The notes below the pieces were generated by a model, which was not told the origin of the DNA, made no database searches, and was given only the letters and a program-made list of their open reading frames with translations. A program made the translations under genes and the position numbers. 64,000 nt of DNA from Parapedobacter composti (GTDB taxonomy: Bacteria > Bacteroidota > Bacteroidia > Sphingobacteriales > Sphingobacteriaceae): positions 124,001 through 188,000 of the forward strand of contig NZ_FOLL01000007.1 of the NCBI RefSeq assembly GCF_900112315.1, given 5' to 3'. Below, one piece after another: positions 1 to 64,000 of this stretch (the first letter of the stretch is position 1; every line of letters starts with the position of its first letter).

Positions 1-821
1 TGGCAGAAATAGCTCCAAAACGGAATGTTTTCCATCTCCATGTCCTGATAAAGCATGGGTACCACACAGATGGGGAAGTCGCCCGCGATGCCGCCGCCAA
101 TCTGGAAGAAGCCCACGCCTTTCCCTTCGGAATTCTTAACGTACCAATCCGCAAGGTAAGTCATGTATTCAATACCGCTTTTCATGGTCGATGCTTTCAG
201 CTCTCCCTTGATGACATACGAGGCAAAGATGTTGCCCATGGTGCTGTCTTCCCAGCCAGGTACCACGATGGGAAGATTCTTCTCCGCTGCGGCCAGCATC
301 CAGGAATTTTTAGGGTCAATTTCGTAATACTGTTCCAGCACACCACTATTGAGCATTTTGTACATGTATTCGTGCGGGAAATAACGCTCACCGGCGTCTT
401 CTGCTTCTTTCCATATCTTATATATATGTTGCTGAATGCGGCGGAACGCTTCTTCTTCCGGAATACAGGTGTCCGTAACCCGGTTATAATGGTTTTCCAG
501 CAACTCCCACTCATCCTGCGGACTCAGATCGCGGTAATTCGGCACCCGCTTGTAATGCGAATGTGCAACCAGGTTCATGATATCTTCTTCGAGGTTAGCT
601 CCCGTACAACTGATGATAGCCACTTTATCCTGACGGATCATCTCGGCCAGCGAAATGCCCAGCTCGGCTGTACTCATGGCTCCGGCCAGCGTAATCATCA
701 TTTTTCCTCCGGCATCGAGGTGGGTCTCATAGCCCTTTGCTGCATCCACCAGGGCGGCAGCGTTGAAGTGCAGGTAGTTCTTTTCGATAAACTGGGAAAT
801 AGGACCTCTTGTTTTGCTCAT
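1..821 (-). CDS. Deoxyhypusine synthase-like protein (3' end cut by window)
   Basis: Translating the minus strand from the ATG at 821 gives 273 residues without a stop; the gene runs off the left edge, so the C-terminus is missing. The protein starts MSKTRGPISQFIEKNY and carries the family signature TGANLEEDIMNLV around residues 73-85, where eukaryotic deoxyhypusine synthases have TGGVEEDI, followed by glycine-rich NAD-fold segments (GAMSTAELG, FFQIGGGIAGD). Bacteria lack the eIF5A hypusination substrate, and bacterial members are thought to act on polyamines (homospermidine synthase-like); that is family knowledge, not visible here. The catalytic lysine of the family lies near the C-terminus, outside the window, so activity cannot be judged. 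The gene lies 62 bp downstream of the epimerase gene on the same strand, so co-transcription is possible. Confidence 0.85.
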   Translation of the reverse strand, partial: MSKTRGPISQFIEKNYLHFNAAALVDAAKGYETHLDAGGKMMITLAGAMSTAELGISLAEMIRQDKVAIISCTGANLEEDIMNLVAHSHYKRVPNYRDLSPQDEWELLENHYNRVTDTCIPEEEAFRRIQQHIYKIWKEAEDAGERYFPHEYMYKMLNSGVLEQYYEIDPKNSWMLAAAEKNLPIVVPGWEDSTMGNIFASYVIKGELKASTMKSGIEYMTYLADWYVKNSEGKGVGFFQIGGGIAGDFPICVVPMLYQDMEMENIPFWSYFC

Positions 822-883
822 CTCTTTTTCTGTGCTTGGTTTCGCTTACAAAGGTAACGTTTTCCACAGGAAGTTGGAAGTGG

Positions 884-1981
884 TTATACCTCCCAGCGTT
901 CGCAGGTCTGCAAGAAAGCCTCATCAGCATCAGCGCCGATGCCAGAGGTATAAGGCAAGGAAAGGTGGAACCCTTCGTACCGTACACCGCCAACCACGGG
1001 GTCTGCCCGATGCCCAATCATACAGGTATCCAGGTCAAAAAATTGCACATTGGGTGCCGCGTATGCAAAATGGGCTTTGGCCGACAGGGCAAGACGGGTT
1101 TCCAGCATGCCGCCAATCATGCAGGGAATGCCGTATTCCGCCGCGGTTTGCTGGATGCGAAGGGCTTCAGCGATGCCGCCGGATTTGGAAAATTTGATAT
1201 TGATGGAATCACAGGCACCCTGCGATGCCAACCGGGCGGCATCGCGATGGTCATAGCAGCTTTCATCGGCCATAAGCGGAATGGTGGTCTCTTGGCGGAG
1301 CTGCGGAAGCAAGTGGTCGTTATAGCTGCGCATGGGCTGTTCACAGAACTGGATGCCAAATGGCTCCAACCCCCGCAGGGCCGCCACGGCGGCGTCGTAA
1401 TCCCAGCCCTGATTGGCATCGATGCGGATAAGGAGGTCTGAACCTACGGCGTCACGGATGGCCTTGATGCGGGCGACATCAGATTCGGGGGCCTTGCCCA
1501 GCTTTACCTTGACCATCGTTGCACCCCGCTCGCGGTATGCCAAAGCCTTGGCAGCCATTTCCTCCGGCGTGCCAATCCCCACCGTAATATCGGTAACAAT
1601 ATCGCGAACGGCGCCGCCAAGGTATTTATAGAGCGGCACACTGGCGTGCTTGGCCGCCAGGTCGTGCAACGCAATATCAAAGGCGCTTTTAGCCGTGGCG
1701 TTCCGGGCGATGAAGGTGTCAAGTTCGGCAAGCCGTTCATCAATGGCCAGCGGGTCCTTACCTTTCCAAAGCCGGGCAAAATCACGGGCAACGGCCAAAC
1801 AGGTGTCCTGCGTTTCGCCCACAATCATCGGGAACGCGGAACATTCGCCCACACCATAAATCCCGGTATCGGTGTGTATACGGACAAGCATGTTCTGTGC
1901 GTAATCCATGGTCCCCGTGGCTATCACAAACGGCTCCATCGGGATGCTGAAACGGTAAATCTCGGTGTGGGTGATTTTCAT
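884..1981 (-). CDS. Dipeptide epimerase (enolase superfamily, L-Ala-D/L-Glu epimerase type)
   Basis: 365 residues, normal length for a muconate-lactonizing/mandelate-racemase fold enzyme. The N-terminal capping domain (about 1-125) is followed by the TIM barrel. The KxK motif of the dipeptide epimerase branch is at K158-V-K160. Metal ligands are D188 (RIDANQGW), E214 (CEQP) and D239 (ADES), and the second catalytic lysine is K263 (NIKFSKSGG). Enzymes of this type racemise the second residue of L-Ala-D-Glu or other dipeptides, often in murein peptide recycling. Substrate specificity in Bacteroidota members varies, and the exact dipeptide cannot be read from the sequence. No murein-peptide permease or ligase is nearby. 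Confidence 0.88.
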   Translation of the reverse strand: MKITHTEIYRFSIPMEPFVIATGTMDYAQNMLVRIHTDTGIYGVGECSAFPMIVGETQDTCLAVARDFARLWKGKDPLAIDERLAELDTFIARNATAKSAFDIALHDLAAKHASVPLYKYLGGAVRDIVTDITVGIGTPEEMAAKALAYRERGATMVKVKLGKAPESDVARIKAIRDAVGSDLLIRIDANQGWDYDAAVAALRGLEPFGIQFCEQPMRSYNDHLLPQLRQETTIPLMADESCYDHRDAARLASQGACDSINIKFSKSGGIAEALRIQQTAAEYGIPCMIGGMLETRLALSAKAHFAYAAPNVQFFDLDTCMIGHRADPVVGGVRYEGFHLSLPYTSGIGADADEAFLQTCERWEV

Positions 1982-2216
1982 ATTCTTTAATGTTTTCGGC
2001 CCCGAAATTAATGTTTTTTAATGAACTACCTACGGATACAAGAAAAGAGGTGTATTTATAAAGTCGGCAACCCAGCCGGTTGTTTATTATCAATTTATCA
2101 AAAATAAATCTATATAATAGTTAATTATCAACAAAAGAAATAAAAATTTGAAAAAAAATTAATCAAACCAGAAATTATTACTAATTTAGCAAATTGAATA
2201 CAGCTAACTAAATAGA

Positions 2217-5200
2217 ATGACTGCTATATTGAGACAACAGGAGGGGCTTTATCAAGCTGATTTTGAACGCGATGCATGTGGCGTAGGCTTTATAGCCAAC
2301 ATCAAGGGCAATAAAACGCACCGGCAGGTCAGAGACGCACTCACCATGCTGGAAAACATGGAACACCGCGGCGCCTGCGGTTGTGATCCGGAGAGTGGAG
2401 ACGGCGCGGGGATTATGCTCCAATTACCCCATGAGTTCCTTTGGGAAGAATGCATCGCATTGGGCATACAGCTCAGCGAACCGGGATATTACGGCACGGG
2501 CATGGCCTTTTTGCCGAAAAAGGCAGAAGCCAATAAACGTTGCCGCGAGATTATCCAGCAGGCAACGGAAGACCGTGGAATGAAATTCCTGGGCTTCAGG
2601 CGTGTGCCGGTTAACCCGGAAGGCATCGGCAGCACCGCATTGGGGGTGGAGCCGGAAATCGTACAGTTCTTTGTGTCGCGCCCGGCGGGCGTGACCAATA
2701 CGACGGATTTTGAACGTAAACTATTTGTGCTGCGGCGGCTGATCGCCAAAATGGTACGGGAAACCAGCGAATTTGCCGACGAACTGTATATCGCCTCGTT
2801 ATCCTGCAAAGTCATTGTATATAAAGGCCAGCTGACCACGTATCAGGTAGGTACTTATTTCCCTGACCTTGCGGACGAACGGGTTGTATCGGCTTTCGGC
2901 CTGGTGCATTCCCGTTTCTCTACCAATACGTTTCCGTCATGGCAGTTGGCACAACCTTTCCGCATGCTGGCACACAACGGTGAAATCAATACACTGACGG
3001 GAAATCTTAACTGGTTCTATGCAGGATTGCGATCATTGTCTTCGCCGTATTTCACGGAAGAAGAACTGCAGATATTATTGCCCGTGGTGGACGGGCACCA
3101 GTCCGACTCGGCGTGTTTGGATAACGTGGCTGAACTGTTGCTCCACAGCGGGCGGAGCATTGCACACGTCATGCTGATGATGGTTCCCGAAGCATGGGAT
3201 GGCAACACCCAGATGGATCCGCTGAAAAAAGCGTTCTACGAATACCACGCAACATTAATGGAACCCTGGGATGGCCCGGCGGCGCTCTGCTTCACCGACG
3301 GCACAACCATTGGTGCCATGCTCGACCGTAACGGTCTGCGGCCGCTGCGCTTCGCCGTGACATCTGACGACCGTATCATCGTGGCGTCCGAGGCGGGGGC
3401 CTTACCCGTGGATGAAAGCCTGATCATCAAAAAGGGCCGCCAGCAGCCGGGTAAAATCCTGCTCATCGACATGGAAAAGGGTGAAATTTTATCGGACGAG
3501 CAGGTGAAGAACGAACTCGCCCGCAAACAACCTTATGGCGACTGGCTGAACCAGTATAAAATCCGTATGGAAGAGCTGGCCGAACCGCGGGTGACGTTTA
3601 CCTACCTCTCCAAAGATTCGGTTTTTAAATACCAACAGATATTCGGCTATTCACGGGAAGATGTAGAAGGCATCATCACTCCCATGGCCCTTGACGGCAA
3701 GGAACCTGTGGGCTCCATGGGTACCGATGTGCCGCTGGCCGTGCTTTCCAATCACCCGCAGCACCTATCAAGTTATTTCAAACAATTTTTTGCTCAGGTG
3801 ACCAACCCGCCCATCGATCCCATCCGGGAGCGCCTGGTGATGAGTCTGGCCACGTTTATCGGCAATGCAGGCAATATACTGGATGAAGACAAGATGCATT
3901 GCCATTGCGTGGCGCTGGAGCATCCTATACTCACCAGCCGCGAGCTGGAAAAATTGCGCAGCATCGATACAGGCATATTCCAAGCGAAAACGCTGCAATG
4001 CTATTTTAACGCCTCCGGCGAGCCGGGCGCCCTTGAAGACGGGCTGCAACGCCTCTGCCGTTATGCGGAAGACGCGGTGCGGGACGGTTTCGAGGTGATC
4101 ATCCTTTCTGACCGTGCCATTGATTCGCAACACGCAGCCATCCCCTCGCTACTCGCGGTATCGGCCGTGCACCACCACCTCATTAAAACCGGTCACCGCG
4201 GTGCCGTGGGTCTGGTGGTAGAAGGCGGCGATGTATGGGAAGTCCATCACTTCGCATGCTTACTGGCCTTCGGTGCTACGGCTATCAACCCGTACATGGC
4301 GCTGGCCTCCATCCGTACGCTCAAAGAACAGGGCGTTTTGGACACGGAGCTGACATGGCCGCAGTTGGCCAAAAATTACGTGAAGGCCGTATGTGGCGGA
4401 TTGCTCAAAATCTTCTCCAAGATGGGAATCTCCACGTTACAGTCTTACCATGGCGCCCAAATATTTGAAGTACTCGGCATCAACAAGGACGTGGTAGACA
4501 AGTATTTCTGCGGCGCGGTTTCCCGCATTGGCGGCCTGGATCTGGACGATATCGCCCGGGAGGTGCTGAGCAAACACAACCGCGGGTTCACCAGTTCCCG
4601 CAACACCAAAGATTTATTGCCGGAAGGCGGCATCTATCAATGGAAGCGGAGGGGCGAAGCGCATTTGTTTAACCCGCAGACGGTGCACCTCTTGCAACAG
4701 GCATGCCGCACGGGTGACTATGAGACTTATAAAAAATACGCTTCACTTATCAATAATCAAGATGAACGCCGCTATACGCTGCGCGGGCTGCTCGATTTCG
4801 CCCGGCACCGGACACCTATCCCGCTCAGCGAAGTGGAACCCGCCGAAAATATCATGAAGCGTTTCGCTACAGGCGCTATGTCTTTTGGCTCCATCTCGCA
4901 TGAGGCACATAGCACGCTGGCCATTGCCATGAACCGCATCGGCGGCAAGAGCAATACCGGCGAAGGTGGTGAGGATGAAATCCGTTATAAGCCGCTTCCC
5001 AATGGCGACTCCATGCGATCGGCCATCAAGCAGGTGGCTTCCGGCCGTTTCGGCGTAACGTCAAACTACCTTACGCAAGCCGATGAACTGCAAATAAAAA
5101 TGGCACAGGGAGCCAAACCTGGCGAAGGTGGGCAGTTGCCCGGTCATAAGGTGGACGAATGGATTGCCAAGGTGCGGCATTCAACACCGGGCGTGGGACT

Positions 5201-6731
5201 GATTTCCCCTCCCCCACACCATGACATCTATTCCATTGAGGATTTGGCCCAGCTTATTTTTGACTTGAAAAATGCCAACCGTGAAGCTCGGATAAACGTG
5301 AAACTGGTATCCAAAGCCGGGGTAGGCACCATTGCCGCCGGTGTGGCCAAAGCTCACGCAGACGTGATTCTGATTGCAGGGTATGATGGTGGAACCGGCG
5401 CTTCGCCCATCAGTTCCATCAAACACGCCGGATTACCCTGGGAACTCGGCTTGGCTGAAACGCACCAAACACTGGTGAAGAACGGTTTACGGAGCCGCGT
5501 GGTCCTGCAAACTGATGGACAGCTCAAAACCGGCCGGGATCTGGCCATTGCAACGCTTCTGGGTGCCGAAGAATGGGGCGTAGCTACAGCTGCCCTCGTT
5601 GCCGGGGGATGCATCATGATGCGCAAATGCCATCTGAATACCTGTCCTGTGGGTGTAGCTACCCAGGATCCGGAGCTCCGCAAGCTATTTACCGGCAAAC
5701 CGGAAGACATTGTTAACCTGTTCCGGTTCTTGGCAGAAGAATTGCGTGAAACCATGGCCGAACTGGGATTCCGCACCATCAATGAAATGGTGGGCCGGGC
5801 GCAATTTTTAAAGAAAAGGGAAAACATTGACCATTGGAAAATAAACAAACTCGATCTTTCCGGCATCCTCTATGTGGCGCATAGCACCAATGGCGATACG
5901 CTATACCAGACGCAACCGCAGGATCATGGATTGGACATGGTATTGGACTGGGGCCTGGTAACTCAAGCCCGCGCCGCATTGGAAAGCAAAACCCCCGTTT
6001 TCGGCACGTTCAATGTGAAGAATACCGACCGTACCATCGGCACGCTCCTGTCCAACGAAGTATCTAAGCGCTATGGATCGGAAGGGCTGCCAGATAACAC
6101 CATCAACTATAAGTTCACCGGATCGGCCGGACAGAGCTTCGGTGCCTTTGCAGCGAAGGGCCTTTCGTTTGAACTTGAGGGAGAGGCCAATGATTACGTA
6201 GGCAAGGGACTTTCCGGTGCCCAGCTGGCCATCTACCCACCGGAATCAAGCAGCCGGATCGCACATGAAAACATCATCATCGGCAACGTTGCGTTGTATG
6301 GCGCAACATCAGGCCACCTTTTCGTATGCGGGCAGGCGGGCGAACGCTTCGCCGTGCGTAACTCGGGTGCAACGGCCGTGGTGGAAGGCGTAGGCGACCA
6401 CGGCTGTGAGTACATGACCGGCGGACGCGCCCTGATATTGGGTGCTACCGGCCGCAATTTTGCAGCCGGCATGAGCGGTGGCATTGCGTGGGTTTACGAT
6501 GCAGAAGGTACCTTCCGGGACAACTGCAACACCGAGATGGTCGATCTTGATCCGCTCGATGCTGAAGATGAAACAGCAATCATTGCCCTGCTAAAACGGC
6601 ACATTCACCTTACCGGAAGCAAACGGGCCACCGATATCCTGCAAAACTGGAAAACGGAAAAAACCTGCTTCATCAAGGTGTTCCCCCGGGAGTACAAGAA
6701 TGTACTGCGGAAAAAATTAGTAGAAGCTTAA
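2217..6731 (+). CDS. gltB: Glutamate synthase large (alpha) subunit
   Basis: 1504 residues, full length. It converts glutamine plus 2-oxoglutarate into two glutamates, together with GltD. The N-terminal class II amidotransferase nucleophile is C21 in RDACGVGFIA, so a 20-residue propeptide must be removed. The FMN-binding synthase domain contains GDEIRYKPL, PGEGGQLPG and GYDGGTGASP. The 3Fe-4S ligands are C1132, C1138 and C1143 (CIMMRKCHLNTCPVG). The C-terminal GxGxG beta-helix domain has repeated G-x-x-G turns. gltD follows 24 bp downstream, so the two form an operon. The 235-bp AT-rich upstream region (1982-2216), shared with the divergent epimerase gene, has only an imperfect -7 match (TAATTTAG at 2182-2189). 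Confidence 0.98.
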   Translation: MTAILRQQEGLYQADFERDACGVGFIANIKGNKTHRQVRDALTMLENMEHRGACGCDPESGDGAGIMLQLPHEFLWEECIALGIQLSEPGYYGTGMAFLPKKAEANKRCREIIQQATEDRGMKFLGFRRVPVNPEGIGSTALGVEPEIVQFFVSRPAGVTNTTDFERKLFVLRRLIAKMVRETSEFADELYIASLSCKVIVYKGQLTTYQVGTYFPDLADERVVSAFGLVHSRFSTNTFPSWQLAQPFRMLAHNGEINTLTGNLNWFYAGLRSLSSPYFTEEELQILLPVVDGHQSDSACLDNVAELLLHSGRSIAHVMLMMVPEAWDGNTQMDPLKKAFYEYHATLMEPWDGPAALCFTDGTTIGAMLDRNGLRPLRFAVTSDDRIIVASEAGALPVDESLIIKKGRQQPGKILLIDMEKGEILSDEQVKNELARKQPYGDWLNQYKIRMEELAEPRVTFTYLSKDSVFKYQQIFGYSREDVEGIITPMALDGKEPVGSMGTDVPLAVLSNHPQHLSSYFKQFFAQVTNPPIDPIRERLVMSLATFIGNAGNILDEDKMHCHCVALEHPILTSRELEKLRSIDTGIFQAKTLQCYFNASGEPGALEDGLQRLCRYAEDAVRDGFEVIILSDRAIDSQHAAIPSLLAVSAVHHHLIKTGHRGAVGLVVEGGDVWEVHHFACLLAFGATAINPYMALASIRTLKEQGVLDTELTWPQLAKNYVKAVCGGLLKIFSKMGISTLQSYHGAQIFEVLGINKDVVDKYFCGAVSRIGGLDLDDIAREVLSKHNRGFTSSRNTKDLLPEGGIYQWKRRGEAHLFNPQTVHLLQQACRTGDYETYKKYASLINNQDERRYTLRGLLDFARHRTPIPLSEVEPAENIMKRFATGAMSFGSISHEAHSTLAIAMNRIGGKSNTGEGGEDEIRYKPLPNGDSMRSAIKQVASGRFGVTSNYLTQADELQIKMAQGAKPGEGGQLPGHKVDEWIAKVRHSTPGVGLISPPPHHDIYSIEDLAQLIFDLKNANREARINVKLVSKAGVGTIAAGVAKAHADVILIAGYDGGTGASPISSIKHAGLPWELGLAETHQTLVKNGLRSRVVLQTDGQLKTGRDLAIATLLGAEEWGVATAALVAGGCIMMRKCHLNTCPVGVATQDPELRKLFTGKPEDIVNLFRFLAEELRETMAELGFRTINEMVGRAQFLKKRENIDHWKINKLDLSGILYVAHSTNGDTLYQTQPQDHGLDMVLDWGLVTQARAALESKTPVFGTFNVKNTDRTIGTLLSNEVSKRYGSEGLPDNTINYKFTGSAGQSFGAFAAKGLSFELEGEANDYVGKGLSGAQLAIYPPESSSRIAHENIIIGNVALYGATSGHLFVCGQAGERFAVRNSGATAVVEGVGDHGCEYMTGGRALILGATGRNFAAGMSGGIAWVYDAEGTFRDNCNTEMVDLDPLDAEDETAIIALLKRHIHLTGSKRATDILQNWKTEKTCFIKVFPREYKNVLRKKLVEA

Positions 6732-6755
6732 ACAACGATATAAAACAGCAAGAAG

Positions 6756-8222
6756 ATGGGAAAACCAACAGGATTCAAGGAGTTTGAGCGGATGCTTCCG
6801 CAGAAGGACGCTGTTGCGAACCGGAAGAAAACATACAACGAATTTGTACAACCCTACAGTGACGACGAACTAAACAAACAGGCGGCCCGCTGCATGAACT
6901 GCGGCATACCGTTCTGCCACTCGGGCTGTCCGCTGGGCAATGTCATCCCCGAATTCAATGACGCGGTATATGACGGCAAATGGGAAGAAGCGTATCGCAT
7001 ACTGGCATCCACCAACAACTTCCCCGAGTTTACAGGAAGGATATGCCCCGCACCCTGTGAGTCGGCGTGTGTACTGGGCATCAACCGATCTCCCGTAGCC
7101 ATTGAAGAGATTGAAAAACACATCATTGAAATTGCCTATAAACGTGAATACGTAAAGGCTCGTCCCACCCACTTAAAAACCGGAAAACGCGTAGCCGTGG
7201 TGGGCAGCGGCCCCGCTGGTCTGGCTGCGGCAGCACAACTGATTAAAGTGGGCCATGAAGTGACGGTATACGAACGTGACGATAAACCCGGAGGTTTGCT
7301 GCGCTACGGCATTCCGGATTTCAAGCTTGAAAAATGGGTGATAGACCGCCGGATCAAGGTAATGGAAGAAGATGGTGTTATTTTCCGGTGTAATGCCGAG
7401 GTAGGAAAAAACGTGCCTGCCAGCGAGCTCGAGGCATATGATGCCGTGGTATTGGCCGGAGGGTCAACGATTCCACGCAACCTTAATATCCCCGGACGGG
7501 AACTGAAAGGGGTGCACTTCGCCATGGAATTTTTGAAACAGCAGAATAAGCGGGTGGGCAACTCGGCGTTCGAAGAGGAAGACATCCTGGCCACCGGCAA
7601 AAATGTACTGGTTATTGGCGGGGGCGACACTGGATCGGACTGCGTGGGCACCTCCAACCGCCACGGTGCCAAATCGGTTACGCAGTTTGAACTGATGCCA
7701 CAGCCGCCGAAAACACGCACGGATGCCATGCCTTGGCCGACCTACCCGATGCTGCTCAAAACGACCACTTCGCACGAGGAAGGTTGTGAGCGCTTCTGGA
7801 GCATCAGCACCAAAGAGTTTATCGGCGACGGGAACGGCAACCTCAAAGCTGCCCGCGTAGTCGACCTCGAATGGGAATGCGACCATCTGGGCCGTCCGTT
7901 GAAGTTCACCGAAGTTGCGGGGTCTGAACGGGAGATTCCTTGTGAACTGGCATTGCTGGCTATGGGGTTCTTGCACCCGCAGCACGATGGGCTGCTGCAG
8001 CAACTGGGCGTGGAGCTTGATGAACGCGGCAATGTACGTGCCAAGGAAGGCGAATACAAATCGTCGGCCGACCGGATTTTCGTTGCCGGTGATATGCGGC
8101 GCGGCCAGTCGCTCGTCGTATGGGCTATTTCCGAGGGGCGCGAATGCGCCCGGAAAGTGGACGAATACTTGATGGGATATTCTGAATTGGAAAGCAAGGA
8201 TGCCCTCGTGGATTATGCATGA
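6756..8222 (+). CDS. gltD: Glutamate synthase small (beta) subunit
   Basis: 488 residues. It transfers electrons from NAD(P)H through FAD and two 4Fe-4S clusters to GltB. The N-terminal cysteine clusters are CMNCGIPFCHSGCP (from residue 47) and CPAPCESAC (about 96-104). The FAD-binding Rossmann motif is VAVVGSGPAGLAAAA (about 146-160). The NAD(P)H motif is VLVIGGGDTGSDCVG (about 286-300). A final FAD motif is IFVAGDMRRGQSLVVWAI. Located 24 bp after gltB. It ends 79 bp before the convergent LptF/G-type gene, with a long stem-loop between the two. Confidence 0.97.
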   Translation: MGKPTGFKEFERMLPQKDAVANRKKTYNEFVQPYSDDELNKQAARCMNCGIPFCHSGCPLGNVIPEFNDAVYDGKWEEAYRILASTNNFPEFTGRICPAPCESACVLGINRSPVAIEEIEKHIIEIAYKREYVKARPTHLKTGKRVAVVGSGPAGLAAAAQLIKVGHEVTVYERDDKPGGLLRYGIPDFKLEKWVIDRRIKVMEEDGVIFRCNAEVGKNVPASELEAYDAVVLAGGSTIPRNLNIPGRELKGVHFAMEFLKQQNKRVGNSAFEEEDILATGKNVLVIGGGDTGSDCVGTSNRHGAKSVTQFELMPQPPKTRTDAMPWPTYPMLLKTTTSHEEGCERFWSISTKEFIGDGNGNLKAARVVDLEWECDHLGRPLKFTEVAGSEREIPCELALLAMGFLHPQHDGLLQQLGVELDERGNVRAKEGEYKSSADRIFVAGDMRRGQSLVVWAISEGRECARKVDEYLMGYSELESKDALVDYA

Positions 8223-8233
8223 GTCCAACAGGC

Positions 8234-8285
8234 GCTTGATAAGCTCCAAGGCCATCGTTTTGGTCGGCATTGAAGCTTATCAAGC
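8234..8285 (+). terminator. Stem-loop between gltD and convergent permease gene
   Basis: Perfect 12-bp arms GCTTGATAAGCT (8234-8245) and AGCTTATCAAGC (8274-8285) enclose a 28-nt loop that can itself pair (CCAA...TTGG). The sequence CTTTTG follows, a weak T-run. The position between two convergent genes suggests a terminator or mRNA-end-protecting hairpin for gltBD. The loop is long for a classical intrinsic terminator. Confidence 0.5.
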
Positions 8286-8301
8286 CTTTTGTTGGTTGCC
8301 G

Positions 8302-9402
8302 CTATTTGGGAGCCTTATGGAGCAGGTAGAAAGCCAGCGCTCCGAAAATGAGGTTGGGAATAAACACCGCGATGATGGGCGGCAGCCCGCCCTTTAGCGA
8401 AAACATGGTAGCAAATTGGATAAACACGATGTAGGTGAAGCTCAATCCGATGCCAATACCCAAGCTCAACCCGATACCCCCCCGAACTTTTTTGGAAGAC
8501 AGGGCTACCCCCATCAGGGTAAGCACATAAGCCGCCAGGGGCGTCACAAAACGCTTGTATTTTTCCAGAAGCAAATCCGTCATCATCCCCGTACCCCGTA
8601 TTTTCTCCTTCTCAATCCGCTCATTCAATTCGGTCATGTTCATGGCCGTAAAAATATTGTCGTATACCTCAAAATCACGGGGTGTCATGTCCAGCAACGT
8701 ATCCATACTCGTCCCCTTGATCATTTCTTCGTCCAAGGAATCTATCTTCCGGATGGTGTAATTTTCAATACGCCAATGGTTCTTCACTGAATCCCATGCA
8801 ATGCGATCAGCCATAAGCTTTTCAATCATCTCATTGCCATCGAACTTTTCCAGCACAAAATTATATCCTACTTTCCGGTTGTTATCGAAATTATCGATAT
8901 ACACATAACTGTCGTCATCAATCTGCATGTGGGTAGAACTTTTGGTATTGTTCTCCACAGGCTTCACGTAAACGCGCTCAAACCCGACTTTTAATTTATT
9001 GGTACGCGGAATAATGTATACACTGAACACGAAATTAAGCGCAAAAATAATGGTGGCCGCAACCATGTAAGGCCTTATAAAGCGGTTAAAGCTCATCCCC
9101 CCGCTCAGGATAGGGACAATCTCCGTCTGGTCCGCCATCTTGGCGGTGAAGAAAATAACCGCGATGAAATTGATCAACGGCGACAACATGTTCAGATAGA
9201 ACGGAACGAACCCCGCGTAATATTCAAAGACAATTTTTGAAAGCGGGGCTTTGTATTTGAGAAAGTCATCCAGCCGTTCCGACACATCGAACACCACCGC
9301 TACCACCGTGAATATCCCCATGGTAAACACAAACGTGCTGAGGTATTTCTGGATGACATACCTATCAATAATCTTAAACGACGACTGCAACCACTCCTTC
9401 AT
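8302..9402 (-). CDS. LptF/LptG (YjgP/YjgQ) family permease
   Basis: 366 residues. Membrane segments lie near residues 22-40, 57-80 and 98-120, then a soluble beta-rich periplasmic region (about 125-265), then three more C-terminal segments (TPLAAYVLTLMGVAL, GIGLSLGIGIGLSF, PNLIFGALAFYLL). This is the architecture of the transmembrane subunits that, with LptB, extract lipopolysaccharide from the inner membrane. Which of LptF or LptG it is cannot be decided, so no symbol is given. It starts only 3 bp after the tgt stop codon and is clearly in the tgt operon. Confidence 0.88.
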   Translation of the reverse strand: MKEWLQSSFKIIDRYVIQKYLSTFVFTMGIFTVVAVVFDVSERLDDFLKYKAPLSKIVFEYYAGFVPFYLNMLSPLINFIAVIFFTAKMADQTEIVPILSGGMSFNRFIRPYMVAATIIFALNFVFSVYIIPRTNKLKVGFERVYVKPVENNTKSSTHMQIDDDSYVYIDNFDNNRKVGYNFVLEKFDGNEMIEKLMADRIAWDSVKNHWRIENYTIRKIDSLDEEMIKGTSMDTLLDMTPRDFEVYDNIFTAMNMTELNERIEKEKIRGTGMMTDLLLEKYKRFVTPLAAYVLTLMGVALSSKKVRGGIGLSLGIGIGLSFTYIVFIQFATMFSLKGGLPPIIAVFIPNLIFGALAFYLLHKAPK

Positions 9403-9405
9403 CTG

Positions 9406-10536
9406 TCAAAGCCTTTCATCCAATTGCTTTACCATCTTGCTTTTCCATTCATGGAAATCCCCCGCCACAATATGGGCACGGGCCTCCCCTACCAGCCACA
9501 GGTAAAAATGCAGGTTATGCAACGATGCTATCTGTGCACCCAAGATCTCCTGCGAACGAATCAGATGCCTTAGGTAAGCCTTACTGTATACCCTATCGGC
9601 CAGTAAATCACTCTCGGCATCCAGCGGTGAAAAATCAGTTTCCCACTTTTTATTTTTGATGTTAATGATGCCTTGCCGGGTAAATAGCATTCCATTGCGT
9701 GCATTGCGGGTGGGCATCACGCAATCAAACATATCAATACCCAGTGCAATATTCTCCAGGATATTGACCGGCGTACCCACTCCCATCAGATAACGTGGCT
9801 TTTCTGCCGGAAGTATACGGCATACCACTTCAGTCATGGCGTACATCTCTTCCGCCGGCTCCCCCACGGAAAGCCCGCCGATAGCATTTCCCTCGCGGCC
9901 GAAGGCGGCAATGGTTTCGGCCGACTTTTCCCGCAGGTCGCGGTATACCGAACCCTGGACGATGGGAAAAAGGGTTTGTTCATAACCATATAACGGTTCA
10001 GTGGCATCGAACCGTTCGCAACAGCGCTTAAGCCAACGGTGCGTCATGTCGAGCGACCGCCTTGCATACTGATAATCACAGGGGTAAGGGGTACATTCGT
10101 CAAAAGCCATCACGATGTCGGCGCCGATCACACGCTGGGTATCCATCACGTTTTCCGGCGTAAAAAGGTGTTTGGACCCATCAATATGGGAACGGAACGT
10201 GACACCTTCTTCGCGTATTTTGCGCACTTCGGTAAGCGAATACACCTGATACCCCCCACTGTCTGTCAGGATAGGCTTCTGCCATCCGTTAAATCGGTGG
10301 AGCCCTCCTGCACGCTGCAGCACGTCCAGTCCCGGCCGCAGGTAAAGGTGGTACGTATTGCCCAATATGATCTGGGCTTTTATATCGTCCGCAAGTTCAT
10401 GCTGGTGCACAGCCTTCACCGTGCCCGCCGTACCTACGGGCATAAAAATAGGGGTTTCAATGGTGCCATGGGCTGTTTCCATAATGCCCGCGCGTGCCTG
10501 CGTATGCTTATCTGTTGCCTGAAGGGTAAATTTCAT
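9406..10536 (-). CDS. tgt: tRNA-guanine transglycosylase lacking the zinc cysteines
   Basis: 376 residues from the ATG at 10536; the open frame runs 55 codons further upstream, but that part is not family-like. Tgt swaps G34 for preQ1 in tRNAs with GUN anticodons. Seen: active-site D92 (LTDSGGYQV), the nucleophile region GIDMFDCVMPTRNARNG (D268/D271), and GGLSVGE. The usual CxCxxC zinc ligands are replaced: at 307-314 the protein reads AESDLLAD, so the three cysteine positions hold S309, L311 and D314, while the fourth ligand, H340, remains. Flanking sequence (YSKAYLRHL, ASLHNLHFY) is normal. Loss of zinc may be lineage-wide. Operon with the downstream permease gene. Confidence 0.95.
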   Translation of the reverse strand: MKFTLQATDKHTQARAGIMETAHGTIETPIFMPVGTAGTVKAVHQHELADDIKAQIILGNTYHLYLRPGLDVLQRAGGLHRFNGWQKPILTDSGGYQVYSLTEVRKIREEGVTFRSHIDGSKHLFTPENVMDTQRVIGADIVMAFDECTPYPCDYQYARRSLDMTHRWLKRCCERFDATEPLYGYEQTLFPIVQGSVYRDLREKSAETIAAFGREGNAIGGLSVGEPAEEMYAMTEVVCRILPAEKPRYLMGVGTPVNILENIALGIDMFDCVMPTRNARNGMLFTRQGIINIKNKKWETDFSPLDAESDLLADRVYSKAYLRHLIRSQEILGAQIASLHNLHFYLWLVGEARAHIVAGDFHEWKSKMVKQLDERL

Positions 10537-10539
10537 TCC

Positions 10540-10556
10540 GTTTGCGTTGCGCAAAC
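10540..10556. repeat. Inverted repeat in the tgt leader
   Basis: GTTTGCG-TTG-CGCAAAC is a perfect 7-bp inverted repeat with a 3-nt spacer. It overlaps the tgt -7 box (10552-10559) and ends 4 bp before the tgt start codon. It could be an operator or simply extend the TTTGC of the promoter. Confidence 0.4.
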
Positions 10557-10583
10557 TTAGACAAAATGCTTCGCATTTTCGAA
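10552..10583 (-). promoter_or_regulatory. Predicted tgt promoter
   Basis: On the minus strand the -7 box is TAAGTTTG (10559-10552), a full match to TAnnTTTG. A -33-like TTCG (10583-10580) lies 20 bp upstream. The start codon at 10536 gives a leader of roughly 10 nt. Confidence 0.6.
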
Positions 10584-10611
10584 CGCATACAATAACAGAA
10601 ATGTAAATCGT

Positions 10612-10619
10612 TATCTTTG
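10612..10619 (+). promoter_or_regulatory. Predicted -7 box of glycosyltransferase gene
   Basis: TATCTTTG is a full match to TAnnTTTG, 8 bp before the ATG at 10628, implying an almost leaderless mRNA. No convincing -33 element is present at the proper distance. Confidence 0.5.
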
Positions 10620-10627
10620 CCGCACGT

Positions 10628-11770
10628 ATGGAGATATTCAGCCAAGTAGCCGGAATCGGTTTCTTTCTTCTGTTGGGAGGGTGCGGCCTGTTCCTGGTCA
10701 TCCAATTATACTACCTGCTGGGAGTTTACCGGAAACTGGCGGCCTACACCGTTCCGCAGACACCAGAAAAAACGGCCAACCCACCCCTATCCGTGATTAT
10801 TTGCGCACGCAACGAAGAAGAAAACTTACGAAAAAACCTTCCGAAAATACTCGACCAGGATTACCCGGAGTTTGAAGTGATTCTGGTGAACGACTTCTCG
10901 GAAGATGATACCAAGTGGTTACTTAAGGATTGGAGCCAGCAATACAGCCACCTGAAAACGGTAGAAATTGCTGAACACGTCCGCCTCAAGCATGGCAAAA
11001 AGTTTGCGCTCACCCTGGGTATCAAAGCTGCCCGGCATGAACATTTGGTATTTACAGATGCCGACTGTTTCCCGCAATCCGACCAATGGCTCCGGCAAAT
11101 GGCCGCCGCTTTCAGCGGTGGTGAGGAAATTGTGCTTGGGTATTCGCCCTACTTGAAAAAACGCGGATTCCTGAATGCCCTTATCCGCTTTGAAACGTTC
11201 CACACCGCCATGAGTTACCTTTCCTATGCACTCAAAGGGAACCCTTATATGGGGGTCGGCCGCAATATTGCCTACACAAAAAGCCTGTTTTTCCGTGGCA
11301 AGGGCTTCGCGGCACACATGCACATCCCTTCGGGGGATGACGACCTTTTTGTGAACCAGAACGCTACACCGCATAATACGGCTATCTGCATTCACCCTGA
11401 CGCCCATGTATGGAGCGAGCCCAAAACTGCATTCGCGGCCTATGCAAGCCAAAAAACCCGGCATGCCGGTGCATCAAAAGCTTATAAGCCCGCCCATCGG
11501 CGGATGCTGGCCACACAACTCATCAGCGCCATACTTTTTTACGCGGTTGCGCTCATTACGGTAGTCCTGTATCCGTCTTACTGGTACATGGTGTTGGGTG
11601 CTTACCTGCTGCGGCTGCTCGTCCAGCTTGTTGTCTATTACCCGATCATGAAGAAACTCCAGACCCAAGGGCTTATCTGGGCGTTGCCGATCCTTGATCC
11701 GGTTTATTATGGCTATATCTGCATCAACGGTTTCTTCGCACTGTTTAAGAAAGACGTCACATGGAAGTAA
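10628..11770 (+). CDS. Membrane-anchored family 2 glycosyltransferase
   Basis: 380 residues. An N-terminal membrane segment (about 9-32) precedes a GT-A domain (about 50-270). The domain has SVIICARNEEENL, the nucleotide-binding VILVNDFSEDDT, the DxD-like FTDADCFP, and an acceptor-side GDDDLFVN. Two or three C-terminal membrane segments follow (about 295-345). It adds sugars to an unknown membrane or surface acceptor. The stop overlaps the rsmG start region by 10 bp, suggesting co-translation. No other polysaccharide genes lie nearby, so the product cannot be named. Confidence 0.85.
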   Translation: MEIFSQVAGIGFFLLLGGCGLFLVIQLYYLLGVYRKLAAYTVPQTPEKTANPPLSVIICARNEEENLRKNLPKILDQDYPEFEVILVNDFSEDDTKWLLKDWSQQYSHLKTVEIAEHVRLKHGKKFALTLGIKAARHEHLVFTDADCFPQSDQWLRQMAAAFSGGEEIVLGYSPYLKKRGFLNALIRFETFHTAMSYLSYALKGNPYMGVGRNIAYTKSLFFRGKGFAAHMHIPSGDDDLFVNQNATPHNTAICIHPDAHVWSEPKTAFAAYASQKTRHAGASKAYKPAHRRMLATQLISAILFYAVALITVVLYPSYWYMVLGAYLLRLLVQLVVYYPIMKKLQTQGLIWALPILDPVYYGYICINGFFALFKKDVTWK

Positions 11771-12405
11771 CGCTTGATCCCTCGGTAGATATCGTTTATC
11801 GCTACTTTCCCAGGCTTTCGGCAAAGCAACGGGAACAGTTCGGCCAATTAGGCGAACTGTATCCGCACTGGAATGCGCAGATTAATGTCATTTCCCGTAA
11901 AGATATCAGCAGCCTGTACCTTCATCATGTGCTCCATTCACTGGGCATCGCCAAATTCACCAACTTCACGCCGGGCACACGTATCCTTGATGTAGGCACC
12001 GGCGGCGGTTTCCCCGGCATCCCCCTGGCCATACTGTTCCCCGACGTGCATTTTGACTTGGTTGATTCCATCGGAAAAAAAATCAAAGTGGTGCGGGAAG
12101 TCTCCGCAGCACTGGAACTGGAAAACGTATCCGCATACCACATACGTGCAGAACAACTGGACGAAAAGTACGATTTCGTGGTGTCGCGGGCGGTTACCCG
12201 CCTGGCTGAATTTTATCCCTGGGTGGCGAATAAAATTTCACGGAAAACCAAAAACGCCATTCCCAACGGAATCCTCTACCTTAAAGGCGGTGATTTGGGG
12301 GAAGAAATACGGGAAGCCCGGTTGCCTGCGGATATATATCCGCTTTCGGACTACTTCAAAGAAGCGTTTTTTGAAACGAAATCTGTGGTTTACGTACCGG
12401 TTTAA
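11761..12405 (+). CDS. rsmG: 16S rRNA (guanine-N7) methyltransferase
   Basis: 214 residues, family-typical. It methylates G527 of 16S rRNA with S-adenosylmethionine. The SAM-binding motif is ILDVGTGGGFPGIPLAI (about 75-91), followed by LVDSIGKKIKVV and the conserved VSRAV segment (about 140). The start overlaps the glycosyltransferase end by 10 bp. The standard stress-regulated partner genes (mnmG, parA/B) are not adjacent here. Confidence 0.95.
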   Translation: MEVTLDPSVDIVYRYFPRLSAKQREQFGQLGELYPHWNAQINVISRKDISSLYLHHVLHSLGIAKFTNFTPGTRILDVGTGGGFPGIPLAILFPDVHFDLVDSIGKKIKVVREVSAALELENVSAYHIRAEQLDEKYDFVVSRAVTRLAEFYPWVANKISRKTKNAIPNGILYLKGGDLGEEIREARLPADIYPLSDYFKEAFFETKSVVYVPV

Positions 12406-12498
12406 TCGCCCGGACGGAGCCTGGCAAAAACGGCTATTTACTTAATGCGTGCATCGGCATTAAACATGATTTCCGCCAACGGCCGGATAGGTTCTGGA

Positions 12499-12515
12499 CA
12501 TTCGGCTGCCGAATG
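12499..12515. repeat. Palindrome between rsmG and dprA
   Basis: CATTCGGC-T-GCCGAATG has perfect 8-bp arms. As RNA it forms a 7-bp stem with loop CTG, followed by ATTATTT. It could be a weak rsmG terminator or an operator upstream of dprA. Confidence 0.4.
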
Positions 12516-12555
12516 ATTATTTCAATTGAACAATTTTGTATATTCGCCTATCCAG

Positions 12556-13653
12556 ATGAACCTGCTGCATTACATTGCATTAACCAAAGTCAGAGGTATC
12601 GGCCCGGTGATCGGACGGCACCTGATTGATTATTTCGGCGATGCCGCAACTGTGTTTACGGCGCCGGCGCGCGAACTTATGGCCATCCCGGGCATCGGCC
12701 CCCGGCTGGCGGAGTCCATAACGGACGCCCGGGCGTTGCACGAGGCAGAAAACGAGCTCAGCTTCATCGAGAAACACAGCATCCAGGCACTCGTGTGGGG
12801 AACCCCTGATTACCCCAAGCGTTTGGCGGAATGCAGTGATGCTCCTCTCCTGCTTTATTATAAGGGAGTAGCCGACCTCAACGCCTCGCCAACCGTCAGT
12901 ATCGTAGGCACCCGTAATGCCACGGCCTATGGCAAATCCATCTGTACGGCGTTGGTGGGCGACCTTAAGCCATACCGTCCGGTCATTGTTAGTGGTTTGG
13001 CCTACGGCATCGACAGTTGTGCCCATCGGGCCGCACTGGAGCATGATATACCGACAATAGGTGTATTAGGTCATGGGCTCGACCGCATTTACCCGGCTGC
13101 CAACCGCGGAATGGCGGCCAAGATGCTGGAATGCGGAGGCCTGCTCACGGAGTTTCCGTCGGGCACCACACCCGATAGGCAGAACTTTCCGATGCGGAAT
13201 CGGATTATCGCGGGATTGGCTGATGTAACCATCGTTGTCGAGGCGGCCCACAAAGGCGGAGCATTGATTACAGCAGAAATTGCAAATACGTACAACCGCG
13301 ATGTATGTGCCTTCCCGGGCAATGTAGGCCAGGCGTCATCTGCCGGATGCAATTACCTCATCAAAACCAACCGGGCACACCTGATTACCGGCGCGAGAGA
13401 CGTTGAATACCTAATGAACTGGGAACCCCAATCGCAACCGACTGTATCTCAAACGCAATTACTGCAAACAACCCTTACCGACGCGGAACAAGAGGCATAC
13501 AAAATCATTCAAGAAGCCGGAAAAATAGGTGTAGACGACCTGTCCAGTACACTCCAATGGCCCCAAAGCAAACTGGCCATCACATTGCTTGAAATGGAAA
13601 TGAAAGGGGTTATCACTGCCTTGCCCGGCAAGGTATACCGTATAATAAGTTAA
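12556..13653 (+). CDS. dprA: DNA-processing protein DprA
   Basis: 365 residues from the ATG at 12556; an in-frame TTG at 12526 is a less likely start. DprA binds incoming single-stranded DNA and loads RecA during natural transformation. The N-terminal HhH/SAM-like region (about 15-65, IPGIGPRLAESI) precedes the Rossmann-like DprA domain (about 100-285), which has SIVGTRNATAYG, VSGLAYGIDSCAHRAAL and FPMRNRIIAGLADV. A C-terminal winged-helix domain covers about 300-365. A TATATTCG sequence (12539-12546) is a near-match -7 box close to the start. Confidence 0.95.
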   Translation: MNLLHYIALTKVRGIGPVIGRHLIDYFGDAATVFTAPARELMAIPGIGPRLAESITDARALHEAENELSFIEKHSIQALVWGTPDYPKRLAECSDAPLLLYYKGVADLNASPTVSIVGTRNATAYGKSICTALVGDLKPYRPVIVSGLAYGIDSCAHRAALEHDIPTIGVLGHGLDRIYPAANRGMAAKMLECGGLLTEFPSGTTPDRQNFPMRNRIIAGLADVTIVVEAAHKGGALITAEIANTYNRDVCAFPGNVGQASSAGCNYLIKTNRAHLITGARDVEYLMNWEPQSQPTVSQTQLLQTTLTDAEQEAYKIIQEAGKIGVDDLSSTLQWPQSKLAITLLEMEMKGVITALPGKVYRIIS

Positions 13654-13659
13654 TTTTTA

Positions 13660-13690
13660 TTGCACGGTATTGCCTTTTTCCGTACCTTTG
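13660..13690 (+). promoter_or_regulatory. Predicted promoter of SRP RNA gene
   Basis: A -33 TTG (13660-13662) is 20 bp upstream of TACCTTTG (13683-13690), a full -7 consensus. The predicted start near 13695 coincides with the first base of the RNA helix. Confidence 0.75.
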
Positions 13691-13694
13691 CCGT

Positions 13695-13797
13695 GGGTAA
13701 GTCTTTTACGACCAGCTCCTCGAGAATCCCCCAGGGTGGGAACACAGCAAGGGTATCGGGTTGTAGCGGTGCGATAAAAGGAGCTTGCCCATTTTTT
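13695..13797 (+). ncRNA. ffs: Signal recognition particle RNA (small bacterial type, 4.5S-like)
   Basis: The RNA can fold into one long hairpin. GGGTAA (13695) pairs with the TGCCC region ending at 13790, and AGCTCCT (13714-13720) pairs with AGGAGCT (13779-13785). The tip reads CAGGGTGGGAACACAGCAAGGG (in pieces CAGG, GTG, GGAA, CAC, AGCA). It is a GGAA tetraloop closed by GTG/CAC, next to the internal loop with CAGG on the 5' side and AGCA on the 3' side. That is the Ffh-binding domain of bacterial SRP RNA. A T-run (13792-13797) follows the closing stem as terminator. Length about 100 nt fits the small type. The gene sits between dprA and accD with its own promoter. Confidence 0.88.
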
Positions 13798-13799
13798 GT

Positions 13800-13831
13800 T
13801 TTGCATATACCCTCAACTTTGCCTAAGTTTG
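13800..13831 (+). promoter_or_regulatory. Predicted accD promoter
   Basis: TTTG (13800-13803), 20 bp, then TAAGTTTG (13824-13831): a perfect match to the Bacteroidota housekeeping promoter. The start codon is 22 bp further on, at 13854. Confidence 0.75.
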
Positions 13832-13853
13832 CATCCCATAATTTTCGATTTGA

Positions 13854-14696
13854 ATGAGTTGGTTTAGACGTGAAAAGGCCGGGATAAGCACGGCCACGGA
13901 ACATAAGAAGGAAGCGCCCGATGGCCTGTGGAACAAATGCCCTTCCTGTAAAAAGCCGTTGCTGAATATCGAGCAGATAGAAAACAAATATGTATGCCAC
14001 TACTGCGGGTATCACCTGCGCATCGGATCTGCCGCTTACTTTTCCATACTTTTTGACGACAACCAATTCACCGAGCTGTTCGCCAACCTCCGTTCTGGCG
14101 ACCCGCTTAACTTTGAAGACACCAAAAAATATACGGAAAGGCTGGAAGAAAGTTATGCCAAAACCGGATTGAATGATGCCATCCGCTGTGCACACGGCAA
14201 AACCGAAGGGCAGGATATCGTCGTCGCCTGTATGGACTTCACCTTCATTGGAGGCTCCATGGGATCCGTGGTCGGCGAAAAGATTGCCCGTTCAATCGAT
14301 TATTGCCTGGCAAAGCGTATCCCGTTTATGCTGATATCCAAATCTGGAGGCGCGCGTATGATGGAAGCTGCCTTTTCATTGATGCAGATGGCCAAGACGT
14401 CTGCGAAGCTTGCCTTGTTGGCCGAAGCGAAAATTCCGTATATCTGTTTGCTGACGGATCCCACCACGGGCGGTGTAACGGCTTCCTATGCCATGTTAGG
14501 CGACATCAACATCGCAGAACCCGGGGCACTGATAGGTTTCGCGGGGCCTCGCGTCATCAAAGAAACCATAAAAAAAGATCTGCCTAAAGGCTTCCAAACG
14601 TCGGAGTTTTTGCTGGAGCACGGATTCCTCGATTTCATCGTAGACCGCCGCCAGCTTAAACAGAAGATTGCGCTGTTCCTGAAAATGGTGAATTAA
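13854..14696 (+). CDS. accD: Acetyl-CoA carboxylase carboxyltransferase subunit beta
   Basis: 280 residues. With AccA it transfers the carboxyl group from biotin to acetyl-CoA in the first step of fatty-acid synthesis. The N-terminal zinc ribbon has C29, C32, C48 and C51 (CPSC, CHYC). The crotonase-like carboxyltransferase core contains [47 protein letters not shown] and [11 protein letters not shown], all highly conserved. accA is not adjacent. The gene has its own promoter after the SRP RNA terminator. Confidence 0.97.
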
Positions 14697-14750
14697 CAAC
14701 TTTTGTTTGAGTTTTAACATTTTTTCACATATTTGCGTAGGCTAACTGAT

Positions 14751-14758
14751 TAGTTTTG
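14751..14758 (+). promoter_or_regulatory. Predicted -7 box of M23 peptidase gene
   Basis: TAGTTTTG matches TAnnTTTG fully, 46 bp before the start codon at 14805. The nearest TTTG is only 15 bp upstream (14732-14735), so the -33 assignment is uncertain. Confidence 0.45.
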
Positions 14759-14804
14759 TGCCGGACCTCTTCTGCCTTCACCGGCAGGTATCGAAAAAAT
14801 ACGG

Positions 14805-15773
14805 ATGGCTAAAACGAAGTACCATTACAATTCACATACTTTAAAATACGAGCGGGTAAAAACAAGCACAAAAACCTGGGCGTTACGAGCCCTCGGTTTC
14901 CTTACCAGTTCCTTTGCCTGTGCCCTTTTTCTGCTTTACGTAGGCTTCACCTTCATCGATTCCCCCAAAGAGAAGCAACTCCAGCGCGAGGTCAACCAGA
15001 TGGCACTACAGTACAACATCATGAAAGAACGGCTCAAACAGATGGATGCCGCGCTGGAAAACATGCAACATCGGGACGACAACATCTACCGGGTTATCTT
15101 TGAGGCTGATCCCATCGATCCGGATATCCGCAAAGCCGGTTTCGGAGGTGTTAACCGCTACAAAAACCTGGAGCATTTCCGACATTCGGATCTGATGATT
15201 GAAACGGCCAAGAAACTCGACTACCTGTCCAAGGCATTATACGTGCAATCCAAATCGTATGACGAACTTACGGCAATGGCCAAATCCAAAGCGGAAATGA
15301 TGGCCTGCATACCGGCTATTCAGCCAGTGGATAGCCGCAAAATACGGGGCGGGATTTCCGGATTCGGCATACGGATACATCCCGTATATAAAATCCGGAA
15401 AATGCATGCAGGCATAGACTTCACCGCGCCCGTGGGCACCCCCATCTATGCGACAGGAAACGGCCGGGTAGCAGCAGCCGGCGCGGACGGCGGCTACGGA
15501 CGCCGCGTAATCATTGACCATGGCTATAGTTACAAAACCCTGTATGGCCATATGAGCCGGTTTACCGTTAAGGAGGGCCAGCGGGTAAAACGGGGCGACC
15601 TTATTGGCTATGTGGGCAATACCGGAACCTCAACCGGCCCACACCTGCACTACGAGGTGCATAAAAACGACCAACCCGTAAACCCCATTAATTTTATTTA
15701 TAATGACCTCACGCCGGCCGAATATTCGGCCATACTGGAAGCTGCTTCGCAGGAAAACCAGTCGTTTGACTGA
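14805..15773 (+). CDS. M23 family metallopeptidase (membrane-anchored)
   Basis: 322 residues. An N-terminal membrane anchor (about 30-48: SFACALFLLYVGF) and a coiled-coil-prone stretch (about 50-90, KEKQLQREVNQMALQYNIMK) precede the LytM/M23 domain (about 180-300). Zinc and catalytic motifs are present: HAGIDF, YGHMS and GPHLHYEV. Proteins of this shape cleave or regulate cleavage of peptidoglycan cross-bridges. Because H, D and the HxH motif are all intact, it is likely an active endopeptidase, not an EnvC/NlpD-type activator. Substrate is inferred from the family. The MerR-type gene lies 78 bp downstream. Confidence 0.9.
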   Translation: MAKTKYHYNSHTLKYERVKTSTKTWALRALGFLTSSFACALFLLYVGFTFIDSPKEKQLQREVNQMALQYNIMKERLKQMDAALENMQHRDDNIYRVIFEADPIDPDIRKAGFGGVNRYKNLEHFRHSDLMIETAKKLDYLSKALYVQSKSYDELTAMAKSKAEMMACIPAIQPVDSRKIRGGISGFGIRIHPVYKIRKMHAGIDFTAPVGTPIYATGNGRVAAAGADGGYGRRVIIDHGYSYKTLYGHMSRFTVKEGQRVKRGDLIGYVGNTGTSTGPHLHYEVHKNDQPVNPINFIYNDLTPAEYSAILEAASQENQSFD

Positions 15774-15813
15774 GTAAATTCGGTTTAGATTACAGAATAA
15801 TCCAACTGTGTTG

Positions 15814-15821
15814 TATATTTG
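15814..15821 (+). promoter_or_regulatory. Predicted -7 box of MerR-type gene
   Basis: TATATTTG, a full match to TAnnTTTG, lies 30 bp before the start codon at 15852. No good -33 element is visible. Confidence 0.45.
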
Positions 15822-15851
15822 CTTTAGAACAACGCATTCCATTGTTGCAAT

Positions 15852-16187
15852 ATGCCTTATAAAGAGCGCGAAATAAACAAACTCTATTACACCATGGGTG
15901 AGGTAACCGCTATGTTTGGCGTAAACGCTTCGCAAATACGGTTTTACGAGCGGGAGTTTGACATCATCCAGCCAAAAAAGAATAAGAAAGGCAACAGGAT
16001 GTTTACACCCGACGATGTTGCCAATCTGAAAATCATTTTTAACCTGGTGAAAGATAAGGGATATACACTTCAGGGTGCGCGCGAATACCTCCGGAATAAC
16101 CGGAACGAAGCCCGCGAGCACCAACGCGTCATCGACTCCCTTCAGCGCTTAAAAGCGTTCCTGCTTGAGGTACGCGACAGCCTTTAA
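15852..16187 (+). CDS. MerR family transcriptional regulator (short form)
   Basis: 111 residues. The winged-helix DNA-binding region covers about 10-80: [25 protein letters not shown], followed by [35 protein letters not shown] short dimerisation helix follows, with no effector-binding domain or metal-binding cysteines. Such short MerR proteins are common in Bacteroidota, and their targets are mostly unknown. Its stop codon and that of the convergent fbp gene share the palindromic tetramer TTAA (16184-16187), so there is no room for a terminator between them. Confidence 0.85.
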
Positions 16188-17212
16188 GCACCTGCCGATA
16201 CGCGGTGCGGCTCGGCAGTCCGGATAAACTCCTCCACTTTCTCTACCATCTCCGTACTGCCAATAAAAATAGGCGTACGCTGGTGAAGACCTTCCGGCTG
16301 GATATCCAGTATGCGTCGCTGGCCATCGCTTGCTTTGCCTCCCGCCTGCTCAATAATAAACGCCAGCGGGTTGCATTCATACATCAGTCTGAGCTTACCG
16401 TTCGGATGGGATGATGTGGTCGGGTACAGGAAAACCCCGCCCTTAATCAAGTTACGGTGTACATCTGCTACCATTGACCCGATATAACGCGATGTGAACG
16501 GCCTCATGGTTGCCCGGTCTTCTACCTGGCAGTATTTTATGTAGTTTTTCACCCCCTGCGGAAATTCGATGTAATTGCCTTCATTGATCGAGTAAATTGT
16601 ACCGCTGCGCGGGATCTGCATATTGGGATGGGAAAGACAGAACTCGCCGATAGACGGGTCGAGCGTGAAACCATTGACCCCCCGTCCGGTGGTATATACC
16701 AACATGGTAGATGAACCGTATATCACATAGCCAGCTGCAACCTGGCAGATGCCTTTCTGCAGAATTTCGTCCGGTTTCACAGCGCCTTCTGTCGCCGTGC
16801 GGCGATAGATTGAAAAGATGGTGCCTACCGATACGTTGACATCGATATTTGAAGAACCGTCCAACGGATCAATACAGACAATGTATTTGGCATTCCGGGA
16901 TATTTCCGAGTGAATGGAAATGCAATCGTCATGCTCTTCCGATGCCACCACACAGCATTCGCCACCACTGCGCAAAGCGGAAATAAACTGCTCATCCGCA
17001 TAGACATCCAGTTTCTTCTGTCCCTCGCCCTGTACGTTGGTGGTGCCGTTATCGCCAAGGATATCCACCAGCCCAGCTTTGTTAACTTCACGGTTTACAA
17101 TTTTCGCAGCAATACCAATATCACGCAGCAGTCTCGACAACTCACCCTTTGCATAGGGAAAATCGGCTTGCTTCTCGATAATAAACTGGCCCAGCGTAGT
17201 CACTTTTGTCAT
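16184..17212 (-). CDS. fbp: Fructose-1,6-bisphosphatase, class I
   Basis: 342 residues. It hydrolyses fructose 1,6-bisphosphate to fructose 6-phosphate in gluconeogenesis. Class I signatures are seen: metal ligands in ASEEHDD and [21 protein letters not shown], substrate-binding [20 protein letters not shown], and the C-terminal [10 protein letters not shown]. It is part of a minus-strand group with the phosphodiesterase (17319-17813) and the tRNA methyltransferase. A 106-bp gap separates it from the phosphodiesterase, so it may have its own promoter; no clear consensus was found there. Confidence 0.97.
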
Positions 17213-17318
17213 AGAGCAGAATTTAGTTAGTGTATTTTTTTCAATTCAACCATCGCAAAATAACACAGATTGCCAGTCTAAAACAAGGATTTTAAAAAAT
17301 CTTAGTGTAAACCTGCTA

Positions 17319-17813
17319 TTATCGAACCGACAGTTCTATAGCTTCCATACCTTCAATGCGGTTATCGTCTATGCTAAATCGTAAAAGTGTTCGAACCTTG
17401 TGCCATCCCTGTTTTCCCGCCGCACCCGGGTTCAGGTGCAGGCATTGTAACTTTTGGTCATACATCACCTTGAGTATATGGGAATGTCCGCAGATAAAAA
17501 GCTTAGGGGGATGCTGCCGGATTTCCTCCCTGATACCGGGATGGTACCGTCCGGGATAACCGCCGATGTGTGTCATCCACACATCCACGCCTTCGCAACG
17601 GAAGCGCAGGTGTTCGGGATATAATGCCCGGATATCCTTCCCGTCAATGTTGCCAAAAACTCCTTTCAACGGTCTAAACGCCGCTAAGGCATCTGCCACG
17701 GCGATGGTCCCGAAATCGCCGGCATGCCATATTTCATCACACTGCTCAAAATGTCTGAATATGGCTTCATCGAGGTAGCCATGGGTATCTGAAAGCAATC
17801 CTATCCTGGTCAT
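17319..17813 (-). CDS. YfcE/MJ0936-type metallophosphoesterase
   Basis: 164 residues, a stand-alone calcineurin-like phosphoesterase. Metal-binding motifs are LLSDTHG (D8, H10), HAGDFG, GNIDGKD, MTHIGG and CGHSH. Small members of this family hydrolyse phosphodiesters in vitro and have no assigned physiological substrate in this group. It lies 22 bp after the trmN-like gene, so the two probably share a transcript. Confidence 0.88.
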   Translation of the reverse strand: MTRIGLLSDTHGYLDEAIFRHFEQCDEIWHAGDFGTIAVADALAAFRPLKGVFGNIDGKDIRALYPEHLRFRCEGVDVWMTHIGGYPGRYHPGIREEIRQHPPKLFICGHSHILKVMYDQKLQCLHLNPGAAGKQGWHKVRTLLRFSIDDNRIEGMEAIELSVR

Positions 17814-17835
17814 TCAACAGCGAATATAGGGATTC

Positions 17836-18555
17836 TTAAAATGCCAGGAAAAAGTCCTTCAGCAATTCACGGTAATTTTGGCTGTAAACGCCACGGTGTT
17901 CATATATCACCAAATCACGATGCATTTCACCAGCCACGTCGTCAAGAGGGGCCTTTCCGATGGCCAGTATCCGCCGGATAGGTGGTTGAGCGCTAAAAGA
18001 CCGGATATCCGTCTGCCATTGCACCGTCATACCATACGTGCCTGTTGCCCGGTTTTCAACCCAAGCAGCCAGCGCCACAGGAAGCACCAGTTGCAAACTT
18101 CCCCGGGGAGCCAGCCACTTGGCCGCCCGCTCCAGCAATCCGTCGAAAAACCCGGTGTCCGCGTGCCGTGCCACCTGTTTCCTTACATCGTGGCTTTTCA
18201 GCGAATGGATAAAAAAGGGTGGGTTGGAAACGATGAGGTGATAAGATACTGTCGCCTCAAACGCGTCCAATGGCACAGGACAGCTTCGCATCCGTTGCGC
18301 AAAAGGCGAACCGGCAAAATTCCGGGCGGCCATTTCTGCGGCTGTCTCGTCGATTTCCAAGGCATCCACCAAAGCCGATGGAAAACGCTGGGCCAACATC
18401 AGCGCAATGACACCGGTGCCGGTACCGATATCGAGGATGTGGGACGGGCTATCGAATGCTGCCATTGCGCCCAGCAACACGCCATCGGTATTGACTTTCA
18501 TTGCGCATCCCGTTTGGTCTATGCTGAATTGCTTGAATCTGAAAATTCCTGACAT
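17836..18555 (-). CDS. tRNA1(Val) (adenine-37-N6)-methyltransferase, YfiC/TrmN6 type
   Basis: 239 residues. The SAM-binding motif is ILDIGTGTGVIALMLAQ (about 40-56). The N6-adenine methyltransferase motif is NPPF at 111-114 (VSNPPFFIHSL). The N-terminal start FRFKQFSIDQTGCAMKVNTDGVLLGA matches the family. It is predicted to methylate A37 of tRNA-Val. Divergent from hutH with 80 bp between them. Confidence 0.9.
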   Translation of the reverse strand: MSGIFRFKQFSIDQTGCAMKVNTDGVLLGAMAAFDSPSHILDIGTGTGVIALMLAQRFPSALVDALEIDETAAEMAARNFAGSPFAQRMRSCPVPLDAFEATVSYHLIVSNPPFFIHSLKSHDVRKQVARHADTGFFDGLLERAAKWLAPRGSLQLVLPVALAAWVENRATGTYGMTVQWQTDIRSFSAQPPIRRILAIGKAPLDDVAGEMHRDLVIYEHRGVYSQNYRELLKDFFLAF

Positions 18556-18635
18556 GAAACAAAACTAACCGGTATTTGGATATATAACGAATACTTCCGA
18601 ACATTGTAACAGCTACCTTCATAATACATGCAGGA

Positions 18636-20204
18636 ATGATGAAAAATTTTCGATACGGCACCGACAGACTTACCATTGGCACAGCCATGGCATTGACCCA
18701 GGGAAAACTTAGCGGTTCATTGACAGCCAAAGCTCGCCATAACATAGACCAGTCGGCAAAATGGGTAGCGGATATCGCCAATCACAGCGATGCGGTATAT
18801 GGCATCAACACCGGGTTCGGGCCGCTCTGCGACACACGCATCTCGGCAGATGACACGGCGAACCTGCAGCATAATCTCCTGAAAAGCCATGCGGTTGGCG
18901 TAGGCAGCCCTATTCCGCCCGCTATCGCCAAAACAATGATGATTATTAAGGCCCAAGCACTGGCGCAGGGCTATTCCGGCATACGGTTGCGCACGCTGGA
19001 ACGGATCATCTGGATGGCCGAGCAAGACATCATCCCGGTTGTCCCGCAGCAGGGATCTGTGGGTGCTTCGGGCGATCTGGCACCGCTTTCGCACCTTTTT
19101 CTTCCGCTGATAGGCCATGGCGAGGTTTATTACAAAGGCGAAACCGTACCCGCTGCAGATGCCCTGCAAGCACTGGGCATGCCGCCGCTGCAATTAGGGC
19201 CCAAAGAAGGCTTGGCGCTGATTAACGGCACGCAATTCATTGCCGCCCACGCCGTACATGCACTGTACCGTCTGCACAACGCATTGGAAGCCGCAGACAT
19301 CATCGGCGCCATGTCGCTTGAAGGCTTGATGGGTTCATATCAGCCGTTTGACCCGCGCCTGCACCATATCCGCCCCTTCCCCGGCAACCAGTTGGTTGCC
19401 CACCGTCTCTGGGAGCTGCTCCATACATCGGAAATTGCCAACTCCCATCCCGATTGCGGGCGTGTGCAGGATCCATACTCCCTGCGCTGCATGCCGCAGG
19501 TGCACGGTGCATCGCGCACGGCTTGGCTGCACCTGAAAGAACTTACCGAAATTGAAATCAACGCAGTGACCGACAATCCGATTCTGCTGGGACCGCATGA
19601 CACCATCAGCGGTGGTAATTTCCATGGCCAGCCGTTGGCTATGGCACTGGACTACGCCACGGTGGCCGCAGCAGAAATAGGCAATATTTCCGACAGGCGG
19701 AGTTACCTCATTATCGAAGGCAGGTACGGGTTGCCCAAGTTACTCATCCAGGATGCGGGACTGAACTCCGGATTTATGATCCCCCAGTATACCACGGCGG
19801 CCCTCGCATCGGAAAACAAAACCCTTTGTTTCCCTGCCAGCGCCGATAGCATACCAACTTCGCTGGGTCAGGAAGACCACGTATCCATGGGATCCATCAG
19901 TGGCCGGAAATTAATCCAAGTGATTGATAACCTGGAATACATCCTCGCCATCGAATTGCTGTACGCCGCCCAAGCCATCGATTTCCGTCGACCGCTGAAG
20001 TCATCGGCCGTACTGGAAGCCTGCCATGCACTGGTGCGTTCTGAAGTTCCGTTCACCGATCAGGATCGGGTTTTCGCATACGATATCAAGAAACTCCAGT
20101 ACCTTATCCACAGCGGCAGGCTCGTGGACGAAGCGAATCACGCCGCACGGATGTACGATTGTCCCCTCGACAAAGCCGTTTACGGAGCGTTCAACCTGCC
20201 GTAG
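18636..20204 (+). CDS. hutH: Histidine ammonia-lyase
   Basis: 522 residues. It deaminates L-histidine to urocanate. The MIO prosthetic group forms from A144-S145-G146 in GSVGASGDLAPLSH. The substrate-side LLKSHAVGVG carries the serine-histidine pair typical of histidine-specific members, as opposed to the tyrosine/phenylalanine lyases. NGTQF, YSLRCMPQVHG and GNFHGQP are intact. No hutU, hutI or hutG/F is in the window, so it is an orphan here. It ends 14 bp before the convergent response-regulator gene. Confidence 0.93.
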   Translation: MMKNFRYGTDRLTIGTAMALTQGKLSGSLTAKARHNIDQSAKWVADIANHSDAVYGINTGFGPLCDTRISADDTANLQHNLLKSHAVGVGSPIPPAIAKTMMIIKAQALAQGYSGIRLRTLERIIWMAEQDIIPVVPQQGSVGASGDLAPLSHLFLPLIGHGEVYYKGETVPAADALQALGMPPLQLGPKEGLALINGTQFIAAHAVHALYRLHNALEAADIIGAMSLEGLMGSYQPFDPRLHHIRPFPGNQLVAHRLWELLHTSEIANSHPDCGRVQDPYSLRCMPQVHGASRTAWLHLKELTEIEINAVTDNPILLGPHDTISGGNFHGQPLAMALDYATVAAAEIGNISDRRSYLIIEGRYGLPKLLIQDAGLNSGFMIPQYTTAALASENKTLCFPASADSIPTSLGQEDHVSMGSISGRKLIQVIDNLEYILAIELLYAAQAIDFRRPLKSSAVLEACHALVRSEVPFTDQDRVFAYDIKKLQYLIHSGRLVDEANHAARMYDCPLDKAVYGAFNLP

Positions 20205-20218
20205 CCGGCGAGAAGTGG

Positions 20219-20905
20219 TTAAGCCTCGAATTTGTATCCGACACCCTTTACCGTGGAAACGTAGTTTTCACCGATTTTTTCACGCAGCTTGCGGATATGT
20301 ACGTCGATGGTCCGGTTAGTTACCACCACCGAATCTTCCCAGATGTTTTTGAGGATAACCTCACGGGTATACACCTTCCCAGGTTTGGAAGCGAGTAAGT
20401 AAAGCAACTCAAATTCTTTCTTGGCCAGCACGATTTTTTCGCCGTCCTTGAACACCAGGAAAGCCTCCCTGTCAATCACTAAATCGGCAATTTCCAATTT
20501 TTCATTGGGCAATTCTTCACTGTGTGCATTACGGCGCAGAATCGCGTTGATGCGACTTAACAGCGCACGGGGCTTGATGGGTTTAGCGATATAGTCATCT
20601 GCTCCAACGTTGAAGCCTGCTATTTCAGAATATTCTTCACTACGTGCGGTAAGGAACACCATGAACGTGCTTTTGAATTCCGGCATCGCCCGCATGATGC
20701 GGCACGCTTCTATTCCGTCCATTTTGGGCATCATCACGTCAAGGATGATCAAATCGGGCATGATTTTCTTTGCCGTCGATACCGCCTCTTGCCCGTTTGA
20801 TGCGGTGTGCACCTGGTAGCCCTCGCGTTTAAGGTTATAGGCAATAAGTTCTACGATATCAGGCTCATCATCTACCACCAATATTTTTTGTTTTGCAGTG
20901 CTCAT
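20219..20905 (-). CDS. OmpR/PhoB family response regulator
   Basis: 228 residues. The receiver domain (about 6-120) has acidic D12/D13 and phospho-acceptor D56 (LIILDVMMPKMDG), with the conserved lysine in YIAKPIKP. The C-terminal winged helix (about 135-226) contains LAKKEFELLYLLASKPGKVYTREVILKNIW and TIDVHIRKLREKIG. No histidine kinase is adjacent, so the partner is unknown. It resembles the PhoB-like regulator often found unlinked in Bacteroidota. The 100-bp upstream gap contains an inverted repeat. Confidence 0.92.
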   Translation of the reverse strand: MSTAKQKILVVDDEPDIVELIAYNLKREGYQVHTASNGQEAVSTAKKIMPDLIILDVMMPKMDGIEACRIMRAMPEFKSTFMVFLTARSEEYSEIAGFNVGADDYIAKPIKPRALLSRINAILRRNAHSEELPNEKLEIADLVIDREAFLVFKDGEKIVLAKKEFELLYLLASKPGKVYTREVILKNIWEDSVVVTNRTIDVHIRKLREKIGENYVSTVKGVGYKFEA

Positions 20906-20950
20906 GGTGTTTTTTTTTGCTAAAATATGTACTTAATGGTAAATAACGGT

Positions 20951-20971
20951 TAATTTGATATTAACAAATTA
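20951..20971. repeat. Inverted repeat upstream of the response regulator
   Basis: TAATTTG-ATATTAA-CAAATTA has perfect 7-bp arms with a 7-nt spacer, 46 bp upstream of the regulator start at 20905. It may be an autoregulatory site; the region is very AT-rich, so chance is possible. Confidence 0.3.
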
Positions 20972-21005
20972 TTAAACAGCACATTACATTAACATAAAAT
21001 AAGCA

Positions 21006-22103
21006 CTAATCCAATGTTTTCTTTAAAAAGGATCCGAGCTCATCGCCGCGCAGGTTTTTGGCAATAATGATGCCTTCGGGGTCCAACAAGTACGAGGCCG
21101 GGATGGCCTGTATCCGGTACAGCCCCACCACTTCGCTGCCCCATTGCTGCAAATCCGAAACCTGCGTCCACTCCAGCCCATCGTCCTTTATGGCGCGCAT
21201 CCACGCCCCGGGGTTTCCGTCAAGCGACACGCCCAATACGGTAAATCCCTTATCCTTATACGCTTGGTATTGCTTCACGATATTCGGGTTCTCCTGACGG
21301 CAGGGCACACACCAGGATGCCCAGAAGTCCACCAATGTGTATTTCCCCCTGAAATCCGATAGCTTTACAGGTTTGTTGTCCGGCGTCAGCGAACTGAAGT
21401 CCGGTGCGGGCTGCCCCACAGCAAGGCGTTTAAGCTGCGCCATTTCGGCAAGAAATTGCCTTACCTGCGCATTATCATCCCAACGGCCCGCTATACGGTC
21501 GGCATAAGCAATCAATTCTACTTCTGCCGATTCGCGATCCAGTGTGTTCATGGCATAAAATCCGGCAAGATCATCATGCTGCTGGGCAAACAGGATTATC
21601 TTATCCGTATAGCCCTGTATTCCGGCGCGGTATTTCGCGATATACTCCTGGCGGAGCGCCATCAGCGCCTTGTCGTCCAATCCGGATGCCTCAGCAGCAA
21701 ACGCTTCTTCCAGTTCCGCTTCAAACCGCTGTTTCTCAGCAAGCGTTGCGGCTACCTGTTTAATTTTTACTGATAATGGAGACCCCGACACTTCATAATC
21801 ATCACTTTCTTGCGCAAGGTCTGCCCGGAGCACAACCTGATCACCCGGTTGCAGGACAAGGTGGTACCGGTTTTCTCCGGCAGCCAGGGTGAGCAACCGC
21901 GGGTGAGTGGCTGTACGGCGGAAACGGAACTCGCCCCGCTCATTCAGGAAAACGGAATCGAGTTTCCGGTCGCCGTCATAAAGCACCGCGGTACGGACGT
22001 TTCCGGTATTACTCAATTGGCCTTCAAGCGTAAACCCTGTGTTGTCCGCGCAGGCCAGCAGCAGGAGCAAGATTCCACTGATGATTAGCGTATGCGTTCT
22101 CAT
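21006..22103 (-). CDS. TlpA-like thioredoxin-domain lipoprotein with DUF4369-type N-domain
   Basis: 365 residues. The lipobox LLLAC puts the lipidated cysteine at C18. An N-terminal beta-sandwich (about 25-110, DUF4369-like: FTLEGQLSNTGNVRTAVLYDG) and a helical linker lead to an AhpC/TSA-thioredoxin domain (about 228-365). Its redox motif is WC265-V-P-C268 in DFWASWCVPCRQENP. It probably keeps periplasmic or surface thiols in the right state; the partner is unknown. It starts 12 bp after alaS and is probably co-transcribed. Confidence 0.9.
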   Translation of the reverse strand: MRTHTLIISGILLLLLACADNTGFTLEGQLSNTGNVRTAVLYDGDRKLDSVFLNERGEFRFRRTATHPRLLTLAAGENRYHLVLQPGDQVVLRADLAQESDDYEVSGSPLSVKIKQVAATLAEKQRFEAELEEAFAAEASGLDDKALMALRQEYIAKYRAGIQGYTDKIILFAQQHDDLAGFYAMNTLDRESAEVELIAYADRIAGRWDDNAQVRQFLAEMAQLKRLAVGQPAPDFSSLTPDNKPVKLSDFRGKYTLVDFWASWCVPCRQENPNIVKQYQAYKDKGFTVLGVSLDGNPGAWMRAIKDDGLEWTQVSDLQQWGSEVVGLYRIQAIPASYLLDPEGIIIAKNLRGDELGSFLKKTLD

Positions 22104-22115
22104 ATCTTCCTTGGA

Positions 22116-24734
22116 TTAAGAAATTACTATTTCCTTCGATTTGGCCAATGCACGATCCAGGCCGCTCGCATCCTTGCCTCCCGCCGTGGCGAAAAAGGGT
22201 TGTCCGCCGCCCCCCCCCTGGATTTCACGGGCCAATTCACGGACAATCGCACCGGCATTCCAACCGCGTTCGTTGACGAGGTGTTCTGCAATGGCCACGG
22301 TAAGACTGGGTTTTCCGTTGATTTCAGCACCTAATACGAGAAACAGGTTTTCCACCTGCCCTTTCAGCGCATATGCAAGGGTTTTTATTGCGTCGGCATT
22401 GGGCAGCGCTACCCGCTCGGTAATAACGTTAACGCCGTTGATCTGCACCGCTTTCGCTGCCAGTTCATCTTTCAGCCGGAGTGCTTTATCGGCAACGGCA
22501 CGTTCCACCTCCTTTTTCAGCAGGCTGTTTTCTTCCAGCAAGCGCTCCAATGCCGGCACCACATCCTTGGGGTTGTTGAGTAGCGCCTTGATTTTTTCAA
22601 CGGCAACCACCTGGTCGTGAATAAACTGTTCCGCCCGCGCTCCGGTAATGGCTTCAATCCGTCTTACGCCAGCGGCAACAGCACTTTCCGAAATGATCTT
22701 GAAAAAGCCGATCTGCCCCGTGGCCCGCACGTGCGTACCGCCGCACAGCTCCTTGGAGAAATCATCATCAAAGGTAACGACACGCACGTAATCGCCGTAT
22801 TTCTCACCAAACAAGGCCGTCACTCCCGCCTCGATGGCTTGCTGATACGGCACCTGGCGTTCTTCCTTCAACGGTATGTTCGCCCGGATCTTAGCATTCA
22901 CCAGCCGTTCTATTTCCTGCAATTCTTCATCGGCCAATTTGGCAAAATGCGAAAAATCGAACCGCAGGTAATCCTGGTTTACCAGCGATCCCTTCTGGTT
23001 TACATGGCTGCCCAACACCTGCTTAAGTGCCGCATGCAGCAGGTGGGTCGCCGAATGGTTATTTTCGGCATCGTGCCGTTTCGCCGCATCTACCTTGGCG
23101 TGGAAGGTCGCATGCGGTGTGCTGGGCAGGGTTTGCGTATAGTGGACAATCAGGCCATTTTCTTTCTTAGTATCGATAATGGATAGCGACTCCCCGGTAT
23201 CGGCATCGGTCAGCCACCCTGTGTCGCCCACCTGGCCGCCGCCCTCGGCATAGAACGGCGTTACCGACAGTACCAGCTGGTACTGATCTTTGCCTTTGGT
23301 GGTTACTTTGCGGTATTTCAATAGCGCTGTGGCACATTCCAACCGGTCGTATCCCACGAAATCCACTTGCTCGGTGTCTTGCAACACCACCCAGTCTCCG
23401 GTATCGACCGCTGTAGCGGCCCGGGAACGGTTTTTCTGCACTTCCAATGCCTCGTGGAACCCGGCCATGTCTACGTGCAACCCTTTCTCCCGGGCGAGCA
23501 GCTCGGTCAAATCTATCGGAAAGCCAAATGTATCGTAAAGCTCAAACGCGAAATCGCCCGCTACGGTCCGGTTTTCTGCGGTATAGCTCTCGAAGCGCTG
23601 CACCCCTGTAACCAGTGTACGCAGGAAAGACTGCTCCTCTTCCAGCACCACTTTCTGTACGAAGTCCTGCTGCGCGATCAGTTCATCAAACACCCCTTCA
23701 AATTGCTTGGCCAACAAGGGCACCAGCTCGTGCAGGAACGGCTCCTTAAAGCCCAGGAAGGTATACGCGTACCGCGCCGCGCGGCGCAGGATACGGCGGA
23801 TAACATATCCCGCTTTATTGTTAGACGGCAACTGGCCATCGGCAATGGCGAAGCTGATGGCCCGGATGTGATCGGCCAATACCCGCATGGCGATATCGGT
23901 TTGCTCGTTGCTGCCGTACGGTGTGCCAGCCCGCTGAGCGATGTAACCGATCATTGGTTGGAACACATCGGTATCGTAATTGGACGTCTTGCCCTGGATA
24001 ACCCGCACCAACCGTTCAAACCCCATGCCCGTATCAACATGCTGAGCGGGCAACGGCTTCAACGAGCCGTCTTTCTGCCGGTTGAATTGCATGAAAACGA
24101 GGTTCCAGATTTCAATGACCTGCGGATGGTCGGCATTCACGAGGTTTTTTCCGTCTACCGCCTTCCGCTCTTCTTCCGGCCGGCAGTCCACATGGATTTC
24201 CGAACAGGGTCCGCAGGGCCCGGTATCTCCCATTTCCCAGAAATTATCCTTCTTATTGCCCAGCAGGATGCGATCTTCGGCAACAAATGTTTTCCAGAAG
24301 CCATATGCTTCTTCGTCCCTGGGCAGTCCATCTGTTTCGTCTCCTTCAAAGATGGTCACATAAAGCCGGTCCTTGTCCAACTGGTACACCTCGGTGAGCA
24401 GTTCCCACGCCCAGGCGATGGCGTCCTTCTTGAAATAATCACCGAAGCTCCAGTTGCCCAGCATCTCAAACAAGGTATGGTGGTAGGTATCTATCCCTAC
24501 CTCATCCAAATCGTTATGCTTACCCGATACCCGCAGGCAGCGCTGGGTATCTGCCACTCGGGGGTATTGCGCTCGTGCCTCGCCCAGGAAAATATCTTTG
24601 AACTGATTCATCCCTGCATTGGTAAACATCAATGTGGGGTCGTTCTTGACCACTACCGGAGCCGACGGTACAATCTGGTGACCTTTATTTTTGAAGAAAG
24701 TTAAAAAAGCTTCGCGGATTTCCCTGCTTGTCAT
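22116..24734 (-). CDS. alaS: Alanyl-tRNA synthetase
   Basis: 872 residues, full length. The class II catalytic core is at the N-terminus (SREIREAFLTFFKNKGH, FTNAGMNQFKDIFLG). The editing domain carries the zinc motif HSATHLLH and CGGTH. The C-terminal oligomerisation domain ends with GGGGGQPFFATAGGKD. It is the first gene of a likely two-gene transcript with the thioredoxin lipoprotein. Confidence 0.98.
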   Translation of the reverse strand: MTSREIREAFLTFFKNKGHQIVPSAPVVVKNDPTLMFTNAGMNQFKDIFLGEARAQYPRVADTQRCLRVSGKHNDLDEVGIDTYHHTLFEMLGNWSFGDYFKKDAIAWAWELLTEVYQLDKDRLYVTIFEGDETDGLPRDEEAYGFWKTFVAEDRILLGNKKDNFWEMGDTGPCGPCSEIHVDCRPEEERKAVDGKNLVNADHPQVIEIWNLVFMQFNRQKDGSLKPLPAQHVDTGMGFERLVRVIQGKTSNYDTDVFQPMIGYIAQRAGTPYGSNEQTDIAMRVLADHIRAISFAIADGQLPSNNKAGYVIRRILRRAARYAYTFLGFKEPFLHELVPLLAKQFEGVFDELIAQQDFVQKVVLEEEQSFLRTLVTGVQRFESYTAENRTVAGDFAFELYDTFGFPIDLTELLAREKGLHVDMAGFHEALEVQKNRSRAATAVDTGDWVVLQDTEQVDFVGYDRLECATALLKYRKVTTKGKDQYQLVLSVTPFYAEGGGQVGDTGWLTDADTGESLSIIDTKKENGLIVHYTQTLPSTPHATFHAKVDAAKRHDAENNHSATHLLHAALKQVLGSHVNQKGSLVNQDYLRFDFSHFAKLADEELQEIERLVNAKIRANIPLKEERQVPYQQAIEAGVTALFGEKYGDYVRVVTFDDDFSKELCGGTHVRATGQIGFFKIISESAVAAGVRRIEAITGARAEQFIHDQVVAVEKIKALLNNPKDVVPALERLLEENSLLKKEVERAVADKALRLKDELAAKAVQINGVNVITERVALPNADAIKTLAYALKGQVENLFLVLGAEINGKPSLTVAIAEHLVNERGWNAGAIVRELAREIQGGGGGQPFFATAGGKDASGLDRALAKSKEIVIS

Positions 24735-24736
24735 TA

Positions 24737-24750
24737 CCCAAAATTTTGGG
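24737..24750. repeat. Palindrome at the alaS transcription start
   Basis: CCCAAAATTTTGGG is a perfect 14-bp palindrome. It lies between the alaS -7 box (24751-24758) and the start codon (24734), exactly where transcription should start. It could be a repressor operator. Confidence 0.45.
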
Positions 24751-24781
24751 CAAACTTAGGCAAAATTAGCTGCTTATGCAA
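24751..24781 (-). promoter_or_regulatory. Predicted alaS promoter
   Basis: On the minus strand, TTG (24781-24779), 20 bp, then TAAGTTTG (24758-24751). This is a full consensus promoter with a very short leader. Confidence 0.7.
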
Positions 24782-24843
24782 TTGTGACCTGCCGCCCGCA
24801 GGCGGGATTCGTGGTGCGCCGCTGGCGTAATCAAAGTCACCCA

Positions 24844-24923
24844 ATATCTGCCTAAAAGCAGATATACAAAAATATCTGTTTACAAGCAGATAAATTTAAT
24901 TATCTGTTTAAATGCAGATAATT
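24844..24923. promoter_or_regulatory. Triple palindromic operator upstream of satD-like gene
   Basis: Three copies of one 20-bp palindrome stand at 24845-24864, 24873-24892 and 24901-24920: TATCTGCCTAAAAGCAGATA, TATCTGTTTACAAGCAGATA and TATCTGTTTAAATGCAGATA. The consensus is TATCTGYYTAMAWGCAGATA. Copy 1 extends to 8-bp perfect arms (24844-24865) and copy 3 to 9-bp perfect arms (24898-24923). The dyad centres are at 24854.5, 24882.5 and 24910.5, exactly 28 bp apart. The last copy overlaps the -33 box of the downstream promoter, so a bound protein would block transcription. Likely ligands are the gene's own product, which has a C-terminal HTH, or an unlinked regulator. Confidence 0.8.
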
Positions 24924-24953
24924 TGGTTAGGTCAGCTATAACGTCTATCTTTG
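24922..24953 (+). promoter_or_regulatory. Predicted promoter of satD-DUF3307 operon
   Basis: TTTG (24922-24925), 20 bp, then TATCTTTG (24946-24953): perfect at both boxes. The start codon is at 24974. The -33 box overlaps the third palindrome by two bases. Confidence 0.8.
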
Positions 24954-24973
24954 GGTAAACCCCAACGATAACT

Positions 24974-25588
24974 ATGATAGGCGTTATAACCGGTGATATC
25001 ATTAACTCCGAAAAATTTGCCCAACCGGACGAATGGCTAACCCAGCTAAAGGCGCTGTTCGGCACTATCGGTCCGGAACCGGGAACCTGGGAGATTATGC
25101 GAGGCGACAGCTTCCAGGTGCAAATCGCACGGGCCGAAACCGTGCTGGCCACTGCCCTGTATATCAAAGCAACCATCAAACGTAACGCCGGATTGGATGC
25201 GAGGATGGCCATCGGCATCGGGACGAAAAGCTACGATGCCCCGAAGGTCAGCGAGGCCAACGGCGAAGCCTTCATCCATTCAGGCAGGCTGTTCGATCAA
25301 TTGAAAAAAAATACATTGGCGGTCAAATCGCCCTGGCAGGCGTTTGACAGCACCATCAACCTATGCCTGGAACTGGCTTCCCTGACCATGGATAAATGGA
25401 CGGCCAACTCTGCGGAAATCATGGCACTTTCTCTGGAAAACCCCGGAAAAACCCAGGCCGAGCTGGCCAATATGCTCGGGATTAGCCAGGGCCGGGTGAG
25501 CGAGCGGCAACAGCGTGCCGGATACGACGCCATCATGAAACTGGAAACGTTTTTCCGCGAATCGGTACAACAACAGCTAAACAAATGA
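24974..25588 (+). CDS. SatD family protein with C-terminal HTH
   Basis: 204 residues. It starts MIGVITGDIINSEKF, the hallmark N-terminus of SatD-family proteins; a GD(S/I)-type motif recurs at MRGDSFQV. The N-terminal two thirds (about 1-140) have a nucleotide-cyclase-like alpha/beta pattern but no assigned activity. Residues about 155-190 form a helix-turn-helix: KTQAELANMLGISQGRVSERQQRA. The family is named after an acid-tolerance operon gene and its biochemistry is unknown. Its stop overlaps the next gene's start (ATGA, 25585-25588), so translation is coupled. It is probably autoregulated through the triple palindrome. Confidence 0.82.
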   Translation: MIGVITGDIINSEKFAQPDEWLTQLKALFGTIGPEPGTWEIMRGDSFQVQIARAETVLATALYIKATIKRNAGLDARMAIGIGTKSYDAPKVSEANGEAFIHSGRLFDQLKKNTLAVKSPWQAFDSTINLCLELASLTMDKWTANSAEIMALSLENPGKTQAELANMLGISQGRVSERQQRAGYDAIMKLETFFRESVQQQLNK

Positions 25589-26325
25589 TCGTATTCCTTA
25601 AATTGTTACTGGCCCATCTCCTCGGCGACTTCTGTTTCCAGCCCAGCCGGTGGATAGCGGACAAGCAGCGGTATAAAATCAAATCCAAGAGCTTATATTT
25701 CCATATCCTGCTGCATGCGGTGCTGCTGGCCCTGCTCCTCGGTCTTGATCCGGTGTATTGGCAGGCCGTCGTTTTCATCACCATATCGCATTACCTGATC
25801 GATGTGGCCAAGCTGTACATACAGAACAGCAAAAACGCCGTATTTTGCTTTTTTGCGGACCAAGCGCTGCATATCATTGCCATCGCCGCTGTTGCCAACT
25901 GGTACGAGCCTTTCGGGTGGTCGCTCTCCGGCCTGCTTTCGCCATCCGTGCTGCTGCTGGTTACCGCCCTGGTGCTCGTCACGTTCGTCCCCACCGTACT
26001 CATCAGCATGCTGATTGCCCAATGGAGACCGGAAACCAAAGACAAGCGCCCGATATTGTATGACGAAGAGTCATTAATCCGAGCCGGACGGTTCATCGGC
26101 ATACTGGAACGCCTGCTTGTGTTCCTGTTCATCCTCATCAACCGCTGGGAAGCCATCGGCTTCCTGCTCGCAGCAAAATCCATCTTCCGGTTCGGCGACC
26201 TGCGGCAGGGCAAAGACCGCAAACTAACCGAGTATGTGCTGATCGGGACATTGCTCAGTTTCGGCATCGCCATCCTTGCCGGGTTGGGTTACGTGCATCT
26301 GGCAGCTAAGCTGAACGGAAAATAA
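25585..26325 (+). CDS. DUF3307 domain membrane protein
   Basis: 246 residues. The N-terminal DUF3307 domain (about 1-125) starts with LLLAHLLGDFCFQPSRW and has several membrane segments with conserved H and D residues (ISHYLIDVAKLYIQ, FFADQALHIIAIA). Further membrane segments follow at about 125-155, 170-190 and 217-240. The function is unknown. SatD-like and DUF3307 genes are a recurring pair, which suggests a shared job, possibly the SatD protein sensing or controlling the membrane protein. Confidence 0.82.
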   Translation: MIVFLKLLLAHLLGDFCFQPSRWIADKQRYKIKSKSLYFHILLHAVLLALLLGLDPVYWQAVVFITISHYLIDVAKLYIQNSKNAVFCFFADQALHIIAIAAVANWYEPFGWSLSGLLSPSVLLLVTALVLVTFVPTVLISMLIAQWRPETKDKRPILYDEESLIRAGRFIGILERLLVFLFILINRWEAIGFLLAAKSIFRFGDLRQGKDRKLTEYVLIGTLLSFGIAILAGLGYVHLAAKLNGK

Positions 26326-26363
26326 TAAAGCTTACTTCGTTTTTAATTGTCATTTAATATCCG

Positions 26364-26371
26364 TATCTTTG
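26364..26371 (+). promoter_or_regulatory. Predicted -7 box of DEAD-box helicase gene
   Basis: TATCTTTG fully matches TAnnTTTG. A TTTT run at about 26340-26343 stands at the -33 distance. The ATG is at 26414. Confidence 0.55.
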
Positions 26372-26413
26372 CGCCGCCTTAGGCAATAGTGCCTATTGTA
26401 TATTTACATATTC

Positions 26414-28177
26414 ATGAACCCATTTATTGAACTGGGGATCCGTCATGATATTGTTAATGCCATCACTGAGTTAGGGTTCGAGAAACCCACTCCCATTCAG
26501 GAACAAGCCGTTCCCGTACTTTTGACAGGCAGCAACGATTTTGTCGGATTAGCCCAAACCGGTACCGGCAAAACCGCAGCATTTGGCTTGCCATTATTAG
26601 AACTATTGGACTTTTCGCAGAAGCACCCCCAGGCGTTGGTATTATGCCCAACCCGTGAGCTGTGTCTGCAGATTGCCAAAGACATCGAGAAATTTGCCAA
26701 GAACATTCCGAATGTGCATGTTGTCGCCGTTTACGGCGGTGCAAGCATCAGCGACCAGTTGCGGCAGATACGTCGTGGCGTGCAAATCGTGGTGGCTACA
26801 CCCGGCCGCATGCTCGACATCATCGGCCGCAATGCCATCGATTTCTCCAATGTAAAGTACGTTGTACTGGACGAAGCTGATGAAATGCTCAACATGGGCT
26901 TTCAGGAAGACATCAACAATATCCTTTCCACCACTCCGGAAGAGAAGAAAACCTGGCTGTTTTCGGCCACCATGCCCGCCGAGGTAAGGCGGATCGCCAA
27001 AAATTACATGACCGATCCGTTTGAGCTGACCGTAGGCACCAAAAACAGTGGTAATGCGAACATCGAACACCACTACTACGTAGTACGTGCCCGCGATAAG
27101 TATGCGGCATTCAAGCGCATCGTGGATTCCAATCCTGAGATATTCGGCATCGTATTCTGCCGCACGAAGGTGGAAACACAGGAGATCGCCGAGTCGCTCA
27201 TCAAGGACGGTTACAATGCCGATTCCCTGCATGGCGACCTGTCGCAGCAACAGCGCGACAAAGTAATGAAACGTTACCGTGAACGCAGCCTGCAGTTGCT
27301 GATTGCTACGGACGTTGCTGCACGTGGCATAGACGTCAATGACGTGACTCACGTTATCAACTTCTCGTTGCCCGACGAAATCGAGAACTATACCCACCGC
27401 AGCGGCCGTACGGCACGCGCCGGAAAAACAGGTATCTCCATTTCGCTGGTAAACCTGAAAGAACTGGGCAAAATCAGGCAGATCGAAAAAGTCATCGGCA
27501 AGCCGTTCATCAAAATGGACGTGCCCCGTGGTGAAACCGTGGTCGAAAAGCAACTTTTCGCACTCATCAACAAAGTGCAACAGGTGGCCGTTAACGATGA
27601 CCATATCGATCCTTACCTGCCCAAAATCATGGAGAGTTTTGCCGATCTGAGCAAAGAGGAAATTATCAAGCGGTTCGCTTCCCTTGAGTTCAACCGGTTC
27701 CTGGAATACTACCAGAACGCACCGGATCTCAACGTGGATGCCCGTGATGGTTTTACGGCAGACCGCAAAGGCAAAGCCGATCGCTTTGGCAGAGACGGAT
27801 ACAAGTCTGACTACACCCGCCTGTTCATCAACTTGGGCTCGGTAGACGATTTTACCCGTGGAGATATACTGGGCTATATCTGCAATACTTCCAACATCAG
27901 CGGCAAGGCCATCGGGAAAATCGACCTCAAAGGTGTCTATACGTTTTTTGAGGTGGAGAACGCGTGGGTAGACAAAGTGTTCAAGGGATTCCAGGATGTC
28001 GACTACAACGGCCGTTCGGTACGCATCGAGAATGCCAGCGACGGACGTGGGGAAGGCCGCAGCGAAAGGAACAACAACCGATCGTTCCGCAACGGCGACG
28101 GCAATCGCAGAAAACGCGACCATGGTGGTTACCGCGACTTTTCCGGGGGGAAACGCCGGGAAAAAAGCCGCTGGTAG
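26414..28177 (+). CDS. DEAD-box RNA helicase with DbpA-type RNA-binding domain
   Basis: 587 residues from the ATG at 26414 (a TTG 18 bp upstream is in frame but unlikely). Motifs are complete: the Q-motif region GFEKPTPIQEQAVP, Walker A AQTGTGKTAAF, PTRELCLQ, DEAD in VLDEADEML, SAT in FSATMPAE, ATDVAARGIDV and HRSGRTARAGK. After the helicase core, a DbpA-like RNA-binding domain (about 475-550: RLFINLGSVDDFTRGDILGYI) is followed by a basic Arg/Gly/Asn-rich tail. This is the DeaD/CsdA layout, acting in ribosome assembly and cold-stress RNA unwinding. It is a single gene ending in a strong terminator. Confidence 0.95.
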   Translation: MNPFIELGIRHDIVNAITELGFEKPTPIQEQAVPVLLTGSNDFVGLAQTGTGKTAAFGLPLLELLDFSQKHPQALVLCPTRELCLQIAKDIEKFAKNIPNVHVVAVYGGASISDQLRQIRRGVQIVVATPGRMLDIIGRNAIDFSNVKYVVLDEADEMLNMGFQEDINNILSTTPEEKKTWLFSATMPAEVRRIAKNYMTDPFELTVGTKNSGNANIEHHYYVVRARDKYAAFKRIVDSNPEIFGIVFCRTKVETQEIAESLIKDGYNADSLHGDLSQQQRDKVMKRYRERSLQLLIATDVAARGIDVNDVTHVINFSLPDEIENYTHRSGRTARAGKTGISISLVNLKELGKIRQIEKVIGKPFIKMDVPRGETVVEKQLFALINKVQQVAVNDDHIDPYLPKIMESFADLSKEEIIKRFASLEFNRFLEYYQNAPDLNVDARDGFTADRKGKADRFGRDGYKSDYTRLFINLGSVDDFTRGDILGYICNTSNISGKAIGKIDLKGVYTFFEVENAWVDKVFKGFQDVDYNGRSVRIENASDGRGEGRSERNNNRSFRNGDGNRRKRDHGGYRDFSGGKRREKSRW

Positions 28178-28200
28178 CGCTCCCATTTTTCTGAAATAAA

Positions 28201-28230
28201 AAAACCTTGGCTCACCGCCAAGGTTTTTTT
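28201..28230. terminator. Bidirectional intrinsic terminator
   Basis: AAAACCTTGGC (28201-28211), loop TCACC, GCCAAGGTTTT (28217-28227): an 11-bp perfect stem with T-runs on both strands. It ends the helicase transcript on the plus strand and the transporter transcript on the minus strand. Confidence 0.93.
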
Positions 28231-28253
28231 TGTGATACCCCTGCCCCGGACCG

Positions 28254-29699
28254 CTATGCGATATCCGTTATCGGCGTATAGCGCGGCACCAAGCTTTTCA
28301 TGATCAGCCAGCCAATCAGATACGCTACGGCACAGATGGAAAAAATGATAAAGTAGCCTGCTTCTATGCCTACGAATCCCATAAATCGCATTTGTGTATC
28401 AGTGGTGTAGTCAAACAGCATACCGGACCCTTTATTGATAAAGAATGACCCTACACCGCCAGCCATGCCCCCTATGCCGGTGATTGTGGCCACGCTCGAC
28501 CGCGGGAACATGTCGCCCACGGTAGAGAAGATATTGGCCGACCACGACTGGTGGGCTGCGCCGGCGATGCCGATGATGATAACCGGAATCCATACGGAGA
28601 CACTCCCTAAGGGCTGCGCCAGCAACGTCAACAGCGGAAAAAAAGCAAAAATAAGCATCGCCTTCATCCGCCCCGCATAGGGGTTCATGCCCTTTTTATC
28701 GACAAAATAGGTCGGCAGCCAACCGCCGATGATAGACAGCAGGGTAAGGGCATACAGCACAAAAATATGCAGCGCACTTTCGGTTGAATCCATGTTATAG
28801 ACCGAACTCAAGTAAGCCGGTGTCCAGAAAAGGAAAAACCACCAAACGCCATCGGTCATGAATTTCCCCACGGCAAAAGCCCAGGTCTGCCGGTAACCGA
28901 AGGCCTGGAGGAAAGACATCTTCCGCTTCACCGAAAGCTCACCGTCTGCCGGCTTCAGGTCAACCAGATCGTCCTGCTGGATATAAGCCAGCTCCGCCTC
29001 GTTCACCTTGGGATGCTCATGCGGCTTCTTATACATGAAGATCCAGAATCCCATCCAGACAAAGCCGAGTGCACCGATAATGATAAAAGACGCTTCCCAG
29101 CCATATGCGGCGGCAATAAACGGAATGGTAACCGGCGCTGCCAACGCCCCCACAGTGGCCCCCGCATTAAAGATACTGGTCGCGAATCCCCGGTCTTTCT
29201 TCGGGAAATACTCCGCCGTCGCCTTGATGGCTGCGGGAAAATTCCCCGCCTCGCCGATAGCCAGGACAATCCGGGCAAAAATGAATAACGTTACGCTTAC
29301 CGACACTATCCGGCTCACATCCCCTACGGTAGCGATTATATCCTTAGCCCCTTCAAATCCCACCAGCCAATTGCCGGTTAATATCCCCGCCGTAGCAATG
29401 CCGCAGTAAGCATGGATACATGCCCCCACAGACCAAACGCCGATAGCCCACAGAAAACCCTTTTTGGTATCCAGCCAATCCACAAACCTTCCGGCGAAAA
29501 GCATGGACACCGCATATACGATGGAAAAGATGGCTGTGATGTTACCGTAATCATTATTCCGCCAATGGAATTCAGGAACAATAAAATCCTTCCAGGTCAA
29601 GGAAAGTACCTGCCTGTCCAAATAGTTGATAGTCGTCGCAAAAAACAATAAGGCACAAACACTCCATCGGTAATTGGTCATCTTTCGGGAAGCAGTCAT
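28254..29699 (-). CDS. exuT: Hexuronate MFS transporter (ExuT type)
   Basis: 481 residues with about 12 membrane segments. The signature TINYLDRQVLSL at the first segment is typical of the anion:cation symporter branch that includes ExuT. It imports galacturonate or glucuronate across the inner membrane. It lies 138 bp downstream of uxaC, on the same strand. The intergenic region holds its own -7 box and a LacI-type palindrome at the predicted start site, so it can be repressed independently. An in-frame ATG at 29681 is an alternative start. Confidence 0.9.
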   Translation of the reverse strand: MTASRKMTNYRWSVCALLFFATTINYLDRQVLSLTWKDFIVPEFHWRNNDYGNITAIFSIVYAVSMLFAGRFVDWLDTKKGFLWAIGVWSVGACIHAYCGIATAGILTGNWLVGFEGAKDIIATVGDVSRIVSVSVTLFIFARIVLAIGEAGNFPAAIKATAEYFPKKDRGFATSIFNAGATVGALAAPVTIPFIAAAYGWEASFIIIGALGFVWMGFWIFMYKKPHEHPKVNEAELAYIQQDDLVDLKPADGELSVKRKMSFLQAFGYRQTWAFAVGKFMTDGVWWFFLFWTPAYLSSVYNMDSTESALHIFVLYALTLLSIIGGWLPTYFVDKKGMNPYAGRMKAMLIFAFFPLLTLLAQPLGSVSVWIPVIIIGIAGAAHQSWSANIFSTVGDMFPRSSVATITGIGGMAGGVGSFFINKGSGMLFDYTTDTQMRFMGFVGIEAGYFIIFSICAVAYLIGWLIMKSLVPRYTPITDIA

Positions 29700-29730
29700 A
29701 ATACAAGTTTCAAGTGATTAGATTTATAAG

Positions 29731-29744
29731 TGTAAACGTTTACA
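29731..29744. promoter_or_regulatory. LacI-type operator at the exuT start site
   Basis: TGTAAACGTTTACA is a perfect CG-centred 14-bp palindrome, the usual form of LacI-family sites. It lies 6 bp downstream of the exuT -7 box, where RNA synthesis should begin, the position expected for a repressor. Confidence 0.75.
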
Positions 29745-29749
29745 ACTTC

Positions 29750-29757
29750 CAAATATA
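29750..29757 (-). promoter_or_regulatory. Predicted exuT -7 box
   Basis: TATATTTG on the minus strand, a full match to TAnnTTTG, 51 bp before the start codon at 29699. No clear -33 box. Confidence 0.55.
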
Positions 29758-29837
29758 GAAAGACTTGCTTAAATGCCATCCCTTTCTGTCCGAAATTCTT
29801 CGAAATCGTTTTCGTTGCCTGGGTTTCATGCTGCGCT

Positions 29838-31244
29838 TCAGTCATCCCAACCAAAATAGCGGCTGGCATTATTGTAGCAGATATCTTGAATCACCTGTCC
29901 TATCCACTCGATGTCGTCGGGTAACTCCCCGCGTTCGATTTCGCTGCCGAACAAGTCGCATAACAACCTGCGGAAATATTCATGCCGTGGAAACGACAGG
30001 AAACTCCGGGAGTCAGTCAGCATCCCCACGAAACGGCTCAACAGTCCCATATTAGACAACGCATTGATCTGTTTGGTCATTCCATCCTTCTGGTCGAGGA
30101 ACCACCATGCCGAACCGAACTGCAGTTTTCCGGCCACCGAACCGTCGTTGAAATTACCAATCATGGTAGCCATCAGTTCATTGTCGGCCGGATTGAGATT
30201 ATACAGGATGGTTTTCGCCAGCTTATCCTGCCGGTCCAGGCGATCCAGGAATTTCGCCAGCGCTTTCCCTTGGGGGAAGTCGCCGATGGAGTCCCACCCC
30301 GTATCGGGCCCGAGCTTACTCATCATCCGTGAGTTATTGTTACGGAGTGCCCCCAGGTGATACTGCTGCACCCATCCGCGCTCCGCGTCCCATTCGGCAA
30401 ATTTCACCAGCATGGCCGACTTAAACTTGCGGTGGTCAAGCGGCGTGATGTCCCTACCCGCCAGTGCCGCCTCAAAAATCCGGGCCACTTCATCTTCGGT
30501 GTAGTCCTCTGCATAAACCTCTTCCAGGCCGTGGTCCGATACTCGGCACCCCATGGCCACAAAAAAGTCGTGCCGTAACCGCAAGGCGCCCAGGTAATCG
30601 CCAAACGAAGCAATGGGAGCTTCCACGATACGTTCAAGCCGTTTCACGTAGGCGGCAAACTTTTCCACATTGCCCAGCTCCATCGCCGCATCCGGCCGGA
30701 ATGCCGGATACACGGGGATTTCATACCCTTCGTCGGATAACTGCCGGTGGTTTTCGAGCGCATCCAGCGGGTCGTCCGTGGTGCAGATGACCTTCACGTT
30801 CATTTTACGGAGCAGTCCGCGTACCCGGTATTCGGGCGATTGCAGCTTTTCCCGGGTTTCGTCAAAAATGCGATCTGCCGTATCCCTGTTCAGCAATTCC
30901 GTGATGCCGAAGTACCGCTGAAGCTCCAGGTGTGTCCAATGGTATAGCGGATTCCTCAACGTATAGGGCACGGTTTCCGCCCATTTGCGGAACTTCTCCC
31001 GGTCGGGCTCGTCGCCCGTGATGTATCGCTCATCCACGCCGTTGGTCCGCATGGCCCGCCATTTATAATGATCGCCATTAAGCCATACCTGCGTGATGTT
31101 TTCAAACTGGGTGTTTTCTGCAATCTGCGCCGGTGGCAGGTGACAGTGATAATCGATAATCGGCATACCCGCCGCATAGTCATGATACAGCTGCTGTGCT
31201 GTTTTCGTGCTCAAAAGAAAATGTTCGTCTAAAAACTTCTTCAT
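29838..31244 (-). CDS. uxaC: Glucuronate/galacturonate isomerase
   Basis: 468 residues, family length. It isomerises D-galacturonate to D-tagaturonate (and glucuronate to fructuronate). Family features include YHCHLPPAQIAEN near the N-terminus, TTDDPLDALENH, and the C-terminal DSRSFLSFPRHEYFRRLLCDLFG. It is the last gene of the GH28-GH105-uxaB-uxaC group, with 15 bp between it and uxaB. Altronate dehydratase (uxaA), the next pathway step after UxaB, is absent from the window. Confidence 0.96.
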   Translation of the reverse strand: MKKFLDEHFLLSTKTAQQLYHDYAAGMPIIDYHCHLPPAQIAENTQFENITQVWLNGDHYKWRAMRTNGVDERYITGDEPDREKFRKWAETVPYTLRNPLYHWTHLELQRYFGITELLNRDTADRIFDETREKLQSPEYRVRGLLRKMNVKVICTTDDPLDALENHRQLSDEGYEIPVYPAFRPDAAMELGNVEKFAAYVKRLERIVEAPIASFGDYLGALRLRHDFFVAMGCRVSDHGLEEVYAEDYTEDEVARIFEAALAGRDITPLDHRKFKSAMLVKFAEWDAERGWVQQYHLGALRNNNSRMMSKLGPDTGWDSIGDFPQGKALAKFLDRLDRQDKLAKTILYNLNPADNELMATMIGNFNDGSVAGKLQFGSAWWFLDQKDGMTKQINALSNMGLLSRFVGMLTDSRSFLSFPRHEYFRRLLCDLFGSEIERGELPDDIEWIGQVIQDICYNNASRYFGWDD

Positions 31245-31259
31245 GATTGTAAATCGGTG

Positions 31260-32741
31260 TTATTCGCTGAATGTTTGCGATGTTTCCTGTTGTTTAATCA
31301 GCTCCAGGGCGTTGCCTTCAAGCAATTGCCCCAGGCCGTGCTTCACCAAACCGGCAAATGCTTCCCATTGGCTCAGGTCGACGCCCCATAACGACTCGTT
31401 ACGCAGTACCGTATCCACCACTTGCCGGTGGTCGCCGCCATTCCAGGCATCCGCAAAATATCCGGCGTGCTCATCCTGGATGGCATACGGCTCCTCGCCC
31501 CCTGCGGCTGTACCCTTCATAAAGAGCAGGTAAGCCGAAAAACCCAGTGCCATGCGCTTCGGCGGTTGTTGCCGCCTATCGATGTACCGCTGCAAAAGCG
31601 CCACATTGCGCATCCGCATTTTGGAGGTAAAATTCATGCTGATGCTCAGCCAGCGGTGGTCGAGAAAAGGATTGCTGAACCGATCGATCACCGAATCAGC
31701 AAACGCCAGTGCTTCCCCTTCGCTGATCGGTCCGCCCACAATCGCTGGCACAATTTCCCGGCGCATCAGCTGGCTCACATACCGCGCAAACACCGCATCC
31801 TGCATCGCCTCTTTCACGGTGGTGAAACCGCACAATATGGCCAGTGCACAAGAAAACGTATGCGTTCCGTTCAGCAGCCGCAATTTCAGCTCCTTGAATT
31901 TCCGGATGTCCGGAGCGATTACCATACCCGCATCGGCCGCCGCAAAAGACAGCCGCCGGCGCACCCGCTCACTGTCGGCCTCAACCGCCCACAGCCGGAA
32001 CGGCTCGGCCATGATGGCAAGCTCATCGCGGTAACCCAACTGCGCTTCCTGCGCTGCGGCATCAGCTGGCGTTAGCTTACCCGGCACGATGCGATCCACC
32101 AGCGTATTGCAGAAATCACAAGCTTCTTCCAGCCATGCAGTAAATGCATCGCCCAGGTTATGCCGCTGCGCCAGCTGCAACACGATGTGTTTCAACTGGC
32201 TGCCGTTGTCGCTAATCAGTTCAGTGGGCAGTATCACCCAGCCCATTTCCGGATCGCCGTTGAAATGCCGGAAACGGTGGTAGAGCAATGCCGTCAGCTT
32301 ACCCGGAAACGAAGACGGCGGCGCCGCCCCGAGGTCATCTTTCTCGTCCAATACGATCCCCACCTCGGTCGTATTGGAGACAACCACGCTTACCTCCGGA
32401 CTAACCGCTACCTTTTTAATCTCTTCCCATTGGCTGGCCGCATGCAATACCCTGCTGATGGCCGATACCAGCATCCGCTCCTGCACCGCTTTGCCATGTT
32501 GCAGGCCCTTGATGTGCAGCGTATACAGTCCATCCTGCCGCTCAAACTCGTCAGTTGTGCCCTGGCCGGTTGATTTCACCACAACAATCCGGCCGTTGAA
32601 CAATCCCTGCCGGTTTGCTTGCTCGATAAAATAATCTGGCAATCCGCGCAGCAGCACCCCCGTGCCGAATTGCAGCACCTTCTCAGGCAGCTTTCCGGGC
32701 GTACCGTTTTCCAGCATACCCTTATTCAATATTTCCACCAT
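31260..32741 (-). CDS. uxaB: Tagaturonate reductase (altronate oxidoreductase)
   Basis: 493 residues from the ATG at 32741 (MVEILNKGML). The open frame extends 16 codons into the GH105 gene, which is unlikely to be used. It reduces tagaturonate to altronate with NADH. The N-terminal Rossmann region is VLQFGTGVLLRGLPDYFI. The mannitol-dehydrogenase-type C-terminal domain has the catalytic LKLRLLNGTHTFSCALAIL segment. The start lies 5 bp after the GH105 stop and the gene is directly followed by uxaC. Confidence 0.95.
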   Translation of the reverse strand: MVEILNKGMLENGTPGKLPEKVLQFGTGVLLRGLPDYFIEQANRQGLFNGRIVVVKSTGQGTTDEFERQDGLYTLHIKGLQHGKAVQERMLVSAISRVLHAASQWEEIKKVAVSPEVSVVVSNTTEVGIVLDEKDDLGAAPPSSFPGKLTALLYHRFRHFNGDPEMGWVILPTELISDNGSQLKHIVLQLAQRHNLGDAFTAWLEEACDFCNTLVDRIVPGKLTPADAAAQEAQLGYRDELAIMAEPFRLWAVEADSERVRRRLSFAAADAGMVIAPDIRKFKELKLRLLNGTHTFSCALAILCGFTTVKEAMQDAVFARYVSQLMRREIVPAIVGGPISEGEALAFADSVIDRFSNPFLDHRWLSISMNFTSKMRMRNVALLQRYIDRRQQPPKRMALGFSAYLLFMKGTAAGGEEPYAIQDEHAGYFADAWNGGDHRQVVDTVLRNESLWGVDLSQWEAFAGLVKHGLGQLLEGNALELIKQQETSQTFSE

Positions 32742-32746
32742 ATGGT

Positions 32747-34672
32747 TTATCGTTTTCCTTTCGCATTTGCCAGCAGCCACCGCACCCATGCTTCAGCAGC
32801 CTCGTAGTTTTCAAAATCCGGCGTGAGCTTGCGCCCGTCGATGTATTCGTTATATATCCAGGGGTCGCCCAGCGCAAATACGGTTCCCTTGCCGTACCTG
32901 GCCGTTGCCATCAGGGTTTTGCCTTCATGCTGGACGAGCGGCCGTGCCGGCGCAGTCAGTTCCAGCGTGCTCACTTCTTTCAGAAAAAGCCTGTAAGGCT
33001 TTCTGAATACACGGTTCCCGTTTTCCAATTGAACAGCTCCCTGCGGGAAATGGTCGTTTTTCACGAGCAGCTCATTATCCTCATTAAAGCGGATACCGAA
33101 TGTGCCTGCCAGCCGGTTAAAATGCGTAAACTCCGCATTCCCGGCATCGTTCCCCAACAGTACCAGCATACCGCCCCGGCGCACCCAGTCGGCGATGGCA
33201 TCGATTTCCGGCTGCTCCAGCACGTGTGGCGAGTCGGTTTCCTTATCCGTGTCGGGGTCAACGATGATATATACATCGGCACTGCTCAGTGCCGCGGCCC
33301 CCGGCCGGGTTTCCAGCGATACGGTGGCCGCCCCATAGCGGTTGAAAAGGTGCCCGAGAAACGAATACCCCCCGTTCGACTGATCTTCCCATATATAGTG
33401 GTAGCGCACACGCCTGCCCGTTGCTGCATCCTTGCGGTATTCGTTGTTGTAATAGTAATCGAGCACCACGGTCTTGCCGCGGCCGTGCCCGAGTGTCGGC
33501 AGCATTTCCATCTCTGCCGCACATTTGATGAATGCGCCCATCCCTTTCGGGTCGTTCTGAATCACCGGTTCGCTCATGTAATATTCAAAGCTGCCATCGC
33601 GGTACCGGCCCGTGCCACCAAGCCCTGAAACCATCACCGTGCCCTCGAGGTTGATGCCCCCGTCGTCGCGCTTGGAGATAAACGTTCTCAGGATACCCCG
33701 GTAACCCTTCCGGGCAGGCTTGAGGTAGCTGTCCGGCAGGTAGCCCAGGCGCACACCCTTGGCCAGCATATACACCAGCATACAGGAAGCCGACGCTTCG
33801 AGGTAATTCTCCGGGCGGTGCGCCATGTCCACCACATCATACCATACTCCCGAACGTTTGTCCTGGAAGGCAACCACCGCCTTGGCAAGGCGCTGCAGGA
33901 TGCCCGCGAGCGAATCAACGCCGGGGTGCCCCTCCGGAAAATGTTCAATGGCATCCACCAGCGCCATGCCGTACCAGCCCAGTGACCGCCCCCAGAAATT
34001 GGGCGACCGGCCCGTAACCTTGTCGGCCCATGCCTGTTCGCGGCTTTCGTCCCAGCCGTGGTACAGCAGCCCCGTCTTATCATCGCGGCTATGCCGCTCC
34101 ATCAGCACAAACTGGTTGGTGATGTCGTCAAACGCTTCCGGTTCGCCGAACACCTTTGCATACTCGGCATAGAATGGCTGCCCCATATACAACCCGTCCA
34201 GCCACATCTGATGCGGATATATTTTCTTATGCCAGAACCCGCCTTCCGACGTCCTCGGATGCGTGCGGAGCTGGTCGCGCAGCAGGGCCGCCGCCTTATA
34301 ATATTTCGTTTTGCCGGTTACCTGGTACAACAGCAGCAGCAGTTTACCGTTGTTGATAAAGTCGATATTGTAATCTTCGCGCTTATACGCCTTGATGCGG
34401 CCATCCTCCTGCACATAGTGATCCATTTGCTTTTGGATATAATCGAACCACCGGGCATCGCCCGACGCTTTCCATACCGCTTCCATGCCTTTGAGAATCA
34501 CCCCCAAATCATAGCTCCATTTCGCCGGCGTCCCCGGCTTTCCCAAGCTGAACGAGTCGGGCCATAATTTTACGGCCGTTTCCGCCAGCTGTTCGCTGTA
34601 CCGCGGTGGTTGCGCCTGGCTCCAGCCTGCCGAAATCAGCAGTATACTGCATAATAATAAGATATACTTCAT
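32747..34672 (-). CDS. GH105 unsaturated rhamnogalacturonyl hydrolase with C-terminal DUF4350/GATase-like domain
   Basis: 641 residues, longer than a plain GH105 (about 370). The signal peptide is 1-20 (LLISAGWSQAQ). The (alpha/alpha)6 GH105 domain covers about 25-390. The catalytic aspartate is D159 in HQMWLDGLYMGQPF, and YHGWDES follows. It hydrolyses the unsaturated galacturonyl end left by pectate or rhamnogalacturonan lyases. Residues about 400-640 form a second alpha/beta domain (ADVYIIVDPDTDKE, VRRGGMLVLLGND, LFALGDPWIYNEY) resembling the DUF4350 class I amidotransferase fold; its role is unknown. The start region is duplicated (see 34656-34689). ATG at 34672 begins the only long frame. 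Confidence 0.92.
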   Translation of the reverse strand: MKYILLLCSILLISAGWSQAQPPRYSEQLAETAVKLWPDSFSLGKPGTPAKWSYDLGVILKGMEAVWKASGDARWFDYIQKQMDHYVQEDGRIKAYKREDYNIDFINNGKLLLLLYQVTGKTKYYKAAALLRDQLRTHPRTSEGGFWHKKIYPHQMWLDGLYMGQPFYAEYAKVFGEPEAFDDITNQFVLMERHSRDDKTGLLYHGWDESREQAWADKVTGRSPNFWGRSLGWYGMALVDAIEHFPEGHPGVDSLAGILQRLAKAVVAFQDKRSGVWYDVVDMAHRPENYLEASASCMLVYMLAKGVRLGYLPDSYLKPARKGYRGILRTFISKRDDGGINLEGTVMVSGLGGTGRYRDGSFEYYMSEPVIQNDPKGMGAFIKCAAEMEMLPTLGHGRGKTVVLDYYYNNEYRKDAATGRRVRYHYIWEDQSNGGYSFLGHLFNRYGAATVSLETRPGAAALSSADVYIIVDPDTDKETDSPHVLEQPEIDAIADWVRRGGMLVLLGNDAGNAEFTHFNRLAGTFGIRFNEDNELLVKNDHFPQGAVQLENGNRVFRKPYRLFLKEVSTLELTAPARPLVQHEGKTLMATARYGKGTVFALGDPWIYNEYIDGRKLTPDFENYEAAEAWVRWLLANAKGKR

Positions 34673-34689
34673 AATAAGATATACTTCAT
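34656..34689 (-). repeat. 17-bp tandem duplication of the GH105 start region, creating a 6-codon mini-ORF
   Basis: On the minus strand the 17-bp unit ATGAAGTATATCTTATT occurs twice in tandem (34689-34673 and 34672-34656). The first ATG overlaps the GH28 stop as ATGA, but leads only to the hexapeptide MKYILL and a TGA at 34673-34671. That TGA again overlaps the second ATG (34672) as ATGA. The second copy starts the real GH105 frame, MKYILLLC. The duplication thus inserted a tiny ORF between two coupled genes while keeping an ATGA relay. Confidence 0.9.
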
Positions 34690-36350
34690 GGGTTAATTAA
34701 TTTAACATTGTTTTCATTGGCGCCGTAATCGGCTTTCAACTGTTTCTCCGCACGCCCCGTGTCGGTATTCCGTATCACCACGCCGTTGGTCCTTTCGCCT
34801 TGCGCATGGAGCAAGGTTGCTGCATGAGTACCATATGACAACCCGTCGACCAGCACGTTCCTGCCGTTGAGCACGTATAGCAATGGATCCGTTTCTGTGG
34901 CGTCAATGACCGATTGCTTGATGGTAATATCAGCACCCTCCTGAATATCGATACCCCCTGTTGTTTTCATCCGCAGTTCCGAAAAGTGGATGCCACGGAT
35001 AGGCATTTCCGGCAATCCGCGGATGAAGACCGCCTTCTTGGCACCGTCGCAATGGATATTGCTGATGTGGAAATTCCGGAACTGGGGCGTTTCTTCCGAT
35101 ACAGGCAGCGTCTCCACTTTCGGTGGCTGGCGCACCTCTCCCGCCGCCGGCACCGGGTCTTTAGCCTCGTAATACATATCAAACAGGATAGCCTCGCCGG
35201 GAATGTCTTTCATATAGATATTCCGGATGTGTACATCTTCCACGATCCCTCCCCGTCCGCGGGTGGTCTTGAAGCGCAGGCCGATGTCCGTACCGATAAA
35301 CGTCAAGTCAGACACGTAGAGGTTGCGCGCGCCCCCGCTCATCTCGCTGCCCACCACGAAGCCCCCATGAGCATGGAATACCGTGCAATTGCGCACCCAC
35401 AGGTTTTCCGTGGGCATGCCCAGCTTCCTTCCATGCGCATTTTTCCCGCTCTTCACGCAGATTGCATCATCGCCCACATCAAAGGAACTGCCTTCCACCA
35501 ACACGTTCGTGCACGACTCGATGTCCAGTCCGTCGCCGTTCTGCGAGTACCACGGGTTTCTAACCGTAATGTTGCGGATGGTGACATCCCGGCTCATCAG
35601 CGGATGGATGTTCCACGCCCCTGAGTTCTGGAAGGTCACCCCTTCCAGCAGGACCCGCTCACACCGCTCCAGCACCACCAGGTTGGGGCGCAGGAAATCC
35701 GCTATTTCTTCAAAGAACGCCGCCGTCTTGTCGGGCGTAATCAATCCCGCGTCCCGGTATTGCCTTCCCTTCAGTGCACTTGCTGTCGGGTACCATTCTT
35801 TGCCGTCCGGGGTCAGCACACCGCCGGAAGCAACCAGGTTTTTCCACTGCGATTCCGTCATCTTTCCTTTTTTCACGTAACGCCATGCATCACCGTTGCC
35901 GTCGATGATCCCTTCGCCGGTAATCGCGATGTCCCGCTGCCCCTCTGCCCGGATGGGCGAATGGCGCCTTACCTGCGGCAGCCCTTCCCACCAGGTTTCA
36001 ATCAACGGGTAATCCTCGAAATCCCGGGAAAACTGCAACAGCGCATTGCGCATCAGGTGCAGGTTAACCTTGCTTTTCAGCGACAGCGGGCCCGATGTCC
36101 ACACACCCCGGGGAATCAAAACCACGCCACCGCCCTGTTTATGGCAGGCGTCGATGGCCGACTGGATTGCCCCCGTGTTCAGGAAATCAGCGGCAGTTGA
36201 TGCCCCGAAATCGCGTATATCAAACGTATCCGTTTTGAAAACCGGCACCGGAATATCCGGTTCCGGCCACGTATCCCCGGTATGGCCGGCAGCGACCGCT
36301 CCGCTTGCCCAGCAGACGGCCGCAACGGCCACCCATCCTATTCTTCGCAT
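34686..36350 (-). CDS. GH28 polygalacturonase (secreted)
   Basis: 554 residues from the ATG at 36350 (MRRIGWVAVAA). An ATG at 36362 and a TTG at 36371 are also in frame, but the predicted -7 box at 36369-36376 favours 36350. The signal peptide is about 1-21. GH28 beta-helix motifs are complete: NGDGLD (N271, D273, D276), GDD (D294, D295), H328 in AHGG and RFK (R359, K361). It hydrolyses alpha-1,4-galacturonan, probably from chain ends, as larger Bacteroidota members do. It is the first gene of GH28-GH105-uxaB-uxaC, and its stop overlaps the GH105 mini-ORF start. Confidence 0.95.
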   Translation of the reverse strand: MRRIGWVAVAAVCWASGAVAAGHTGDTWPEPDIPVPVFKTDTFDIRDFGASTAADFLNTGAIQSAIDACHKQGGGVVLIPRGVWTSGPLSLKSKVNLHLMRNALLQFSRDFEDYPLIETWWEGLPQVRRHSPIRAEGQRDIAITGEGIIDGNGDAWRYVKKGKMTESQWKNLVASGGVLTPDGKEWYPTASALKGRQYRDAGLITPDKTAAFFEEIADFLRPNLVVLERCERVLLEGVTFQNSGAWNIHPLMSRDVTIRNITVRNPWYSQNGDGLDIESCTNVLVEGSSFDVGDDAICVKSGKNAHGRKLGMPTENLWVRNCTVFHAHGGFVVGSEMSGGARNLYVSDLTFIGTDIGLRFKTTRGRGGIVEDVHIRNIYMKDIPGEAILFDMYYEAKDPVPAAGEVRQPPKVETLPVSEETPQFRNFHISNIHCDGAKKAVFIRGLPEMPIRGIHFSELRMKTTGGIDIQEGADITIKQSVIDATETDPLLYVLNGRNVLVDGLSYGTHAATLLHAQGERTNGVVIRNTDTGRAEKQLKADYGANENNVKLINP

Positions 36351-36368
36351 CGTTCTTTGCATTTCCTG

Positions 36369-36398
36369 CAATTTTATTGTTATCCAATAAGCATCAAA
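36369..36398 (-). promoter_or_regulatory. Predicted promoter of GH28 operon
   Basis: Minus strand: TTTG (36398-36395), 18 bp, then TAAAATTG (36376-36369), one mismatch from TAnnTTTG. The first T of the -7 box is 57.5 bp from the centre of the operator at 36423. Confidence 0.6.
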
Positions 36399-36422
36399 AA
36401 CATTTCACGCCCTTTATTTGCG

Positions 36423-36444
36423 GAATCGTTGCCGGAAACGATTC
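36423..36444. promoter_or_regulatory. CCGG-centred operator, site 1 (GH28 operon)
   Basis: Arms GAATCGTT and AACGATTC flank a CCGG core centred at 36433.5, with one mismatched pair (431/436). The half-sites AATCGTTGCCGG and AATCGTTTCCGG match the sites at 46668 and 60702. Confidence 0.8.
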
Positions 36445-36457
36445 ATCCGCCGGTTGC

Positions 36458-37240
36458 CTACGGCCTGAAATGCACCGCCAGCTCCGGCAGGCAGCGTTTC
36501 ATCTCAGCCACGGCCAGATCACAGATTTTGAAAGCCCCTGTGCCTGACAGGTGCGTGTCGTCCGTGGCACCTTTGGGCAACGCTTCATATTGCCCCGGCA
36601 TCAGGTGCAGGAATAACGCTTTCGAGCGTTCCGGCCCCCATTCCAGCAGCAGCTCCCGGGTCAGCGCATGCAGGTCGAGCAGCGCTGTCCCCGTCTCGTC
36701 CGCTACCCGGCGCACCACCTCCGGGTAGTCGCCATGCGTTTCTTGCAGGTACCCACGGTCGTCGAACTTGCGGCGCACGATGGGCGTAGCCAGCACTGGG
36801 GTACCGCCCCGTTCACGGGTTTCACTGATGTAGCGTTTCAGCTGCTGCGGATACTCCACTTCCGGATCGGCATAACGTTCAGGGCTGTTCGCCTTCTGGT
36901 CGTTGTGGCCGAACTCAATAATCACATAATCCCCGGGCTTTATCCGTGACCTCACCTTATCCCAATGCCCTTCGTCGCGGAAGCTCTTCGTACTCCGGCC
37001 GTTAAGCGCGTGGTTTTCCACCCGCACGTTTTCGTCGACATACAGGGGCAGCACCTGCCCCCATCCTTTTTCCGGGTTGCTTACCCGGTAAGGTTTATTG
37101 GCTACCGTTGAATCACCTATCAAGAACACGGTCACCCGCTGCTCGCCGTCCCACACAAAAGCCACCAATAACGCCACACATGGAATAAGCGCCCACTTCC
37201 AGCTATTTTTCTTCCGTCTTGATCGCAGTCCTGATCTCAT
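36458..37240 (-). CDS. Rhamnogalacturonan acetylesterase (CE12, GDSL/SGNH)
   Basis: 260 residues from the ATG at 37240 (a GTG three codons upstream is also in frame). The N-terminal membrane/signal segment covers about 13-30. SGNH motifs are S44 in IGDSTVANK, G81 in NGRSTKSF, H112-N113-D114 in EFGHNDQK, and D227-x-x-H230 in TDDTHLS. It removes acetyl groups from rhamnogalacturonan I, opening it to lyases. It is the last gene of the pectin-methylesterase/SusCD transcript, 13 bp after the oxidoreductase gene and just upstream of the site 1 operator. Confidence 0.93.
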   Translation of the reverse strand: MRSGLRSRRKKNSWKWALIPCVALLVAFVWDGEQRVTVFLIGDSTVANKPYRVSNPEKGWGQVLPLYVDENVRVENHALNGRSTKSFRDEGHWDKVRSRIKPGDYVIIEFGHNDQKANSPERYADPEVEYPQQLKRYISETRERGGTPVLATPIVRRKFDDRGYLQETHGDYPEVVRRVADETGTALLDLHALTRELLLEWGPERSKALFLHLMPGQYEALPKGATDDTHLSGTGAFKICDLAVAEMKRCLPELAVHFRP

Positions 37241-37253
37241 CCCCGCCACATTG

Positions 37254-38654
37254 TTAAGCCATACGTTTAGGCATGGGTTTCAAATCCGTCAATGAAGCAA
37301 TCTTAACCGGCGCACCTTGCTCGATGCTTCGCCTTGCGGCGACCCCCACGAGGATAGACATGGCGCCATCGCGCACACCTGCCGTATGGCCGTACGGGTC
37401 CGGCGCATCTTTATCCCTGAAGAGCTTGTCGTGCAGCCGCCGGTCGCCTCCACCGTGGCCACCCCGCTCGCTGGCCACCTGGATAATCTTATAGTCCGTC
37501 CAGTTCTTATAAAGCACAAGCGGCTCATGGATCACATCATCGCGCGTCTGATCCATTTCTGCCGCGTGCAGGCTTTCCTGATCCAGTTCACCGTTTTTCA
37601 TCCACGGGATATCCAGCCATGCCTCGATCCGCCCCTTGTGGCCGTTGAAGGCGATGCGCCACCCCTCGAAAGGTGAATACGTGGTCAGGGAGTAGTTGGC
37701 CACCACATTGTTGGCATACTTGATTTGGGCAGACATTTTATCGTAGATATCAATCTCATGCCGGTATACGCAGCCGTCGCGGACGTAGCCATCGTGCGCT
37801 TCGTTTTCCACATACAGGTTCATGCTGTGCCGGTCTTTGGTAATATCCCAATAATAAGCGCACTCCTGCTTATGCGGGCAGCTGCGGCAGCTCTTGCCAC
37901 GGAAGGGTCCATTGCTTCCGTAATGTTCGAGCGCACCATAGGCGAAGACCTCCTCCGGCTCCGAATCGAGCCACCAGTTCAGCAGATCGAAGTGATGGGT
38001 AGCTTTATGCACCCATAGGGATCCGCCGCTGTCCATCAGTCCATGCCAGCGTCTGAAATACGAAGCGCCGTGATGCACGTTCAGGTACCAATTAAAATCC
38101 ACCGAAGTAACATCACCTATTTCTCCATTTTGGAGCAACTCCTTGATTTTCGTCATGTACGGACTCCAACGGTAGTTGAAGCCCACAATCAGGTTTTTAT
38201 CGTATTTGCGTTCGGCATCCAGGATGGCCTGGGCCTTTGCCTCATCGGTAGTGAGCGGTTTCTCAGTCAGCACGTCGCAGCCCGCCGCCAGTCCTTTGAT
38301 GATAAATTCATGGTGCGTCGAGTCTTTGGTGCATACGATAACCAGGTCGGGCTTCACCTTGCGCAGCAGCTCATCAAAATCGACAAACGTGGGGCAATTT
38401 ACCCCCATATAACGCTTAGCATAGGCCAGCCTGCCCGGGTTGATATCACTGAGCCCGACGAATTCCAGCAAATCCGGATATTGCTCTACCAGCCTTCTGC
38501 CCCAGAACGAAATGCCGCGCACGCCTGTTCCCACCAGCACAACCCGAAGTTTACGCTGCATGCCGAATGTGTTAAGCGGCACCTGCGCCGCTGCACCCGC
38601 TGCGAGTGCCGCCAGTGCGGTGAGGAATTCCTTTCGTGAAAGTGATGTGTTCAT
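37254..38654 (-). CDS. Gfo/Idh/MocA family oxidoreductase, probably exported
   Basis: 466 residues. The N-terminus MNTSLSRKEFLTALAALAAGAAA is Tat-like, with RK in place of RR. The NAD(P)-binding domain follows (LRVVLVGTGVRGISFWG), then the family EKP at 131-133 and a C-terminal beta-sheet domain with HKATHHFDLLNWW (H220/H221, D223). A cysteine cluster C256-x2-C259-x5-C265 (SCRSCPHKQEC) could bind a metal. Its position inside a pectin operon suggests action on an oxidised or unsaturated sugar; the substrate is unknown. It lies between the beta-propeller and CE12 genes with short gaps. Confidence 0.88.
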   Translation of the reverse strand: MNTSLSRKEFLTALAALAAGAAAQVPLNTFGMQRKLRVVLVGTGVRGISFWGRRLVEQYPDLLEFVGLSDINPGRLAYAKRYMGVNCPTFVDFDELLRKVKPDLVIVCTKDSTHHEFIIKGLAAGCDVLTEKPLTTDEAKAQAILDAERKYDKNLIVGFNYRWSPYMTKIKELLQNGEIGDVTSVDFNWYLNVHHGASYFRRWHGLMDSGGSLWVHKATHHFDLLNWWLDSEPEEVFAYGALEHYGSNGPFRGKSCRSCPHKQECAYYWDITKDRHSMNLYVENEAHDGYVRDGCVYRHEIDIYDKMSAQIKYANNVVANYSLTTYSPFEGWRIAFNGHKGRIEAWLDIPWMKNGELDQESLHAAEMDQTRDDVIHEPLVLYKNWTDYKIIQVASERGGHGGGDRRLHDKLFRDKDAPDPYGHTAGVRDGAMSILVGVAARRSIEQGAPVKIASLTDLKPMPKRMA

Positions 38655-38666
38655 AGTTGTTGTTTG

Positions 38667-40748
38667 TTAGTATAAATCCGTTGTTTTTTCCGTATTGTTG
38701 TCTCCTATTGTCCATCCCGGCAGGGACACCGTCGCTTGATAATTGGAATAGTTATAAAGTCCGTTGCGCTCTGGCTTGTACAACCTTTTTTCCGCACCGA
38801 AATGCCTGTCTTGTGTATATATCCATATTTCATATTGGTCCCACACAACAATTTCATCACGCACATCGCCCAAGATATCGAGCACGGCATAACACATATC
38901 GGGGTGTCCGTCATCAGGAAAATCCATAACCTTCTGACCATAACCGTTGAAAACGCCACCGATTTCGGGGTTGGCCGACAGGATAAAATATTCTTCGCCA
39001 GTGCCCGTCCAGTTGAGCGGGAGGCACATGCTGCCGTGGTGCGCAGGCTCCATGCTGTGATACAGCTCGCCCGAAGCATCAAAAAAATGGATAATTCCCT
39101 GATTACCCCAGAAATTGATGCTCACCGTTTCCAGTCCGGGCATATCGTCGCGATAGTTGGCCACTGAAGGGTTTTGCACGTGCCCGAGGTAATGATGGTG
39201 CTTTATTTTCCCGTCCGTACCGATAAACAGCATCCCCTCATCGCTTGCCGCATTCATCATCATCCATTGCCCATTCCCGGAGTAGTCAACCAATGCCACT
39301 CCGTCAGAATGATCGCCCAATTCCTCGTCCAGCGACCACAGCAACCTGCCGTCATGGGTATACATGGAATATCCAATGGCCAGTTCATCACGACCGTCGC
39401 CGTCAATATCACGGGCATACGGATAATGCCCGGTCTTGCAGCTTGCAGACCATAGGATATTCAGGTGTTCATCCATCACCCAGAAATGATTATACCGGTC
39501 TTTCACCACCACATCCGAATTCCGCCCCTTCCCGCTGAAATCGGCAAAGAATACCGCATCGCCCAGCAGCCGTTTTGGCGGCTTGCCCGGTCCGCCCGGT
39601 ACTTGCGGCAATGCCCGGCTGCGCAACAGCTTTCCGGTCTTTCCCTCCACCACATAGATATGGCCATCCTTGCAATACACGACCTCATTTTTACCATCGC
39701 CATCCAGATCATGTATCTGAACACCGACATCGTTGGTCAGATGATATTTCCAGGGGTCGGGCTCGCCTTTCTGCCATAAAACATTACCCTCCAAATCAAC
39801 CGCCGTCAGCACGCCGACCTCACTGTTGCGGTCCTTGGGACCATGGTGAAGCGGCTGGCAGATTAAGATATCGATCACCCCGTCGCCATCCAGATCGCCG
39901 AACCGCAGGTTCCTGCCCGTACCGAACCCAAACGTGTTGATTTTTTTGACCACTTCCATTTTCGGATTCCGGGCGGCCAGTTCACGCTGTTCACGGATCA
40001 ACGCTTGGGCCCGGTCTCGTACGCGTTCGGCTTCCTTCCGGCTCGACGTAACCCTGATATTCCTGAAAAAGGCCGGTCCATCCGCTAAGAGCCCCACTTT
40101 GCCACCAACAAACGCACTATCTTGCACTTCTCCGATTGGTGTGCCGTTGATTTTCAACCCGATTTGGTTGCCCTGCGCCATCACTTCAAGTTTCAGATAG
40201 GCGGTATCCGAATAATGAAATGGCTTAGCCAGCAACGTTTGCTCATCCGCTTCACGGAAAGCCCTGTGGTACCGGTTCCTTTTCAGCACCGCCTGCCCGC
40301 GCTCCACCCCGAAAAAATAATAGCAGTTGCTGTTTACGTACCGGAACGCCAGCCCCGTTTGCAGCGAATCCAATGGGCGGACAAGCAGCGCCACCTGATA
40401 ATCGCGCCAAAGGGAGTCGCCAGCCACCAACATTGGATGCGTAAACGCACTTTTCTGGAAGCGGTTACGCTGTGCGATCACCTTTTTCCCGCCGTCAGTA
40501 AGCACCTTCCAGGCGGTATATGATTGTTCGTCATGGTAAAACGCGGCAATATTCCAGTTACCCACCGGGTATGCGCTCGGGTCGAAATGATACTCGGTAT
40601 GCGCCCCTTTATCGGAGCTGATGTAACCGCTTTTCAATAGCGAGAAATCATCCTCCAACAGCACCACTTCACCGCTGCCTGCGCATCGGCACAATAAACA
40701 GGCTATTACAACCGCAGCCCAACCTAAATAGGTATCCCTTGGCTTCAT
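38667..40748 (-). CDS. Lipoprotein with beta-sandwich and rhamnogalacturonan-lyase-like beta-propeller
   Basis: 693 residues from the ATG at 40748 (MKPRDTYLGW). The frame extends 48 codons upstream into the SusD gene, which is unlikely. The N-terminus has hydrophobic VVIACLLCRC, a probable lipidation site. Residues about 30-235 look like a concanavalin-type beta-sandwich. Residues about 265-680 carry repeated calcium-type blades (GDLDGDGVIDIL, HDLDGDGKNEVVY, RDIDGDGRDELAIGY), as in PL11 rhamnogalacturonan lyases. Catalytic residues were not identified, so lyase activity is an inference; it may only bind. It follows SusD with a 10-bp gap. Confidence 0.75.
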   Translation of the reverse strand: MKPRDTYLGWAAVVIACLLCRCAGSGEVVLLEDDFSLLKSGYISSDKGAHTEYHFDPSAYPVGNWNIAAFYHDEQSYTAWKVLTDGGKKVIAQRNRFQKSAFTHPMLVAGDSLWRDYQVALLVRPLDSLQTGLAFRYVNSNCYYFFGVERGQAVLKRNRYHRAFREADEQTLLAKPFHYSDTAYLKLEVMAQGNQIGLKINGTPIGEVQDSAFVGGKVGLLADGPAFFRNIRVTSSRKEAERVRDRAQALIREQRELAARNPKMEVVKKINTFGFGTGRNLRFGDLDGDGVIDILICQPLHHGPKDRNSEVGVLTAVDLEGNVLWQKGEPDPWKYHLTNDVGVQIHDLDGDGKNEVVYCKDGHIYVVEGKTGKLLRSRALPQVPGGPGKPPKRLLGDAVFFADFSGKGRNSDVVVKDRYNHFWVMDEHLNILWSASCKTGHYPYARDIDGDGRDELAIGYSMYTHDGRLLWSLDEELGDHSDGVALVDYSGNGQWMMMNAASDEGMLFIGTDGKIKHHHYLGHVQNPSVANYRDDMPGLETVSINFWGNQGIIHFFDASGELYHSMEPAHHGSMCLPLNWTGTGEEYFILSANPEIGGVFNGYGQKVMDFPDDGHPDMCYAVLDILGDVRDEIVVWDQYEIWIYTQDRHFGAEKRLYKPERNGLYNYSNYQATVSLPGWTIGDNNTEKTTDLY

Positions 40749-40758
40749 AGACCAACGA

Positions 40759-42441
40759 TTATCTTGGATACCCCGGGTTCTGTTCAATTTGCGCTTCGTT
40801 GAGCGTAATAGCATCGATGGGAATAGGCCGGTACAGTTTATCCTGGCCATCCAGTCCGCGGAACGCCTGCTCCAGGCCGATCTGCCTGACATCGTAATTA
40901 TAGTGTCCTACAAACTCCTTCAGCTTCTTGGTGCGCCGCAGTTCCGGCCAGCGCAGGTATTCGCCAACAAATTCCTTTGCACTTTCAATGAGGTAAGCGT
41001 CGAGCGCTTCGCTTTGACTGGCGGCGCCAGCGATATCAAGGTTGGGACGCAACCGGCCTCCATCTTTCGCATTACCGGGCCTATCCAGCACCTGCTGCAC
41101 GTATTGCGCTGCCGTACCAAAATCATTCAGGCCTATGCAGGCCTCGGCATACAGGAAGTAAGTTTCCGCGAGCCGCGCAAGCACCACATCCCTCACACTG
41201 GCGGTCTGGCTGAAAACATGCCGGGTGACCGGACTGTCGAACTTCCGCACCACCGGCATGTGGAAATCCATCTCAAACGCAGCCCGGTAGGCTTCCTCAT
41301 CATATTTAAACGGGAAATACCGGAAATTGCTCGCTATCTGGTGCTCCTTGCCCTCAACCCAAGCCAGCGAGTCCGCCCTGGTAAACTCCCTTCCCCAAAC
41401 ACGCGGATAATAAGCCCGGATGGGGATCTGGGTTTTATCCTTACCCTGGTCATAATAATCGAAATATTGGTCGTATATGGTCAGCATAAACGTGGCCTCA
41501 TACCGCGCATCATTTTCCTGAAAGAAATTGTGCAGGTTCCAAGAAGGGAACAATGACGCGCTCATGTATTTATGATTAAGTTCAGCGCCACCCAAATAAG
41601 GCCCGAAAATACCCTGTTGCGCATTCCCGTCCTGTTCGGTTGCGATAGATCCTATGCTATATTGTACCGCAAAGATGACCTCCTCATTGTTGTCATTGTC
41701 CGGATGCCAGAGCGTCTCAAAGGGAATACTTATCGCTCTACCCCCTATTGCGTCGGCAGCATACTGCTTTGCACGCTGGAAATCTTCTTCATTCCCCAAG
41801 TCCCACGCCCGGGTCAAATATACTTTGGCCAAATAATGATTCGCTGCCGTTTTGTTCACCCGCGCCCTATCGTTGCCCAGGTCAGGGAGGGCAGCCTCCA
41901 TCTCCGTGATTACGAAATCGTACGAGGTTTCCAACGAAGCGCGCGGCAGATCCATACGGGCCGCCAAAGTCGGCTCGTTGTTGATGACAATGCCTCCGAA
42001 CTGTTCAATCAGCAGAAAATGATAAAAAGCCCTTAAAAAAGCAAATTCCGCCCGAAGCCGTGCCCGGGTCTGATCGTCAACTTCAGCCACATCGTTGTAG
42101 TATAGCCCAACGTTGGTAACCTGGATGGCATTATAGCAATTCCGGTAAAACGTAAGTACCGTTCCGTTATCGGGGAAGAGCTGCTCGTATTGCATCAATG
42201 GCCGCTCTGCAAAGCCCCGGGCCATGTTATACATGTCCGTGCCCGCAATTTGCAGCCAAGGTATCCCGCCAAATACGGTACGGAGGGTATTGTAAGCCGC
42301 CACCACCAACGTTTGGTAGCCCGCGGGCGTCCGGTAAAACTCATCGTTATTCGTTCCCCCTTTATTGTCTTCTTCCAAAAATTTCTCGCATCCGGACAGC
42401 GCAAACAGGCCGATAAACGCAAAAACAACTATCTTTTTCAT
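40759..42441 (-). CDS. SusD/RagB family outer-membrane lipoprotein (pair 1)
   Basis: 560 residues. The lipobox LFALSGC places the lipid at C18. The N-terminal SusD domain is helix-rich with TPR-like repeats (EFAFLRAFYHFLLIEQFGG), and the C-terminal RagB/SusD region ends LYRPIPIDAITLNEAQIEQNPGYP, a classic family ending. It forms the surface lid that delivers oligosaccharides to the SusC pore, here presumably pectic oligomers. It lies 22 bp after SusC 1. Confidence 0.96.
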   Translation of the reverse strand: MKKIVVFAFIGLFALSGCEKFLEEDNKGGTNNDEFYRTPAGYQTLVVAAYNTLRTVFGGIPWLQIAGTDMYNMARGFAERPLMQYEQLFPDNGTVLTFYRNCYNAIQVTNVGLYYNDVAEVDDQTRARLRAEFAFLRAFYHFLLIEQFGGIVINNEPTLAARMDLPRASLETSYDFVITEMEAALPDLGNDRARVNKTAANHYLAKVYLTRAWDLGNEEDFQRAKQYAADAIGGRAISIPFETLWHPDNDNNEEVIFAVQYSIGSIATEQDGNAQQGIFGPYLGGAELNHKYMSASLFPSWNLHNFFQENDARYEATFMLTIYDQYFDYYDQGKDKTQIPIRAYYPRVWGREFTRADSLAWVEGKEHQIASNFRYFPFKYDEEAYRAAFEMDFHMPVVRKFDSPVTRHVFSQTASVRDVVLARLAETYFLYAEACIGLNDFGTAAQYVQQVLDRPGNAKDGGRLRPNLDIAGAASQSEALDAYLIESAKEFVGEYLRWPELRRTKKLKEFVGHYNYDVRQIGLEQAFRGLDGQDKLYRPIPIDAITLNEAQIEQNPGYPR

Positions 42442-42463
42442 GGTTCTAAGGTTCCTCCTAAAT

Positions 42464-45400
42464 TTAAAATCTCACATTAAGCCCGAACTGATAAGTCACA
42501 TTGCTGGGCCCGTTTCCTTCAGCCAACGCCGTGGTGGCATATTCTGGATCCCATCCCGGATACTTGGTAAAAACAAACGGATTCAGTACATTCGCATATA
42601 CCCGCAGCTGTGACAATCCCCACTTACTGATGAGGGCGTCAGGCAACGAGTAACCCAGAATGATATTTCGCAGTTTCACGAAAGATGCATCCGTATACAT
42701 CCCGTTGTTACCATAGAACGGTCCCCTGTTTATATAGTGCGGATACCTGGCATTTTCGTTTCCTTCGCCGCTGGTTCCCCATGTCGCCTGCGGATTTCCG
42801 TCAGCGCTGGTTCCCCAGGTGGTCCAGTCATACCGCGTCACATTGGGTGGTATATAATAATCAAAGTTGATTTTCGGTCGGCCACGTTGGTTATTATGCG
42901 GGCCGAACTCTTCCAGGAAACGGTCAGCCACAAAGCTTCCCTGGCGGGCATAAAGGTTGAATGAAAAATCCCAGTTTTTAAACCGGATATTGGAAGTGAT
43001 ACTACCGGTCCAATCCGGATCCACACTTCCTAAAATAACACGGTCGTCGCCCGTAATGGCTCCGTTACCGTCAACATCCTGTGCGATTGCCTGCCCAGGC
43101 TGCTGGCCCCATTCCGCAGCTTCCGCCGCCTGATCCATCCGCCAGATACCGATAATACGGTAATCATAAATAACGTTGATGGGGTGCCCGATGAAACGTG
43201 CCTGGCCCGGTACATCCTCGCGTTTCCCATACAAGGTACGGATGGCGTTTTTGTTATGGGCAAATACCACTCCGGTTGTCCATTCAAATTGGTCTTTACG
43301 TATGTTCACGGTATTCAGTCCGACTTCCACTCCCCGGTTGTTTACGGAGCCAATGTTATCTGTCATCGAAGGCACGCCCGATTCAATGGCCAACGAGCGG
43401 TCCATCAGTAATTTGTCGGAAAGTTTATCGTACACATCCACGGTGCCGGAAATCCGCCCATTGAGCAGGCCAAAATCCAGGCCGAAATTCAGTTCGCGTG
43501 TCCGTTCCCACGTCAATACCGGGTTTACCGGCCTGCCGGGCATAAACCCGGAGACCGGGTCGTGTCCGAAATCATACCAGACAATCTGGTTGGTTGCCGG
43601 GGCCAGTTGAGCCGTAAACGGTTCGATGTTGTTATTCCCGGAGTAGCCGATACTGCCCCTCACCTTTAAATCAGACACCAAACTTCCTTGCATGAAATCC
43701 TCTTCTGATATCCGCCATGCCACAGCCGCCGAAGGGAAAGCCGACCACTTGTCCCTCAGCAGGGAACTGCCGTCGTACCGGATGGTGGCTGTCAGCAGGT
43801 ATTTGCCCCTGAAATCGTAATTGGCACGCGCCGCAAAAGACAGCAACGCTGATTCGGAATAGCTGGTTCCCATGGCGTCCTTAATGGTTTCGCCCGCAGC
43901 GATGTTATACCACCAGGATGGGTAAGGCAAGTTATTCGATCCCATACGGATACCTTCGAATCTCGTCTTATAGGCACTCTGTATCAACGAAACATTCAGG
44001 TTATGCGCACTGTTAAATGTTCTGGAATAGTTAACCACATTGTCCCACGTCCACTCAAAATCTTCACCATTGGTCTGGCGTGCCTGGTCTTGGTTCCGCT
44101 GGCCGGGCACCACGCCATAGTACGCGCCCGTACGCGTACGGTTCAAGCGCGGGTAAAACGTACTCCGGATACTCAGGCCATCCAGTGGCCGCAGTTCAGC
44201 GAAGATATTGCCCAGCACATCAAACCGCCTGATTTCTTCTGTACCACTGTTGATTTCGTTCAGCGGATTCGGTGAGCTGGTAAAGTTTCCAATTCCCTGT
44301 ATAGCTGCCGCAATGCCCGGCTGGGCAATTAGGTTCCCATTATCATCATACGCGTACAGAATAGGCGGCATCCGCAGAATATCACGGTATCCAAACTCAC
44401 TTCCCGAGTTGACAATCCCGTGAACCATATTTACACTGGCACCGGCAGAAAACCGGTCTGAAACCCGGTGTTCCACCGACAGTTTGACGTTGTAACGATT
44501 CAGGTTCTCGTTGATAAAATTACCTTCTTCGTTCTGATAGCCCACCCCAAGGTTGTAAGACAGTTTTTCCGTGCTTCCGCCTATACCGATGTAGTGATTC
44601 TGCTGCTGTCCGCTTTGGGTACCGAGCGCCAGCCAGTCCTCGTAGCGTTCCTCATACAGGCGCCTTTCCAGCAACGGACTTTGCTGCAAAATCACATTGG
44701 GGTTAGGCAGCACATACCGGCCGTCCCGGTATTCGTAAAACGCCGACGTCCGGAAATCCACCCATTCCCTTCCGTCCATGAAGTCAGGAATACGCGCAAG
44801 CGTCCTTACGCCATAAAATCCATCATATGTCACCGTGGTGCGCAGTGCACCGGGCGCCCCCGCGCCTTTCGTTTTTACGATAATCACGCCGTTGGATCCG
44901 CGTGAACCGTAGATAGCCGTCGAAGAAGCGTCTTTAAGCACGTCCATCTGCTCGATATCCGCGGGATTAAGGAAGTCGATATTATCGGTAACCACACCGT
45001 CCACCACGTAAAGCGGCGTACCTCCCTGTATTGAATTCTGCCCCCGGATCTGGATATTGAATCCGCCCCCCGGACGCGTGGACGTATTACTGATGTCTAC
45101 CCCCGCCACAGCCCCCTGCAAGGCCGCCATCGGCGAGGTGGTACCGCGTGCCAGCAAGGTTTCAGAGCCCACAGAGCCAACCGCACCAGTCAGGTCGCCC
45201 TTGCGCACCGTACCATACCCCACGGCCACCGCCTCGTCCAGCATGGCCGCTTCTTCGCCCTCCAGCACAATGTCCAGCACCTGCTGATCGCCCAGCGGCA
45301 CCTCCTGCGCTTTAAATCCCAGGTACCTAACTTCCAAAACCACGCCTTCCGACGCCGGAACAGCCAGGGTAAACGTTCCGTTCTCTGCAGTGCTGGTTCC

Positions 45401-45553
45401 CTGCGTTCCTCCGGCAACCCGTATACTTACCCCGCCAAGAGGTTCCCCCGCGGCATCGCGCACGGTTCCTTTTATTGACTTCGTCTGCCCAAAAACCCAA
45501 AGGGCTTGGCAAAGCGCAAACGTAATTAGACAAAGCTTCCTCATAGATATCAT
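42464..45553 (-). CDS. SusC/RagA TonB-dependent outer-membrane transporter (pair 1)
   Basis: 1029 residues. The signal peptide is about 4-23 (an ATG at codon 4, 45544, is an alternative start). The carboxypeptidase-like regulatory domain (about 26-100: GTVRDAAGEPLGGVSIRV), TonB-dependent plug (about 115-225: YGSRGSNGVIIVKTKG) and 22-strand barrel end in an aromatic residue (GLNVRF). It imports bound oligosaccharides with TonB energy. It follows the methylesterase gene by 13 bp and precedes SusD 1. The first pair is likely specific for one pectic fragment; which one cannot be read. Confidence 0.97.
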   Translation of the reverse strand: MISMRKLCLITFALCQALWVFGQTKSIKGTVRDAAGEPLGGVSIRVAGGTQGTSTAENGTFTLAVPASEGVVLEVRYLGFKAQEVPLGDQQVLDIVLEGEEAAMLDEAVAVGYGTVRKGDLTGAVGSVGSETLLARGTTSPMAALQGAVAGVDISNTSTRPGGGFNIQIRGQNSIQGGTPLYVVDGVVTDNIDFLNPADIEQMDVLKDASSTAIYGSRGSNGVIIVKTKGAGAPGALRTTVTYDGFYGVRTLARIPDFMDGREWVDFRTSAFYEYRDGRYVLPNPNVILQQSPLLERRLYEERYEDWLALGTQSGQQQNHYIGIGGSTEKLSYNLGVGYQNEEGNFINENLNRYNVKLSVEHRVSDRFSAGASVNMVHGIVNSGSEFGYRDILRMPPILYAYDDNGNLIAQPGIAAAIQGIGNFTSSPNPLNEINSGTEEIRRFDVLGNIFAELRPLDGLSIRSTFYPRLNRTRTGAYYGVVPGQRNQDQARQTNGEDFEWTWDNVVNYSRTFNSAHNLNVSLIQSAYKTRFEGIRMGSNNLPYPSWWYNIAAGETIKDAMGTSYSESALLSFAARANYDFRGKYLLTATIRYDGSSLLRDKWSAFPSAAVAWRISEEDFMQGSLVSDLKVRGSIGYSGNNNIEPFTAQLAPATNQIVWYDFGHDPVSGFMPGRPVNPVLTWERTRELNFGLDFGLLNGRISGTVDVYDKLSDKLLMDRSLAIESGVPSMTDNIGSVNNRGVEVGLNTVNIRKDQFEWTTGVVFAHNKNAIRTLYGKREDVPGQARFIGHPINVIYDYRIIGIWRMDQAAEAAEWGQQPGQAIAQDVDGNGAITGDDRVILGSVDPDWTGSITSNIRFKNWDFSFNLYARQGSFVADRFLEEFGPHNNQRGRPKINFDYYIPPNVTRYDWTTWGTSADGNPQATWGTSGEGNENARYPHYINRGPFYGNNGMYTDASFVKLRNIILGYSLPDALISKWGLSQLRVYANVLNPFVFTKYPGWDPEYATTALAEGNGPSNVTYQFGLNVRF

Positions 45554-45566
45554 ATTGTTGAATTGG

Positions 45567-46547
45567 TTATTTCTCTCCTCGGTGCACCGCTACGGGCACC
45601 CACCCGCGCAATACATGTTCAGCGGCATACACATCGGCCTGCCCGGTATCTGGCCTACTCATCCAACGCACCCGGTCAGTCACTGCTGCGCCCGCACCGG
45701 TGTTGCCGTGCTCTACATATTCAGCGGTGACTTCATTGATTTCCCTTCCCCAGTTGTGCCATCCTGCCGGATGGATGTGCCCTCCAAGCTCGCACCAGAC
45801 GAATGCCGTCTTCGCATAAGGCCGCCACGGCCGGCCGAGATATGCCGTTTTCACATCGTTGTCTGCGGTGAGCCGGCAGTTCCGGAAGACAAAGCCAAAA
45901 CGGGCTGTATCTGGGGTCGAAGCGGCTGTGATGTATGATCCTCCTGATTTACTATGAATCGTGCAAGCCTCAAAATAAGCCGTTGCCGCCCCGAAAATAA
46001 AGTCGGTCGTCCCCTCGATGTAACAGTTTTCATAATATTGCCGGCTCCCTGCCCGTTCGGGATAGAGCGTATCCTGATGCCCCAAAAAACGGCAGTTCCG
46101 GAAATAAACCCGGTCGGCGCTCACCCGCACCGCCACTGCCTGGCCAACAGGTCCGGCGCTGTTCTCAAAGGTGATATTTTCGGCATAGAAGCCGTCGCCA
46201 AAAACAAAGAAAGAAGCCGAACCTGACGTACCCATCGCTTCGCCGAACCGGTTCTTCCGGTCGGCGTAATCATCATAGGTCAATACCGTAGCCTTGGCGT
46301 CTTCTCCTATCAGGGAAACATTGGTTTTCGAAGACGGCAGCACCAACTTTTCGCGGTATACCCCCGGCCGGATACGGATAACCGTGCGCTGACGGCGCAT
46401 ATCCGGCACCGCCATCAGCGCTTCCTGCACCGAGCGGAAGTCACCCGTACCGTCCTGCGCTATCACCCATTCGGTAGTCTGCACGCCTGCGTCCAACCCC
46501 AATGGAATAAATAAAAAAACAAGGTAGAAACATTTCCAGTAGGACAT
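45567..46547 (-). CDS. Pectin methylesterase (CE8)
   Basis: 326 residues. The signal peptide is about 1-20. Right-handed beta-helix with all CE8 residues: Q136 (GPVGQAVAV), Q158 and D159 (GHQDTLY), D182 (TTDFIFG), and R/W of LGRPWRP. It removes methyl groups from homogalacturonan so lyases can cut. It is the first gene of the methylesterase-SusC-SusD-propeller-oxidoreductase-CE12 transcript. Its promoter (46612-46641) and the shared operator at 46668 lie in the divergent region with the GH43 gene. Confidence 0.96.
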   Translation of the reverse strand: MSYWKCFYLVFLFIPLGLDAGVQTTEWVIAQDGTGDFRSVQEALMAVPDMRRQRTVIRIRPGVYREKLVLPSSKTNVSLIGEDAKATVLTYDDYADRKNRFGEAMGTSGSASFFVFGDGFYAENITFENSAGPVGQAVAVRVSADRVYFRNCRFLGHQDTLYPERAGSRQYYENCYIEGTTDFIFGAATAYFEACTIHSKSGGSYITAASTPDTARFGFVFRNCRLTADNDVKTAYLGRPWRPYAKTAFVWCELGGHIHPAGWHNWGREINEVTAEYVEHGNTGAGAAVTDRVRWMSRPDTGQADVYAAEHVLRGWVPVAVHRGEK

Positions 46548-46611
46548 CGCAACGTAATAGATTCAACTAATTGGTGCAAGGCGCGGCTTATCCGCTGCGC
46601 CTACTCATCTA

Positions 46612-46641
46612 CAATTATAAGTGCATTCAGGCTTATCCAAA
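46612..46641 (-). promoter_or_regulatory. Predicted promoter of the CE8-SusC-SusD operon
   Basis: Minus strand: TTTG (46641-46638), 18 bp, then TATAATTG (46619-46612), one mismatch from TAnnTTTG. The -7 box starts 58.5 bp from the operator centre at 46677.5. Confidence 0.6.
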
Positions 46642-46667
46642 AGCATTGATCGGGGATAAATCTACGC

Positions 46668-46687
46668 AAACGATACCGGTATCGTTT
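46668..46687. promoter_or_regulatory. CCGG-centred operator, site 2 (shared divergent site)
   Basis: AAACGATACCGGTATCGTTT is a perfect 20-bp palindrome centred at 46677.5. It lies exactly midway between the -7 boxes of the two divergent transcripts (first T at 46619 and at 46736, 58.5 bp each way). Confidence 0.85.
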
Positions 46688-46735
46688 CCATATTTATTCG
46701 GCCACCAATTCCTTCCGATTTCCGATGGAACTCCT

Positions 46736-46743
46736 TATTCTTG
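46736..46743 (+). promoter_or_regulatory. Predicted -7 box of GH43-PL10 operon
   Basis: TATTCTTG differs from TAnnTTTG at one base. It lies 58.5 bp downstream of the site 2 centre and 40 bp before the GH43 start. The -33 region (TTCC) is poor, as expected for an activator-dependent promoter. Confidence 0.5.
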
Positions 46744-46783
46744 CATCAATGTGCTAATTGACAAACCAATAACGCTTGGCGTA

Positions 46784-48436
46784 ATGAATAAACTGATGAT
46801 CACCGCAGGGCTTATCGCCCTTTGTTGCAGAACGCATGTCTATGCCCAGGCCCCAGCAGACCAGCAGCCGTCTGCGGTGTGGGTAGCCGACCGCGGCGAT
46901 GGCACCTATAAAAACCCCATTCTGCATGCCGATTATTCCGACCCCGATGTGGTTCGGGTAGGGCGCGATTATTACATGACCGCTTCCAGCTTTGATGCCG
47001 TCCCCGGCCTGCCTATCCTGCACTCCCATGATCTGGTCAACTGGACGCTCGTGGGCCATGCGCTGCGGCGCCAGCCGCCGTACGACCATTTCAGCAAGAC
47101 CCAGCATGGCAACGGTGTATGGGCACCATCCATCCGTTACCACAACGGCGAATATTACATTTTCTGGGGCGACCCGGATTTCGGCATATACCGCGTAAAG
47201 ACCAAAGACCCGCAGGGCGAATGGGAGCCGCCGGTGCTGCTGGAAAGCGTCAAGGGCATCATTGACGTATGCCCCCTGTGGGACGACGACGGGCAGGCCT
47301 ACATCGCATACGCCTATGCCGGAAGCCGGTCAGGCATCAAGAGTGTCATCGCCATCAAGCGTATGGATGCCGAGGCTACCCGCACGCTGGACGAAGGGAC
47401 AATCATTTATGACGGCCATGAACTGGATCCGACGATAGAAGGACCGAAATTCTACAAACATCAAGGATATTACTACATCTTTGCACCCGGCGGGGGCGTC
47501 GCCACCGGCTGGCAGACCGTGCTGCGCGCCAAGCAGATCTACGGGCCTTACGAACGCCGCATGGTGATGCACCAGGGCAGTACCGCCATCAATGGCCCCC
47601 ACCAGGGAGGCTGGGTAGATACGCCCACGGGCGAACACTGGTTTATCCATTTCCAGGACAAAGGTGTATACGGACGGGTCACCCACCTGCAGCCCATGGA
47701 ATGGCGGAGCGACGGCTGGCCGGTCATCGGCACCGACCGCGAAGGAACGGGCCGCGGCGAACCCGTGCTCACCCACCGGAAACCGGACGTAGGCAATACC
47801 TATCCGGTGGCCACACCTGCCGAGAACGACGAGTTCAATGGCATACGCATGGGGCTGCAATGGCAGTGGCAGGCCAACCCCCAGGCCACCTGGGCATTCT
47901 GCTATCCGGAAAAAGGCGTGTTGCGCCTGTACGCCCAGCAAATTCCCGAAGATAGCCGCAACCTCTATGAAACCCCCAATGTGCTGATGCAGAAGTTCCC
48001 CGCACCGGCATTCACAGCCACGGCGAAAGTCGAGTTCGCACCCCATCCCGATAAGGTACTGGGTGAGCGCGCCGGACTGGTCGTCATGGGTCGCAGTTAC
48101 GCCGCCCTCGCACTGCAGAAAGACCCCGACGGCCTCTCGCTGGTACAAGGCATCGCCAATGGAGCGCACCAAGGCAAGCCGGAAAACGAGCAAGTGATTA
48201 CCCGGTTAGAAAACGGTTCGTTGTATCTGCGTGTATCCGTGGAAGAAGGTGGCCTGTGCCGCTTTTATTACAGCACGGACGGCACCACATACCGTGAAGC
48301 CGGGAAGCCATTCCAAGCCGTTGAAGGGCATTGGATAGGCGCCAAGGTCGGCCTCTTCAGCACCCGCACAACCACGATAAACGATGCTGGATGGATGGAC
48401 GTGGATTGGTTCCGAGTAACCCCGTTATTACCATAA
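46784..48436 (+). CDS. GH43 family glycoside hydrolase with C-terminal beta-sandwich
   Basis: 550 residues from the ATG at 46784. The open frame extends 71 codons upstream, but that part contains the operator and no signal peptide, so it is non-coding. The signal peptide is about 1-22. Five-bladed GH43 domain (about 42-330): base D53 in YSDPDVV, D161 in IIDVCPLWDDDG, acid E219 in TIEGPKF. A C-terminal concanavalin-like domain (about 350-550) is as in beta-xylosidase/arabinofuranosidase members. It probably removes arabinose or xylose side chains of pectin. First gene of the divergent pair with PL10. Confidence 0.92.
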   Translation: MNKLMITAGLIALCCRTHVYAQAPADQQPSAVWVADRGDGTYKNPILHADYSDPDVVRVGRDYYMTASSFDAVPGLPILHSHDLVNWTLVGHALRRQPPYDHFSKTQHGNGVWAPSIRYHNGEYYIFWGDPDFGIYRVKTKDPQGEWEPPVLLESVKGIIDVCPLWDDDGQAYIAYAYAGSRSGIKSVIAIKRMDAEATRTLDEGTIIYDGHELDPTIEGPKFYKHQGYYYIFAPGGGVATGWQTVLRAKQIYGPYERRMVMHQGSTAINGPHQGGWVDTPTGEHWFIHFQDKGVYGRVTHLQPMEWRSDGWPVIGTDREGTGRGEPVLTHRKPDVGNTYPVATPAENDEFNGIRMGLQWQWQANPQATWAFCYPEKGVLRLYAQQIPEDSRNLYETPNVLMQKFPAPAFTATAKVEFAPHPDKVLGERAGLVVMGRSYAALALQKDPDGLSLVQGIANGAHQGKPENEQVITRLENGSLYLRVSVEEGGLCRFYYSTDGTTYREAGKPFQAVEGHWIGAKVGLFSTRTTTINDAGWMDVDWFRVTPLLP

Positions 48437-48443
48437 ACATACA

Positions 48444-49505
48444 ATGGCTACAACAAACAACGTACTTACGCGCCACCTTTGGCACATCATAACCGTACTT
48501 GCTGCGGCGATAGGCACCGCAGCGGCCCAGCCACCGGCAACAGACAGCATAGCTGAACGGATGCTGGTGCTCCAGCGCTCGTACGGCGGCTGGTCAAAAA
48601 CATTCAACGGCAAAGCTGCAGATTACCGCAAGCCGTTTGATGACGCCGCGCTCCGGCTGGCCGGGGAGCAAAAGGACGCCCGTGATGCCACCATTGACAA
48701 TGGTGCCACATCCAAGGAAATCACCTATCTATTGGATGCCTATCAGAAAACCGGCAACGCCCGGTACGCCGATGCCGCCAGGCGCGGGGTTGATTACCTG
48801 CTGGAGGCCCAGTACCCCGGCGGGGGGTGGCCCCAATACTATCCAGACGCCCGCCTGTACCGCTCGCAGATTACCTATAATGACGATGCCATCATCAACG
48901 TGCTGAACCTGCTGAAGGCCATCGCCGACGGCATCCATGGCGATGTGTTCGACACGGATTACCGCAAAAAAGCCCAGCATGCCGTTGACCGGGGCGTGCA
49001 GAATATCCTCGCCACGCAAGTGGTCATCAAAAAGCGAAAAACCATTTGGGCTGCCCAATACGACAAGGATACGCTAAAGCCCGCCACGGCGCGGGCCTAT
49101 GAGCTTCCCTCCCTGGCGACGTCGGAATCGGCCAACATCCTGATGTTCCTGATGGCGCTGGAACAACCCAGCGAAGCGGTAAAACAAGCCGTCCACAGCG
49201 GCGTACGCTGGTTTACGGAACACGATATCGAAGGATACACCACCAAAATCGTCGAAGCGCCGGAGCAACCCACCAAGAAAGACCGCGTATTGGTCGAAGC
49301 CCCCGGCGAAGTCATCTGGGCACGGTTCTACGATCTAAAAAAGCAGCGTCCCCTGTTCGCCGGCCGGGATGGCCGCCCCCGCAAACGGCTCGACCAAGTG
49401 GAAAACGAACGGCGGGTGGGCTACTCATGGTATGGCGGATGGGGCGATAAAGTGCTCAATCGTTACCGGAAATGGACTAAAGTACACGGTCCAGAAACCC
49501 CGTAA
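48444..49505 (+). CDS. Pectate lyase, family PL10
   Basis: 353 residues. The signal peptide is about 1-28 (GTAAAQ). PL10 hallmarks are GGWSKTFNG, DNGATSKEITYLLDAYQKTG, YPGGGWPQYYP, ITYNDDAIINVLNLL, and the C-terminal RRVGYSWYGGWGDK. It cleaves demethylated homogalacturonan by beta-elimination, giving unsaturated ends for GH105. It starts 7 bp after the GH43 gene. Its 3' end overlaps the convergent esterase-fusion gene by 29 bp. Confidence 0.95.
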   Translation: MATTNNVLTRHLWHIITVLAAAIGTAAAQPPATDSIAERMLVLQRSYGGWSKTFNGKAADYRKPFDDAALRLAGEQKDARDATIDNGATSKEITYLLDAYQKTGNARYADAARRGVDYLLEAQYPGGGWPQYYPDARLYRSQITYNDDAIINVLNLLKAIADGIHGDVFDTDYRKKAQHAVDRGVQNILATQVVIKKRKTIWAAQYDKDTLKPATARAYELPSLATSESANILMFLMALEQPSEAVKQAVHSGVRWFTEHDIEGYTTKIVEAPEQPTKKDRVLVEAPGEVIWARFYDLKKQRPLFAGRDGRPRKRLDQVENERRVGYSWYGGWGDKVLNRYRKWTKVHGPETP

Positions 49506-51393
49506 TCGCATTGAGCGTCGGCGTAAACCAAGGTTCGAAAAAGCAGAACGCATGCGGGGCATCCGCAAACACCTTCGTTTCATGGTAGATACCGTGGCTA
49601 TCCAGCACCCGGTTGAAGTCGTCCCGCCCCGCGTGCATGCGGTCCACCGAGCTGTTGACGAACAGCGTTGGCGGTGTCTCGGCCGAGACGTAGGTAAGTG
49701 CCGATGCCTGCCGCCACAGATCGGGCCGCTCAAACTTGGAATAACCGAACCAGCGGGTTGCAGACGACGTGGACTTGGTGTCGTTGCCTTCGCCTGACTC
49801 CGGGTGAACGAAAGCCAGGATGCCATCGATATCGATGATAGCCTGCACGCGGTCGTCCCCTACCTCACTGCAATGCTCCGTAAACACGGGATTTCCGGCC
49901 GTCGTTCCCGCCAGTGCCGCGAGTTGCCCCCCTGCAGAAAAACCCAGCACCGCAACTTTTTCAGGGTTGATGCTCAGGCTGTCCGCCCGGTGGCGCATCC
50001 AGCCCAGCGCCGCCTTCACGTCGCACACCGCCGCAGGGTAAAGTGCATGCGTAGACAAGCGGTAGTCAATGGCCACAGCGGTATAGCCGGCCTCCGCCAG
50101 GCCCTCCGCCAACGGTGCCAGCTGCGCCTTATTGCCGCTCTGCCAGCCACCGCCGAAGAGTAGCAGTACCGCGGGGGCTTCCTTCCCGCCTCCCTGCGCC
50201 GGATAAATATCCGCCGTGAGCACCGTACCCTCAATATGGCGGTACGGCACGTCGCGCATCACCCGTGTGCCCGCCCGCCCCGCCCGCGCCAGGCGGATCT
50301 GCGGATACACTTCGGCCAGCCGGGCCAGCTCCCGCTCCGGCGTAAAGCCGGTGTCACGTACGCCGGTCAGCCCGTCCGTGCGCTGCACCACCGCCGAAGG
50401 GCGCCAGCCGGCAAACACCGTGTCCAATGCATAACGCCAAACTTCTGCATCGGCCAGCTGCCTTGCCCAGCTCACCCGCGTTTCCGGGCTGGCCCCCTCG
50501 CCCCAGCTACCATATTCGGCATAAAACACCGTCTTTTCCTTATCGGGGAAAAACGCATCCCCCTTCCACGGATCCCAGCCCGCTTTGGCGATATGCGGCC
50601 CCAGTTCGCAATGGATAAAAACGGTCTGGGCAAACGGCCGCCACGGCCGGCCGAGGAACACCCGGTCCATCCCTTCGGCCGCCACCAGCCGGCAGTTCAG
50701 GAAAACAAAGCCGAACGCCTGATGTTCCGCCGTCGATGCCGCCGTGATGTATGAGTTGCGCAGGCTGCGCACGGTGCATCGGCTGAATACCGCCGTAGCC
50801 TCTCCGAAAATAAAATCTGTGGTACCCTCAATCAGGCAATTCCGGTAATACTGGCGGCCTTTTGCGGCATATAACGTATCCTGATGCCCCAGAATATCAC
50901 AGTCCACCACCTCACAGCGGTCGCCCTCGATGTGCAGCGCCACGGCCTGCCCCACCGGTCCGGCGGTATTCTGCACGGTCAGGTTTTCCAGTATGCAATC
51001 GTCCGCCTGCACCAGAACCGTATAGGACGTATAGGTGTTAAAGACCTCGCCCGAGAAATCACCGTTTGTAATCACCGTTTTTCCGCGATCTTGTCCCTTG
51101 ATATGGATATTTTTCTTCCACGAAGGGATGACCAGTTTTTCGCGGTACACGCCGTTCTTCACGATGATGGTTGCCCGGGCCTGCGAATGGTCGCGCACCG
51201 CATTTACAGCTTCCTGTATGGAGGCAAAGTCGCCCGTGCCATCCTGCGCCACCACAAACTGCTGGATAACCGCCTGTGGTTGTGCAGATAGGTGCGCAAC
51301 GAAGCACCCTACCGCCAAGGTCAGTGCAAGAAAAATAACCTTCAAAAACCTTCCGTGGCCAGCATGACCTTTTCGTCCAGGATATTCTCCCAT
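49477..51393 (-). CDS. Two-domain pectin esterase: CE8 methylesterase fused to alpha/beta-hydrolase esterase
   Basis: 638 residues from ATG 51393. A TTG at 51345, overlapping the upstream stop as TTGA, would begin right at the signal peptide (LKVIFLALTLAV) and is a strong alternative. CE8 domain (about 42-330): Q149, Q171-D172 (GHQDTLY), D193 (TTDFIFG), R249/W251 (LGRPWRP). Linker about 340-385. Alpha/beta-hydrolase domain (about 385-638): nucleophile S486 in GFSAGGQ, D584, H614. The oxyanion HGGGW motif reads F413-GGGW here. Probably removes both methyl and acetyl groups from pectin. It is the last gene of the SusCD 2 operon. Confidence 0.9.
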   Translation of the reverse strand: MGEYPGRKGHAGHGRFLKVIFLALTLAVGCFVAHLSAQPQAVIQQFVVAQDGTGDFASIQEAVNAVRDHSQARATIIVKNGVYREKLVIPSWKKNIHIKGQDRGKTVITNGDFSGEVFNTYTSYTVLVQADDCILENLTVQNTAGPVGQAVALHIEGDRCEVVDCDILGHQDTLYAAKGRQYYRNCLIEGTTDFIFGEATAVFSRCTVRSLRNSYITAASTAEHQAFGFVFLNCRLVAAEGMDRVFLGRPWRPFAQTVFIHCELGPHIAKAGWDPWKGDAFFPDKEKTVFYAEYGSWGEGASPETRVSWARQLADAEVWRYALDTVFAGWRPSAVVQRTDGLTGVRDTGFTPERELARLAEVYPQIRLARAGRAGTRVMRDVPYRHIEGTVLTADIYPAQGGGKEAPAVLLLFGGGWQSGNKAQLAPLAEGLAEAGYTAVAIDYRLSTHALYPAAVCDVKAALGWMRHRADSLSINPEKVAVLGFSAGGQLAALAGTTAGNPVFTEHCSEVGDDRVQAIIDIDGILAFVHPESGEGNDTKSTSSATRWFGYSKFERPDLWRQASALTYVSAETPPTLFVNSSVDRMHAGRDDFNRVLDSHGIYHETKVFADAPHAFCFFEPWFTPTLNAITGFLDRVL

Positions 51394-52238
51394 AGCTGCT
51401 CTTTCGTTTTGTTGTGTCTCGCCCTTCCTTTATCGATAAATCCCCAATTTTCCTCAAACAGAAAATAAAAATCGTAGGAGCCCCCTACTATCCCCTTGCC
51501 GGGCATATAGACAAACCGGTCTATGCCCCGGTGGATGTTGAGGCCATCGTGGTTCCGCCAGTCGGTGAACGTCCAGAACCGGTAGGCCTTCTCCCCCTGC
51601 CATTCAAACACCTCAGACAAATACTCCCGCTGAAGAAGCCACCATTCGGGGAGATACGTCCAGGGGAGCCTCACATCGAGCGGAAACCACCGTTGTCCGG
51701 GCTTGCCAAAACCGGGTTCGTCCTGGTACAGCGCTGCCATCTCCCGGATGGTCAATGGCGACTGTCCGGTATTCACCGTTCCGTACGGCGAATTGAATAT
51801 GGAAGAATAGCTTACCAAATGGAAAAATTCGGTTAAGCAATGGGTGCTTTTATAGTGCCTGCCGTTATCGGACTTTATCAGACCAAAGCGCAGTGTTTTC
51901 TTATCGCCGCTGTTTCCTGACATGAGCCTTGCACTCATGGTCCGGCGGAAACCATGCTCATCAAAAAGCTCCTCACGGATAGTATCGATATTCACCTCAC
52001 TCCAATTTGCATCGCCGTAAAAATTAGGTAGCATAGAAAACAGGATAAGCCCCTCGCCAAAAACGTTGTACAGCTTGATGGTTTCATCCACGCCGTAGAG
52101 CTCCTGCGCACTGAGTGTGTAATGTTTAACCTGATACAGGCTGTCCAGCATATCCAGCATGATGTATCTTTTCTCTTTGGCCACGGAGCAGACCAGCGGT
52201 CCACAGCAACAAGCAATAAAAAATATGAGCTTTTTCAT
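51342..52238 (-). CDS. Secreted protein of unknown function in pectin operon
   Basis: 298 residues from the ATG at 52238 (MKKLIFFIACCCGPLVCSVAKEKR); an in-frame ATG at 52265 lacks the immediate signal sequence. The N-terminal hydrophobic stretch is a signal peptide, or an odd lipoprotein signal with cysteines C10-C12 and C17. The rest is soluble and rich in aromatic residues (WWLLQREYLSEVFEWQGEKAYRFW, FVYMPGKGIVGGSYDFYFLFE). No domain or catalytic motif was recognised. It sits between the PL1 lyase and the esterase fusion, so a role with pectin is possible but not shown. Confidence 0.75.
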   Translation of the reverse strand: MKKLIFFIACCCGPLVCSVAKEKRYIMLDMLDSLYQVKHYTLSAQELYGVDETIKLYNVFGEGLILFSMLPNFYGDANWSEVNIDTIREELFDEHGFRRTMSARLMSGNSGDKKTLRFGLIKSDNGRHYKSTHCLTEFFHLVSYSSIFNSPYGTVNTGQSPLTIREMAALYQDEPGFGKPGQRWFPLDVRLPWTYLPEWWLLQREYLSEVFEWQGEKAYRFWTFTDWRNHDGLNIHRGIDRFVYMPGKGIVGGSYDFYFLFEENWGFIDKGRARHNKTKEQLWENILDEKVMLATEGF

Positions 52239-52275
52239 TGTCCCACCCAATATACGTGTCGGCATCCTGTTCCCT

Positions 52276-53769
52276 TCACCGCTTCATCACTTCCTCTACC
52301 AAACTGTTGATATAAACCTCCAGGTTATCGTATGCTGTACTCAGGTCGCGCCCGTTGGCCTGAAACTTGGCTGGATCGAGCCCCTTAGCGCGCTTCCAAT
52401 CGTCCGCGATGCCGTCTCCCGACTGGTTTGGAGGGTATTCGCCCGCTCGTAGGATAGGCCAGCCGCCCACGTCGTCCTGCGAGTCAATGATGCCGTTGGT
52501 GCTTCCGCGTGATCCTTCATGGGTATACACGCCGCGGCGCACATCGTCAACCACGCGAACATCCAGCGCATCGCGCTTCAAGCTGGCTCCTGCGTGGCTG
52601 AGCACCGCCTCGTAAGCGGCGGTTGCGGCCTGCGTTTCCACCCCATTATGCGGCCCCAGGTGATGCACATGCGGTTCGGCCCTCCGCATCACCGCCTTGT
52701 CCGACTCACTCACCGGCACATACCGGCTGTGGAACTGGTTATATACACCATGCGTCCAGTTATCGGCCGTGGCACGGGCGCTTCCGTCCACATGGTTTCC
52801 ATCGATGTAGAATTTACCCCAGATGCCATACACTTCCGTTCCTTCGTTATTGTTTTTGTCTATCGATATAATCCGCTCTGCACGGCTGCTGCGGGTGGCG
52901 GGGCCCGGTTTGTAGTAATTATTGACGATGTTCACGTTCATTGCTTCACCGCCATACATGCTGTTGCCGTCCCAATTGTATACCACATTGTTGCGGATAT
53001 CCGTCAGATTGGTCAGCGCAAACGCGCTGCCAGCCGTTTCGCCCAGACGCGGGTTCCGGCTATCGTGATGCGCCAGCAGGTTATGGTGAAAGGATGCATA
53101 GCGACCGCCCCAGATGCCGCCGTAGCCGTGTGCGCCTTTTTCATGCACCGAGTTGCGCAGGCTTTCGGAAATGATGCACCACTGCAATGTTGTATACTCG
53201 TTGTTGTACATAGACACGCATTCATCGGTCGACCAGCTCATCGAGCAATGGTCTACAATGATGTGTTTATGACCGCGTGCTTCTAGGGCGTCGCCTTCGG
53301 CTTCTCCCCTGTCGCCCATGCGGAAGCGCATGAACCGGATAATCACATTATCGGCTTGAATAATCACGGGATAATGTTGTATGCAGATGCCATCGCCCGG
53401 TGCGGTCTGTCCCGCGATGGTGACATCACCGTTGCGTATCCGCAAGGGTGATGTCAGCGCGATATTGCCGGCCACCTTAAACAGGATGTACCGTGCCCCG
53501 CTCTGGTTGATGGCGTGCCGCAGCGTCCCCGGCGTGCCGTCGTCCGTAAGCTTGGTAACGAACAGCACCTTGCCGCCCCGGCCGCCCGTGGCATCGCGCC
53601 CGAACCCTTCGGCCCCCGGAAAAGCCAGCGCTTCTTCCACTACAGGATCCGGCCCTTCGGGGTCCCCGTCATCTTCACCGCCAATGGTGCCGCCTTTTTT
53701 GCAGGCAATCAGTACGATGACGATAAGCGTCATGGTCCATACGCGATTCTTTCTAATTGCTACCTTCAT
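52276..53769 (-). CDS. Pectate lyase family 1 (PL1) lipoprotein
   Basis: 497 residues from the ATG at 53769; the frame extends 38 codons into the neighbouring gene and is not used. The lipobox LIVIVLIAC lipidates C23, followed by an acidic linker (GGEDDGDPEGPDP). Parallel beta-helix with PL1-type segments: AFPGAEGFGRDATGGRGG, TLRHAINQSGARYILFKVAG, HIIVDHCSMSWSTDE, and the catalytic-arginine region HHDSRNPRLG. It cuts demethylated pectin at the cell surface. It lies 11 bp after the DUF5123-type lipoprotein gene. Confidence 0.93.
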   Translation of the reverse strand: MKVAIRKNRVWTMTLIVIVLIACKKGGTIGGEDDGDPEGPDPVVEEALAFPGAEGFGRDATGGRGGKVLFVTKLTDDGTPGTLRHAINQSGARYILFKVAGNIALTSPLRIRNGDVTIAGQTAPGDGICIQHYPVIIQADNVIIRFMRFRMGDRGEAEGDALEARGHKHIIVDHCSMSWSTDECVSMYNNEYTTLQWCIISESLRNSVHEKGAHGYGGIWGGRYASFHHNLLAHHDSRNPRLGETAGSAFALTNLTDIRNNVVYNWDGNSMYGGEAMNVNIVNNYYKPGPATRSSRAERIISIDKNNNEGTEVYGIWGKFYIDGNHVDGSARATADNWTHGVYNQFHSRYVPVSESDKAVMRRAEPHVHHLGPHNGVETQAATAAYEAVLSHAGASLKRDALDVRVVDDVRRGVYTHEGSRGSTNGIIDSQDDVGGWPILRAGEYPPNQSGDGIADDWKRAKGLDPAKFQANGRDLSTAYDNLEVYINSLVEEVMKR

Positions 53770-53780
53770 TTTTCTACGTT

Positions 53781-55448
53781 CTATGGATTCCACCTCGGGT
53801 CGCCTATCGGCCCTGCCGAACTGCTGGCCGTCAGCAACGGCGAACCGGCGGGGAACGAAAAATCGTTCGTCGCGTGATCCCACGGCAGCGTTTCGCGGAT
53901 TACGCCCTGTTGTACCACAGCCGAGGGGATGTTGAGCTCCGCCGGCGGTTCGGCGCTGTTCATCAGGTTATGCAGGTTCACGTATTCAAACCGGGCCGTG
54001 GCGCCGTTTCCTGCACGCAGCAGATCGTTATGCACCGTAGGTGTCGGATACCGAACGGAAGCCCATTTGGTGTTGGCAAGCACGCTATTCCGCACCACAA
54101 TGTCGGCCGGGGTGTTCACGTCGACTAACGGACGGCGGCCGTCGTTCCCGAAGGCGTTGACGGTCACCTGGTCAAACAGGATGGAAGCAGCGGGCGTTCC
54201 GATATTAACGTCATACCGCACAATGCTTTTGCTCACCCGGTTGATGGTGGAGTTCACGATCTCCAACCGGTTCATGCCCAGCTTCTGGATTTCAAATAGT
54301 GCATAATCAGTATCGTTATCCTGCAGGATACTGTTTTCCACGCGAATGAAATCAACTTGGTGGTCACGATTTCCGGCCCGGCTTCCGCGCACCAGCGCGC
54401 GCCCGATGCGCTGCATCACGCAGCCCCGTATGGTGATGGAGCTGAACTGGGTAGGGCTGTTATCGGAGGTTTCGCCCTTGAGGTCAATCAGGTAGGTGTC
54501 TGCTACGGCCAGCATATCAAGCGTCAGGTCTTCCAAACGGATACCGGCCCCATCTCCCCGCAGTTCAAAGCCCCGAAGCTGCAAAATGGTTTCCGCGGGA
54601 TTGCCTGATACCGCACCGATGGTCACCTGCTTCTTCATCAGTATGATGATTTCTTCGGTGGCCGTGTAAGTGCCTGGATGCAGCCCGATGGCATCCTGAT
54701 CGGCCGCTGCTTCTAAGATGGCTTTCAGATCATCTTCAGGTGTTATCTCAACCGTAAAATTGCTGGGTTCTTTGGTGGTAAACGCGAGGGATCCCACCTG
54801 CACGTTTCCTGCCAGTAACAGCGCTACATAGCGCGTTTGGGGTGTCAGATTTTCTACGGTAATTGTCGCATTTTCAATGGTCTCTGCGTCCAAATCTACG
54901 CGCTGTACCTCACGTCCGGTTTCGGAACCCGCCTCAAACTCCGTGATCACTAACCGGGTGACGGTTTCATCGTACCGCCATTTCAGGATCACCTGTGTGT
55001 CCTTCAGGTCTGTTTGCTCATTGATGGCGATGAAGAGTTGCTTGCCGCGGATGGTGAACCCATTGCTATGCAGCCAGCTGGACGCCGGTATACCGGCCGT
55101 TTCGTTGGTACGCACCCGGGCAAAATACTTTTCTCGCACTTCCAGTTGCTCATCTGTCAACACGATACCTGTGGTATCGGTCTGCAAGGTGAGCAGCGCA
55201 CCGCTTTCGAAGAGCGTGTCCTTCGATATTTCTACCGTATAGGTGGGGCTTGCACTTGTATTTAGTGCTTCCTTCCAGGTAAGTGTTACCTGTGTTTCCC
55301 CGCTCTCGGCGCTGATGTCTCCGGCCGGCATAAACATGCGATCGGGTCTGAATTCCTTGAACAAGTCGTCCTGTTGTTTACAGGCGGCCAACATTATCAA
55401 GGCAATGAATATGCGGCCGACCGGTTTCGTTATTTTCAACTGTTTCAT
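53781..55448 (-). CDS. Surface lipoprotein with Fn3 repeats and DUF5123/DUF4957-type beta-helix
   Basis: 555 residues. The lipobox MLAAC lipidates C23. Two fibronectin-type III-like modules (about 45-135 and 140-235; QVTLTWKEALN..., PQTRYVALLLAGN) are followed by a parallel beta-helix (about 240-555), which resembles the DUF5123/DUF4957 proteins of pectin loci. No catalytic residues were recognised. In this position, after SusD, such proteins serve as extra glycan-binding subunits (SusE/F-like); inferred. It lies 11 bp after the SusD 2 stop. Confidence 0.85.
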   Translation of the reverse strand: MKQLKITKPVGRIFIALIMLAACKQQDDLFKEFRPDRMFMPAGDISAESGETQVTLTWKEALNTSASPTYTVEISKDTLFESGALLTLQTDTTGIVLTDEQLEVREKYFARVRTNETAGIPASSWLHSNGFTIRGKQLFIAINEQTDLKDTQVILKWRYDETVTRLVITEFEAGSETGREVQRVDLDAETIENATITVENLTPQTRYVALLLAGNVQVGSLAFTTKEPSNFTVEITPEDDLKAILEAAADQDAIGLHPGTYTATEEIIILMKKQVTIGAVSGNPAETILQLRGFELRGDGAGIRLEDLTLDMLAVADTYLIDLKGETSDNSPTQFSSITIRGCVMQRIGRALVRGSRAGNRDHQVDFIRVENSILQDNDTDYALFEIQKLGMNRLEIVNSTINRVSKSIVRYDVNIGTPAASILFDQVTVNAFGNDGRRPLVDVNTPADIVVRNSVLANTKWASVRYPTPTVHNDLLRAGNGATARFEYVNLHNLMNSAEPPAELNIPSAVVQQGVIRETLPWDHATNDFSFPAGSPLLTASSSAGPIGDPRWNP

Positions 55449-55459
55449 AGCTAATCAAA

Positions 55460-57313
55460 TTAGTTAGGATAGCCGTAATCCTGATCAAGTCGGTAGTTTT
55501 CCGACACAATTTCACTGTAAATGGGCAGCAGTTCACTCTGCCCCCGGGTAAAGTGGATAGCATAGCCGCTTCCGGACGGGTTTCCATTGTCATCCACCCC
55601 ATAAATATAACCGCTGTTCACCGCCTGGCGCCAGTTAACCCGGGTGTATCCTTCAGGGGCCGATGACGGATCCGGTTGGTAATAAACGTCGTTTATCGTA
55701 CCGCCATAAAATTCAATATCGGCCACCTCTGCAGTCGCCCCCACGTTTTGGAACGCCCCCAACCTGTAATAAATATATTGGGGCACGGCCGCGTAGCTTC
55801 CTTCGCCATCTTTGAACTGGCGGAGTTTCTCGCGGGTGCTGTTCAGCACGGTTTCAAGCAAATTCCAGCGCAAAAGGTCATATTTACGGATGCCCTCGCC
55901 GCCGAACTCGAGCAACCGTTCTTTGACAATGGCATTGAAAAACCCTTCCTTGTCTCCCGGTATGCTACCGATCAGGCTTTCATCGCCACCATATGCGCGC
56001 ATCCGAACGGCGCGTAACGCATCCGCGGCCTCGGTAGAAGGACCGCCGTTCAGTTCATTGTCGGCTTCGGCAAAAAGCAAGAGAATATCCGAATACCTCA
56101 GGAATGGCCAGTCGATGCCCAAACTTTGCGACTGATCGTGGATATTCGTCCAATACTTGCGGTATTTCGCATCGGTAAGGTTCGTCGCCTGCTGTATGGG
56201 TTTATTATCATTGGCATCCAGTTCAAATAATCCCAGCGTCACATCACGGCGCGTATCACCGACGCCAAATTCATAGAAATACGTTGGTATCGCCCTCACC
56301 CCGCCATTGGCATATCCATAGCGGGAGTTGGTGTTTTGCCGCAGGCCGTTGCCATAGCCCAGCTTACTGTCTGTCCGGGCGTTCCCGCCAAAGGCTCCCA
56401 CCTTAAAAATCACCTCCCTCGTGGCATCAAGGCTCGGTTGCCCATGCAGGGATTTAAACACGTTTTCAAAATCCGGATTCAACTGGTTTTCGCCCTGCTC
56501 GATGATGTCTAAACATTCCTTCCGGGCTATCTCGTAATAGGTAAGGTAATCGGCCCTGCGCTCCATCTGCCGTGTCTCCCGGCGTAAGGAGTAACCTCCC
56601 CGTGCGAGCGCTATGCGCGCCCGGATTCCCTTGGCTGCCGCTTTGGTGATACGCGTTGGCGGGTCGTTACTTTCCGACCGCCAAGGAATCAGCTCGATAG
56701 CCTGAGCCAGGTCGTCCAATACCCGGTCGTATATAACATCCCTGTCCGTTTTTGTAAGATAGAGATCAGGCACATCGGCCGCAGGTTCAAATGAGGCTGG
56801 CACATCGCCCCAGTTACGGATCAACTCATGGAAAAACCAAGCCCTTAACGTCAGGGCCTCCCCCAGATACTTACGCATCTGTGCCTGGTCGGCAGGTGTA
56901 CCCGAGTTATACGGGTCAGACAACGGAATATATTTGATACAGATGTTGGCCCGCTCGATGCCCTCATACAACTGGCGGAACGGGTTGTTGAGTTCGGTAT
57001 TCTGGGGAGCCACCCCATATTCGCTGATGCCGCGGCGGTCCAGCGGGTTATAGCTTCCGGATGTTTTAAAGTCATCGGCCGACTGCGGATAGATAATGGA
57101 TAGGCGGCTGCCGTATCCGTCGTCACCCATCAACCGGTTATAGATACCGGTAATTGCAGACCCCGTATAGGATACACTATTGAATACTGCGTCTTGCGAA
57201 AGATTCGACGGATTTTCCACGTCGAGGTACTTTTCACAGGACGGCATGGCTATCAAAACGGTCGCTGCTAGCGCAATGGAAGAAATATGGCGAGTTAAAA
57301 CATGCTTTTTCAT
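55460..57313 (-). CDS. SusD/RagB family outer-membrane lipoprotein (pair 2)
   Basis: 617 residues. The lipobox LIAMPSC lipidates C26, followed by the usual CEKYLDVENPSNLSQD start. It has helical TPR-like segments (LTLRAWFFHELIRNWGDVP) and the C-terminal region of the family (LLPIYSEIVSENYRLDQDYGYPN). It caps SusC 2 and binds oligosaccharide. It lies 12 bp after SusC 2 in a five- or six-gene operon. Confidence 0.96.
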   Translation of the reverse strand: MKKHVLTRHISSIALAATVLIAMPSCEKYLDVENPSNLSQDAVFNSVSYTGSAITGIYNRLMGDDGYGSRLSIIYPQSADDFKTSGSYNPLDRRGISEYGVAPQNTELNNPFRQLYEGIERANICIKYIPLSDPYNSGTPADQAQMRKYLGEALTLRAWFFHELIRNWGDVPASFEPAADVPDLYLTKTDRDVIYDRVLDDLAQAIELIPWRSESNDPPTRITKAAAKGIRARIALARGGYSLRRETRQMERRADYLTYYEIARKECLDIIEQGENQLNPDFENVFKSLHGQPSLDATREVIFKVGAFGGNARTDSKLGYGNGLRQNTNSRYGYANGGVRAIPTYFYEFGVGDTRRDVTLGLFELDANDNKPIQQATNLTDAKYRKYWTNIHDQSQSLGIDWPFLRYSDILLLFAEADNELNGGPSTEAADALRAVRMRAYGGDESLIGSIPGDKEGFFNAIVKERLLEFGGEGIRKYDLLRWNLLETVLNSTREKLRQFKDGEGSYAAVPQYIYYRLGAFQNVGATAEVADIEFYGGTINDVYYQPDPSSAPEGYTRVNWRQAVNSGYIYGVDDNGNPSGSGYAIHFTRGQSELLPIYSEIVSENYRLDQDYGYPN

Positions 57314-57325
57314 GACGTGATGTGG

Positions 57326-60300
57326 TTAAAATGTTACATTAATCCCTGCTAACATGTATCTGCTCCTCGGATAAGCGGCATAGTCTACCGCCGGCGTCAG
57401 CGGATTGTTCCGCCGGGTGTTTGCTTCCGGATCGTAACCGCTGTAACCGGTTATGGTCCACAGGTTATTTACCGTCGCGTATATCCGTACATTGGAAAAC
57501 ACCCGGGTACGGCGCAGGATGTCATGCGGCAACGAATAACCCAGGGTCAGGTTACTGATGCGTAGGAACGATCCATCCTCTATCGCATAGGAATGCAAGA
57601 AGTAAGGTCCACCGGGCGGCGTCCACATCGTCGTGTTCGCGTTCATGGCAGCAAGTGTTTCGGGGTCGGTTACCCGCACACCGTTATCATCAAACCAGCG
57701 CCAGCGGTCGTTCATTGTCGTCAGCATATTATTATCCCGATACAGGTATTGGGTAGTAAACTCTATCTTATTGGCATTATACACCTTGTTGCCCACAGAC
57801 CAGTTCAGGAAAATACTGAGGTCGAAGTTTTTGTAGGCAAATTGATGGTTCATTCCGCCGATGAATTTCGGCTGCGCATTACCCAGTATCGTCCGGTCGG
57901 TCGCATTAATCATCTGTTCGCCGTCATCGCTCAGCTTTTTCAGTTTCAAATCACCGGGTTGCGGGTCGCGGTTGCCCAATGCTACGTTGCGTGTGCTCGG
58001 CACTCCCGCTTTCAGCGTATAGGTCTGGTTGTTCGGGTTATAGTCGAAATCGTCCAAGGTATAAAACCCGTCTGTTACATAACCATAGAACTGACCGATG
58101 GGGCTGCCGACCTGCACGATGAAGTCTTCAAATTGGCTGCTCACCCAACCTGCACGCTCAAGATAAGAGGCCAACGGCCGTCCCTCGGAGTCCAATCCGA
58201 GACTTACGATCTTATTCCGGTTGAACGAAATATTGAATTGACTTTGGTAGGTGAAATTCCGGCTCTGTACCACCGTTCCGGCCAATTGGATTTCAAGCCC
58301 CCTGTTTTCTGTTTCTCCGATGTTTTTAAGCTGCGTGGCATAGCCGCTGGTAGCCGGAACCCGAGCCTGGAGCAGCAGGTCTTTAGTGCTGTTTTGATAG
58401 AGATCAACCGAACCGCTGATCCGGCCGTTCAGCACGGCAAAGTCTAAGCCCACGTTCCGGGATATCGTGGTTTCCCACCGCAAATCACTGTTCGCCAACG
58501 ACAACGGGGCAAATCCCGGTGTGATGCTCTCCCCATAGGCGTACGAATAATTGTTATGTACGCCGAACATGGTCTTGTACAGGTCGATACCAATACGGTT
58601 GTTGCCTACAGCGCCGTAGCTTAGCCGCAGTTTCAGGTCAGACAGCCAGTCGCGGGTACCTTCCATAAACGATTCTTCGGAGGCGCGCCAGGCAACAGCC
58701 ATCGACGGAAAGAACGCGTTCCGGTTTTCTTTTGCAAACAGCGAAGAGCCATCACGCCGCAATGTCACTGTGGCCATATACCGGTCGCCATAGCTGTAAT
58801 TAAACTGTCCGAAAAGGGAGAAAAGCCGGTGTTCAGACCAGTTGGTCGAAGGGGGCGTCTGGATCATGCCGTCGCCCGGTATGGCTTTCTGAATTCCCGC
58901 AAATGCTTCTTTTGGCGAAATGTCTACCGGAAGCCACTTCACCTCCATCGCCTGATTCTTGTTTTGGATTTGGTAGATTTCATGTCCAAGCATCGCTTGA
59001 ACACGGTGCTCGCCGAATTTCTTACGATAAGTTAATGTATTTGAGTTAGTCAACGCAAACGATTCACCGTTGCCCAAATTGACCACGGGCTGGTTGTTGT
59101 TCTGGCGGGCCACGCCAGTAGACACACCTGCAAACCGGTTATCTTTCCGTACGGTATGATGAATACCAAAATTACTGCTGGCAATCAGTTCGTCCGTAAG
59201 CTTGAAACGTGCATTACCATTGAAGATGATGTCGTCGCGGTACTGGTTACGTATTTCGTCGTTAGCCAGCACTACGGGGTTAACCAAGTTCGTCTGGTTG
59301 GCGAACTCCGGATCGAACTCATCTACAATCGCTTCCATCCCCGGCGCTATGAAAGGCATAAACCGCACCGCGTTGCGTAGCCGGTTGCTGCTTTGCGTAC
59401 CGGTGCTGGAAGTACCCACACCGTCTACCTGTTGCTTGCTGTACCGCGCGTTAAATCCAATATCCAGGCGGTTGCTCGCTTTATGGGTAAACTTCAGTGA
59501 AGCCAATGTGCGCTGGAATCCGGAATTAAGCATAATCCCTTCTTCGTCGGTGTGGTTCAGGTTGAAGTTGAACGATGTTTTATCCGTGCCGCCCACTAAT
59601 CCCACGATATGGGACTGGTTACGCGCGTGCCGCCCGAACACGGCGTCCTGCCAGTCCACGAACGGCATATCCCGGTACAGTTCCAGGTCTTCCCAACGGC
59701 CATAGCGGTCGCGGAAGGCATTACGGGTTTGTTCATCGGTATTCAGGTTATAGGCCTGATACTGATACCTCACGTAGTCGTAAGGTTGCATGACATTCAG
59801 TCGGTTGGTGATGGTTCTTACCCCACCGAACCCATTGTAAGTTACCTGGGTTTTCATGTCCATCCCCCCTTTGGTCGTAATGATCACCACCCCGTTTGCA
59901 CCACGTGCCCCGTAAATAGCCGTAGACGCTGCATCCTTCAATACGTCTATCGATTCTATTTCCTGCGGCGACAGGATAGATAATGCATTTTCGACCTGAA
60001 TGCCGTCGACGATATAGAGCGGCGAATTGTCTTGGGTAATGGAGCCGCCTCCGCGCACGCGGATCTGGACTTCTGCTCCTGGGGCGCCTTCCGTGGTCAC
60101 CACCCTTACCCCGGCCAACCGGCCGGTGATGGCTTCGGCTGCCGAGCTCAACGGGATGTCTTTCAGTTGTCTGGCGTTAACTGACGAAACAGCGCTCGTT
60201 AGATCACGCCGGCTCACCGTGGAGTAGCCGATGGCCACGGCCTCTTCCAGCAGGCTCTCTTCTACCTCCAAAGCAACATCTACCGTCTGTCCCTCCGCAG

Positions 60301-60556
60301 CAGTTTTCTCCTGGGCTCTATAGCCCATGTAGCGGAATACCAGGGTAACTTCCGAACGGCCCTGTGGAAGTTGGAGTCGGTATCGGCCCGCGTCGTCGGT
60401 TTGTGCGGTCACCCCCGTCTCCTTCACTGACACGTTTACACCGGCAATCCCTCGTTGTGTGGCCTGATCGATCACCGTGCCGCTCACCACACCCTGCCCG
60501 TAGCTTTTATGGCTGGCAATCAGCAGCGTAAAAATCAACAGTACATAATACCTCAT
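57326..60556 (-). CDS. SusC/RagA TonB-dependent outer-membrane transporter (pair 2)
   Basis: 1076 residues. The signal peptide is 1-20 (LIASHKSYGQ). It has a carboxypeptidase-like regulatory domain (about 22-100), a plug with SVNARQLKDIPLSSAAEAITG and YGARGANGVVIITTKGG, and a barrel ending MLAGINVTF. It is distinct from SusC 1, so it probably takes a different pectic fragment. It heads the operon SusC-SusD-DUF5123-PL1-unknown-esterase fusion, under the operator at 60702. Confidence 0.97.
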   Translation of the reverse strand: MRYYVLLIFTLLIASHKSYGQGVVSGTVIDQATQRGIAGVNVSVKETGVTAQTDDAGRYRLQLPQGRSEVTLVFRYMGYRAQEKTAAEGQTVDVALEVEESLLEEAVAIGYSTVSRRDLTSAVSSVNARQLKDIPLSSAAEAITGRLAGVRVVTTEGAPGAEVQIRVRGGGSITQDNSPLYIVDGIQVENALSILSPQEIESIDVLKDAASTAIYGARGANGVVIITTKGGMDMKTQVTYNGFGGVRTITNRLNVMQPYDYVRYQYQAYNLNTDEQTRNAFRDRYGRWEDLELYRDMPFVDWQDAVFGRHARNQSHIVGLVGGTDKTSFNFNLNHTDEEGIMLNSGFQRTLASLKFTHKASNRLDIGFNARYSKQQVDGVGTSSTGTQSSNRLRNAVRFMPFIAPGMEAIVDEFDPEFANQTNLVNPVVLANDEIRNQYRDDIIFNGNARFKLTDELIASSNFGIHHTVRKDNRFAGVSTGVARQNNNQPVVNLGNGESFALTNSNTLTYRKKFGEHRVQAMLGHEIYQIQNKNQAMEVKWLPVDISPKEAFAGIQKAIPGDGMIQTPPSTNWSEHRLFSLFGQFNYSYGDRYMATVTLRRDGSSLFAKENRNAFFPSMAVAWRASEESFMEGTRDWLSDLKLRLSYGAVGNNRIGIDLYKTMFGVHNNYSYAYGESITPGFAPLSLANSDLRWETTISRNVGLDFAVLNGRISGSVDLYQNSTKDLLLQARVPATSGYATQLKNIGETENRGLEIQLAGTVVQSRNFTYQSQFNISFNRNKIVSLGLDSEGRPLASYLERAGWVSSQFEDFIVQVGSPIGQFYGYVTDGFYTLDDFDYNPNNQTYTLKAGVPSTRNVALGNRDPQPGDLKLKKLSDDGEQMINATDRTILGNAQPKFIGGMNHQFAYKNFDLSIFLNWSVGNKVYNANKIEFTTQYLYRDNNMLTTMNDRWRWFDDNGVRVTDPETLAAMNANTTMWTPPGGPYFLHSYAIEDGSFLRISNLTLGYSLPHDILRRTRVFSNVRIYATVNNLWTITGYSGYDPEANTRRNNPLTPAVDYAAYPRSRYMLAGINVTF

Positions 60557-60647
60557 AATGTGATTACTATAGTTTTATACTTGGTTTAATTGCCCGCATC
60601 TGGCTGTATGACGGTTAGCCACTACAACTGCCCGTGCGGTATTGGTG

Positions 60648-60655
60648 CAATTTTA
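60648..60655 (-). promoter_or_regulatory. Predicted -7 box of SusCD 2 operon
   Basis: TAAAATTG on the minus strand, identical to the GH28 -7 box. Its first T is 58.5 bp from the site 3 centre. No proper -33 box is present (ATTG at 15 bp). Leader about 85 nt. Confidence 0.55.
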
Positions 60656-60701
60656 CTGTATTTGCTATAGCAATCACCATCCGATCCCCCTAAAAAATTA
60701 C

Positions 60702-60725
60702 GCAATCGATACCGGCAACGATTGC
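60702..60725. promoter_or_regulatory. CCGG-centred operator, site 3 (SusCD 2)
   Basis: GCAATCG and CGATTGC arms surround a CCGG core centred at 60713.5, with two mismatched pairs inside. Half-sites AATCGATACCGG and AATCGTTGCCGG match sites 1 and 2. The rest of the 247-bp gap 60557-60803 shows no gene. Confidence 0.78.
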
Positions 60726-60803
60726 AGGACAGTACAGGATGCGCTTCCGGCCAGAGAGCTACGCCCATTGGCAGGGTGTCGGTTAGTTAGTGCGGTCGTG
60801 CTA

Positions 60804-62972
60804 TCAGGGCATCGGCTTAAATCCTTCGGCCTTTACCGTCCAGGATCCGTCTGCAGGAAATCCCGGCAGTTCACCCTCACTGCCGTCCCATCCGGCGGCC
60901 ATCATGGCCACGGTGGTCAGCAAGCCACCATTTCCCGGCAGGTATATCCGTAACCGGCCGTCTTGGTAATTATGCCCGTTTTTCAGGTACGTATTGGTTT
61001 GGATATCCATGAATAATGCATCCAGCGCTTTATCAGGCAACCCCAGCCGGGCGGCGTTCATGGCGGTCATCGGGAAGTCCCACCCCCAGGTATGTTCCCA
61101 GAACCAGGTGTCCCAGACCTTTTCCAGGGTGGCCGCCATCACCGCCTTGTCGAGCTTGGCTGATTCGGGCACCATGCCCAATGCTCCCAGCACGATGGGA
61201 TGATCCGTGCGCCAACGTTCATTCGTGTAGGAGTCCGGCGCGCTTTCCGTGGCGAGATACACACCGTCCTGCTGCGGCAGCGGCGCGAGCTTGTCGATTA
61301 CCTCGTCCCATTTCTCCTCCCTGGGCAGCCCGGCCCGTTCGCGCCACCGCTGTGCCACGCGCAAGGCCCAATCCCAGTAAGCCAGCTCGTACGTCGGGTT
61401 AAAAGTTTCCACGGCCGGAAAAACTTCCTGTGCCGGAATCAGCCCCTTTCCGAGGTTATAGCGGTCATTTTCCGCATCGTAGGTCGGGAAATCGGCCATG
61501 AACTCCGCCGTGGCGAACACCAGGTCTTTGTATTTTTCTATCACGGCTGGGTCCTGCTCATGGCGGTAAGCCAGTTCGGCCAGGTAGATGAAGTGCGGCT
61601 GCTGCCAAATCAGGAATGCAGCCACCGAAGAAGGCGACTCCTGCCCTTCGTGGTCAACCATTTTCGGCCAGCGTACCCCCTCGTATCCCTGGCGCTTGGC
61701 CAATGCCCGCGCCTTATCGGCGATATCCGCATACCAGCCAAGGCTTTTCTCCATTAAATCGGGCCGTCCCCAGAGCGCAAAGTGTACGGCATGCCACCAA
61801 TGCATCTCCAGGTGGGGCTTACCGAACCAGCTGTTGAACGTCAGTCCGGTTTCCTGCGGTGGATATGCACCGGCGCATTGCACCTTGGTCAGGTATTGGG
61901 AGAGCACTACGCGCCGCTCCAGCTCATGCGCCCGCGGGTCGGTGCTTCCGGCGAAGTCAATGGCTGCGCCGCGCGACCAGAACGCCTTCCACCCGGCTGC
62001 ACTGCTGGCTGCCGTGGCGGCGAAGCTGGCGATGCCCGAGGCGTCGCCGGCTTCGGGGCTGAACTGTACGCTCAGCTCAAACACATCGGTATCTGCCGCC
62101 GGGGTTACCTGGTAGTAATGCGGCGTATCTGCCGCCGCCACCTCGCCGACAGTCCACCTCAGCAGCGTCCGGTAGGTTATCCCCTCCAACACGTGCGCGA
62201 TGACAGCCCCACTGCCGTCCTGCTGTTCGATAGCCGTCTTATGCCGGTCAGGATGCGCATAGTAATTGCCTTCATCCAGAAACTCCGCGGTGGGATAAGG
62301 GTAGCGCAGGCGTACCTTCAGGCGCCCCTCCGCAATCAATGGCGAAGCAATCCGCACAGCTATCAGGTCGTCTTCCTGATGTCCCACGGTAACCACCTCC
62401 ACGGGGGTACCTTCCACCGCGAAGCGGCTGTTAATTTCGCCCGTCCACAGGTTAAGCTCCTGCCGGATAGCTTTTATCGCTTCCGGCCCCGCCAGCGAGC
62501 CGTCCTTCAGGTAAATATCGAAGCCCACATTACCCAGTTGGAGGCGGTGGGGATTTTTGCGGAACCAATTTGCCGCATCCTGGTTGCGGCCGGGCTCTTT
62601 CCATTGCACGCTATAGGTCGCTTCATGTCCGTCACCGTTGAAATCATAGGTCTTCAGCGTTTCCTCAAAGCGGTAGCCCACGGTATCGGCGAAGCGGTTC
62701 CATCCCCACTCGGCCTGTGTACCCAGCGCCACTCCCTTGGCGTAGCGGTCCGGAAAGGTCTGCAATCCGGTCACGTCTACCGTAAAGGCGAAGGCACCGT
62801 TGCCCACGGTCAGCGACTCCAGGGAGTCGATATGTGTGTTCACGATGTTGTGGCGGGTAACAACCTCCTTCCGGTCTATCGTTCCCCCGCCTGCGCAGCC
62901 GACCATAACAACAGCCAGCAGTGTACTGCCCAAAAATAGCTTCATTGTCTTATGTTGTGTAGTTGTTTTCAT
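60804..62972 (-). CDS. Six-hairpin (GH65-like) glycosidase lipoprotein
   Basis: 722 residues from ATG 62972; an ATG at 62945 (MKLFLGSTLLAVVMVGC) is an equally good start and directly begins the signal sequence with lipobox VVMVGC. An N-terminal beta-sandwich (about 35-300) precedes an (alpha/alpha)6 domain (about 340-680) with FNSWFGKPHLEMHWWHAVHFALWGR, TYELAYWDWALR and WDFPMTAMNAARLG, resembling GH65 and related six-hairpin enzymes. The substrate is unknown; the setting points to pectic side chains. It lies 6 bp after the DUF4450-like gene and upstream of site 3, so it is in a different transcript from SusCD 2. Confidence 0.75.
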   Translation of the reverse strand: MKTTTQHKTMKLFLGSTLLAVVMVGCAGGGTIDRKEVVTRHNIVNTHIDSLESLTVGNGAFAFTVDVTGLQTFPDRYAKGVALGTQAEWGWNRFADTVGYRFEETLKTYDFNGDGHEATYSVQWKEPGRNQDAANWFRKNPHRLQLGNVGFDIYLKDGSLAGPEAIKAIRQELNLWTGEINSRFAVEGTPVEVVTVGHQEDDLIAVRIASPLIAEGRLKVRLRYPYPTAEFLDEGNYYAHPDRHKTAIEQQDGSGAVIAHVLEGITYRTLLRWTVGEVAAADTPHYYQVTPAADTDVFELSVQFSPEAGDASGIASFAATAASSAAGWKAFWSRGAAIDFAGSTDPRAHELERRVVLSQYLTKVQCAGAYPPQETGLTFNSWFGKPHLEMHWWHAVHFALWGRPDLMEKSLGWYADIADKARALAKRQGYEGVRWPKMVDHEGQESPSSVAAFLIWQQPHFIYLAELAYRHEQDPAVIEKYKDLVFATAEFMADFPTYDAENDRYNLGKGLIPAQEVFPAVETFNPTYELAYWDWALRVAQRWRERAGLPREEKWDEVIDKLAPLPQQDGVYLATESAPDSYTNERWRTDHPIVLGALGMVPESAKLDKAVMAATLEKVWDTWFWEHTWGWDFPMTAMNAARLGLPDKALDALFMDIQTNTYLKNGHNYQDGRLRIYLPGNGGLLTTVAMMAAGWDGSEGELPGFPADGSWTVKAEGFKPMP

Positions 62973-62978
62973 GCATCG

Positions 62979-64000
62979 TTAATCCCGGCATAGCGTTGCG
63001 CCCATCAAGCCGATAACCACATCGTTGGCCACCGCCCGCAGTTGCAGCGATTTCAGGGGCTTGCTTTTATCCAAAGGTACATCCAGCAAGGTGGCCGCCC
63101 CGCCGTCTACGGCCCGCTGCGTAAACCCTTTGATTTCCGTATAGCGGGGCGACTCCCGGTGTATTTCGCCTGTCTTCAAGTGTATGCGGTAAGGATGCGG
63201 CTTCCCGGTGCAGAACGCGGGGCTGTCTAAGTAATAATCCTGCTCAATGGGCCACCAGTTGTCCGGATTACGCAGTTCGAGCCGTTCCATGGTGCCGTCT
63301 GCGTAAGTGATAACCACCTCCCCGTTGGTCACGTGACTCTGCATCGGGTTAGTACTGCCTGCCATCAGCAGGTAGGCATGGCTGGCGTGTCCCGCAAGCG
63401 GGATACTGGCTTCATCCGGATAATTATCCCACATGGATACAAACAGTACATTCGGCGCTTCGGTCTCACCGGTCGTGCGCATCGGGATGCCGCCGGGCAG
63501 TGCAATCGCGTTCCCGGTCCCCGCCTTGCTGCGCAGCCCGCTGTCGTCGATATGCGCTTCCGTGAGCGGGTAGCACCAATTGCCGATACCCTGCCAGGGC
63601 AGCTGGAGCGTTGGCGATACGGGGCGGGGCGAGAGGTAGCGCTGCTCGAAAATCTCGTCGACCCGCGCATTCATCCAGCTGTCCATCGGCACCATGTCAT
63701 AGGTCTTTGGGGCTGCCGGTTCCGCGTCCCAATGCGGTATATCCGCCTGCACGAGCAGGCTGTCGTGCTCATCCAGCACAGCTATTCGGTTGGTGCCAAA
63801 CACCAGTTGGGTAGCAGGCAAGGCTACGTGCGCCGTGCCGTTGCCTGGCAGGTCAATCGCATGCTGCCCTCCGGGCGGCTGTCCGTTCAGCAGGAGCCGC
63901 ACGCGCATCGCCGCACCGCGGTTATGCAGGGTAAGGCCGGTCGCCTGTTCCCCGCGCGCAATATCAGTGCTCACCTGCACCCGGCTTACACGCTCAACGT
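62979..64000 (-). CDS. DUF4450-like protein (5' part beyond window)
   Basis: The frame is open to the right edge: codons at 63981-64000 read without a stop, so the first ATG/GTG inside the window is not the true start and only the C-terminal 340 residues or so are visible. The segment TYDMVPMDSWMNARVDEIFEQRYLSPRP and the following LQLPWQGIGNWCYP resemble the C-terminal part of DUF4450 proteins, which are often close to rhamnogalacturonan genes. A beta-sandwich pattern dominates. The function is unknown. It is separated from the GH65-like gene by 6 bp and is co-transcribed with it. Confidence 0.65.
   Translation of the reverse strand, partial: VERVSRVQVSTDIARGEQATGLTLHNRGAAMRVRLLLNGQPPGGQHAIDLPGNGTAHVALPATQLVFGTNRIAVLDEHDSLLVQADIPHWDAEPAAPKTYDMVPMDSWMNARVDEIFEQRYLSPRPVSPTLQLPWQGIGNWCYPLTEAHIDDSGLRSKAGTGNAIALPGGIPMRTTGETEAPNVLFVSMWDNYPDEASIPLAGHASHAYLLMAGSTNPMQSHVTNGEVVITYADGTMERLELRNPDNWWPIEQDYYLDSPAFCTGKPHPYRIHLKTGEIHRESPRYTEIKGFTQRAVDGGAATLLDVPLDKSKPLKSLQLRAVANDVVIGLMGATLCRD

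Follow-up and report, generated by a model that had tools for sequence, protein, structure and literature searches.

Two pectin operons of Parapedobacter composti, one opening with a CE8 pectinesterase followed by SusC/SusD genes and the other with GH43 and PL10 genes, diverge from a gap that holds a palindrome, and this arrangement raises the question of whether a single bound regulator could act on both promoters, and in which direction. The initial annotation had placed a perfect 20-bp palindrome at 46668–46687 of the window (the whole 64-kb stretch of DNA that was analysed), centred at 46677.5, with -7-like boxes starting at 46619 on the minus strand and 46736 on the plus strand, at equal offsets of 58.5 bp from that centre. 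Both observations were confirmed, and the palindrome reads AAACGATACCGGTATCGTTT. In the counting convention used below, 58.5 bp from centre to box start corresponds to 58 nt between the operator centre and the first base of the box. The features of the gap and its flanking genes are as follows; orthologous boxes are those of the sister species Parapedobacter luteus (G004), G007 and G008.

40759–42441, minus strand: SusD-like protein, minus operon
42464–45553, minus strand: SusC-like TonB-dependent receptor, minus operon
45567–46547, minus strand: pectinesterase (CE8), gene 1 of the minus operon (Pfam PF01095)
46612–46619, minus strand: -7 box TATAATTG of the CE8-SusCD promoter, 58 nt to the operator centre; orthologous boxes in G004, G007 and G008
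46663–46677, minus strand: operator half-site toward the CE8-SusCD promoter, GGTATCGTTTGCGTA; exact match to the regulon half-site
46668–46687, no strand: shared operator AAACGATACCGGTATCGTTT, perfect palindrome with central CG; near-identical sites in relatives
46678–46692, plus strand: operator half-site toward the GH43-PL10 promoter, GGTATCGTTTCCATA; outer part weaker
46736–46743, plus strand: -7 box TATTCTTG of the GH43-PL10 promoter, 58 nt to the operator centre; orthologous boxes in G004, G007 and G008
46784–48436, plus strand: GH43 glycoside hydrolase, gene 1 of the plus operon (Pfam PF04616/PF17851)
48444–49505, plus strand: pectate lyase, PL10 type (PF09492)

The palindrome was unique in the window even with three mismatches allowed, and shuffled sequence contained none. 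LacI-family operators are typically even palindromes of 16–22 nt with a central CG, according to the accessible text of PMC4052901; the site found here is a perfect palindrome of 20 nt with a CG pair at its centre (...ACCGGT...). The outer part of the plus-side half-site, CCATA, is poor.

Operator-to-promoter spacing in relatives

The search for the half-site GGTAWCGWTTGCGYA, with at most one mismatch, covered nine genomes of the genus together with sequence pieces retrieved from relatives; the box played no part in selection. Among 96 half-site matches in the genus set, a TAnnnTTG box lay at 57 nt 21 times and at 58 nt 12 times, and at no other distance from 15 to 160 nt did such a box occur more than twice. 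Loci fetched only for their regulator gene gave 12 boxes at 57 nt and five at 58 nt (25 half-sites). A set of 77 regulator-homologue loci from other genera, including Pedobacter, Mucilaginibacter, Olivibacter, Niastella, Flavisolibacter and Chitinophaga, gave 38 and 20 boxes, respectively, among 82 half-sites; some of these loci are closely related, and the counts therefore do not represent independent events. The reversed control of this set contained no half-sites. In the genus set, the spacers between operator and box had a median identity of 0.30; they are unrelated in sequence, and what is conserved is thus their length. Sites located almost exclusively 57 or 58 nt from the box have the fixed site-to-promoter distance that characterizes class I activators. 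When the exact pattern at 57 nt was searched in 395 genomes of the class, matches fell mainly in two families (f1 and f36), and the few scattered elsewhere may be due to chance.

The expectation that the spacing would be kept in related genomes held for the distance itself, which is 57 or 58 nt across the regulon, but not for the single shared operator, which is not conserved in the genus. In P. luteus and G007 each of these two promoters has an operator to itself, at separations of 43 and 73 bp between the operators, some of which have one degenerate half. The divergent gap of G008 contains a lyase-like gene (L039, 5940–7619), and each side of the gap has a complete operator of its own. A single shared operator as the genus-wide state is ruled out by the two sites in these three sister species. 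Their GH43-side boxes are TATCCTTG in both P. luteus and G007 and TAATCTTG in G008, the CE8-side boxes are TATACTTG, TATACTTG and TATAATTG in the same order, and each has an operator half-site of its own at a distance of 57 or 58 nt, which supports both boxes of the window. When the three divergent gaps were aligned with MAFFT, the -7 boxes came out of register, and the alignment was set aside.

The shared arrangement recurs in the Olivibacter group, where G067 and G022 have a single operator between a SusC operon and an esterase–GH43–PL10 operon, with boxes at 58/57 and 57/58 nt. The proposal that one site serves both operons gains from this recurrence and from the presence of both window boxes at the regulon spacing, and at the sequence level a shared site positioned to act on both operons is supported. 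The exact midway position from which the proposal had started is meaningless on its own, however: an operator would come to lie near the middle because each promoter needs an operator centre 57–58 nt away and both use the same one.

Regulon members and the candidate regulator

Three operators serve four promoters in the window. The two beyond the shared palindrome, with their boxes, are:

36369–36376, minus strand: -7 box TAAAATTG, 57 nt from the third operator, upstream of the GH28-GH88/105-mannitol_dh-UxaC-MFS run (28254–36371)
36424–36443, no strand: third operator AATCGTTGCC/GGAAACGATT, weaker, one-sided
60648–60655, minus strand: -7 box TAAAATTG, 58 nt from the second operator, upstream of the second SusCD operon (57326–60556)
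60704–60723, no strand: second operator AATCGATACC/GGCAACGATT, one-sided

A model for operator–box units, trained with this genome left out, scored 47.1 at 60713 minus (second SusCD operon), 45.7 at 46677 minus, 35.3 at 36433 minus (the run from GH28 to UxaC and the MFS carrier) and 32.8 at 46678 plus, whereas the next-ranked window match scored 10.7 and the best null, from the reversed window, 12.7. A chance palindrome or chance boxes are ruled out by the uniqueness of the palindrome in the window, the spacing counts and these scores against nulls. Upstream of the second SusCD operon, the minus strand holds two long ORFs (60804–62972 and 62979–63980) with no Pfam or PADLOC match; PADLOC returned no match for four unassigned window proteins.

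Elsewhere in this genome there are two further near-copies of the palindrome. On contig C39 (L066, ~9040–9059), another operator, with a box at 57 nt, stands upstream of a run encoding an MGH1-like hydrolase, GH28 and GH95, and is likely a further member of the regulon. One of the two near-copies, AATCGATACCGGTATCGATT, sits ~110 bp upstream of a LacI-family gene on contig C23 (26433–27437), whose product has the LacI DNA-binding domain and the periplasmic-binding-protein-like sugar domain of that family (PF00356, 45.9 bits; PF00532; PF13377) and reached no equivalog cut-off in NCBIfam. Neither side of the operator next to the regulator gene (contig C23, L065 10310–10329) carries a TAnnnTTG box at 57 or 58 nt, a difference from its counterparts in relatives.

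Homologues of this protein with 62–87% identity adjoin similar sites and pectin or uronate genes in P. luteus, in the two Olivibacter-group genomes and in G024 and G011. Across 151 genomes of the family, spaced sites averaged 2.76 per genome where a close regulator homologue was present and 0.41 where it was absent, and the reversed pattern gave 0.23 and 0.18, respectively; in the class sample, close homologues were confined to a few families. Around the other LacI paralogues of this genome, a search of nearby central-CG palindromes did not find the 57/58 pattern. Gene neighbourhood and co-occurrence thus point to the LacI-family protein as the likely regulator acting at the palindrome. The operons that carry sites encode CE8, SusC/D, GH43, PL10, GH28 and UxaB, and the sites at the UxaB, GH28, CE8 and PL10 operons match the control of galacturonate/glucuronate genes by which UxaR/KdgR regulators are recognized.

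Promoter strength and the direction of control

The -7 consensus of Bacteroidota is TAnnTTTG (PMC12632263), and TATAATTG and TATTCTTG each depart from it at one position, the fifth base, so that neither is perfect. In 91 distinct operator-linked units from relatives, chosen only for TA and TTG, this base was always A or C; linked boxes have the form TAnn[A/C]TTG, including those of the window at 46612–46619, 46736–46743, 60648–60655 and 36369–36376. Under a looser site definition, and counting only boxes upstream of ORFs, T stood at the fifth base in 1/60 linked boxes compared with 97/179 others (Fisher p = 2e-15). The -33 region of linked promoters had a weak T-rich trend only and no strong -33 element.

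Rigid spacing, an operator near -70, unrelated spacers, off-consensus -7 boxes and a weak -33 region together argue for activation through contact with RNA polymerase. In the mechanism that we consider probable, the palindrome is the predicted binding site of a UxaR/KdgR-like LacI-family protein that controls the use of pectin and galacturonate. Judging from the positions of the boxes, the centre of the bound dimer would lie ~69–70 bp upstream of each transcription start; the dimer could offer one subunit to each flank, and the regulator, like a class I activator, would recruit or assist RNA polymerase at the weak, off-consensus promoter on either side. A pectin breakdown product probably promotes its binding or activity. 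The fixed distance, which recurs beside a LacI-type regulator gene in dozens of related bacteria, suggests that this protein, of a 'repressor family', switches pectin genes on.

The regulator's own promoter had no fixed distance to the operator in the loci first examined. In six loci (L320, L325, L329, L331, L332 and L335; ~2887–2901), this promoter has a consensus box 58 nt from the operator. Such loci are a few from Pedobacter and Chitinophagaceae, the promoter faces the poorer half-site, and the configuration may represent autorepression. It speaks against the activation reading, as do the poor outer part of the plus-side half-site and the operator next to the regulator gene, which lacks a box at 57 or 58 nt in this genome.

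The main rival to activation is contact repression of the GalR type with the same geometry, in which the regulator would repress by touching polymerase from the same upstream position and pectin products would release it. Fixed spacing is compatible with this reading too, the regulator's own consensus promoter at 58 nt in some Pedobacter loci fits it, and the accessible text of PMC4052901 describes sugar-use LacI-family regulators mostly as repressors. The linked promoters, however, rarely carry the consensus -7 base and show no strong -33, so they are expected to need help rather than restraint, and we regard contact repression as rather unlikely.

Readings that do away with polymerase contact, or with service to both promoters, fare worse. 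Steric repression, by an operator that obstructs polymerase or forms a loop with a second site, is the best-known mode of the LacI family, but the palindrome lies well upstream of both boxes, a second 20-bp site is absent from the window at up to three mismatches, and a site that blocks or loops has no need of a spacing that stays constant to within one base in two families; we hold it to be highly improbable. The poor outer part of the GH43-facing half-site could mean that the operator serves the CE8-SusCD promoter only and that the second box at 58 nt is a coincidence, yet we estimate the chance of a box at that exact place at about 1 in several hundred, and in the three sister species the GH43 promoter is paired with an operator half-site of its own at 57 nt, which makes it a regulon member. 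Service to the CE8-SusCD promoter alone is the least probable of these readings. Beyond this locus, we lean slightly towards the view that activation as proposed here would be general: a LacI-family protein, held at a rigid upstream position, would be a dedicated activator of pectin loci across Sphingobacteriaceae and Chitinophagaceae, and one symmetric dimer could engage polymerases on both sides.

Comparison with known systems

A literature search for LacI-family activators in Bacteroidota found none, and no report was found of a LacI-family system that works at a fixed distance in these families and apparently activates; journal coverage was incomplete in both cases. UxaR, KdgR and UxuR are LacI-family uronate regulators of Bacteroides that were predicted by comparative genomics, as described in the accessible text of PMC3878776 and PMC4052901. 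They resemble the system described here in protein family, in their uronate genes and in a palindromic operator with a central CG, and they differ in that the same accessible text describes no activator role, fixed distance or shared divergent operator. The SusC/SusD polysaccharide loci of Bacteroides are controlled by SusR, hybrid two-component systems and ECF sigma factors, according to the accessible part of PMC3878776; control of SusC/SusD genes is common to all, but those are membrane-linked sensors, whereas the regulator proposed here is a one-component LacI-type protein.

For most polysaccharide loci in Bacteroidota, the accepted explanation is SusR, a hybrid two-component system or an ECF sigma factor. 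If true, a one-component LacI-type activator whose distance to the promoter is fixed to within one base would be a simple and predictable switch, with operators, promoters and target genes that could be read directly from sequence in many genera. The same divergent pair occurs naturally with one operator and with two, which provides a ready test of whether one dimer can serve two promoters.

Class I activation is known from CRP at -61.5 and -71.5 and from CcpA at ackA. The likeness lies in a fixed-distance upstream site, a weak promoter and, as proposed here, polymerase contact; the proteins are different, and here the promoter is of the Bacteroidota -7/-33 type and two distances one base apart are permitted. 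GalR at gal P1 is a LacI-family dimer that contacts polymerase from ~60 bp upstream. Its geometry is alike, but the outcome there is repression, whereas the weak promoters of the pectin operons suggest activation.
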